Shown here in pieces: positions 1-33,683 of a stretch of 33,683 nt of DNA (positions are counted from its first letter, which is position 1; each line of letters begins with the position of its first letter). The position numbers were made by a program, and so were the translations under genes. Origin of the DNA: Hellea sp. (lineage in GTDB: Bacteria > Pseudomonadota > Alphaproteobacteria > Caulobacterales > Maricaulaceae); assembly GCA_023300105.1 (NCBI GenBank), contig JALZWM010000108.1, positions 1 through 33,683 on the forward strand, given 5' to 3'. The notes beneath the pieces were generated by a model. It was not told where the DNA came from and searched no databases. It saw nothing but the letters and a program-made list of their open reading frames with translations.

Positions 1-855
1 GTAGCTCTCGCCCCAACCTTTGTGACAAGACTCGAGCGCGACGCGCATAACATCGACATTACCGATGCACTCAAATGTGTAATCTGCGCCGCCGCCTGTA
101 ATGTCGACGATGTGACCTGTCAGGTCGCCTTTGATTTTCGTGGGGTTGACGAAATCTGTCATACCGAAGGAGCGGGCGATGGCCTCGCGTTCAGGGTTTA
201 AATCGACGCCGACAATTTGTTTTGCGCCAATCATTTTCAGGCCTTGGATAACGTTAAGACCAATGCCGCCAAGACCGAACACAACTGCGCGGCAATTAGG
301 TTCAGCTTTGGCAGAATAGATAACCGCGCCAACGCCCGTTGTCACGCCGCAGCCAATATAGCAGGCCATATCAAAGGGCGCGTCTTTGCGGATTTTGGCA
401 AGGGAGACTTCGGGCAGGACTGTGTAATTAGAAAACGTTGAACATCCCATATAGTGCAGGATTTTTTGACCTTTATAGCTAAAGCGAGAGGTGCCATCAG
501 GCATTAAACCTTGCCCCTGTGTTGAGCGCACAGATTGGCACAGATTTGTTTTCGGGTGCAGGCAGAAGTCACATTCGCGGCACTCCGCCGTATAAAGCGG
601 AATAACATGATCGCCCACGGCAAGGGAGGTTACGCCTGCGCCGACTTCGCGCACAATACCTGCGCCTTCATGGCCAAGGATAGCCGGGAAAGCGCCTTCT
701 GGGTCATCGCCAGAGAGCGTAAACGCGTCCGTGTGGCATATGCCTGTGGCTTTAATCTCGACAAGGACTTCGCCGGCTTTTGGGCCTTCAACGTCAACTT
801 CGACAATCTCTAAATCTTTTCCAGCTTCAAAAGCGACGGCAGCGCGTGATTTCAT
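1..855 (-). CDS. frmA: S-(hydroxymethyl)glutathione dehydrogenase / class III alcohol dehydrogenase, 3' end beyond window
   Basis: The minus strand is open from an ATG at 855 to the window edge, giving the first 285 residues of a protein that is normally about 370 long. It is a zinc-dependent medium-chain dehydrogenase that oxidises S-hydroxymethylglutathione to S-formylglutathione with NAD, the central step of formaldehyde detoxification in the cytoplasm. Catalytic zinc ligands are visible at C40 (GICHTD), H62 (GHEGAG) and C169 (IGCGVTTG). The structural zinc lobe has C92, C95, C98 and C106. The Rossmann glycine motif GLGGIG is at 194-199. The IGCGVTTG block and the whole N-terminal half fit class III enzymes better than other alcohol dehydrogenases. 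It diverges from queF. The S-formylglutathione hydrolase that often accompanies it would lie outside the window. The plus-strand reading frames over this stretch are shadows. Confidence 0.93.
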
Positions 856-967
856 GGTCTTATCTTTCTCAGTTCGGTAAACTTAAGCATCAGTAGCAAG
901 GTTCTGGCTCGGTGTTAATTTAATTTTTGTCTAAACGTAGAATTCGATGAAGAGTATTAGGAGAACC

Positions 968-1054
968 ATGTTGTACTCAAACTGTACTGCAAACCCTTGC
1001 GAAGAAACCTATTTAGCTTTATCGGCACGCCATGACAAAAGAACGCTACAATAA
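968..1054 (+). CDS. Possible 28-residue leader ORF overlapping the queF start
   Basis: An ATG at 968 follows AGGAGA (959-964) at close spacing, the best ribosome-binding site in the divergent region. The frame runs 28 codons and stops at TAA 1052-1054, inside queF and in another frame. queF's own ATG at 1032 has no clear Shine-Dalgarno sequence, so translation of this ORF could open or couple queF. It contains Tyr (2), Asn (2), His and Asp codons of the NAY type, which are exactly those decoded by queuosine tRNAs, but six in 28 is close to a chance level. I do not recognise the peptide. It may simply be noncoding leader. Confidence 0.25.
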
Positions 1055-1493
1055 ACTCGATCAACTAGGCCAACAAAACCCGCTACCCGCTTCGCCAGAC
1101 GAGGCGGTTTTAGAACGGGTGAAGAACCCTTGCGCTGAGCCTTATATGGTGCGCTTGGTGGCGCCTGAGTTTACATCAATTTGCCCCGTCACAGGACAGC
1201 CAGATTTTGCGCATCTTGTGGTCGATTATTGCCCCGATGAATGGATTGTCGAAAGCAAGGCTTTCAAACTCTTCCTCGGAAGCTACCGCAATCATGGCGA
1301 TTTTCACGAGGCCTGCACAACAGGTATCGCGCAGCGCCTTGTCAAAGAGATTAGCCCTAAGTGGCTACGCATTGGCGGTTATTGGTATCCGCGCGGCGGC
1401 ATTCCGATTGATGTATTCTACCAATACGGCAAAGCCCCAGAAGGGCTTTGGATTCCAGATCAAGGCGTTCCGCCTTATCGAGGACGGGGTTAG
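1032..1493 (+). CDS. queF: NADPH-dependent 7-cyano-7-deazaguanine reductase (preQ0 reductase)
   Basis: QueF reduces the nitrile of preQ0 to the aminomethyl of preQ1, the last free-base step before insertion into tRNA on the way to queuosine. At 153 residues it has the short, single-domain (type I) length. The catalytic cysteine is C51 in [12 protein letters not shown], with D58 beside it. The NADPH-binding QueF motif appears as [16 protein letters not shown] (73-88), and H92-E93 (FHEA) matches the substrate-binding Glu region. The rest, including GGIPIDVF, is typical of the family. The other queuosine genes are not in the window. It converges with the MoxR ATPase gene with only three bases between stops and no visible terminator. 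The ATG at 1032 has a poor ribosome-binding site; see the overlapping leader ORF. Confidence 0.96.
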
Positions 1494-1496
1494 TTT

Positions 1497-2339
1497 TTAG
1501 CTTCCGCGTCTATTTAAAAAGGCGAGGCGTTCAAATAAGTGAACATCTTGCTCATTCTTAAGCAGCGCGCCGTGCAGCGGCGGGATAAGCTTCTTAGGAT
1601 CAGATTCTTTTAAAAGTTCTGGGTCGATATCTTCGACAAGTAAAAGCTTTAACCAATCAAGTAATTCACTTGTGCTGGGTTTCTTTTTAAGTCCGGGCAT
1701 AGCGCGCACATCAAAGAAGCGTTTCATCGCCGCCGATAGAAGTTTGGGCTTAATCTTTGGAAAATGAACATCCACAATTTTCGTCATTGTTTCCGCATCT
1801 GGGAATTGAATGTAATGGAAGAAACAACGACGCAAAAACGCATCCGGTAAGTCTTTCTCATTATTCGACGTGATGATGATAATTGGACGATTTTTGGCGA
1901 CAATCGTTTCGCCCGTCTCATAGACATGAAAGCTCATTTTATCGAGTTCATGCAACAAATCATTTGGAAACTCGATGTCAGCTTTATCAATCTCGTCGAT
2001 AAGAAGGATACAGCGCTCTTCGGATTCGAAAGCTTCCCAAAGTTTACCTTTTTTGATGTAGTTTGAAATGTCGTGGACACGGTCATCTCCGAGTTGAGAG
2101 TCGCGCAGACGGGCAACAGCGTCATACTCATACAGGCCTTGCTGGGCTTTAGTCGTGGATTTTATGTTCCACTCCAAAAGAGGTGTTTTTAACCCCTTGG
2201 CGATTTCATGGGCCAAAACCGTCTTCCCCGTGCCGGGTTCGCCTTTAATAAGGAGGGGGCGTTCTAGGGTAATCGCGGCATTGACGGCCATTTTCAGGTC
2301 TTGTGTCGCGACGTAATTCTTTGTGCCTTCAAACTTCAT
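1497..2339 (-). CDS. MoxR-family AAA+ ATPase
   Basis: A 280-residue cytoplasmic AAA+ ATPase of the MoxR/CoxD type, chaperone-like ATPases that usually mature or remodel a partner carrying a von Willebrand A domain. Walker A is GEPGTGKT at 33-40, Walker B is LLIDEID near 113-119, and sensor 1 is the IIITSNNEKDLP segment, followed by the arginine-finger-like LRRCF. The C-terminal lid contains several Lys/Leu-rich helices. In many proteobacteria this short form sits beside a VWA-domain gene of the CoxE type. Here the neighbours are queF (convergent) and dksA (divergent), so the partner must be encoded elsewhere. The start at 2339 gives the usual short N-terminus before the P-loop. Confidence 0.9.
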   Translation of the reverse strand: MKFEGTKNYVATQDLKMAVNAAITLERPLLIKGEPGTGKTVLAHEIAKGLKTPLLEWNIKSTTKAQQGLYEYDAVARLRDSQLGDDRVHDISNYIKKGKLWEAFESEERCILLIDEIDKADIEFPNDLLHELDKMSFHVYETGETIVAKNRPIIIITSNNEKDLPDAFLRRCFFHYIQFPDAETMTKIVDVHFPKIKPKLLSAAMKRFFDVRAMPGLKKKPSTSELLDWLKLLLVEDIDPELLKESDPKKLIPPLHGALLKNEQDVHLFERLAFLNRRGS

Positions 2340-2522
2340 TCTTATATCCTTGGTTGTATAGTTCTTTTAAGGCTCAAGCGCGGTCTTTCAAGCGTAAAAC
2401 GCGTTCACGAAATATTGTGCGTAACTATATTGTACACACCCCGCTCACGCGATATATCGCAGCGAAACACAACCCTTAAATGAGTCGTCGTTTTACGAAA
2501 TTTAATGCGTAGGAAATATATC

Positions 2523-2960
2523 ATGGCTGCTGACAAAAAGGCTAAAAAACCAGTGAAATTACCTCAAGGCTATGTGCCTTCGGACGATGAAAAATTCATG
2601 AATGCTAAACAGAAAGAGTATTTCCGCCAAAAATTACTCGCGTGGAAATCTGATATTTTTGAACAAAATAAAGATACAGTTGAATATCTTCAAGAGGTCA
2701 ACGTTAGCTATCCTGACCCAGTCGACACAGCGGCGGCCAATGCTGACCGCCAATTAGAACTGCGGACCCGTGATCGCCTGCGTAAACTTATAAATCAAAT
2801 TGATAAAGCCATGAGCCGCATTGACGATGGCACCTATGGTATTTGCCAAGAGACAGGTGACCCTATTCGCTTGCAACGCCTTGAAGTGAGACCAACGGCT
2901 AAGCTGTCCTTGGAAGCCCAAGAAATGCACGAACGCGGAGAACGCATTCGCGCAAGTTAG
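2523..2960 (+). CDS. dksA: DksA-family RNA polymerase regulator with degenerate zinc finger
   Basis: DksA binds in the RNA polymerase secondary channel and, with ppGpp, adjusts transcription initiation in the stringent response. I place the start at ATG 2523 because AGGA (2511-2514) lies eight bases upstream; an in-frame ATG at 2505 would precede that site. The product has 145 residues. The coiled-coil tip motif DxxDxA is present as DPVDTA after NVSYP, and the family block LRTRDRLRKLINQIDKAM follows. The zinc-finger region keeps only one cysteine (YGICQETGDP); the second pair is replaced by KLSLEAQEMHER, as in many alphaproteobacterial DksA proteins. The N-terminus is lysine-rich. It is monocistronic, divergent from the MoxR gene, with hairpins just after the stop. 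Confidence 0.92.
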   Translation: MAADKKAKKPVKLPQGYVPSDDEKFMNAKQKEYFRQKLLAWKSDIFEQNKDTVEYLQEVNVSYPDPVDTAAANADRQLELRTRDRLRKLINQIDKAMSRIDDGTYGICQETGDPIRLQRLEVRPTAKLSLEAQEMHERGERIRAS

Positions 2961-2965
2961 TCGCA

Positions 2966-3009
2966 AATTAGTAGCTAATTAGACAATGGATTTGCGTTAA
3001 GCAAATCCA
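2966..3009. terminator. Two tandem hairpins between convergent genes
   Basis: AATTAG and CTAATT (2966-2980) form a small hairpin. A second, perfect 9-bp stem TGGATTTGC/GCAAATCCA (2987-3009) has the loop GTTAA. They sit between the dksA stop and the stop of the leftward DUF885 gene at 3022. No run of T follows either stem, so intrinsic termination is plausible but not certain. Confidence 0.45.
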
Positions 3010-3021
3010 CCTAACTAAAGC

Positions 3022-4872
3022 CTAGCCTTTACTGGCTACCCAATCATTGACACGCTCTTCTAAGATATTGAGCGGGACTGGGCCTGCATCCAAAACGACC
3101 GAATGATATTCGCGTATATCGAATTTTTCACCAAGTTTGCTTTTAGCCGCAGCGCGCAATTCCAGAATTTTCAACATCCCGATTTTATAAGCAGTCGCTT
3201 GCCCCGGCATGACGATATAACGCTCAATCGCCTTGATACAGTCATTCTCTGGGTTGGGTGTGTTTGTTGTCAGATAATCGATAGCTTCTTGGCGAGTCCA
3301 TTTTTGATCGTGCAGTCCCGTATCAACAACGAGGCGCGCCGCGCGCCAAATTTCCATCGCGAGGCGTCCAAAGTCTGAATAGGGGTCTTCATAGAATCCC
3401 ATTTCCTTGGGTAGGAATTCTGAGTAGAGACCCCAGCCTTCCGTATAGGCTGTATAGCGCCCAAATTTACGAAACTTAGGAATGCCTTCAAGTTCTTGCG
3501 CCATGGCGATTTGCATATGGTGACCCGGGATGCCTTCATGATAGGCGAGGGCTTCCATTTGGTACTTTGGCATATCTGTTATTTGATAGAGGTTGGCATA
3601 GTAATAGCCGGGGCGTGATCCATCTGGCGCAGGTTGGTTATAAAAAGCTTTACCCGCCGCTTTCTCGCGGAAGGCTTCAACGCGGCGCACTTCGAGTTCC
3701 GCTTTTGGCTTTGATAGAAAGACGTCGTCCAAGCGGGTCTTCATAACATCAATAATGCGCGTGGCTTCGTTCAGGTAAGCGTCGCGGCCCGCAATGCTGT
3801 CTTCATAGGTAAAGCGGGGTTCATCTTGGAGGTATTTGAAAAATTCTTGTAGCGAGCCTTCAAAACCAACCTTTGTCATAATGGCCTGCATTTCTTCGTG
3901 AATGCGGGCAACTTCTGAGAGGCCGAGTTCATGAATTTCAGTGGCCGTGAGGTCAATTGTTGTCATGGTCTTTAAACGATAGGCGTAAAAACCATCCCCT
4001 TCTGGGAGTTTCCAGACACCGTCATCATCTGTCGCGACCGCTTTTTGACGCTGCATTTCTGCAATGAGATCATCATATGCAGGCTTCATGGAAGTTTGCA
4101 GGGCGTTAATAGCGCTTGTGTAAAGGACTTTGTTCTCGTCGTCTGAAAGGTCTAATTTTTCGATCTTCTTTTTGAAGTCAGCCAGAATGAGGTTAAGCTT
4201 TTCGCTATTATCAAAAGGGGCACCCGTGATGATATTTTCAGATGTGCTTATCACATGGTCAAATACAAATTTCGGCGGTATGATGCCTTTTTCAGCGCTT
4301 GCTTTAGAGTTTTTGATAACGCCGCCAAGATAGGTGCCAATGCCATTGAGGCGTTTTACATAATTTTCAGCGTCTTCAACGTTATCGATGGGGTGGTTGT
4401 TAATCAAAAAAGTCGGAATCGAAGAATGTGTGCCGAACATTTGCGTAAAGGCATAGCGGTGGTGCCACCATTTCGAGCCCGCTAGTTCGTCTTCTGATTG
4501 TTCGGTATAAAGACGGTATGACAGGGCGTGCGACGCATCTAAGTCTTCAGGATTAAATGTGGCCTTAAGCTCTTCTAAGTCCTGACGCGTTTGGTCAAGT
4601 TCTTCTAGGTCAAAGGCACGGCTGGGGTCATTCCACTCATCTGTACGCTCCTTAATACCAAGCTGAGCGAGGAATTGAGGGTAGCGGCGAACGCCGTCCA
4701 TGAATTTTGTTTCAAACCATGCATCCAGCTGCGCGTTTGCGTCAGTCTCTTTGATTATTTTTGTTGCCTCAGTTACAACGTCATCATTCGCCGCCTTTTG
4801 AGCAGGCTGACAAGCCGTCAGGGCCGTTGTTAATGTTAGGACTGAAAGTCCAGTAAGAAGTAATGCGCGCAT
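3022..4872 (-). CDS. DUF885 lipoprotein, probable zinc metallopeptidase (copy 1)
   Basis: A 616-residue protein with a lipoprotein signal peptide: hydrophobic run after MRALLLTG and lipobox LTAC, giving a mature Cys21. It belongs to the DUF885 family, predicted metal-dependent peptidases whose substrates are mostly unknown. The signature HEGIPGHH begins at H445 (H445, E446, H451, H452). The following TEGWGLYSE segment supplies a likely third metal-ligand glutamate. The C-terminal block PGQATAYKIGMLKILELR is also a family hallmark. It is expected to be anchored in the envelope, facing the periplasm. It lies 28 bases downstream of a full-length paralogue on the same strand, so the two are probably co-transcribed. 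Many segments around the active site are nearly identical between copies. Confidence 0.88.
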   Translation of the reverse strand: MRALLLTGLSVLTLTTALTACQPAQKAANDDVVTEATKIIKETDANAQLDAWFETKFMDGVRRYPQFLAQLGIKERTDEWNDPSRAFDLEELDQTRQDLEELKATFNPEDLDASHALSYRLYTEQSEDELAGSKWWHHRYAFTQMFGTHSSIPTFLINNHPIDNVEDAENYVKRLNGIGTYLGGVIKNSKASAEKGIIPPKFVFDHVISTSENIITGAPFDNSEKLNLILADFKKKIEKLDLSDDENKVLYTSAINALQTSMKPAYDDLIAEMQRQKAVATDDDGVWKLPEGDGFYAYRLKTMTTIDLTATEIHELGLSEVARIHEEMQAIMTKVGFEGSLQEFFKYLQDEPRFTYEDSIAGRDAYLNEATRIIDVMKTRLDDVFLSKPKAELEVRRVEAFREKAAGKAFYNQPAPDGSRPGYYYANLYQITDMPKYQMEALAYHEGIPGHHMQIAMAQELEGIPKFRKFGRYTAYTEGWGLYSEFLPKEMGFYEDPYSDFGRLAMEIWRAARLVVDTGLHDQKWTRQEAIDYLTTNTPNPENDCIKAIERYIVMPGQATAYKIGMLKILELRAAAKSKLGEKFDIREYHSVVLDAGPVPLNILEERVNDWVASKG

Positions 4873-4900
4873 AATATTTCCTTTATAACCTTAATTTATT

Positions 4901-6733
4901 CTAGTTTTGGTTTGCAGACTCAACCCAGTTATCAACGAGTTCCTCTAACACTTTTAGCGGGACAGATCCGTTAGCCAATACAACATCATGAAATTCGCGA
5001 ATGTCAAATTTATCGCCGAGGCGGTCTTCTGCGTCTTTTCGCAAATCTTGGATTTTTAACATACCAATTTTATAGGCTGTCGCTTGGCCGGGCCAGACGA
5101 TATAACGGTCAATTTCGGCGCGCACATCACCTTCGGGATTAGGAATATTGTCGAGGTAATATTGTACGGCTTGTTCGCGGGTCCATTTTTTTGTGTGAAT
5201 ACCTGTATCAACGACAAGCCGCGCAGCGCGGAATATTTCCATTGAGAGGCGTCCAAAATCTTTATAAGGGTCAGTGTAAAGGCCTAACGCCTTTGGGACG
5301 GATTCTGAATATAAAGCCCACCCTTCGATATAGCTTGTATGCCCGCCCAGTGTTCTAAATTTAGGCAAGCCTTCAAGCTCCATCCCAATAGCAATTTGCA
5401 TGTGATGACCCGGTATGCCTTCGTGATAGGCGAGGGCTTGCATTAAGTAAATTGGCTGCTCTTTTACATCCTTTAGATTGACATAATATGTTCCAGGCCG
5501 AGACCCATCTGCGGCGGGGCGGTCATAAAAGGCACCAAAGGCCGTATCTTCTCTAAAGGGTTCGACGCGTTTGACGACCATATCCGCTTTGGGTTTGGTT
5601 ATGAATAATCCGTCTAGTTTAGATTTCATATCATCAATAATTTGAGTGGCTTCGATGATGTAACTTGCGCGGCCTTCATCCGTGTTTGGCAGCGTAAATT
5701 GTGGGTCCGTGCGTAGGAAATCGAAGAACTCTTTGAGCGAACCTTCGAAACCAACTTGGGTCATGATTTCGCGCATTTCGTCTTGTATACGTGCGACTTC
5801 TGTTAAGCCTATATCATGTATCTCTTGTGCGCTCATATCTGTGGTGGTGTAGTGACGTAGCCGCGCTGCGTAATAGTCTTCCGCATTTGGGAGTTTCCAA
5901 ACGCCGTCATCTTTACTCGCCCCGTCTTGGTGACGCTTAAACATATCAATCATGTCAAGATACGCGGGTTGAACGGAGGTCAAGAGAGCTGATTTCGCTT
6001 CGTCTATGAGTGCGTTTTTTTCGTCGTCTGAGACATCCAGTTTTTCAAACTTCGCTTTTACATCTGCGAAGAGAGGGCTGTCTGCGCCTTCGGAGAAAGG
6101 TGCACCTGTAATGATATTGCGAGAGGCATCTGAAACTTTAGCATAAACAAATTTAGGGAGGATAACGCCATTCGTAAATTGAGCTTCTGCCCGCTCAATA
6201 TTCTGCCCCATATAAGTTTGAAAGGCGTTTAAACGCGCGATGTAATTGCGAGCATCTTCCACATTTTCTACGGTTTGGTAATTTATAATAAATGCAGGCA
6301 GGTTAGCATGAGGACCATTCATATGTTGAAAGACATATTCGTTAGTCGCAAATTCATGCGTTGCTAGGGCGTCCTCTGCTGCGAATTCATATAAGCGATA
6401 TGATAGCGCTGTTTGAGAATTTAGCCGGTCAATGTCAAAGTCGCGACGCATTTCAGCGAGCCAAGCTTTTTGCAATGCGGCGTCCTCATTCATGGCAAGT
6501 TGTGAGACGTCATCTAACTTATCTCTATTGGTTTCTTTGCCAAGATAAGTTTGATTCATCGGGGATCTCGCTAATTCATCTTGAAATCGCGCTTCGAACC
6601 ATTCATTGAGAGCTTGGCTTTGAGATTGAATGATTTCGGCTTTATCCGGAACTTTCTGACTCGCCGGCTGGCACGCAGACAAGACGAGCCCCGCCGATAA
6701 GGCAGATGTAAGTAAGAAAGTTAAATGCCGCAT
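4901..6733 (-). CDS. DUF885 lipoprotein, probable zinc metallopeptidase (copy 2)
   Basis: A 610-residue paralogue of the preceding entry and the first gene of the pair in transcription order. It has a lipoprotein signal (MRHLTFLLTSALSAGLVLSAC). The metal-binding motif HEGIPGHH starts at H437, with the downstream IEGWALYSE glutamate segment and PGQATAYKIGMLKIQDLR near the C-terminus. Conserved stretches shared with copy 1 include FEGSLKEFFDFL, NIITGAPF and RAARLVVDTG. The N-terminal 100 residues differ most, which suggests an old duplication with separate substrate preferences rather than a recent copy. It diverges from cckA across 129 bases. Function is inferred from the family; no specific substrate can be named. 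Confidence 0.88.
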   Translation of the reverse strand: MRHLTFLLTSALSAGLVLSACQPASQKVPDKAEIIQSQSQALNEWFEARFQDELARSPMNQTYLGKETNRDKLDDVSQLAMNEDAALQKAWLAEMRRDFDIDRLNSQTALSYRLYEFAAEDALATHEFATNEYVFQHMNGPHANLPAFIINYQTVENVEDARNYIARLNAFQTYMGQNIERAEAQFTNGVILPKFVYAKVSDASRNIITGAPFSEGADSPLFADVKAKFEKLDVSDDEKNALIDEAKSALLTSVQPAYLDMIDMFKRHQDGASKDDGVWKLPNAEDYYAARLRHYTTTDMSAQEIHDIGLTEVARIQDEMREIMTQVGFEGSLKEFFDFLRTDPQFTLPNTDEGRASYIIEATQIIDDMKSKLDGLFITKPKADMVVKRVEPFREDTAFGAFYDRPAADGSRPGTYYVNLKDVKEQPIYLMQALAYHEGIPGHHMQIAIGMELEGLPKFRTLGGHTSYIEGWALYSESVPKALGLYTDPYKDFGRLSMEIFRAARLVVDTGIHTKKWTREQAVQYYLDNIPNPEGDVRAEIDRYIVWPGQATAYKIGMLKIQDLRKDAEDRLGDKFDIREFHDVVLANGSVPLKVLEELVDNWVESANQN

Positions 6734-6862
6734 TGAAATTCCTTTTGAATTTTTTGTAGTTTATCAATCCATCCTCAAAGACCAAGGTCGATTTTGAAGA
6801 TGAAATAGAATTATTCGCCAAAATGTACTGTAAAGTCGGGCATTCCTTCTTATTGTCATAAA

Positions 6863-9367
6863 ATGAAATCAGTGATTCGAGATAATGAGGATATCGATAC
6901 ATCCCCAAAGAGGACGTGGGGGCATGGATTGTTCATTATTATACTCGTTGTTCTTGTTTTTGTCAGCATAACCATTGCAGGGCTTAATGCGCCTAATTTA
7001 GGGTGGTCTGCATTTGTTTTACTTTGCGGCGTTATCTTGGTCGGCGTCTTAGCGCTTTCAACGATTTTTTTGAATAGCCGTGAAAAACCTGATCTAACTG
7101 ATCGTCGGTTTGCAAATAGAGATACGCCATATTCCGAGGCTTTTTTTAAAAGTCCGCAAGCCAGCCTTATCACAAGAGATGGAAAACCCGTTCATGCGAA
7201 CCAAGCCTATTTAACTCTCGCGAAAGCCATTGGTGCTATGGGCGTCAGTCAATCCCCGCCATCTGTGGACCGTTTATTTAACGGGGCTGGCAAAGAGACG
7301 GCCTCTGCTATTTTTCGTCTACACCATATGAGTTCGGAAAATCCGGAAGCTGAAGAATATGTCGACCTGCTCGATAGTGAGAGTAATCTTCGGCGCTATC
7401 AAATTATTGTGCAATCCCTAGGGGAAGAACAACTGTGGTTGATTACGGATAAAACCGTAGACGATTACAGAGAAGAGCGTTTGCTCGTAGATGCTCCAGT
7501 GGGACTATTTTCTGTCACGCGAAATGGAGCAATTGTTGCCACTAATTCTGTTCTAAATAGATGGCTTGGCGGGGAAGACTATGTTTCGCCAGAACACATG
7601 AATGAATTTGTTGAAGATTTTGATTCCCTTCTGGACAGTCCAGCAGCATCTGGCCGCATAATCCGTATTGATACTAGACTGATCACGCGAAAAGGCATTG
7701 TGACGCCAAGCCTTATGATAGGGACTTGGAACAAACTCAATAACGGAGAAGAGGTTGCCAGTGTTGCGCTCTATGGCCATTCTAGCTTTCGTGCGAGTAA
7801 GACTGTAACCTCGGTCTCGCCTGAAACTGTATCGTCCAATGTTTCATCGAGTTTCGCGTCTGCCCCCGTAGCTGTACTGCAACTTGTTGGAAATGAACTT
7901 GGAACGGCTGTCGTTCAAAGTGCAAACCCCGCATTTGAAAGCATGAGCGATGGACTCTCTTGGAAAGATTTGCGGTTTAAGAAAATCTTTGCTGAAAAAG
8001 ATAATGAGCATCGTTTCTTAGGTATGAGAGCGAGTGATTGCGATGCAAGAAAACCTTTTGATGCGACTCTTGCGGGGGACAAAGCTGTTCCTGTCTCCGT
8101 TTATATCGTGACTGATCCCGCCCATCATAATACGAGCTGGGTCTATATGGTTGATGTTTCTGCGAGGAAGTCCTTAGAAGATCAACTCGTTCAATCACAA
8201 AAGATGCAGGCTATTGGCCAACTTGCAGCGGGTGTCGCCCATGATTTTAATAACCTGTTGACGGCCATCCGCCTCAATACAGATGAGCTTTTGCAGCGTC
8301 ATCCTGTAGGGGATCCATCTTATCCTGAATTACAAAATATAAATACGACGGGTATACGGGCGGCAGCCTTAGTCAAAAAGCTACTCGCATTTTCGAGAAA
8401 GCAAACCCGCCGCACAGAGCTTCTCAGTGTCACAGATACGATCTCCGATATGGCTGTGACGTTAAAGCAGACCTTGGGAGAACGCGCGAAATTAAATATG
8501 GTGCATGGGCGCGGCCTGTCACCGATTAAGGCAGATAAGAGCCAAATAGATACGATCCTCATGAACCTTTGCGTAAATGCAAGAGACGCTATGGAAGAGC
8601 AGGGCGGTGGCGACATTACAATTAAAAGCTCAGAGGTAGCGCGCAGCGACCTTGCTGACCAAAGCATTATTCTTGCCCTTAAAGATATCAAGGCAGAGAG
8701 CTTTATAATTATCGATGTTACCGACACGGGTACAGGGATGACAGATAGTGTGAAGTCTAAAATTTTTGAGCCTTTCTTCACAACAAAAGAACAAGGTAAG
8801 GGGACGGGTTTAGGCCTCGCAACTGTTTACGGTATTGTTCAACAATCTGGCGGTCACCTGACGGTAGATAGCCGTCTTGGTAAGGGAACGACTTTCCGGA
8901 TGTACTTACCTGCGGCGGACCCCGCCGAGGCGATGAACGAGCCTGAGGTTAAAGCCCCTGTAGATGTTCGTAAGCCTGTTAATCTTGCGGGGCAGGGCAC
9001 CATTCTATTCGTTGAGGACGAAGCCTCGGTTCGCCTTATTGCCGCCAAGACCCTTCGTCGGCGCGGCTATAAAGTTATTGAAGCCGAAGATGGTGAAGAG
9101 GCGTATGAAATCCTAGAAGAGGGTGAGCATAAGTTCGACATGATGATTTCCGACGTTGTTATGCCGGGCATGGACGGACCGACCTTGCTTAAGAAGGGGC
9201 GTAAAATGCTAGGTGATGCGCGAATCGTCTTTATCTCAGGCTATGCAGAAGAAGAGTTTTCTGAGCTTTTATCTGAAGAACCAGACGTCACGTTCCTGCC
9301 TAAGCCCTTCACATTGGCGCAATTAGCCGAAAAAGTGAAAGCTGAGATCGGTGAAAGTGATGTTTAG
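6863..9367 (+). CDS. cckA: CckA-type hybrid sensor histidine kinase
   Basis: An 834-residue membrane hybrid kinase. Two membrane segments lie near residues 16-36 and 47-70. PAS-like sensory regions fill roughly 95-430, followed by a DHp helix with the phospho-accepting H460 in [14 protein letters not shown]. The catalytic ATPase domain has the N-box [16 protein letters not shown] and [17 protein letters not shown]-terminal receiver carries D764 in [12 protein letters not shown] and the late Lys in FLPKPF. The DFNN H-box, the receiver on the same chain and the position before recA/alaS identify CckA. In Caulobacter this enzyme phosphorylates CtrA and CpdR through ChpT and so controls cell-cycle progression and polar development. 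It is longer than the Caulobacter protein (about 690 residues), mainly in the sensory part. Its stop lies 21 bases before the first LexA box of recA. Confidence 0.9.
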
Positions 9368-9387
9368 GCGCTTATACTGAATAAAAT

Positions 9388-9402
9388 GTTCCATTTTTGT
9401 TC
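9388..9402 (+). promoter_or_regulatory. LexA (SOS) box 1 upstream of recA
   Basis: GTTC-N7-GTTC, an exact match to the direct-repeat LexA operator of alphaproteobacteria. It lies 131 bases before the recA ATG and just after the cckA stop. Confidence 0.8.
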
Positions 9403-9420
9403 TTTTTGCTTGCAAGAAAA

Positions 9421-9435
9421 GAACAATTGTGGAAC
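9421..9435 (-). promoter_or_regulatory. LexA (SOS) box 2 upstream of recA
   Basis: GAAC-N7-GAAC, the reverse complement form of the alphaproteobacterial LexA operator, exact in both half-sites. It is inverted relative to box 1 (12 of 15 positions match as an inverted repeat). The inner half-sites GTTCTTTT (9399-9406) and AAAAGAAC (9417-9424) form the arms of a palindrome. Confidence 0.82.
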
Positions 9436-9477
9436 AAAACTATTACGGCAGTCCGATACCAGCCGAAATTTCAAGAC

Positions 9478-9501
9478 AATGACCGAAGGGCTCCGGTCAT
9501 T
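9478..9501 (+). promoter_or_regulatory. Hairpin in the recA leader
   Basis: A perfect 8-bp stem, AATGACCG/CGGTCATT, with an 8-base loop. It ends seven bases before the recA Shine-Dalgarno sequence GGAG (9508-9511). It could influence translation or message stability, but no T run follows, so it is not an obvious terminator. Confidence 0.4.
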
Positions 9502-9518
9502 TATACTGGAGTTCTCAT

Positions 9519-10637
9519 ATGGCCCGAAATTCAACACCCCTAACCGTCGTGGGTAAAGTCGCCGACAAAAATAAATCAGCTGCACTTGATGCAGCTCTCT
9601 CTCAAATTGACCGTGCCTTTGGTAAAGGCTCTGTCATGAAATTGGGCTCAAAGACAACAATGGATGTCGAAGCTATTTCAACAGGCTCGCTCGGGCTTGA
9701 TATTGCGCTTGGTATAGGCGGTTTGCCTCGGGGCCGTGTTATCGAAGTTTACGGGCCAGAAAGTTCAGGTAAGACAACGCTGACCCTTCATGTTATCGCT
9801 GAAATGCAAAAAACGGGCGGCGTTGCGGCCTTTATCGATGCGGAGCATGCGCTGGACCCTGTCTACGCGGGTAAACTTGGCGTTGACGTTAATGAACTTT
9901 TGATTGCTCAGCCTGATACAGGTGAGCAGGCGCTAGAAATTGCTGACACACTCGTGCGATCAGGCGCTGTTGACATTCTTGTTGTTGACTCTGTTGCTGC
10001 TTTGACGCCGCGCGCTGAACTTGAAGGCGATATGGGCGATAGTCTGCCGGGTCTTCAAGCGCGCCTCATGAGCCAAGCTCTGCGTAAACTCACTGGCTCT
10101 ATTTCAAAATCTGGCTGTATGGTTATCTTTATCAATCAAATTCGTCATAAAATTGGCGTTATGTACGGGTCTCCTGAAACAACAACTGGGGGTAACGCGC
10201 TTAAGTTCTATAGTTCTGTCCGTCTTGATATCCGCCGTATTGGCGCGATTAAGTACCGTGAAGAAGTTATCGGAAACCAAACACGGGTGAAAGTCGTTAA
10301 AAACAAAGTTGCGCCGCCATTCCGCCAAGTTGAATTTGATATTATGTACGGCCAAGGTATTTCAAAAACAGGCGAGCTTATCGATCTCGGTGTTAAGGCC
10401 GGCGTTGTTGAGAAGTCTGGCTCTTGGTTCTCTTATGGGGATGAGCGTATCGGTCAAGGCCGTGAGAACGTAAGAAAGTTCCTTCTCGAGCATCCAGAAA
10501 TGGCAGAACGCCTTGAGCAACAAATTCGAGTCAATGAAGGCCTCATCGAAGGTGAATTACTTATGCCGACTGAAGAGCAGGTTGAAGATGATGGCGATAA
10601 GGTTGAGGATGATAAGGTCGCTAAGCTCAAAGCCTAA
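9519..10637 (+). CDS. recA: RecA recombinase
   Basis: A 372-residue RecA, the ATP-dependent strand-exchange protein and SOS co-protease. Walker A is GPESSGKTT, Walker B is [15 protein letters not shown], and the L2 region plus [23 protein letters not shown] are unmistakable. The C-terminal tail is acidic ([14 protein letters not shown]), as in other RecA proteins. The start at 9519 is supported by GGAG seven bases upstream. In the L2 loop the segment reads [15 protein letters not shown] where most homologues have RMKIGVMFG. Expression is very probably LexA-controlled through two boxes at 9388-9435, and a strong intrinsic terminator follows at 10682-10710. alaS downstream has its own promoter. 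Confidence 0.98.
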
Positions 10638-10681
10638 TCCTATAATATCAAAGAACAGCCCCTCCTTTAGCTGTTTTTAGG

Positions 10682-10710
10682 TCAGGGGGCCGTTATCCCC
10701 CTGATTTTTT
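10682..10710 (+). terminator. Rho-independent terminator of recA
   Basis: A perfect 8-bp GC-rich stem TCAGGGGG/CCCCCTGA with the loop CCGTTAT, immediately followed by six T. This is a textbook intrinsic terminator that separates recA from alaS. Confidence 0.9.
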
Positions 10711-10726
10711 CCTGACCGAAATTTGA

Positions 10727-10757
10727 AAAGAGCGCTTGGCACTGCCCAGCGCTCTTT
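10727..10757 (+). promoter_or_regulatory. Inverted repeat over the alaS promoter (candidate operator)
   Basis: A perfect 10-bp inverted repeat AAAGAGCGCT (10727-10736) / AGCGCTCTTT (10748-10757) spans the putative -35 element of alaS. Bases GGC/GCC inside the loop can extend the stem. No T tract follows, so an operator or leader structure is likelier than a terminator. E. coli AlaRS is known to repress its own gene through a palindrome at its promoter, which makes autoregulation here a reasonable but unproven idea. Confidence 0.5.
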
Positions 10758-10764
10758 CTATATG
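10736..10764 (+). promoter_or_regulatory. Putative alaS promoter
   Basis: TTGGCA (10736-10741; five of six to the -35 consensus), a 17-base spacer and TATATG (10759-10764; four of six to the -10). It predicts a transcription start near 10771, which leaves only about 24 bases of leader before the alaS ATG and excludes the longer upstream reading frame as the real start. Confidence 0.5.
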
Positions 10765-10777
10765 AGAGGTCAGATTA

Positions 10778-10798
10778 ATGAAGAAACGTACCGCATGA
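10778..10798 (+). CDS. Six-codon minicistron (MKKRTA) coupled to alaS
   Basis: ATG 10778 is preceded by AGAGGT at good spacing. The frame reads MKKRTA and stops at TGA 10796-10798, overlapping the alaS ATG in the arrangement ATGA. The last sense codon is GCA (alanine). alaS itself has no good ribosome-binding site, so termination-reinitiation coupling is plausible. It is very short and may be fortuitous. Confidence 0.3.
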
Positions 10799-13440
10799 CC
10801 AGCCTCAGAGACATCCGTAAGCAATTTTTAAATTACTTTGAAGGGCAGGGTCACACTATTGCGGCTTCTAGCGCGCTTGTGCCTGATAATGACCCAACGC
10901 TTCTTTTTACCAATGCTGGCATGGTTCAGTTCAAAGATTATTTTACGGGCGGGACAACGCCGCCTTATCCTCGGGCTGTTACATCTCAAAAATGTGTACG
11001 GGCTGGCGGGAAACATAATGACCTTGATAATGTAGGCTACACAGCGCGGCATCACACATTTTTTGAAATGCTCGGAAACTTTAGTTTTGGCGATTACTTT
11101 AAAGCTCAAGCTATCGAGAATGCTTGGAACCTTGTCACTAAAGATTTTGGGTTTGAAAAAGAAAAACTCTTGGTCACCGTCTATCACACAGATGATGAAG
11201 CTTTTGATCTTTGGAAGAAAATCGCGGGACTTTCTGATGATAGAATTATCCGTATTTCAACGAATGATAATTTTTGGGCTATGGGCGATACGGGACCGTG
11301 TGGTCCATGTTCAGAAATATTTTATGACCACGGCGCGCATATCCCGGGCGGCCCTCCAGGGTCTGCTGATGAAGATGGTGATCGTTTTATTGAAATTTGG
11401 AACTTGGTTTTCATGCAGTTCCAAAGACATGCTGACGGTACGCAAGTTCCGCTGCCTAAGCCCTCTATTGATACGGGCATGGGGCTAGAGCGTACAGCGG
11501 CTATCTTGCAGGGCAAACATGACAATTACGATATTGACCTGTTCCAGAACTTAATCGGCTCATCTGTTGATCTCACAGGAGTAAAAGCAGAAGGGGACGC
11601 GATGTTCTCTCACCGCGTTATTGCGGACCACCTGCGCTCTTGCTCATTCTTGATGGCTGACGGCGTCTCTCCGTCTAATGAGGGCCGAGGCTATGTGCTG
11701 CGCCGCATAATGCGCCGCGCGATGCGCCACGCGCATATTCTAGGCGCAAAAGATCCGCTGATGCACCGTCTTGTCCCAAGTTTAATAAGCGAAATGGGCG
11801 ATGCCTACCCAGAGCTTGGCCGCGCTAAGGCCTCGATTGAGGCCACCTTTGAACAAGAGGAAGAACGTTTTCGCCGGACATTGGGGCGCGGGACCGCTTT
11901 GCTTAATGAGGCGACACACTCACTTGGCGATGGTGACACGCTTGACGGCGAAACAGCTTTTAAACTTTATGACACCTTTGGCTTCCCGTTGGACCTGACG
12001 CAAGATGCGTTAAAGTCAAAAGGAATTGCCGTTGATACAGCGGGTTTCGACGCGGCTATGGCGCGACAGAAAGAAGGTTCAAAAGCGGCTGGGTTTAAGT
12101 CTGGGGATATGGGCAATGATGATGTTTGGTTAGCGGCAAGAGAAGCTAACGGCGCAACAGAATTTACTGGCTTTGAGAGTTTAACCGCTGAGGATAGTGT
12201 TCATACTATATTTGCAGACGGGAATATCGTTGAAAACGCACAAGACACTGACTTGCAAGATAATAGCGTGATGTTTGTAACTAAGAACACACCGTTTTAT
12301 GCCGAGAGCGGCGGGCAAGCGGGCGATAAAGGCATAGCTAAGTTTCCTAATGGCCAAGTTGTTGTGAGCGATGTTTTGAAAAAGGCAGGTGATTTACACG
12401 TTCATATTGGAAAATTAACAGGTAAGATATCAAAGGGTGATACCGTGCATCTCTCTGTCGAGTCGGATAACCGTAAACGTACTATGGCTAATCATTCATC
12501 GGCGCATCTTATGCATGAGGCTTTACGTAGAGTATTAGGGGAACATGTCACGCAAAAGGGGCAGATGGTTGATGGAGACCGTATTCGTTTTGATATATCC
12601 CACGGCGCTGCGATAACGCGCGAAGAGCTAGGTAAGGTTGAAGATCAGGTCAATCAGGTCATTCAACAAAATGCAGACGCGCAGACACGGCTTATGAATC
12701 CTGAGGCCGCTATGGAAGCGGGTGCTATGGCTTTGTTCGGTGAAAAATACGGCGATGAAGTGCGCGTGTTATCATTGGGCGAGCCGATAGATAATGATCC
12801 GAAAGCTTACTCAGTTGAGCTTTGCGGCGGCACCCATGTCGCGCGGACAGGTGATATTGCCTTATTCAAAATCGTGTCTGAAGGCGCGGTTGCCGCAGGT
12901 ATTCGCCGTGTTGAGGCTGTCAGCGGCGAAGCGGCCAGACAGTATCTCGAAACATATGCAGGTTATACGCGCGCAGCGGCGGATACGCTAAAATCAAAAC
13001 CCGAAGATGTGCCGGCGCGCATTACGGCGCTTTTAGCTGATCGTAAGAAGCTCGAAAAAGAACTTTCCGAAGCTAAAAAAGCATTAGCTTTAGGCGGTTC
13101 TGGCGGCGCTGCGAAATCTGAAGAAATAAACGGCGTGAAGTTTATCGGCGGCGTGCTCGACGGCGTTTCAGGAAAAGACCTCCGCGCGATGCTTAATGAC
13201 CAACTCTCCGCTATTGGCTCTGGCATTGTGGCCTTTGTCGCCAAAGACGGCGAGAAAGTGGCTGTAGCGGTTGCTGTGACAGACGACCTCATCGGCACGC
13301 ATTCTGCGGCAACGCTTGTGAATGCAGGCGCTGAGAAAGTCGGCGGGCGCGGGGGCGGGAAACCGGGCATGGCGCAAGCTGGCGGGACAAATGTGGCGGG
13401 TGCGGATGATGCGTTAGCGGCGATTAAAGCCGCGATTTAG
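10795..13440 (+). CDS. alaS: Alanyl-tRNA synthetase
   Basis: Charges tRNA-Ala with alanine. I chose ATG 10795 ([11 protein letters not shown]) because family members begin here and the putative promoter lies within the longer open frame; this gives 881 residues. Class II core motifs are clear: [46 protein letters not shown] and [11 protein letters not shown]. The editing domain has HSSAHLMH and the late CGGTHV zinc and proofreading residues. The C-Ala domain ends in glycine-rich [15 protein letters not shown]. It is transcribed separately from recA. Its stop overlaps by four bases the stop of the convergent subtilase gene, so antisense interference between them is possible. Confidence 0.97.
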
Positions 13441-14651
13441 CGCTCTGTGTTGCAAATATATTTCGCATTAATCAATCCAAGGCCAAAAATTGTATCTTTT
13501 CCTTTTGGACCAAGATCTGTCGCGGAGCGCGAAAAATACTGAATTATATCATCGCGGTTTTTATAATCCTTCATGCCTAATGATGAGGCTATCGCAGCTG
13601 TGATAAAAGGCGCCGCGATAGAGGTCCCCGATATATATCTATTTTGGCCTTCAATATTGATATATATGTCAACGCCGGGCGCTGAAAAATCGACATGATG
13701 CCCTCGCACGGCTTTGTCGTAAATATCGCCTTCAACATCAACGGCTGTTGCCGCCAAGACTGTATTATAAGCGGCAGGAAATTGAGGTGGCGAATTTTGC
13801 CCTTGGTTTCCAACGGCGGCCACAATCAAAAATCCCTTGTCAGAGGCCACATCAAGGGCGGCTTCTAAAACTTTGTTTGGCGGGCCTGACAGGCTAATAT
13901 TGACGACTTTTACGTCATTTAAAAGCATCCAGTTAAGGGCTTTAAGTATGGCGGTAGGGCTTGAGTAATCATTTCCATTTTCGTCTTGTTCAACCACAGC
14001 GGCTGAATATAGCATAACGTTTTTAAGACGTGCAGGGTCAGTTAATATCGCGGCAATAGAGGTGCCATGGCGCACGGCCGTTTCCGAGGGGGCTTGCTCT
14101 ATGAATGATTTATTATAGATTTTTGCAGATGTCTGTTCTCTAAACTTTTCAGATAAGCCGCCATCAATAATACCAATTTTGACAGGCACATCACACCCTG
14201 ACTTAGGCCAGCTCAGCATTTCATTAGCAAATGTCTTGGGGGCTTGAGACGGTAAGAAAGAAACCTTAGAGCTGTTGAGTGAATATTTGTTAAGCTCTCC
14301 TACGGAGGACTTAGGCTGAAGCCTTTCAAGCTCGAGCGATGCATCCTTGGGACTTACGCCAGGAGGGCAATCAAATGTGAGCAGATAGAGGTCGAGGCCT
14401 GCTAACTTTTCTTGCTTATGGAGTGTATAGCCCCATTCCAAAGCTTGGCGTTCTAAATCAACAGCAACCGACTTACTCTTAACTGTGGCGACAACCTGTG
14501 AACGGGTGACCAATTCAGAAGATGCTTCGTTGATTGCAGGCTTCGTAATTTGAGCATTTGGCGCGCTCTGGACTTGGGGTAAGCTTTCACAAGCTGTCAA
14601 AAACAGAGCTAAAACGGAACTCACTAATAGAGGGGATTGTAAAATTTTCAT
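13437..14651 (-). CDS. S8 (subtilisin-like) serine protease lipoprotein
   Basis: A 404-residue subtilase with a lipoprotein signal (lipobox LTAC, Cys21). The catalytic triad is complete: D163 (GIIDGG), H195 (RHGTSIAA) and S344 (SGTSIAAPF). The oxyanion Asn is N282 (AAVGNQGQ). Residues about 55-130 form a compact alpha/beta region ([17 protein letters not shown]...) resembling a subtilase propeptide. It should act at the periplasmic face of the envelope. It is the last gene of the leftward locus ECF sigma, anti-sigma, beta-barrel, protease. A sequence like the ECF promoter (14677-14701) lies just upstream, and AGG about eight bases before the ATG serves as ribosome-binding site. A role in processing or sensing for the adjacent anti-sigma is inferred from context. 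Confidence 0.9.
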
Positions 14652-14676
14652 AATTAATACCTATGTCAATTCCTTT

Positions 14677-14701
14677 GACGTGCGAGACACTTAAAGGTTC
14701 A
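14677..14701 (-). promoter_or_regulatory. ECF-type promoter before the S8 protease gene
   Basis: On the minus strand TTGAACCTTT is followed, 15 bases after TGAACC, by CGTCAAAG. It resembles the other two sites of this locus (16-base spacer, CGAC) and the general ECF pattern GGAAC...CGTC. It overlaps the end of the beta-barrel gene. Confidence 0.5.
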
Positions 14702-15985
14702 ATCAAAATTAAATTCCGTCGATAATATAAAGACCTGTGCATTCGAATTAAAACTATTCGCATTATAATCTGCATATTCTAACCCAAATCGGACGCTTTT
14801 CCACTTCCCACTAAGCTCGAAGTCAATTTCTTCCCCGAAATTACTATTTCCTTCATCAGATTCAAACCAATGATAGCTTGCGCCTGCGCGAATGTCCTCA
14901 AATATTCCAATTTGCCTGAGCTTATAATTTGCAGATACCGAGAAATCACGTAAGCCTTCATCTGGTATCGTTAAAAATTGATCTGCAATACCGTTCAGCC
15001 TATGCAAAGTCCCCAAGGGCGTCTGTAGAGCTTGCCCATTGTCACTGCCAAGATGCTCAGCTTTGACTGTAAAGTCATAATTGCGATATTCCACCCCCAG
15101 CTTTGCGGCGGCATAGAGAGTAGCATAATCATTGGGATTGTCGGCAAAATCTGTTTGCCTTGCGATAGAACCGTCCCAATTTAACCCCCAATCCGTCCAC
15201 TTATGGCGTCCATTAATGCGAACACCTAATGTTGAAGAACTCAAATCTGAGACCCGGTTTTCGTCAGGCCCCGTTTCAAGATCAAGCCCATAATAAAAAG
15301 CCACAAGACGTCCTAGGGGCGTGATAACACCGTAATTTAAAATCAAAGAGTCACCATCAAATTCGCCGAGAGGACTGTCATTTCCAAATTGCCTTTGCAC
15401 ATGCCCTACATAGGCGGCATCTAAAAGGCCGGGCCCAATTTTGCGTTCAAGTCTCGCCGCGTCAAAAGTTTGCTCATTGTTCCGAAAATTCCAATGTCCA
15501 ATGAAGCGCCAATCATCCAAAGCAATTCTTTGACGACCTAAAGTGAGCCGTGTATTTGGTATGATGTCAGTTTGAAATTGAAGCCGATTAATTTCAAAGT
15601 TTTCAGGGTCAGAAATAACAGGACGGCCTATTTGACCATTGAGAGTGTCGTTGAAGTTTTCTAAAAAATTTTTAGCCCCTTCAAATTCAATTAAGGCGGT
15701 AGAGTTTTCAAAAATATTAAACTCGAACCCCAATTTAATACGCAAGGATAAAGCCTCTGCTGATTGCTCAAATGCGTCTTGATCGACCGTATGATATCTA
15801 AAGCGAGCATCGCCAAAGCTATTGATCTTAATGGGTTTAAAATCGTCTTGCCCAAAAACAGGCGCCGGCGCCGTATTAAATAGAAAGGCTAAAAGACAGG
15901 AGAATAGTAAGCCATTCGCTTTTCTAATGTGTGCTGCAAGATGTGTAAGTATCGACAAGGTTCTCTTTCGAAATGAGTGTGCCAA
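14699..15985 (-). CDS. Alginate-export-type outer-membrane beta-barrel protein
   Basis: A protein of about 428 residues with an uncleaved-length signal region (GLLFSCLLAFLFNTAPAPVFGQ) followed by alternating beta-strand pattern to a C-terminal FNFD. LGRQRIALDDWRFIGHWNFRNNEQTFDAARLE is typical of the alginate-export (AlgE-like) porin family, single-chain barrels that pass anionic polymers or other solutes. I cannot name the substrate. The longest frame starts at TTG 15985 and overlaps the anti-sigma gene by 62 bases; no good ribosome-binding site is visible there, and a TTG at 15958 is an alternative. The overlap implies translational coupling with the anti-sigma gene. Being inside an ECF operon, it is likely induced by the envelope signal that the sigma factor answers. 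Confidence 0.75.
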   Translation of the reverse strand: MAHSFRKRTLSILTHLAAHIRKANGLLFSCLLAFLFNTAPAPVFGQDDFKPIKINSFGDARFRYHTVDQDAFEQSAEALSLRIKLGFEFNIFENSTALIEFEGAKNFLENFNDTLNGQIGRPVISDPENFEINRLQFQTDIIPNTRLTLGRQRIALDDWRFIGHWNFRNNEQTFDAARLERKIGPGLLDAAYVGHVQRQFGNDSPLGEFDGDSLILNYGVITPLGRLVAFYYGLDLETGPDENRVSDLSSSTLGVRINGRHKWTDWGLNWDGSIARQTDFADNPNDYATLYAAAKLGVEYRNYDFTVKAEHLGSDNGQALQTPLGTLHRLNGIADQFLTIPDEGLRDFSVSANYKLRQIGIFEDIRAGASYHWFESDEGNSNFGEEIDFELSGKWKSVRFGLEYADYNANSFNSNAQVFILSTEFNFD

Positions 15986-16541
15986 TCATAGATAAGCAAT
16001 TTTCCTTATCAGGAAAGGACACAGTATAAATACCTAGTTTACTAGGGCCAGATATAATTTGAGAATTGTGATTGATTAGTAAATCAGACACGTCCGTAAA
16101 ATTGACATGAGATTTAAAACTTAACTGCAAAGAAACACCCGATGCCTCTGTCTCGCTCGCGAGTTGGTAATGTTTGGAGGTTTCAGAGTTTGTAATATAA
16201 AAAGCCTGCCCAATTGAAACGCAGGCGAGCGCTAAGGCAGCTATTTTCCACATCCCTCCTAAAACAGTTATGTTTTTGGTCTTTGTTTGGACGGTTGAAG
16301 TTTCAGTGTTTTTAGACTCTAAATTATCTATGCTGCGCGATAGTCTAGCCCAGCCAAATTCAAGGCCTGATGGGTCTGGCTCATCGGCTCTTGCCGCCAT
16401 AAGATTACGCTGAAACTCTATATCGGCTTGAAAATCGGGATTTTCGTTTAGATAAGCCTCAAACTCTGCGGTTTGCGCGGCCGAAAGCTCGCCGCGTAAA
16501 TAGCGAGGAACAAGCAATGAAAATGTTTCTTCATGTGTCAT
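15924..16541 (-). CDS. Membrane-anchored anti-sigma factor with propeptide-like periplasmic domain
   Basis: A 205-residue protein encoded just after the ECF sigma gene. The N-terminal cytoplasmic part (1-90) contains the acidic LRGELSAAQTAEFEAYLNENP motif common in FecR/RskA-like anti-sigma domains, without a zinc-binding HxxxCxxC. One membrane helix spans about 97-116. The periplasmic part (about 138-205) runs SFKSHVNFTDVSDLL...IISGPSKLGIYTVSF...LISKENLVDTYTSC. Its GPSxxGIY motif and beta-alpha-beta rhythm recall subtilase inhibitor/propeptide domains. It also carries two cysteines (C182, C202) that could form a disulfide. It should hold the sigma factor inactive until a periplasmic signal, possibly involving the adjacent S8 protease. 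AAGG precedes the ATG at good spacing. Confidence 0.8.
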   Translation of the reverse strand: MTHEETFSLLVPRYLRGELSAAQTAEFEAYLNENPDFQADIEFQRNLMAARADEPDPSGLEFGWARLSRSIDNLESKNTETSTVQTKTKNITVLGGMWKIAALALACVSIGQAFYITNSETSKHYQLASETEASGVSLQLSFKSHVNFTDVSDLLINHNSQIISGPSKLGIYTVSFPDKENCLSMIGTLISKENLVDTYTSCSTH

Positions 16542-16574
16542 CAGGCTGCCTTTTTAAGTCTGTACATTATCTTT

Positions 16575-16600
16575 GTCGATTTGATTGTAGAAAAGGTTCA
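16575..16600 (-). promoter_or_regulatory. ECF-type promoter between sigma and anti-sigma genes
   Basis: Minus strand: TTTGAACC, 16-base spacer, CGACAAAG. It is nearly identical at both ends to the site before the lipoprotein gene (17295-17320), with equal spacer length. It would drive anti-sigma, beta-barrel and protease independently of the sigma gene. Confidence 0.6.
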
Positions 16601-16608
16601 AACTAAAA

Positions 16609-17172
16609 TTACTTATTTAAATTTTGTAAGATGTGTTGAAGACTACGTTTTGCGTATAATATTCTCGTTTTAATCGTGCCTTCAGGACATCCTTCAAGCG
16701 CGGCAATTTCTTTATAGGTCAAATCTTCAAAAAATGAGAGATGTATCGCGCGGCGATGATCGGGTTTTAATTGCTCAACCGCCTTTCTCACAACGCTCGT
16801 CTCTTGTGAAAGATTAAATAATTCGGCAGCGTTTAGCGCGTCATCCTTTATATCAATGAGCTCATCAGAATATTTAAGGCGCGCATGTTTTCGGTTTCTG
16901 TCTATTGATTTATTTTTAGCAATCGAAAATATCCATGTTTTAAGAGACGAACGTCCTTCAAAACGATCTGCTTTGCGCCAAACCTCTAACATCGTATCGT
17001 GAATAATATCAGCCACATCATTTGGGTCTGCGAGAAATAACCGAATGAAGCCGTTTAAAGCAGGTGCATAGACTTTATAAATTTCATTCATGGCATTTTT
17101 ATTGCCCTTAACAACTCCCTCAATCAGGGCTTTATCTAATTCCCGTCTTTTGTCCGGAGCCATATGTTGCAT
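16609..17172 (-). CDS. ECF-family RNA polymerase sigma factor
   Basis: A 187-residue ECF sigma factor with only regions 2 and 4. Region 2 reads NDVADIIHDTMLEVWRKADRFEGRSSLKTWIFSIAKNKSIDRNRK, with the usual W and DxxQ-like core for -10 recognition. Region 4 has LKPDHRRAIHLSFFEDLTYKEIAALEGCPEGTIKTRILYAKRSL, a helix-turn-helix that reads the -35. It is followed by its presumed anti-sigma. Two in-frame ATGs (17172 and 17163) are possible, neither with a clear Shine-Dalgarno sequence. No copy of the local TGAACC...CGAC motif is visible directly before this gene, so it may not autoregulate while its partners do. Confidence 0.93.
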   Translation of the reverse strand: MQHMAPDKRRELDKALIEGVVKGNKNAMNEIYKVYAPALNGFIRLFLADPNDVADIIHDTMLEVWRKADRFEGRSSLKTWIFSIAKNKSIDRNRKHARLKYSDELIDIKDDALNAAELFNLSQETSVVRKAVEQLKPDHRRAIHLSFFEDLTYKEIAALEGCPEGTIKTRILYAKRSLQHILQNLNK

Positions 17173-17294
17173 GAATAGCGCACTTTATCTGCAGGTGTAA
17201 TTGTCTTCGCATAAACATGACTGACTTTGTCCTTAACATCAAGCGGGGTGTAAGCCGTTATAACTACCCCTTACTAAAATATTTTAAAAAACTT

Positions 17295-17320
17295 TGAACC
17301 TTTCCCGTTGCTCCAACGAC
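17295..17320 (+). promoter_or_regulatory. ECF-type promoter before the beta-helix lipoprotein gene
   Basis: TTTGAACC, 16-base spacer, CGACATAG. The same two boxes and spacing occur on the minus strand at 16575-16600. It predicts a start near 17328 and a leader of about 85 bases. The rest of the 239-base divergent region is AT-rich with no other clear element. Confidence 0.6.
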
Positions 17321-17411
17321 ATAGGAGGGCAAGGCCAAAATTACTCCCTTGATTTAGTCTTCTATCCACTCCCGATCTACACGATCGATAACGCATTAAA
17401 GGACATTCAAA

Positions 17412-18989
17412 ATGAATATCAAAAAAACACTTTTATATAGCGTGACTGGCTTCATTACGGCTGCCAGTCTCGTTGCTTGCGGCGATACCAGTTCCATTGT
17501 TACCACACCGCCTGTTGCCGAACTGCCTGCGCTACCTGCTACTCCAGCAGCGGACCCTCAAGGGGCTTGCCCAGCAGTCGGAAACCTTGTGCCGGTTGAA
17601 GTTGCTGCGGGGCAGTGCACTATAAGCGGCGTTCTTGATCAAAATGCAACACTCACAGCTGATATGACATGGTTCTTGGATGACCGTCTTCAAGTCGGAA
17701 ATAACCAATTCAGCTCTAGCCTCACAATAGACGCAGGAACGCAAATCCGCGGATCTGGTACAGATCATATTCTTGTGTGGCCTGGCTCAACTATACTGGC
17801 CAATGGCACCTCTACAGCGCCTATCCAAATGCTATCTGATGATGATGATACATCTGGTTCAGGTGAATGGGGGGGGCTCTTCTTACGCGGTTTTAACGGT
17901 TTGCCTACACTAACGGGTACGCAGGGTGCAAATGTGCTTGATTATGTCGTTGTCTCCGAAGCTGGCGCCCCTGTCGATGTGACTATTGATGGCAACACTG
18001 TTCAATATCAGGATAATATTGTCCTCAATGGGGTTGATAACACCACTACACTCAGCTTTGTTCAGTCACATTACTCAGCGCGTGACGGATTTCATATCCT
18101 AAATGGTGATCCGCGCATGTCATGGCTCCTATCAACAGCGGCAACACGCGACGGTGTTTGGTACCGGGATTTCACGGGCTTGATTAAAGATTTAATGGTT
18201 ATCCATAATCCTGATGCAGGCCGCGCAGGTATTTATGCCAGTGAAACAATTGCAGGCGATTCAAACCCTCGTATTGTTAACGCCACATTAGTTGGCCGCG
18301 CTTCTCAAAGCATTAATGCGACCAATGATGATAGCGCCAGCCAAGTCGGAATTTTATTCGCCGATAACACTGACCAAATTCGTATGGCAAATGTTCTGAT
18401 TGCGAATTTCACCAATGGATGTTTCATTGCTAATGACGGTGCTGACCTCTCAGCTATTGATACAGCTATCCCTGGACCAAATTATTTGGACGGCGTTCAT
18501 TGTGCCAATAATAATGGCGGCAATGGCGGGTTCGGACCTATCCGTTCCTCAGCAATTGCTGGATTCCCAGCGGGGACAATCGCCCCGAATAACTCCAATG
18601 GTGACGGCCTTGTTTATTATAATGGCGCGGCTAACCCCATTGTATTCTCAGGCTCACTTACAGACCTATCTGCAAGCTTCACAGCGAATTGGTACTTAAA
18701 TAACATTGGCGGTATCGCGAATGGTTTATTGGGAACAGAAGCCAATATCTTAAATGGCTTCCTAGATGGTGACACCAATAATGACGGCGTGTTAGATGCA
18801 TCTGATAATGGCTCACCCTTTATAATTGGTGATAATGCCTTTAATAGTGACGTTGCTGCTGACACTTTTGGATATGACCTCACGCATGTTGGGGCGTCGC
18901 GTAGCGGTAATCCAGCCAATGCATCTCAATTTGATGGTTGGACGATCGCAACAGGTCCAGGCGAAGGCTTCTTGGTTCCAGCGCCTTAG
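17412..18989 (+). CDS. Surface lipoprotein with beta-helix-like fold
   Basis: A 525-residue secreted lipoprotein (signal ending in LVAC, Cys23) with a Pro/Ala-rich linker (about 28-50). The remainder is dense in Asn, Gly, Asp and Thr with short beta-strand repeats such as LTIDAGTQIRGSG, ILVWPGSTILANGTSTAPIQM and GEWGGLFLRG. This pattern is seen in right-handed beta-helix surface lipoproteins of marine Gram-negatives. An EF-hand or thrombospondin-3-like calcium loop, DTNNDGVLDASDNG, begins at D454. Function is unknown; binding of a polymer or surface display is a guess. AGGA lies eight bases before the ATG. It diverges from the ECF sigma gene and carries the local ECF promoter motif, so it is a likely regulon member. 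A strong hairpin follows. Confidence 0.75.
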   Translation: MNIKKTLLYSVTGFITAASLVACGDTSSIVTTPPVAELPALPATPAADPQGACPAVGNLVPVEVAAGQCTISGVLDQNATLTADMTWFLDDRLQVGNNQFSSSLTIDAGTQIRGSGTDHILVWPGSTILANGTSTAPIQMLSDDDDTSGSGEWGGLFLRGFNGLPTLTGTQGANVLDYVVVSEAGAPVDVTIDGNTVQYQDNIVLNGVDNTTTLSFVQSHYSARDGFHILNGDPRMSWLLSTAATRDGVWYRDFTGLIKDLMVIHNPDAGRAGIYASETIAGDSNPRIVNATLVGRASQSINATNDDSASQVGILFADNTDQIRMANVLIANFTNGCFIANDGADLSAIDTAIPGPNYLDGVHCANNNGGNGGFGPIRSSAIAGFPAGTIAPNNSNGDGLVYYNGAANPIVFSGSLTDLSASFTANWYLNNIGGIANGLLGTEANILNGFLDGDTNNDGVLDASDNGSPFIIGDNAFNSDVAADTFGYDLTHVGASRSGNPANASQFDGWTIATGPGEGFLVPAP

Positions 18990-19006
18990 TTAATTAAACG
19001 CAGAAT

Positions 19007-19036
19007 AAGATAAGCCTTCAAAGCAAGGCTTATCTT
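19007..19036 (+). terminator. Hairpin terminator after the lipoprotein gene
   Basis: A perfect 12-bp stem AAGATAAGCCTT/AAGGCTTATCTT with the six-base loop CAAAGC, about 17 bases after the stop. It is followed by TAAATTT, a weak T-rich tail. Confidence 0.65.
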
Positions 19037-19039
19037 TAA

Positions 19040-19063
19040 ATTTGTCACGTTAGCGTGACAAAT
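19040..19063. repeat. Second perfect hairpin
   Basis: A 10-bp perfect stem ATTTGTCACG/CGTGACAAAT with the tetraloop TTAG, three bases after the previous hairpin. It has no T tail. It may be a second terminator, an RNA-stabilising end or a protein-binding palindrome. Confidence 0.5.
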
Positions 19064-19161
19064 GTCCCGCCTAACGTCTCCTCTTTGACGATAACTACTT
19101 CCAACCTTGCCATAACATTAAATCTAATCCTCGATAATTCATCTCGTGGTATATTGCGGCC

Positions 19162-19755
19162 ATGTCGTTTGAAACGTCACATATTCGCGCTTTGCCTCAT
19201 TGCAAAGCGGCCTCATTAAGAGGCTCTCTCCTTACTGCACCCGCAGGCTTTGGAATAGGCGGGCACGCTTTGCCCGAAAATGGTATAAGTGGATTTCTAG
19301 TGTGGCTCAGACTTTGGCTTGGCTGTGTGGCGGAAGGTGTTCTTACAGACATCTTTTCTCATTACCGAAACCCTAATTCACAAAGCGGCTATCAGCGCCC
19401 GCAATCTCTCTTACCCGATGCGGCCCGCGCCGCGATTGCGCCGCAGGTTTTATGTGGCCGCCGCCGCCGCCGTATCATAGCAAGAGGCATTCCTGCGTCG
19501 CGCCGCTATGACGGTTTGCAATATTTAAATGATCGCCAATTAACGGGGAACCAATTCCTAGAACGGGCTTGCCGTCTTTCGGTCAATGGACGCGTAGGGA
19601 TATATGGCCTCGAGTACCGCTTGCGGCTCTGCCAAAGACGGCATGAGGTCTGCACCTGTATGACTAATATTTGTGTGACTAATATAAAGACACATGCCCC
19701 AAGCGGGAGCGGTGTCAGCGTTGGTGTGTCAAAATTTCATCTCGGCCCAGATTAA
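19162..19755 (+). CDS. Doubtful ORF, 197 residues, no recognised family
   Basis: An ATG-initiated frame of 197 residues in an otherwise empty stretch. It has no Shine-Dalgarno sequence. The composition is unlike its neighbours (many Arg and Cys, including five Arg in a row at GRRRRR). There is no signal peptide, membrane segment or motif that I know. Near the end it holds an in-frame 15-base tandem repeat (CMTNI-CVTNI, 19657-19685). The DNA also has several inverted repeats, for example TGCCGTCTTT (19570-19579) with AAAGACGGCA (19634-19643). It could be a lineage-specific protein, a decayed gene or a structured noncoding RNA read by chance as an ORF. Confidence 0.25.
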   Translation: MSFETSHIRALPHCKAASLRGSLLTAPAGFGIGGHALPENGISGFLVWLRLWLGCVAEGVLTDIFSHYRNPNSQSGYQRPQSLLPDAARAAIAPQVLCGRRRRRIIARGIPASRRYDGLQYLNDRQLTGNQFLERACRLSVNGRVGIYGLEYRLRLCQRRHEVCTCMTNICVTNIKTHAPSGSGVSVGVSKFHLGPD

Positions 19756-19890
19756 GATGCGTATTTTTAGCCGTCCTGAATTCCATAATGCTCATTGATG
19801 CAATGAGTGAGCATATCCGCTTGTTTGAAATTAAGAGCGGGCCCTTTACCGCATATATCAACGCGAAAGTCTCCGAATAGACCTAAAGTC

Positions 19891-19905
19891 TTAAAATCCG
19901 TTTAC
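19891..19905 (+). promoter_or_regulatory. CtrA-like site upstream of the type I secretion operon
   Basis: TTAA-N7-TTAC, one base from the CtrA consensus TTAA-N7-TTAA, ending in TTTACCAT, which is one base from the half-site TTAACCAT. It lies 69 bases before the first gene of the operon. CckA, the kinase at the head of the CtrA pathway, is encoded in this window. Confidence 0.35.
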
Positions 19906-19973
19906 CATGTTGCTTAGATAATTATAAATCATTCTAAGGTTAAAGTGTCCCATAATTAGAAAAATATCTAAGT

Positions 19974-21860
19974 GTGAACGTGTTGAAAAAAATATCTAAA
20001 ACAAGAGCCGGTAAAGCTACCAAGTCACCTGTACGGAAGACACTGTCATCCATGCGAAAAGCATGGATAGGGGTCGGACTGCTCAGCCTCTTCGTCAATG
20101 TCCTGATGTTGACGGGGCCACTATATATGCTGCAAGTCTATGACCGCGTCATAACAAGTCAGAGCATGTCAACTTTGGTTGTGCTCTCTATTTTGATGGT
20201 CGCCATGTATGCCTTTATGGGTCTAATGGACTTCCTGCGCTCACGTATTTTAGTGCGCATTGGTAATTATGTTGAGAGCGAATTAAGCGCGCCTATTTTC
20301 AAATCATGGTTATCTCAAGGTGTGAAGGGCAATATGAGACATGGGCAGCGGCCGCTTCAAAGCCTCGCGACTCTAAAGCGGTTCTTGACGGGCGCCTCAC
20401 CAACAACATTTTTCGATATACCTTGGACGCCTATATATATTGCCGTCATCTTTATGATTGACTGGACTCTTGGTGTCTTCGCGATATTTGGCGCTCTTGT
20501 TGTTCTTGCGATTGCAATTGCCGCTGATTTTCGTACGCGCAAACAAGAAGCTGAGTCTCAATCAGCGCGTTCAGATAGTCATGCTTTCACACAGAAAATT
20601 TATGCGAACTCCGAAGCCATCATTTCTATGGGCATGGTTGGCGATATGACTGAAAAATGGAACGGTATAAAAAGTTCTGGCGATGCTAGCGAGCTCTCCG
20701 CAAGTGATATTTCTGGCGGCGCTACGGCAGTTTCAAAAGCTTTCAGAATGTTCCTACAGTCAGCTATTCTAGGCATAGGCGCTGCTTTAGCTGTGCAGCA
20801 AATCGTGACGCCGGGCGCAATGATTGCAGGGTCGATTATTTTAGGACGGGCTTTAGCGCCAATCCAAATGGTGATTAGTCAATGGAGAGGCTTCATTCAA
20901 ACGAAAGGGGCTTATCGCGACCTGAATAGTTTTTACGAGAGCTTGCCTGAAGAAATAGAAAAAGTGGTCCTACCAACGCCGACGGGTAAAATAAGTGTAC
21001 AAAAGCTCTCAGCAGGACCTCCAGGCTCAAAGACAGCGACGCTTAAAGGTTTGAATTTTGACCTTATGCCTGGTGATGGGTTGTGTGTTCTCGGTCATAG
21101 TGGCTCTGGTAAATCATCTCTTTCACGTCTTCTTGTTGGGGTTTGGATGCCTCAGATGGGGTCTGTCAGACTAGATGGCGCGACACTTGATCAGTGGGAT
21201 AATGCTGCCCTTGGACAACATATCGGCTATCTGCCTCAAACGGTTGAACTCTTTGATGGTACTGTTGGTGAAAATATTTGCCGCTTCAAGTCTGATGTAC
21301 ATTCAGATTCTATCATCCGGGCAGCTCAAATTGCAGGTGTTCATGAGTTCATTCTAAGCCTACCAGATGGATATAGTACAAAGTTAGGGACAGGCGGTGT
21401 TATCCTCTCCGTTGGACAAGTCCAACGCATGGCATTGGCCCGCGCGCTCTTTGGTGACCCTTGTCTCGTTGTTCTTGATGAGCCTAACTCAAACCTCGAT
21501 GCTCAAGGTGACAAAGCTTTGAATGCCGCAATCCAATATATGCGGGCTCAAAACAAGACCGTCATTATTGTTTCCCACCGTCCAACGGCTATGGCGGCTG
21601 TTAATAAAGTTCTCGTTCTTAAAGGCGGGCAACAAGAGAAATTCGGTCTGCGAGATGAGGTTCTCAATGTCGGTAACCGTGTCCCAGCAGGACAAACTAT
21701 GCAGCAGTTACAACGTGCGCAACAACAGGCGCGTCAAATACAACAGGCGCATCAAGTACCTACAGCGCAGCAAATTTCCAGAGCTCAACAGTATCAAAGT
21801 CAATCTGTGAACACGGCGACTGCGATAGCAGCAAATCCATATCAGAACCAGCAGGCATAA
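19974..21860 (+). CDS. Type I secretion ABC exporter (permease/ATPase, PrtD/HlyB type)
   Basis: A 628-residue inner-membrane exporter. A transmembrane domain (about 30-310) precedes an ATPase domain with Walker A GHSGSGKSS (374-382) and Walker B LVVLDEP (D502, E503). The signature is LSVGQVQRMALARA (478-482), where LSGGQ is usual. The H-loop is IIVSHRP. Lacking an N-terminal peptidase domain, it fits exporters of RTX-type, C-terminally signalled cargo. The last roughly 55 residues form a Gln-rich tail (QQLQRAQQQARQIQQAHQ...) beyond the normal domain end. The start is GTG 19974, or TTG 19983; neither has a strong ribosome-binding site. Two bases separate it from the adaptor gene, then TolC and the putative cargo follow on the same strand. 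Confidence 0.92.
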   Translation: MNVLKKISKTRAGKATKSPVRKTLSSMRKAWIGVGLLSLFVNVLMLTGPLYMLQVYDRVITSQSMSTLVVLSILMVAMYAFMGLMDFLRSRILVRIGNYVESELSAPIFKSWLSQGVKGNMRHGQRPLQSLATLKRFLTGASPTTFFDIPWTPIYIAVIFMIDWTLGVFAIFGALVVLAIAIAADFRTRKQEAESQSARSDSHAFTQKIYANSEAIISMGMVGDMTEKWNGIKSSGDASELSASDISGGATAVSKAFRMFLQSAILGIGAALAVQQIVTPGAMIAGSIILGRALAPIQMVISQWRGFIQTKGAYRDLNSFYESLPEEIEKVVLPTPTGKISVQKLSAGPPGSKTATLKGLNFDLMPGDGLCVLGHSGSGKSSLSRLLVGVWMPQMGSVRLDGATLDQWDNAALGQHIGYLPQTVELFDGTVGENICRFKSDVHSDSIIRAAQIAGVHEFILSLPDGYSTKLGTGGVILSVGQVQRMALARALFGDPCLVVLDEPNSNLDAQGDKALNAAIQYMRAQNKTVIIVSHRPTAMAAVNKVLVLKGGQQEKFGLRDEVLNVGNRVPAGQTMQQLQRAQQQARQIQQAHQVPTAQQISRAQQYQSQSVNTATAIAANPYQNQQA

Positions 21861-21862
21861 AG

Positions 21863-23173
21863 ATGGCAAAATTACCAACACATATGCAGTATCAGTCAAT
21901 GGATAAATATCTACGCGTGAGTTACGGTAGTTTATTTCTACTGGTTGTGGTTTTCGGCGGGTGGACATACCTTGCAAAAATTCAAGGTGCTGTCATCGCG
22001 ACAGGACAGGTGGCCGTCGAAGGGAAACCTCAAATTGTTCAACATCTCGAAGGTGGCATCGTGAGTAACATCACTGTCAAAGAAGGAGATGTCGTCACAA
22101 AAGGTCAAACTGTTCTCAAATTAGACTCAACAATTTTGAATGCTAACTTGGATGCAGCACAAACAAATTACTTTGAAAACCAAGCGCTGATAAGTCGTTT
22201 GATGGCTGAGAAAACGCGGCAAGAAACAATTTTTTGGTCCGAGAGTTTGCTGCGTAGAAGTAAGTCACCACGCGTGAGGCTCGCGATGAATGGGCAAGAA
22301 CAGCTATTTCATGCTCGGCGTAATGCTCTCGAAGGAGAAATCAATCAGTTTTCCCAACGCATAGAACAGCTAAATGATCAAGACACGGGTCTTATCTCTG
22401 AAATCGAATTTACGGGTTCTGAATTGTCTCTTGTTGAACAAGAGTTTAGCAAGTTGTCTGAACTCCTGCGTCAAAATTTAATTTCTAGGAACCGCGTTAC
22501 TGATTTGGAACGCGATAGAACACGACTTAGGAATGCCGTCTCTAAGTTAAAATCTGACCGCGCAGGGGTCATGAACGGCATCAAAGAAGCTCAAATTCAA
22601 ATTTCTCAAGTTCAACGCCTTCGTAATGAAGAAGTTTTGACAGAACTGCGTCTCGCGCAAACTCAAGCGGATAATTATGCGGAAACTTTAAAGACTGTGT
22701 CGAGTCGAACAAGTTTGGTAAAAATTAAAGCGCCTGCGTCTGGCGTTGTGCATGAAATGACCGCCTCTACAGTAGGGGGGGTGATTGCACCAGGGCAAGA
22801 AATTATGAAAATTATTCCTGAGCGTGAGAGCCTTGTAATCTCTGCGCAAGTCATGCCTGCTGATCTTGATCAGGTGACTTTAGGACAGGATACAAATGTT
22901 ATCTTTTCTTCCCTTAAGCAAGATTCAGCGCCAGAGCTTGATGGGGTCGTTTCATATATCTCAGCAGACGACTTGATAGACCCGATTACCGGATCATCAT
23001 ATTTTGTTGTTGAAGTCGAGATTGCGGATAGACAACTCCCTAAGCTTAATGGCCAATCTTTGGTGGCCGGTATGCCTGCTGATATATTCATTCAAACCGA
23101 AAGTAGGTCTGTTCTCGATTACTTATTAGGGCCGTTAAAGAATACACTCAAAAAGACAATGCGGGATGGTTAA
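21863..23173 (+). CDS. HlyD-family membrane fusion protein of the type I secretion system
   Basis: A 436-residue periplasmic adaptor linking the ABC exporter to the TolC-like outer-membrane duct. It has a short cytoplasmic N-terminus, a membrane anchor at about 19-37 (YGSLFLLVVVFGGWTYLA) and a lipoyl half-motif GKPQIVQHLEGGIVSNITVKEGD. Long coiled-coil helices run about 85-285 (NQFSQRIEQLNDQ..., LSLVEQEFSKLSELL), followed by the second lipoyl half (VKIKAPASGVVHEM) and a beta-barrel domain. The family signature VQHLEGGIV is exact. It begins two bases after the exporter stop and overlaps the TolC gene by eight bases, so the three components are translated as one unit. Confidence 0.94.
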   Translation: MAKLPTHMQYQSMDKYLRVSYGSLFLLVVVFGGWTYLAKIQGAVIATGQVAVEGKPQIVQHLEGGIVSNITVKEGDVVTKGQTVLKLDSTILNANLDAAQTNYFENQALISRLMAEKTRQETIFWSESLLRRSKSPRVRLAMNGQEQLFHARRNALEGEINQFSQRIEQLNDQDTGLISEIEFTGSELSLVEQEFSKLSELLRQNLISRNRVTDLERDRTRLRNAVSKLKSDRAGVMNGIKEAQIQISQVQRLRNEEVLTELRLAQTQADNYAETLKTVSSRTSLVKIKAPASGVVHEMTASTVGGVIAPGQEIMKIIPERESLVISAQVMPADLDQVTLGQDTNVIFSSLKQDSAPELDGVVSYISADDLIDPITGSSYFVVEVEIADRQLPKLNGQSLVAGMPADIFIQTESRSVLDYLLGPLKNTLKKTMRDG

Positions 23174-24971
23174 TCGCATGATAAATTTGATGCAAAACCC
23201 GAGCGTGAGAGCGTTGATTGTTGCTGGCTTAGGTCTAAGCTTTACGGCTTGTATGGCGGAAAACTCTTTACCGCAGGTGCAAAAAAATACCGTAAATCAA
23301 GTGACGACGCCAAAATACGCATCTGCTTATCAGCCTCATAATAGAACGTCATCACCCTATGTCTTAATGGCTCAAAACAACGCCGTCCCTCATTTAAGGG
23401 GTATAGCACAGAACCCGAGAAACGTTCAAAGGGCATATTATCAAGACTACCCAACACAATCTCAAAACCAGTATGGTTCGGCGCGGCGTGTTATGGGGCA
23501 TAACATAACAAAGCAAAACTTTAGTCATCATCTTGATGCGCCTCGCGTTCATCAGTCCAAGCGTCTTAACCATCATCTTGATGAGGGCATGACGCCGCGT
23601 GGCTATTATGTTCAAAAAACTCAATCCCGAACGTCTTTAAATCAATATCAAAGGGCTTCGTTAGTTCAATCTGCTCAACAAAGTGCTCAGGCAAGTGTTG
23701 TCGCGCGGGCTAATTCAGCCACTAGAGTTACTAATGCGGCAACTACGAGATCTTCTGTCTCTACGGTCTCGCCAAATTCGATCCATAACTCATTAATTAA
23801 CGCGCGTGGTGAATCTCCACGCTTGGCTATTGAAAACTTAAGAATTCAAGAAGCTGAAGAGGGATTGGTTCAGGCAGAAGCTCTGAGTAAGGTCCGGCTT
23901 AACTTCGATAGTACAATTGGTGTTAGCCAATCTGAAACAGAATTTAATGTTATTGAGAGGACGGATGCTGATACGCGTTTGAGGCGGGCTGCAAGGATTG
24001 ACCTTTCATTGCCAATTTATCAAGGTGGGATAAATAAAGCTCAAAAAAATGTCGCGAAGGTTGGAATCAAGACCGCAGAGGCGAATTATGAGATTGTTGA
24101 GAGTGCTGTGACTGAGGAAGCTGCAATTGCTCATCTTAACGTCATTCGTGACCGTAAACTCATCCAGGCTTATACGCGTAATGTAGACCTTTTAAGAAAT
24201 CAGAAACAGAATGTGCAAGCTATGGTAAGAGCTGGTGAGAACACAGTTACTGATGAAGCCCTAATAGATGCACGGCTTGCGTCGATTGAAGTGCGGTTAG
24301 AGCAATCCAAAGCTAATCTAGCCATCAGTGAAAGTAATTATAAAAAACTTACTGGGAGTCAGGCTTCATCGCTTGTTACTGTGGGGGCCGTTAAACTTCC
24401 GAGTAGCCTTCAGGAAATTAAAGTGGCCGCACAAAAAAATAACGCACAGATTAAGGCTGGTGAAACACAGGCCGAAGCGGCTTTTCATAATATAGCAGTT
24501 GCAAAGTCTTACGGGCGACCAAAATTATCTTTGCAAGGTGTTTTAAGAACAGCTGAAGGGCAGTCTGAAACTATCAGTAGAGATTCTGCTGCTGAACTTT
24601 TATTGAACCTAAATGTACCTTTGTTGTCTGGCGGTGAAAATAAATCCCGCGTTCGTCAAGCGGTTTTAGCCCAGTCTCGCGCCTTTCTTGAAACACGCGA
24701 GTTACATGATAACCTTAACGAGAGGGTAGAACAGCTCTGGGCGAGTGTTCAATCTGCGCGCCGCAGTAAAGCGCCTAATCAAGCGCAAAAGGTTGCTGCT
24801 CAAAAAGCTTATGAGGCAATTACCAAGCAAAGAAACGCTGGCCTTGCGACATCACTTGATGTGTTATCTGTCGAGCAAACATTACTTGATGCGGAAATTA
24901 ATCTTCTTCAGGCCCAAAACTCTGAAGATGTCGCCCGCTTTCAAATCTTGGGGCTGATGGGCGCATTATAA
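23166..24971 (+). CDS. TolC-family outer-membrane efflux lipoprotein with long N-terminal extension
   Basis: A 601-residue protein whose C-terminal part (about 212-601) is a TolC-type outer-membrane duct: AIENLRIQEAEEGLVQAEALSKVRLNFDS, then the internal repeat with LSLPIYQGG and LNVPLLSGG at the strand ends. It has a lipoprotein signal (LSFTAC, Cys29). Between the signal and the duct lies an extra region of about 180 residues rich in Gln, Asn, His, Tyr and Ser. It carries a duplicated HHLD motif encoded by the 13-base direct repeat at 23526 and 23571. This segment is low in hydrophobics and probably disordered in the periplasm. The start may be ATG 23166 or ATG 23178. It completes the exporter encoded upstream. 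Confidence 0.88.
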   Translation: MVNRMINLMQNPSVRALIVAGLGLSFTACMAENSLPQVQKNTVNQVTTPKYASAYQPHNRTSSPYVLMAQNNAVPHLRGIAQNPRNVQRAYYQDYPTQSQNQYGSARRVMGHNITKQNFSHHLDAPRVHQSKRLNHHLDEGMTPRGYYVQKTQSRTSLNQYQRASLVQSAQQSAQASVVARANSATRVTNAATTRSSVSTVSPNSIHNSLINARGESPRLAIENLRIQEAEEGLVQAEALSKVRLNFDSTIGVSQSETEFNVIERTDADTRLRRAARIDLSLPIYQGGINKAQKNVAKVGIKTAEANYEIVESAVTEEAAIAHLNVIRDRKLIQAYTRNVDLLRNQKQNVQAMVRAGENTVTDEALIDARLASIEVRLEQSKANLAISESNYKKLTGSQASSLVTVGAVKLPSSLQEIKVAAQKNNAQIKAGETQAEAAFHNIAVAKSYGRPKLSLQGVLRTAEGQSETISRDSAAELLLNLNVPLLSGGENKSRVRQAVLAQSRAFLETRELHDNLNERVEQLWASVQSARRSKAPNQAQKVAAQKAYEAITKQRNAGLATSLDVLSVEQTLLDAEINLLQAQNSEDVARFQILGLMGAL

Positions 24972-24989
24972 AAGTACTCATCCCTTAAG

Positions 24990-25006
24990 TTGGCACGTAA
25001 ATTGCT
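24990..25006 (+). promoter_or_regulatory. Sigma-54 (RpoN) promoter of the RTX-like cargo gene
   Basis: TTGGCACGTAAATTGCT matches the sigma-54 consensus YTGGCACGrNNNTTGCW at all fixed positions but one. The essential GG (24992-24993) and GC (25004-25005) are exactly ten bases apart. The predicted start near 25017 leaves about 28 bases before the GTG, with the Shine-Dalgarno sequence inside. Confidence 0.8.
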
Positions 25007-25044
25007 CCTCTGAATTTAAGAAAATTTAGCAAGGAGCACATAAC

Positions 25045-26619
25045 GTGACAGTTTTTTTAAATCGAGCAGGAAATAACACTTTTACGGGAACAGCAGGTGG
25101 CTATGATCAAGTTGATTATGACGCTCCGTTATCAGAGTTCTCTATCTATAGTAATGCGAATGGCAGTGTAACGATTAGTCATCCGACACTGGGCACAGAT
25201 ACATTGGTCAATATTAATGGTTTATGGTCTGATGCAGATCAGTCTTGGTACTCAATCGAAGATGCTATTTCCCTAACAGCGAATGCACCACAAAGTAGCA
25301 CACCACAAAATAATTCACCGCAACCAAATGACATTGGCGTGTTTTTAAATAGCGCGGGTAATGAAACATTTAATGGGGTGTCTAACGACTATAACCAAGT
25401 CGATTATGATGGAAAGCTATCTGATTATTCTATTTCTCGCAATAATGATGGAACAATTTCAGTTTCTCACGCGACACTCGGAACGGACACACTTTCCAAT
25501 ATTGACGGGTTGTGGCTCGATGGAGATCAGCAATGGTACTCTACAGAAGATGCGATTTCGCTAACAGGCGGACAATTAATACCCGGACCCGGACCTACAC
25601 CGACACCAACACCAGATGCAGGTTTCGAAGTTGATGACTTTGGCGTTTTACGCGGATCTGACGGAAATGATGTTCTGAACGATACAGGTGCCATTAATTC
25701 ACTTTATGGTGGCCGTGGTAATGATACATTGAACGGTACAGCTAATGAATATTCGCAAGCCGAATATGACGGTGCTGCGTCTGAATATAGTTTTACACAA
25801 AATGCTAATGGCACTGTAACAGTTACGCATCCTACTTATGGAACTGATACTCTTTCTAACATCGACGGTTTTTGGTTCCAAGGTGAGCAAGAATGGTATG
25901 CATTGGAAGACTTAGTAAATGCTAACGCACCAGCGCCAACACCTGCGCCGACTCCACAACAACCAAATGATACAGGAACACCGATTGACGGCGTTATTAC
26001 GGGGTCTAATAATGTAAATGATTTCCTCAATGGCACAGCGGGCAATGATACATTTTTCGCAGGCCGCGGTACTGACGTCATTAATGGCGGCGCTGGTAAC
26101 GATACGCTTAACGTTGACGGCGACATCTTTGAGTGGACATTCTCTGCCAATGCAGATGGGTCTATCACGATGACTCACCCGACATGGGGCGAGAATACGC
26201 TTATCGGTATCGAGCAAATCTTGTCACAACGTTCAGGAGAGACTTTCTCAATTGATGATGCGATTGCTGCAACCAATGGCCTGCCGCGTTTCCGTCTTGA
26301 TAATGATAATGTTATCAACGGAACAAATGGTAATGATGACATCCAAGGCGGTGCTGATGTTCAAGGCTTCTACGGCGGAACAGGCAATGATGTCTACTTC
26401 GGGACTGATGGCTTTGAACAGGTCAATTACGACGGTGCACGCGCTGAGTATAACATCACGCAGAACGGTAACGGATCTATCACAGTTGATCACCCGATTT
26501 GGGGAAGAGATACCCTCAATGACATTGATGCCTTGATCTTCACAGGCGTTGAGCCTGGTGTTGGCGGCGCGCAAACAGCGGCGTTCGAATTCATCGCAAC
26601 GGATGATCTATTCGCTTAA
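25045..26619 (+). CDS. RTX-like repeat protein, probable cargo of the type I secretion system
   Basis: A 524-residue acidic protein without N-terminal signal peptide, encoded directly after the exporter genes. It is built almost wholly of five modules (starting near residues 3, 99, 201, 317 and 423) separated by Pro/Thr/Gln-rich linkers. Each module has a GNxTFxG or GGxGNDxLxG calcium-binding-like start, then a YxQVDYDG strand pair, then DGTxxVxHPTxGTDTLxNIDG. Real RTX nonapeptide motifs (GGRGNDTLN, GGAGNDTLN, GGTGNDVYF) appear in modules 3-5. No enzymatic domain is visible, so an adhesin, matrix or surface-layer role is the best guess. The C-terminus FIATDDLFA fits an uncleaved type I signal. 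The start is GTG 25045 with AAGGAG eight bases upstream. A sigma-54 promoter precedes it and a terminator follows. Confidence 0.82.
   Translation: MTVFLNRAGNNTFTGTAGGYDQVDYDAPLSEFSIYSNANGSVTISHPTLGTDTLVNINGLWSDADQSWYSIEDAISLTANAPQSSTPQNNSPQPNDIGVFLNSAGNETFNGVSNDYNQVDYDGKLSDYSISRNNDGTISVSHATLGTDTLSNIDGLWLDGDQQWYSTEDAISLTGGQLIPGPGPTPTPTPDAGFEVDDFGVLRGSDGNDVLNDTGAINSLYGGRGNDTLNGTANEYSQAEYDGAASEYSFTQNANGTVTVTHPTYGTDTLSNIDGFWFQGEQEWYALEDLVNANAPAPTPAPTPQQPNDTGTPIDGVITGSNNVNDFLNGTAGNDTFFAGRGTDVINGGAGNDTLNVDGDIFEWTFSANADGSITMTHPTWGENTLIGIEQILSQRSGETFSIDDAIAATNGLPRFRLDNDNVINGTNGNDDIQGGADVQGFYGGTGNDVYFGTDGFEQVNYDGARAEYNITQNGNGSITVDHPIWGRDTLNDIDALIFTGVEPGVGGAQTAAFEFIATDDLFA
25051..26580 (+). repeat. Five tandem protein modules of about 95-115 codons
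   Basis: Module starts lie at nucleotides 25051, 25339, 25645, 25993 and 26311. Modules 1 and 2 are most alike (both begin VFLN and end in WYSxEDAISL). Modules 3 to 5 carry extra RTX nonapeptides. Module 4 has lost the VDYDG strand pair (DGDIFEWTF), and module 5 lacks the WYxxED end and runs into the C-terminal signal. Confidence 0.75.
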
Positions 26620-26642
26620 ACCCTGCATTATAACAACGTAAT

Positions 26643-26677
26643 AGCCGCCTTGAGGTCCCTCAAGGCGGCTTTTTATT
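26643..26677 (+). terminator. Rho-independent terminator after the RTX-like gene
   Basis: A perfect 13-bp stem AGCCGCCTTGAGG/CCTCAAGGCGGCT with a minimal TC loop and TTTTTATT immediately after. It is the strongest terminator in the window and isolates the cargo gene. Confidence 0.93.
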
Positions 26678-26765
26678 GCTTAATAAGGGGACTTTAAGTT
26701 TTGGGCTAAGCTAAAGGTGAGAAATAAGATTTAGTTTACTAACATCTCGTTTACCATAAAGCGTT

Positions 26766-27926
26766 ATGACTAGTTCTATGATGGAAAAAGCTGAATTTAT
26801 ACATTTAGAGGTCGAAGATATTCGGCTGGCAGTGCGTCATCCAGATGAAACCGTTCGGGCTTTGGCAACACAACGCATTTGTAGAGAAATGCGCGATAAC
26901 GCGCTCTCAAAGCATGAACGTATTTTTTCTAACAAGCTTTTGGAATATATTGCGCAAGATAGTGCAGAGCTCGTTCGGCGCGCCTTGGCTGTGACTTTGA
27001 AAAACTCACCAAAATTACCACGGGATATTGCAATTAAACTTGCTAGGGATATCGAAACAATTGCTGTGCCTGTTTTAACGCATTCTCCTGTATTTACTGA
27101 TCAAGATCTCGTTGATATTTTGAAATCCAAGGCCGCGGCCAAGGCCATAGCTGTTGCAAAACGCATCAGCGTAAGTGACCATGTTGCGAAGGCGATTATT
27201 CGGTTTGGAGATAGTTCTGCCGTTGCAGAAGTTGCCGCAAATGATGGGGCCTTGATCTCAGAAGATACGGCTTCCGAAATGTTAGACATATATAAAAATG
27301 ATGATCTTATTGCCCAGGCAATGATTGAAAAAGGTATGATCGCTCGGCGCGATCTTCCGTCACGTATTGTTGAAAAAATGATTACCTTAGTTAGCGAAGA
27401 CGTTGCCGTTCAACTTGTTAAACAGCATTCTGTTCCTATTTCTCTTGCTATTGACTTGGCGAGTCGCACGCGAGAACGTGCGCTGTTGGACTTTATAGAT
27501 CAGTCTTGGGTCGCCAAAGATTTATCTGGCTTAGTGAAAGCGATTGATGCTCAAGGGCGTTTAACGACGTCACTGATTATCAGAGCTGCTGGTAGTGGAC
27601 AGATACGATTCTTAGAACAAGCCCTCGCGCAGCTATCGGGTGTTGGTATTCGTAAAGCAGTTCTTATGGTCCATGACGGTGGTCCATTTGGACTAAAGGC
27701 ATTGTGCGATCGCGTAGGGTTAGATGAGAATTCAACTCAAATTATTCGAGCCGCGTGTGCTATATTTAGAGATTTGGAATTAACAGGTCTAACATATCAC
27801 CGCCGCTCTTTCCAAGAGCTTATGATTGAGCGTGTGCTTACATTGCCATTCGAGCTTCCGGAAGCGGAACAACTTTGGTTTTTGGAAGTACTCGACGGTT
27901 TTTCGGATGTCGAACTTGCATCTTAA
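26766..27926 (+). CDS. DUF2336 domain protein
   Basis: A 386-residue soluble protein of the alphaproteobacterial DUF2336 family, whose members look like HEAT-type helical repeats. Visible features are repeated helix pairs such as VRHPDETVRALATQRICREM, SAELVRRALAVTLKNSPKLP and RISVSDHVAKAIIRFGDSSAVAEVAAND, and the family C-terminus with LTYHRRSFQELMIERVL. There is no signal peptide or membrane segment. The function is not established; such repeats usually serve protein-protein contacts. It stands alone between a terminator on the left and the convergent NAD kinase gene on the right. A TTTACCAT element (26750-26757), one base from a CtrA half-site, lies ten bases before the start. Confidence 0.82.
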   Translation: MTSSMMEKAEFIHLEVEDIRLAVRHPDETVRALATQRICREMRDNALSKHERIFSNKLLEYIAQDSAELVRRALAVTLKNSPKLPRDIAIKLARDIETIAVPVLTHSPVFTDQDLVDILKSKAAAKAIAVAKRISVSDHVAKAIIRFGDSSAVAEVAANDGALISEDTASEMLDIYKNDDLIAQAMIEKGMIARRDLPSRIVEKMITLVSEDVAVQLVKQHSVPISLAIDLASRTRERALLDFIDQSWVAKDLSGLVKAIDAQGRLTTSLIIRAAGSGQIRFLEQALAQLSGVGIRKAVLMVHDGGPFGLKALCDRVGLDENSTQIIRAACAIFRDLELTGLTYHRRSFQELMIERVLTLPFELPEAEQLWFLEVLDGFSDVELAS

Positions 27927-27965
27927 AGTAAATTTGATTTTCGAGGGTCCCTAAATCTGAATAGG

Positions 27966-28766
27966 CTAGGAAGCAAATTGCTCGCGGAGTATTTTTTCTC
28001 CTAGGCCATGATTTGGATCAAATAGAAGCGTCAAAGATGTTTGGCTGTCTTGTTCAATACTTACTTTTTCAATATTTCGAATTTCTTGATTATCGGCGGA
28101 TGCCGCAACCGGGCGTTTGTCACTGTTCAAGACCTCGAATTCTACTTTTGCATCAGCGTTGAGTAACGCGCCTCTCCAACGTCTGGGACGAAAAGCACTA
28201 ATGGGGGTTAGCGCGAGTATATGTGCGCCTAAGGGGATAACAGGGCCATGAGCTGACAAATTATAAGCGGTAGACCCAGCAGGCGTCGCAATTAGGACGC
28301 CGTCAGCAATTAAGTGCTCTAACCGTGTTTTTCCGTCGACAGATATTTTTATATGCGCCGCTTGCTGAGTTTGTCGGTAAAGCGAGACTTCATTAAAGGC
28401 GAGCTCTTCATATGTAGTGCCTTTGCCGGTTGCCGTCATTTTCAAGGGACGGACTGTCGTTTCTTCGGCTTTTGACACGCGTTCAAGAAGGCCAATTTCG
28501 CTATATTCATTCATTAAAAAACCAATCGTGCCTTTATTCATGCCGTAAATAGGCAACCCTTTGCGAATGAGATGTATATGGGTGCGTAATGTTTGAAGCA
28601 TGAAGCCGTCTCCGCCTAAGGCAACGATGGCATCAGCTTCGGAAGGGGTATGATGACCATATTGCGCTGTGAGCGTTTTAAGCGCGTCTTGCGCAGAAGG
28701 CTTTTGACTGGCCGCAAAGGCAAGCTTTTTCATTGTTTTAGAAGGCTTAGCCAAGGGTTTCTCCAT
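27966..28766 (-). CDS. nadK: NAD kinase
   Basis: Phosphorylates NAD to NADP using ATP or polyphosphate in the cytoplasm. The 266-residue chain shows the family's GGDG motif (51-54, catalytic D53 in VALGGDGFML), the NKGTIGFLMNE segment, NEVSLYR and the glycine-rich GVLIATPAGSTAYNLSAHGPVI loop, followed by LTPISAFRPRRWRG. The length fits the short proteobacterial form. The start at 28766 yields a lysine-rich N-terminus; a second in-frame ATG 33 bases downstream (MKKLAFAAS) is where some homologues begin, and neither has a strong ribosome-binding site. It converges with the DUF2336 gene and diverges from the small beta-barrel gene. Confidence 0.94.
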   Translation of the reverse strand: MEKPLAKPSKTMKKLAFAASQKPSAQDALKTLTAQYGHHTPSEADAIVALGGDGFMLQTLRTHIHLIRKGLPIYGMNKGTIGFLMNEYSEIGLLERVSKAEETTVRPLKMTATGKGTTYEELAFNEVSLYRQTQQAAHIKISVDGKTRLEHLIADGVLIATPAGSTAYNLSAHGPVIPLGAHILALTPISAFRPRRWRGALLNADAKVEFEVLNSDKRPVAASADNQEIRNIEKVSIEQDSQTSLTLLFDPNHGLGEKILREQFAS

Positions 28767-28880
28767 GTTACTCTTAAATTATAGCATTTGACTTGCCTTA
28801 TAGGCAAAGATTAAAACTAATCGGGGGAATTTGAAATTCACTATCTTTATATATACAAATATCTTTTCCAGTTTGGGCTG

Positions 28881-29657
28881 ATGACGTTGTTATGGATAGG
28901 GTCCGTTTCAATGGCGCATGCTGGGGCTTGGAATTTTGCGCCTGGGGATGGACAAATTATTTCAACATTTGACTATAGTGTCGCTAATTCTACATTTAGC
29001 GACATTGAAGTTGATGAAGGTATGTTGTCATTTTCTAAAAACGAGGGGCGGGTATTTATCGAGCATGGACTTACGAAGGATTGGGCCTTCGTTGGAAATG
29101 GGGCCCACCAAACAATTCAATTATCTGGAAGTCAAAGCGATATAAATTTTTCAGACTTTGCCGATATTGAACTAGGCTTACGATACCAGATAGCTCGGAC
29201 ACAAGGATTGGCCGTTGCCTTACAGGGCAGTTATATTATAGGCGGCGGTCCTCCGAACTCCATTTTGGATGTGAACGGGCCTGATGATAGTATTGAACTT
29301 CGCGGACTTATTGGAAAAAATAAAATTTTTGAAAAGTTTACCCTTTTTTATGAGGCCCAACTTGCCGCTCGTTCAGATAATTTTGATGATATTGATGAAT
29401 GGCATACTGATTTCAGTTTGGGGGTCAAGACGGCTAAAAAATATACATTTATAGGACAGCTTTTTAATGCCAATCGTACCTCTTTTGCACGAGATGGGTT
29501 TTCTGTACCTCCCCAAAGGATAACAAAGCTAAAAGCATCGTTTGTCTATGAGTACAAGCCTAATAGGCTGGTGCAAATAGGCGTTCAAGAAACGTTTTCA
29601 GGGCGAAATGTTGTTAGAGAACGTGGTATCTCTCTTGGTACTTGGGTGCGTTATTAG
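28881..29657 (+). CDS. Secreted small outer-membrane beta-barrel protein, unknown function
   Basis: A 258-residue protein with a short signal peptide (cleavage likely after MAHA) and an alternating hydrophobic pattern of about ten or more strands ending in the aromatic terminus WVRY, typical of outer-membrane barrels. Segments such as FADIELGLRYQIA, LAVALQGSYIIGGG and VQIGVQETFSGRNV are amphipathic strands with turns rich in Asp and Asn. I do not recognise a specific family. It diverges from nadK across 114 bases, and its stop is nine bases from the stop of the convergent cytochrome gene. There is no terminator between them. The ATG lacks a strong Shine-Dalgarno sequence, and an in-frame stop shortly upstream fixes the region of the start. 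Confidence 0.7.
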   Translation: MTLLWIGSVSMAHAGAWNFAPGDGQIISTFDYSVANSTFSDIEVDEGMLSFSKNEGRVFIEHGLTKDWAFVGNGAHQTIQLSGSQSDINFSDFADIELGLRYQIARTQGLAVALQGSYIIGGGPPNSILDVNGPDDSIELRGLIGKNKIFEKFTLFYEAQLAARSDNFDDIDEWHTDFSLGVKTAKKYTFIGQLFNANRTSFARDGFSVPPQRITKLKASFVYEYKPNRLVQIGVQETFSGRNVVRERGISLGTWVRY

Positions 29658-29666
29658 AGCTTGAAA

Positions 29667-30125
29667 TTATGGAGCTGTCTTGGCCCTTAAATAGACTTGT
29701 ACCGCGTCGCGATCTTCTTGTTTTTTCAGACCTATGAAACTCATGCGGTTGCCCTTCATGAATTCTGACGGTTTTTGTATATAAGCATCGAGCGTTTCTG
29801 CATCCCATATAACGGTCGATGCCGCCATAACCTTAGAATAAGCGAAGCCTTCTTTCGAACCCGCTTTAGAACCGTAAATAGCCCATAAATTAGGGCCAAC
29901 TTTATGTTTCCCGCCTTGGTTTAAAGTATGACAGGCCTTGCAGCGTTTATACAGTTTTGCGCCTCTATCTATGGGAGGCATTTCTGCGGACACCTGCGCA
30001 ATGGGCGCGGGTGTCGTCGCACGCGGCGCATGCTTAGCTGTTGTATTTGGCGCGTCACCTCCGCAAGACACCAGAGCCATAGACGCAAGAGGGAATACAA
30101 ATAAAACTAGATGTGTGAATTTCAT
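29667..30125 (-). CDS. Class I cytochrome c lipoprotein
   Basis: A 152-residue c-type cytochrome with a lipoprotein signal (ALVSC, Cys21), a Thr/Pro/Ala-rich linker to about 50 and one haem site CKACH (C62, C65, H66). The likely sixth ligand is M128 in GNRMSFIG. GGKHKVGPNLWAIYGSKAG matches mitochondrial-like cytochrome c552/c2 of alphaproteobacteria. It is thus a membrane-tethered electron carrier at the periplasmic face, probably shuttling between the bc1 complex and an oxidase. AGAGGA lies six bases before the ATG. It starts 23 bases after the cold-shock gene stop on the same strand, so the two may share a transcript. The gene that it serves is not in the window. Confidence 0.9.
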   Translation of the reverse strand: MKFTHLVLFVFPLASMALVSCGGDAPNTTAKHAPRATTPAPIAQVSAEMPPIDRGAKLYKRCKACHTLNQGGKHKVGPNLWAIYGSKAGSKEGFAYSKVMAASTVIWDAETLDAYIQKPSEFMKGNRMSFIGLKKQEDRDAVQVYLRAKTAP

Positions 30126-30148
30126 GATAATCCTCTTGAGTGATGTGC

Positions 30149-30367
30149 TTAGACGCTGACAATCGGTGCTAAATTGACTGCTTTTGGTCCTTTACCACGC
30201 GGGTCGGCTTCAGTGTCAAAACTGATTTTCATGTCATCGCTCAGGGCGGGGCAACCAGAGGCTTCGACAGCCGAGATATGGACGAATACATCGGCGCTTC
30301 CATCATCGGGTGAGATAAATCCAAATCCTTTGGATTGATTAAAAAATTTTACAACTCCAGTGGCCAT
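30149..30367 (-). CDS. cspA: Cold-shock domain protein (CspA family)
   Basis: A 72-residue single cold-shock domain that binds single-stranded nucleic acid and acts as an RNA chaperone. RNP1 is KGFGFI (13-18) and RNP2 is VFVHI (27-31); the opening MATGVVKFFNQSKGFGFISPDDG is the family hallmark. The C-terminal part (CPALSDDMKISFDTEADPRGKGPKAVNL) is typical of alphaproteobacterial Csps. AAGG precedes the ATG at good spacing. The 112-124 bases upstream, shared with the divergent acyl-CoA dehydrogenase, must hold its promoter and leader; I see no clear cold-box. A cytochrome c gene follows closely. Confidence 0.95.
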   Translation of the reverse strand: MATGVVKFFNQSKGFGFISPDDGSADVFVHISAVEASGCPALSDDMKISFDTEADPRGKGPKAVNLAPIVSV

Positions 30368-30491
30368 AATAAATACCTTTTCGAAACTTTACTCAGAGTG
30401 ACAGATGGTGGCGTAATAGTATAGCGGCAATTTATACCCTTATTTTTACAGTCTAGATATGCAATTAGATGCATAATATTTGAGGACATAC

Positions 30492-32255
30492 ATGACTTTT
30501 ACAGCACCAAAAAACACGATTGAATTTTTGCTCAATCATTCCGTAGATATTGATGAGGTTTTGGCCGCGCCAGCTTTTGCCGATACCAACCGAGATCTTA
30601 TTAGCGATATTCTTTCCGGGGCAGCTGATTTTGCTGAAAATGTTTGGGCACCGACCAATTGGTCTGGAGATCAGAACCCAGCAACGTTGGATGGAGATGA
30701 TGTAAAATCTTCACCCGGGTTTAAAGGAGCTTATGATGCTTTTGTTGACGCGGCATGGCTAAGTCTTGCGACTGCGCCCGAAATTGGCGGCATGGGGCTT
30801 CCACAAGTTGTTAAAGCTGGAACAGATGAAATGTTTTATGCTGCGAATATGGCATTAGGCCTATGTCCAATGCTGACCTCAAGTGCGGCAAAAGCTATCC
30901 ACGCTCATGCTAACGATGATGTTAAAGCTAAGTATCTACCAAAAATGGTGAACGGTGAGTGGACCGGCGCTATGTGCCTCACAGAGCCACAAGCGGGTTC
31001 TGACCTTGGGCCTGTTCGTACGAAAGCTATCGATAATGGCGATGGTACCTATGCTATATCTGGACAAAAAATATATATTACATGGGGCGATCATGACATC
31101 GCCGATAATATTATTCATCTCGTTCTTGCGCGTTTACCTGATGCGCCTGAAGGTTCAAAGGGGATATCTCTTTTCTTATGTCCAAAGGTCTTCGTAGATG
31201 ATGCAGGTAACCTTGGTGAGCGCAATAGTTTCAAACCCATCGGGCTTGAGCATAAATTAGGGATTCACGGGTCACCGACCTGTGTGATGGAATTTAATAA
31301 GGCAACGGGTTGGCTTGTCGGGGAACCTAACCGGGGACTGTCCTGCATGTTTACGATGATGAATGAAGCACGTTTATTCGTGGGCGTTCAAGGCGTGGCG
31401 ATTGGGGAGCGAGCTTACCAAGCGGCGCTCATCTATGCCAATGAGCGCGTTCAAGGCCGCGCAATTAATGCCGAGGCAGACGCGCCCATTATTGCGCATC
31501 CTGATGTGCGCCGTAATTTAATAGATATGAAAGCACGTCTTGCTGGCGCTCGCGCTATTTGCATGGCGACAGCGGCAGCGGGTGACTTGGCGGTTCATGC
31601 CGAGGATGAGGATGTGCGGAAAGCTTCTCACACACGCGAGACATTACTAACCCCAATCGCGAAATCTTACGGTTCAGATACTGGCGTTGATGTGAGCTCT
31701 ATCGGCGTACAAATTCATGGCGGCATGGGCTTTGTTGAAGAGACAGGCGCCGCGCAACATTATCGCGATAGCCGTATTGCGCCTATTTATGAAGGTACTA
31801 ACGGTATTCAGGCTATGGACCTTGTTGGCCGCAAACTTCGCCGCGATGGCGGGGAAGGTATGAAGGCTCTGATTGATGACCTTGAGGCTATTTTGATCTT
31901 GGCCAATAAAACTAATGAGACTTTGGATATGAACGCCTGTATTCACGCCCTTAAAAATGGTATCGAAACGGTGAAGACAGCCACGGATATAATGTTGAAT
32001 GCCGATGACGCGAATGCTTTGGCTGGTGCAACGCCTTACCTCAATCTGGTTGCTGATGTGATTTCAGGCGCTTTCTTGATTAAGGCGGTGGCAAACGGCG
32101 CGCTGGCTGGTGATGCTTTGACTGAAAATATGGCAAGTCTAGCGCGCTATCACGCGCTCTCTGTCATGCCGCGGGCTGACGCACATTTAAATTTTCTACG
32201 CGGCGGGGCAAAAGCGGTCTTTGATTTTCCGATGGATCAACTAGCTGATTTATAA
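30492..32255 (+). CDS. Acyl-CoA dehydrogenase (long form, DmdC/FadE-like)
   Basis: A FAD-dependent acyl-CoA dehydrogenase of 587 residues, introducing the alpha-beta double bond in an acyl-CoA thioester. I take ATG 30492 because AGGA (30483-30486) sits just before it, rather than the TTG at 30480. Typical blocks are MCLTEPQAGSDLGPVRTKA, YAISGQKIYITWGDHD, GIHGSPTCVMEF and GVQIHGGMGFVEE. The catalytic base is E434 in IYEGTNGIQAMDL. The extra C-terminal domain of about 120 residues (LARYHALSVMPRADAHLNFLRGGAK) marks the long subfamily that includes 3-methylmercaptopropionyl-CoA dehydrogenase (DmdC) as well as general fatty-acid enzymes; sequence alone does not settle which. It stands alone, divergent from cspA. 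Confidence 0.9.
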   Translation: MTFTAPKNTIEFLLNHSVDIDEVLAAPAFADTNRDLISDILSGAADFAENVWAPTNWSGDQNPATLDGDDVKSSPGFKGAYDAFVDAAWLSLATAPEIGGMGLPQVVKAGTDEMFYAANMALGLCPMLTSSAAKAIHAHANDDVKAKYLPKMVNGEWTGAMCLTEPQAGSDLGPVRTKAIDNGDGTYAISGQKIYITWGDHDIADNIIHLVLARLPDAPEGSKGISLFLCPKVFVDDAGNLGERNSFKPIGLEHKLGIHGSPTCVMEFNKATGWLVGEPNRGLSCMFTMMNEARLFVGVQGVAIGERAYQAALIYANERVQGRAINAEADAPIIAHPDVRRNLIDMKARLAGARAICMATAAAGDLAVHAEDEDVRKASHTRETLLTPIAKSYGSDTGVDVSSIGVQIHGGMGFVEETGAAQHYRDSRIAPIYEGTNGIQAMDLVGRKLRRDGGEGMKALIDDLEAILILANKTNETLDMNACIHALKNGIETVKTATDIMLNADDANALAGATPYLNLVADVISGAFLIKAVANGALAGDALTENMASLARYHALSVMPRADAHLNFLRGGAKAVFDFPMDQLADL

Positions 32256-32349
32256 ACAAAACGAAGATTGCTTGACAGCTTGCCCTGAGCCTTCAAGACT
32301 CTTATATCTTCTCTGAGCTCTTATACCGAGAGCGAGCTTGGATTAAATT

Positions 32350-33171
32350 ATGTCAGCACAAAGCCACGTATCAAGAATGACGGCGCCAGCAATTACGGCG
32401 CGTAAGGGGGGTGATCCTATTGTTTGTCTGACGGCTTATGATGCGCCGACTGCTGCTATTTTGGATGAGCATTGTGACTTGATTTTAGTCGGCGATAGCG
32501 TCGGCATGGTTGTTCATGGACTGACAACGACTGTCGGTGTTACGTTGGACATGATGATATTGCACGGCAAAGCGGTTATGCGCGGCTCGCAAAAGGCCCT
32601 TGTTGTTGTTGACCTGCCGTTTGGTTCCTATGAAGATAGTCCATTAACTGCCTTTAAAAATGCCTCGCGTGTTATGATGGAAACAGGATGTCAGGCGGTT
32701 AAAATTGAGAGTGGTTCATACGCTGCTGAAACAATTAGCTATCTTGTTGAACGCGGTATTCCCGTCATGAGCCATGTAGGACTAAGGCCTCAAAGTATGA
32801 ATGTTTTAGGGGGCTTTCGCGCACGCGGACGTGAACTTGCGGTTGAAGATGAAATTATTGCAAATGCGATTGCTGCCGATAAAGCAGGCTCATTCGCGGT
32901 TGTTGTTGAGGGTGTTTCTCAAGACATCGCCGACAAAGTGACGAAAGCCGTTTCTATTCCAACGATTGGCATTGGGGCGTCTGCGGGATGTGATGGTCAA
33001 ATTTTAGTGACGCCAGATATGTTGGGGTTATTCGATCGTGTGCCTAAATTTGTTAAAAAATTTGGAAAAATGAGAACTATGGTCAAGGGCGCTGTTGAAG
33101 ATTACGCTAAAGAAGTGAAGGCTCGAAGTTTTCCAGGTGATGCAAATACCTATAAATTCACTAAAAAATAA
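32350..33171 (+). CDS. panB: 3-methyl-2-oxobutanoate hydroxymethyltransferase
   Basis: Transfers a hydroxymethyl group from methylene-tetrahydrofolate to 2-oxoisovalerate, giving ketopantoate, the first step towards pantothenate and coenzyme A. The 273-residue chain has all family blocks: CLTAYDAPTA, the metal-binding D49 in LVGDSVGMVVHG, D88 in VVVDLPFGSY, AVKIESG, IPVMSHVGLRPQ and IGIGASAGCDGQILVTPDMLG. TTGGA lies about seven bases before the ATG. panC is not adjacent; instead a TPR membrane protein follows, the order panB, YfgM-like, BamB, Der known from alphaproteobacteria. A perfect TTGACA (32272-32277) lies upstream but no well-spaced -10 accompanies it. Confidence 0.96.
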   Translation: MSAQSHVSRMTAPAITARKGGDPIVCLTAYDAPTAAILDEHCDLILVGDSVGMVVHGLTTTVGVTLDMMILHGKAVMRGSQKALVVVDLPFGSYEDSPLTAFKNASRVMMETGCQAVKIESGSYAAETISYLVERGIPVMSHVGLRPQSMNVLGGFRARGRELAVEDEIIANAIAADKAGSFAVVVEGVSQDIADKVTKAVSIPTIGIGASAGCDGQILVTPDMLGLFDRVPKFVKKFGKMRTMVKGAVEDYAKEVKARSFPGDANTYKFTKK

Positions 33172-33312
33172 GTCTTAATCCCCTTTAGCCTTTATAAAAT
33201 GACTTGAAATCTTACCGTCTCTTCATGCCGTTAACGGTTGCGAATAGTTGGGCATAGAGATAGGTTCCGCAAAATTAAGGCCGTTGTGCCAAACTGATTC
33301 AAAGGTGCCCCT

Positions 33313-33683
33313 GTGGTCGATTTTATTAATGAAGTCGAAGAAGAACTTCGAAAAGACGAGTATAATCGTCTGCTTAAAAGATACGGTCCTTATATATTGG
33401 CGGTTATCATTGCAATTGTGGCTGGAACTGGGTTTCTGGAATACCGTAAGTTCGCAAAAGATAAAGCGGCGCGTGCAACCTCTGCAAGCTATGTAGCGGC
33501 CTCTAATAAGGCGACTGAAGGTCAGCAAGGTACCGCAATTAAAGAGTTTTTGGGTATCGCGGATAAGGCCCCTGCGGGGTATGCGGGTTTATCTTTGGTT
33601 CGCGCGGCGTCTCTTAAATTAGAAACCGGAGACCGTGCTGAAGCTGTTAGGCTTTTGGATCAAGCTGCGACAACCTTTGAGAC
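33313..33683 (+). CDS. YfgM-like TPR membrane protein, truncated by window end
   Basis: The frame opens at GTG 33313, the only start codon after an in-frame TGA at 33295, with an AAGG ribosome-binding site at 33302-33305. It runs off the end of the window, so only about 123 residues are visible. It starts with a charged cytoplasmic segment (VDFINEVEEELRKDEYNRLLKRYG), then one membrane helix (PYILAVIIAIVAGTGFLEY) and then helices of the TPR_21 (YfgM) type (GYAGLSLVRAASLKLETGDRAEAVRLLDQAA). YfgM associates with the SecYEG translocon and periplasmic chaperones in E. coli. The BamB and Der genes would be expected next. Confidence 0.82.
   Translation, partial: MVDFINEVEEELRKDEYNRLLKRYGPYILAVIIAIVAGTGFLEYRKFAKDKAARATSASYVAASNKATEGQQGTAIKEFLGIADKAPAGYAGLSLVRAASLKLETGDRAEAVRLLDQAATTFE

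Follow-up and report, generated by a model that had tools for sequence, protein, structure and literature searches.

A propeptide-like periplasmic domain on a membrane anti-sigma factor encoded near a subtilisin-like protease

We propose that the periplasmic domain of a membrane anti-sigma factor in Hellea sp. is related to S8 protease propeptides and serves as a dock for the S8 protease of the same locus, thereby controlling release of the sigma factor. We give this reading roughly even credence, and we infer both the contact and its polarity. The docking reading is based on the predicted fold, a family link through relatives, conserved gene pairing and a shared promoter element. The original prediction, that the anti-sigma factor could be an inhibitor, docking site or substrate of the protease, is thus partly supported: the fold and the pairing stood, and a promoter element common to the anti-sigma and S8 genes adds support.

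Organization of the locus

The window, by which we mean the whole stretch of 33,683 nucleotides analysed, encodes an ECF sigma factor of 187 aa (16609-17172, minus strand) with matches to PF04542 (E 2.3e-15), PF08281 (1.1e-12) and TIGR02937 (1.6e-30). The anti-sigma factor (205 aa; 15924-16541, minus strand) begins with an anti-sigma region, continues through one hydrophobic membrane segment and ends in a C-terminal periplasmic domain. Two matches below cut-off mark the N-terminal region, zf-HC2 in Pfam (E 0.0087) and the anti-sigma family NF052375 in NCBIfam (residues 10-123, 5.4e-6), and the 19-residue stretch of peak hydrophobicity begins at residue 93. With its anti-sigma region, single membrane helix and adjoining ECF sigma gene, the protein has the features of a class I membrane anti-sigma factor.

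As originally predicted, a lipoprotein S8 (subtilisin-like) protease is encoded two genes downstream (404 aa; 13437-14651, minus strand; PF00082 E 1.2e-24; lipobox Cys21 assigned by eye). Between the two lies an ORF for an Alginate_exp type outer-membrane porin (14699-15985, minus strand; PF13372 E 3.2e-9), whose listed TTG start overlaps the anti-sigma gene by 62 bases, so that translation probably begins downstream of it. A divergent gene (17412-18989, plus strand) encodes a predicted lipoprotein of 525 aa with a lipobox recognized by eye and no Pfam match. The genome of the window also holds a match to the M50 site-2 protease family (PF02163, E 8.4e-61).

The anti-sigma periplasmic domain is modelled with a propeptide-like fold

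We modelled the periplasmic domain (residues 135-205; 15927-16139, minus strand) with AlphaFold2, which gave a beta-alpha-beta-beta-alpha-beta order at a pLDDT of 91.5 (E2-8, H14-23, E27-30, E37-42, H45-57, E62-65). The N-terminal prodomain of the S8 protease itself (residues 46-125; 14277-14516, minus strand) was modelled with the identical order of elements (E52-57, H60-72, E76-83, E88-94, H101-111, E116-119). This is the fold of subtilase propeptides and I9 inhibitors, and the fold alone is not specific. The original prediction had seen an S8 propeptide pattern in residues 138-205; the pattern that it quoted starts at F142, and the model places the domain at about 135-205. A Foldseek search with the domain returned nothing at E<=0.001, and its rows mixed propeptides with unrelated proteins, the Aeromonas ASP chaperone ORF2 (3wqb_B) standing at rank 15. 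POIA1 aligned to the domain model with Z 7.7, among many ties. Since the superfold is a common one, the search did not set propeptides apart from other proteins.

Relatives link the domain to a subtilase prodomain family

Among the anti-sigma domain sequences, 12 of 27 matched PF22148, the fervidolysin prodomain family (Fervidolysin_NPro-like), at E<=0.1 and 13 of 27 at E<=1; these were scanned as domain sequences alone. In a later set scanned as whole anti-sigma factors, the counts were 2/33 and 3/33 at the same thresholds. Control anti-sigma factors without a detected domain, also scanned whole, gave 0/32 at E<=0.1, and at E<=1 PF22148 was not among their best 25 of 27 families. When ten relatives were scored singly, six matched PF22148 and three passed the Pfam cut-off of 21 bits (L019, 28.6; L022, 32.5; L065, 24.3). 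Neither the window anti-sigma factor nor its domain taken alone matched PF22148, and no Pfam family covered the domain. Because of this, the assignment of the window copy rests on its alignment to the family and on the model, and the window domain is a remote relative of PF22148, not a member.

In a profile-profile comparison the anti-sigma domain and the S8 prodomain aligned collinearly, though weakly (P 0.0028, probability 4.4%); a second alignment reached P 0.00078 and a probability of 25%, with the last strand uncovered. The domain profile found nothing meaningful among solved structures (best E 0.32) or in NCBIfam (best 0.038). The propeptide-like model and the PF22148 matches of relatives speak against an unrelated fold.

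The S8 proteases of the module look active

The S8 protease in the window passed PF00082 with 87.6 bits against a cut-off of 21.8 and carries an Asp/His/Ser triad of D163, H195 and S344. In an alignment of nine S8 proteins from the module, Cys21, D163, H195, N282 and S344 were invariant. Structural alignment of the whole S8 model gave Z 34.5 with pro-Tk-subtilisin (2e1p) and Z 32.2 with fervidolysin (1r6v). In a set of 82 S8 sequences the catalytic Asp was kept in 82, the His in 81 and the Ser in 80, and the oxyanion-hole Asn was missing from 11. Judged by sequence, the S8 proteases of the module look active.

Domain-bearing anti-sigma genes are found with S8 genes

Of 59 domain-bearing loci, 55 had an S8 gene no more than 2 kb away, compared with three of 32 loci in which no domain was detected (Fisher p 3.4e-16). 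This comparison is not fully independent, since module members supplied the profiles that located the loci and several loci come from one genus. The domain-bearing loci included all 16 other full-length matches of one search and the new full-length ones among the matches listed in a later search. The class without a domain was defined by no HMM match at 1e-3; its 32 members were the 24 top-ranked partial matches (L072-L095), L024, L025 and L134-L139, the last six not in strict rank order. L132 was left out for lack of a match to the anti-sigma region. The pairing that the original prediction had drawn from a single locus held for most of the homologous anti-sigma factors. We rejected chance adjacency on the basis of these counts and of the single PF00082 match in the window's genome, which is this S8 protease.

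The exceptions were few. The three loci classed as lacking the domain that had an S8 gene were L134, L025 and L090, and a diverged version of the domain can be seen at the end of L134. Domain-bearing loci without S8 were L062, L129, L131 and L133. L062 had no sigma match either, and another locus of the same genome, L064, has S8; in L129 a caspase-like gene, recognized by eye, occupies the S8 place. In a set of named genomes S8 was present in 23 of 24 loci, five of them repeats of earlier contigs. In one set of 61 genomes, S8 was present in 43 and this anti-sigma factor in two; S8 genes are thus common without this anti-sigma factor, and the dependence therefore looks one-way. Domain-bearing anti-sigma factors were found in Pseudomonadota and in one Thermoanaerobaculia genome (L170).

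A promoter element precedes the anti-sigma and S8 genes

An ECF-type promoter element was first seen as TGTCG-N16-GGTTCA on the opposite strand and then read as TGAACC-N16-CGACA. In the window it occurs without mismatch 32-33 bases before the anti-sigma start (16574-16600, minus strand), with one mismatch and an N15 spacer 24-25 bases before the S8 start (14676-14701, minus strand), and without mismatch 91 bases upstream of the divergent 525-aa lipoprotein gene (17295-17321, plus strand), which is likely a fellow target of the sigma factor.

We counted the element in nine related loci. With up to two mismatches it preceded the anti-sigma start in 9/9, the S8 start in 9/9, the sigma start in 1/9 and the porin start in 0/9; with up to one mismatch the counts were 8/9, 7/9, 0/9 and 0/9, against 2% of random segments. 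For these counts three starts were set by hand, those of the S8 and anti-sigma genes in L018 and that of the porin gene in L020, and several others are longest-ORF starts. The motif had been picked by eye in sigma and porin upstream stretches, some of which are intergenic stretches that also precede the anti-sigma gene. Stretches upstream of S8 played no part in its choice, which makes the counts for S8 the cleaner of the tests.

The whole window held six matches (up to two mismatches, N16) versus 2.63 expected. Genome-wide, the exact element was not commoner than the control, with five sites versus six. Two of the five lie in the window, two inside ORFs read by eye as LepA and ATP synthase subunit a, and one near a contig end.

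Distances of the anti-sigma domain and the S8 prodomain co-vary

With the sigma factor and the anti-sigma N-domain removed, distances of the anti-sigma periplasmic domain tracked those of the S8 prodomain (partial r 0.316, 0/500 permutations), as they did in 31 dereplicated loci (0.231, 3/500). The anti-sigma N-domain did not track the S8 prodomain (0.042, 105/500). A correlation with the S8 catalytic domain, taken after accounting for the S8 prodomain, was absent for the periplasmic domain (r -0.065) and present for the anti-sigma N-domain (0.257, 0/500), which indicates that the distances partly reflect something besides docking.

A model for sigma release by the S8 protease, and alternatives

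Active subtilases destroy bound propeptides. Under the docking reading, mature S8, free of its own prodomain, would bind the anti-sigma domain as it would a propeptide and would then clip the domain or the stalk as the site-1 cleavage. An M50-type protease would next release the sigma factor, which would raise S8 and anti-sigma production; as the anti-sigma factor rises along with S8, the response would set itself back. When S8 is busy with other substrates or immature, the anti-sigma factor would stay whole and the sigma factor off. The original prediction set this design apart from the DegS/RseP cascade; given the M50 match in the genome, the difference may lie at site 1 only, where the S8 protease could act instead of or alongside the usual enzyme, with ordinary later steps. 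More broadly, there may be a widespread class of anti-sigma factors that read a partner subtilase by copying its propeptide, so that maturation or the free amount of the protease sets sigma activity, with a caspase-like replacement in at least one lineage; we see an even chance that this generalization is right.

An alternative, which we judge unlikely, is that the domain is a receptor and inhibitor in the style of RsiV: S8 would be inhibited and make no cut, and binding would either expose a site for another protease or stabilise the anti-sigma factor as negative feedback on the amount of S8. The anti-sigma domain terminates a few to about 16 residues past its last strand, as is usual for propeptides in free form and for I9-type inhibitors, among them POIA1, whose fold it shares. 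RsiV inhibits lysozyme in the active site, and signal peptidase makes the site-1 cut in RsiV only when lysozyme is bound (PMC5014341). Against this alternative, and against the docking reading too, the C-terminal residues of the anti-sigma domain that would fill the active site vary and are not conserved.

The two proteins may also make no direct contact. S8 would then be just one of the genes that the sigma factor controls, and the domain, of a generic ferredoxin-like kind, would sense something else. The common superfold, the separate promoter element before S8, as for a plain target gene, and the caspase-like gene of L129 all fit this view. Yet it leaves unexplained why the relatives' domains match subtilase prodomains and why S8 occurs mostly with domain-bearing anti-sigma factors, and we judge it unlikely too. 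That the domain is an external S8 chaperone, by which the anti-sigma factor reads S8 maturation, is very doubtful: ORF2 does appear among the Foldseek rows, but a prodomain is well predicted within the window S8 itself, so outside folding help is not obviously needed.

Relation to known systems

Many anti-sigma factors carry outside domains without a known ligand. Here the sequence names a likely ligand, the protease encoded nearby, so what the anti-sigma factor senses becomes directly testable. The domain and the neighbouring protease gene suggest an unstudied way in which cells sense or use a protease for gene control. If the docking reading is true, RsiV would be joined by a second anti-sigma factor built to read an enzyme, and the propeptide fold, otherwise a folding aid, would gain a new role as a receptor. 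No description of the pairing appeared among the papers listed by literature searches, nor did the terms looked for occur in PMC8103513; a mention in the large ECF re-classification paper is possible.

The locus resembles the DegS-RseA-RseP sigma-E cascade in its membrane anti-sigma factor, ECF sigma factor and probable site-2 step, the M50 match not implying RseP orthology. The trigger of the sigma-E cascade is a PDZ-type site-1 protease, whereas here we propose an S8 protease with a propeptide-like dock at site 1. Fervidolysin and subtilisin propeptides and POIA1-type I9 inhibitors share the fold order, with PF22148 matches in relatives, but they belong to the protease or stand free, whereas the domain here follows the membrane helix of an anti-sigma factor. 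ORF2, the external chaperone of Aeromonas ASP (3wqb_B in the Foldseek rows), is a separate protein that helps a subtilase fold in trans; we know of no link between it and a sigma factor. In ECF54 groups, ECF sigma genes also stand beside subtilase genes, but these are proposed to act without an anti-sigma factor and have CHAT and carboxypeptidase neighbours (PMC8999054). RsiV, the anti-sigma factor of Bacillus SigV, has an inhibitor-like outside receptor domain for lysozyme (PMC5014341). The Pfam scan of the whole window anti-sigma factor, which returned weak zf-HC2 and gerPA rows only, revealed no sequence relation to RsiV. The logic of an outside domain serving as an inhibitor-like enzyme receptor is alike in the two systems, but the enzyme read by RsiV is lysozyme, whereas here it would be a protease encoded in the same locus.

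Co-occurrence of the anti-sigma factor and the S8 protease

The genes of the locus lie on the minus strand in the order ECF sigma factor (16609-17172), anti-sigma factor (15924-16541), Alginate_exp type porin (14699-15985) and S8 (subtilisin-like) protease (13437-14651). The N-terminal region of the anti-sigma gave weak anti-sigma and zinc-finger matches, both under cut-off; a single hydrophobic stretch begins near residue 93, and the C-terminal domain has about 70 residues. The listed porin start, TTG at 15985, overlaps the anti-sigma 3' end by 62 bases (15924-15985), and the true start is more likely further in.

The original prediction held that the anti-sigma domain resembles a subtilase propeptide and could dock, inhibit or be cut by the protease encoded nearby; a survey across genomes bore out the pairing of the two genes. 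An order-wide search matched the anti-sigma in 13 of 299 genomes, including the window's own, and an S8 gene adjoined it in 10/10 non-self loci with the domain (L014-L023). The survey was then widened to the class (385 genomes) and the phylum (398 genomes), taking the full-length matches among those listed and a set of the partial ones. An S8 gene lay within 2 kb in 55/59 domain-bearing loci (window not counted) versus 3/32 loci in which no domain was detected (Fisher p = 3.4e-16, a value made too small by kinship among loci); the contrast is large despite this kinship. A separate scan of named genomes found 24 loci, 23 with S8. Five of the 24, the S8-less exception among them, repeat earlier loci, as judged by the length of their contigs, and all of the new loci (19/19) have S8. 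Among their sources are Kiloniella, Curvivirga, Tepidicaulis, Microbulbifer, Marinimicrobium, a Hydrogenophaga MAG and a Thermoanaerobaculia MAG. Only a single S8 match was obtained in the window's genome, and that of a relative (G014) likewise has one, inside the module. In one set of 61 genomes, S8 was matched in 43 and the anti-sigma in 2.

In 42 of the 55 S8-bearing domain loci the protease gene is directly 3' of the anti-sigma gene, on the same strand, with a gap of <100 bases; among loci from the taxonomic order of the window, the two are often separated by a porin gene. The anti-sigma gene is inverted relative to the sigma gene in 9/55 domain loci having a sigma gene (L014, L016, L017, L018, L020, L021, L023, L059 and L107), an unusual layout not seen in the window or L015. 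At locus L129 a gene that looks caspase-like by eye (5250-6056) immediately follows an anti-sigma with the domain and so occupies the usual S8 position, which looks like the exchange of one protease for a different one. Locus L133 has two adjacent ORFs with the propeptide-like domain (5911-7201), and no S8 was found in the stretch retrieved.

Fold and family of the anti-sigma domain

With an alignment of 27 family members, the window domain was predicted to fold as beta-alpha-beta-beta-alpha-beta (pLDDT 91.5). The predicted resemblance to a propeptide held for the order of elements, but the fold searches were not family-specific: Foldseek gave no match at E<=0.001, and in VIA-align the I9-type inhibitor POIA1 (Z 7.7) was one among many ties. 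The modelled fold is a common one, and neither search decides the family.

The sequences of relatives inform on family better. The fervidolysin N-terminal prodomain family, PF22148, matched 12/27 family members at E<=0.1 (best E 1.1e-7) and 13/27 at E<=1, and 3/10 scored singly passed Pfam's own cut-off. When whole proteins of a later, more distant set were scanned, it matched 2/33 at E<=0.1 and 3/33 at E<=1. Among the 32 anti-sigmas without a detected domain, none matched at E<=0.1, and at E<=1 PF22148 was absent among the best 25 of 27 families. The window's own copy gave no PF22148 match by itself, so we regard it as a remote relative, placed by alignment.

Features of the S8 protease

The window S8 has a lipobox, LTAC (by eye), whose Cys21 is invariant in 9 aligned S8 proteins, an intact D163, H195, N282 and S344 set, and its own prodomain (residues 46-125). 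The best structural matches to the whole model were pro-subtilisins (2e1p, Z 34.5, rmsd 3.3, 326 residues); fervidolysin 1r6v gave Z 32.2, rmsd 3.2 over 345 residues. PF22148 matched 5/41 module S8 N-regions at E<=0.1; that of the window S8 was not one of the five. Profile-profile comparison of the anti-sigma domain with the S8 prodomain was collinear but weak (P 0.0028, probability 4.4%; P 0.00078, probability 25%).

Among 82 S8 sequences, a set with 5 repeats and with 3 proteins from loci lacking a detected domain, the catalytic Asp is present in 82, His in 81 (one X) and Ser in 80, the two without Ser being ORFs cut near contig ends. The S8 protein is therefore likely, judging by its residues, to be an active enzyme. 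The oxyanion-hole Asn is missing from the alignment in 11/82 (L019, L022, L102, L115, L123, L125-L128, L130 and L170), with Asp, His and Ser retained. Because of this loss, S8 may act more as ligand than as enzyme in these lineages.

A promoter element shared by the anti-sigma and S8 genes

Nine loci of the window's type share an ECF-type element, TGAACC-N15-17-CGACA, sought from 120 bases upstream to 40 downstream of each listed gene start. It was found at the anti-sigma start in 9/9 loci at <=2 mismatches (8/9 at <=1) and at the S8 start in 9/9 (7/9 at <=1). At the sigma start it occurred in 1/9 at two mismatches and 0/9 at one, and at the porin start in 0/9 at either; random segments carried it in 8% (<=2) and 2% (<=1) of cases. 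Among these four starts, therefore, the element is common to the presumed partners and not to the surrounding genes. The exact element is no commoner genome-wide than a control pattern (5 vs 6 sites), so the evidence rests on position, not number.

A third, perfect copy in the window (17295-17321) faces a divergent gene (17412-18989) for a predicted 525-aa lipoprotein, which had no match in a Pfam search and is likely a further target of the sigma factor. Further downstream of this gene are the genes of a type I secretion set (19974-24971). In related loci the element (<=1 mismatch) precedes RTX-repeat/CHRD, YceI and outer-membrane barrel genes (L015:3-3734, L107:6887-8554, L016:2-439, L020:3291-3941 and L018:2971-3690), hinting that these are part of the regulon. 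The element-preceded genes suggest an envelope or surface programme.

Co-variation and a model for S8 action

Distances of the anti-sigma domain tracked those of the S8 prodomain across 54 loci after sigma and anti-sigma N-domain distances were removed (partial r 0.316, 0/500 permutations), and also in 31 dereplicated loci (0.231, 3/500). No tracking was seen between the anti-sigma N-domain and the S8 prodomain (0.042, 105/500). The anti-sigma domain followed the S8 catalytic domain weakly (0.145, 2/500), and not once the prodomain was included (-0.065). The anti-sigma N-domain, in contrast, did track the catalytic domain (0.257, 0/500), which docking does not account for. The domain-prodomain signal, modest and alignment-dependent, is as would be expected if both prodomain-like parts answer to one surface.

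In the proposed mechanism, S8 would bind the anti-sigma much as it would a propeptide, and sigma would be controlled through this docking. We favor a model in which S8 would be the protease that initiates breakdown of the anti-sigma: a propeptide, once bound, is normally cleaved by the enzyme to which it belongs, and an M50 protease match is present in the window's genome. In the main rival model, the anti-sigma would serve S8 as receptor and inhibitor, in the manner of RsiV. The variable C-terminal residues of the anti-sigma and the common fold of its domain count against both models alike.

Comparison with known systems

ECF sigma factors, anti-sigmas and regulated proteolysis are each already known. 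We found no description of a propeptide-like anti-sigma with its subtilase in the literature covered, which lay outside the main ECF re-classification. Work on ECF54 describes subtilase genes near an ECF group, as here, but proposes that the group works without an anti-sigma, unlike the module described here (PMC8999054). The Bacillus anti-sigma RsiV is a known case of an anti-sigma reading an enzyme (PMC5014341), as we propose for the domain-bearing anti-sigma.

Follow-up and report, generated by a model that had tools for sequence, protein, structure and literature searches.

The 33,683-nucleotide contig of the uncultured alphaproteobacterium Hellea sp. analyzed here (the window) very probably carries a local ECF sigma-factor regulon whose motif promoters are confined to its own neighborhood, as its sequence and the comparison with related loci indicate. 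The sigma factor possesses regions 2 and 4 only and is encoded next to a membrane anti-sigma factor, and a common two-box promoter with fixed spacing is found before the target genes (Table 1). This provides a sharply defined ECF promoter, TTTGAACC-N16-CGAC, and a regulon for a lineage of sigma factors of which no experimental account was found in the literature searched, together with an apparent feedback design in which the inhibitor is a target and the sigma factor is not.

Table 1. Genes, promoter motifs, and protein domain of the sigma-factor module, with positions numbered along the whole window.
Feature	Position	Strand	Evidence and context
S8 subtilase lipoprotein	13437..14651	-	Pfam Peptidase_S8 1.2e-24; own prodomain at residues 48-121; triad D163, H195, S344
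Promoter motif TTGAACC-N15-CGTCA	14676..14702	-	before S8 protease; 23.6 bits
Outer-membrane porin (Alginate_exp)	14699..15985	-	Pfam PF13372 3.2e-09
Anti-sigma factor, 205 aa	15924..16541	-	NCBIfam antisigma 5.4e-06, below cut-off; zf-HC2 weak; AF2 model
Anti-sigma periplasmic domain, residues 135-205	15927..16139	-	beta-alpha-beta-beta-alpha-beta in the AF2 model, pLDDT about 83-89
Promoter motif TTTGAACC-N16-CGACA	16574..16602	-	immediately follows the sigma stop codon; upstream of anti-sigma/porin operon; 30.3 bits
ECF sigma factor, 187 aa	16609..17172	-	Pfam Sigma70_r2 2.3e-15, Sigma70_r4_2 1.1e-12; no motif upstream
Promoter motif TTTGAACC-N16-CGACA	17293..17321	+	before lipoprotein; 25.4 bits
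Predicted surface lipoprotein, 525 aa	17412..18989	+	beta-helix-like by reading; no family match

The three motif copies in the window are genuine, and their number greatly exceeds chance expectation. A pattern search for TGAACC-N15/16-CGWC across the whole window returned exact matches at 14677-14701 (minus strand), 16575-16600 (minus strand), and 17295-17320 (plus strand) and no further match elsewhere, and dinucleotide shuffles of the window contained a mean of 0.38 matches, with none of 100 shuffles reaching three. These are the core coordinates reported by a first-pass annotation of this DNA; the full strings that it quoted are also present, but extend one or two bases past those coordinates, and the boxes are shared as it proposed, whereas the spacers that it regarded as unrelated all start with TTT, a stretch weakly conserved in relatives. 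A weight matrix trained on 28 sites from relatives, with the window excluded, ranked the three sites first to third (scores in Table 1), the next-best score in the window being 13.3 bits.

The same motif was sought by pattern searches in the host genome (2,427,468 bases in 167 contigs, the window being contig C108). Eight matches to TTGAACC-N15-16-CGWCA were found genome-wide versus two for a reversed control; the five lying outside the window are located within genes or against gene sense, and the window's three are the only strong matches at promoters in the 2.43 Mb genome. These counts imply that the motif is not a background word strewn over the genome. When two mismatches were allowed, 70 matches were obtained versus 116 in the reversed control; as this is no excess, there is no sign of further copies or targets elsewhere in this genome, and an extension of the regulon across it was rejected.

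Searches with the anti-sigma protein and the porin identified 11 further Caulobacterales loci harboring genes for sigma factor, anti-sigma factor, and Alginate_exp porin, plus the S8 lipoprotein protease where the contig reaches that far. By hand tally, the first-pass pattern matches 29 times in these loci (about 175 kb) and 8 times in 43 loci holding only a relative of the porin (roughly 800 kb). Across ten related genomes, 11 of the 12 matches to TTGAACC-N16-CGACWWA fall within the module, with a control pattern giving 0. With the window included, and with relatives' sites scored by a matrix partly trained on those same loci, the motif precedes the anti-sigma gene in 12/12 loci (weakly in L107, 11.9 bits), the S8 gene in 11/11, and the sigma gene in 0/12, so that the earlier statement that the sigma gene lacks a copy is correct for the window and holds throughout the set. 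In L062 and L106-L111 the anti-sigma gene is inverted relative to the sigma gene and the motif moves with it, implying that it does not simply mark where the sigma gene ends. This distribution, before the anti-sigma and S8 genes and never before the sigma gene, points to an ECF regulon with feedback onto the anti-sigma factor but none onto the sigma factor. Sequence and comparison document the gene set, along with the presence, placement, and conservation of the motifs that accompany it.

On the other hand, in several more distant relatives, among them L188 and L191, the motif is located before the sigma gene instead, which shows that the placement at the anti-sigma gene alone is not universal. 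More distant loci of this kind also include L193, L194, L196, L199, L201, and L208, where TGAACC-N16-CGAC stands before the sigma gene and the point of autoregulation differs.

From these arrangements we infer that the window sigma factor reads the motif promoters and that the circuit behaves as a feedback loop. Expression of the sigma factor would depend on a different promoter, and the anti-sigma factor would keep the sigma factor at the membrane until an envelope signal inactivates the anti-sigma factor. Once free, the sigma factor would transcribe three units from their TTTGAACC-N16-CGACA promoters: the operon of anti-sigma factor and porin, the gene for the S8 protease lipoprotein, and the gene for the surface lipoprotein. 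Newly made anti-sigma factor would then close the loop; because the anti-sigma factor is a target and the sigma factor is not, the output would be self-limiting, with negative feedback and without self-amplification.

The set of genes assigned to the regulon by the first-pass annotation is supported in the window but proved to be wider in relatives, where RTX/CHRD, type I secretion, and autotransporter genes, among others, join it. In L060 the motif lies upstream of two genes, one for an RTX protein, after which comes a large RTX/CHRD protein, and one for a type I secretion ABC protein. In L061 it precedes a type I secretion ABC gene as well as the gene for a large RTX/CHRD protein. L110 has it before an autotransporter gene and a gene for a YceI-domain protein, L108 before the gene for a beta-barrel protein, and L106 and L109 before a second sigma gene, of the ECF26 clade. 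Orthologues of the window lipoprotein (74-75% identical) have the motif upstream in G035 and G054 and lack it in G051. The G054 orthologue (74%) is located on a different contig from the sigma locus and carries TTGAACT-N16-CGACTTA, at 21 bits; for G051, no site was found upstream of the orthologue and the anti-sigma search detected no module.

The circuit is of a known kind, that of ECF sigma factor, anti-sigma factor, and serine protease, and the feature most worth testing in it is the propeptide-like sensor. The window anti-sigma factor is a single-pass protein with a helical, zf-HC2-like N-terminal domain in which zinc ligands are not apparent, a transmembrane helix at about residues 97-118, and a periplasmic domain that resembles a subtilase prodomain, a character overlooked in the first-pass annotation. 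According to the AF2 model, this domain has the same topology as the fervidolysin prodomain (Pfam Fervidolysin_NPro-like, PF22148, a subtilase prodomain family) and the stand-alone inhibitor POIA1; unlike these, it is part of an anti-sigma factor, whose periplasmic end it makes up. PF22148 did not match the window protein in a Pfam search. Its cut-off of 21 bits was passed by four related anti-sigma factors (G357, 25.4 bits; G254, 29.9; G661, 24.7; G451, 21.4), whose loci are L112, L113, L182, and L185, and a profile comparison between the window-type domain and the G357/G254/Sphingomonas-type domain gave a match of 97.3% (E 1.8e-11, 59 columns).

A structure search with the anti-sigma factor returned subtilase propeptides among its matches (EpiP, POIA1, and the BPN' prosegment). 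As unrelated ferredoxin-like folds score equally in that search, the fold alone is not diagnostic, and the fold search of the anti-sigma factor alone was rejected as proof of a prodomain. A sequence search of the PDB with this protein gave weak matches only, to pilins and other unrelated chains. Profile comparison of the anti-sigma domain with the prodomain that the S8 protein itself carries detected no homology at the sequence level. No description of a propeptide-type anti-sigma factor was found in the literature searched, the main ECF reclassification paper falling outside its scope.

The protease itself is a member of peptidase family S8, with the catalytic Asp, His, and Ser intact and invariant in the alignment and with a subtilisin fold (pro-subtilisin structure match, 1.3e-14); its assignment as a lipoprotein follows from a lipobox, LTAC, read from the sequence. 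When the prodomain-type domain alone was searched in 398 genomes of the phylum, 29 loci besides the window were fetched, 25 of which, from 15 genera, contain an S8 gene within the fetched 1.5 kb and an ECF sigma gene. As a control, related anti-sigma factors without a prodomain-like domain were inspected, and an S8 gene was found next door in 13/18 of their loci. A linkage of S8 specific to prodomain-type anti-sigma factors was consequently rejected: the S8 link is independent of the domain and belongs to a broader set of sigma/anti-sigma systems, of which the prodomain-like sensor is one version.

The same trio of sigma, anti-sigma, and S8 genes is present on the Sphingomonas/Sphingobium plasmids pR1a and pTomTYG65a, where the anti-sigma factor has the same prodomain-like periplasmic domain as that of the window. 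This set differs in that its sigma factor belongs to a separate clade, its anti-sigma factor retains the zf-HC2 zinc finger, its anti-sigma and S8 genes are adjacent or overlapping, and pR1a has a small porin annotated as TorF-type. A culturable Sphingomonas holds a related set on a plasmid, and the pairing of a propeptide-like anti-sigma domain with a subtilase represents a concrete candidate sensing mechanism that recurs across Pseudomonadota.

Anti-sigma factors are known to be subject to regulated proteolysis, as in the RseA/DegS, RsiW/PrsW, and RsiV/signal peptidase systems. The window anti-sigma factor is likewise a single-pass protein with a periplasmic sensor domain, which makes release by proteolysis plausible; unlike in the RseA/DegS-type systems, the putative partner protease is a subtilase lipoprotein from the same locus. 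The most likely signaling step, to which we give somewhat less than an even chance, would be binding or cleavage of the anti-sigma factor's prodomain-like domain by the S8 subtilase, coupling free protease activity to sigma release or shut-off. A more tentative extension of this idea is that the sensor may be a propeptide captured from a subtilase, with the co-regulated S8 lipoprotein as its direct partner, in which case surface subtilase activity or occupancy would be read straight into transcription. Standing level with the direct interaction is the alternative that the protease is an output only, which would mature or trim co-regulated surface and secreted proteins while site-1/site-2 proteases or some other signal inactivate the anti-sigma factor. 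The S8 gene is itself a motif target, as are the RTX/CHRD, type I secretion, autotransporter, and barrel protein genes in relatives, and S8 proteases also accompany anti-sigma factors without the prodomain-like domain, both of which are consistent with a role as output; such a role leaves the likeness of the anti-sigma sensor to a subtilase propeptide unexplained.

The first-pass annotation had united sigma factor, anti-sigma factor, porin, protease, and lipoprotein in a single response. For the anti-sigma, S8, and lipoprotein genes this is supported through the motif, by its conserved positions, its near-absence elsewhere, and its presence before the G054 orthologue, whereas the porin belongs by operon only. 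The porin and anti-sigma genes of the window share 62 bases and would be co-transcribed; in none of the 12 loci does the porin gene have a motif of its own. Its retention in 12/12 loci despite this, and the lack of a motif link in seven divergent loci, could be read as signs that the porin belongs to the signal input, in the manner of FecA for FecR, rather than being an output of the regulon; we regard this as unlikely, given that in the window and in L058-L061 the porin gene is the next gene after the anti-sigma gene on the same strand, and that the protein belongs to the Alginate_exp family and is not a TonB-dependent receptor.

In its gene kinds the module is similar to the ECF26 system RpoE6-EcfR6-SMa0142 of Sinorhizobium meliloti, which combines an ECF sigma factor, a membrane anti-sigma factor, and an S8 serine protease gene as the main target, and in which the 3' end of the sigma gene contains a sigma-dependent promoter for the anti-sigma gene (PMC6180224). 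Moreover, a serine protease gene in the locus, which is common but not universal in ECF26, is present in the window, and the S8 proteases of both systems are related. That the window set is an ECF26 system with a drifted promoter is nevertheless very improbable. In a sigma tree that included S. meliloti RpoE6, S8-linked rhizobial sigma factors (ECF26), ChrR-type sigma factors, and others, a small reference set, the window sigma factor and its 11 relatives grouped in a clade of their own (99/97), separate from the ECF26 side (100/100). The promoter of the window module is TTTGAACC/CGACA and not of the GGAATA/CGTT type; GGAATA-N15/16-CGTT, the ECF26 promoter, was observed together with an ECF26-like layout on plasmids of Agrobacterium and Rhizobium. 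The anti-sigma factors of the two systems also have different periplasmic domains, no Alginate_exp porin was seen beside the ECF26 system, and two loci hold one sigma factor of each kind. ECF26 membership of the window sigma factor was rejected on the tree, with its small reference set, and on promoter type.

The second ECF sigma gene in those two loci (L106, 12586-13074; L109, 4869-5390), of the ECF26 clade, is located directly after the S8 gene with the TTGAACC motif before it, and no second anti-sigma gene was recognized after it. A sigma cascade joining two S8-associated lineages is possible.

That the shared boxes arose by chance or serve another sigma factor of the cell is the least probable reading, for although the pairing of sigma factor and promoter is a predicted one, the motif tracks the module, as opposed to the remainder of the genomes, in the shuffles, the matrix ranking, the genome counts, the ten related genomes, and the 12 loci alike.

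Some observations concern the surroundings of the module. Orthologues of the lipoprotein in three genomes, all from other genera, are 74-75% identical to it, compared with 30-54% for the rest of the module, a level of identity that suggests unusual constraint or transfer. Between 19162 and 19755 the window contains a 197-aa open frame without a family match, possibly no gene. Positions 19974-26619 hold all components of a type I secretion system (PrtD-type ABC, HlyD, and outer-membrane factor) and, after them, an RTX protein; the window's type I secretion and RTX genes were rejected as motif targets, the matrix scan giving no site. ABC/HlyD genes homologous to those of the window follow a motif site in L060 and L061. 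CHRD-domain proteins are encoded in or beside the regulon in L060 (6126-10439), L061 (12553-17967), and L106 (13172-13738).
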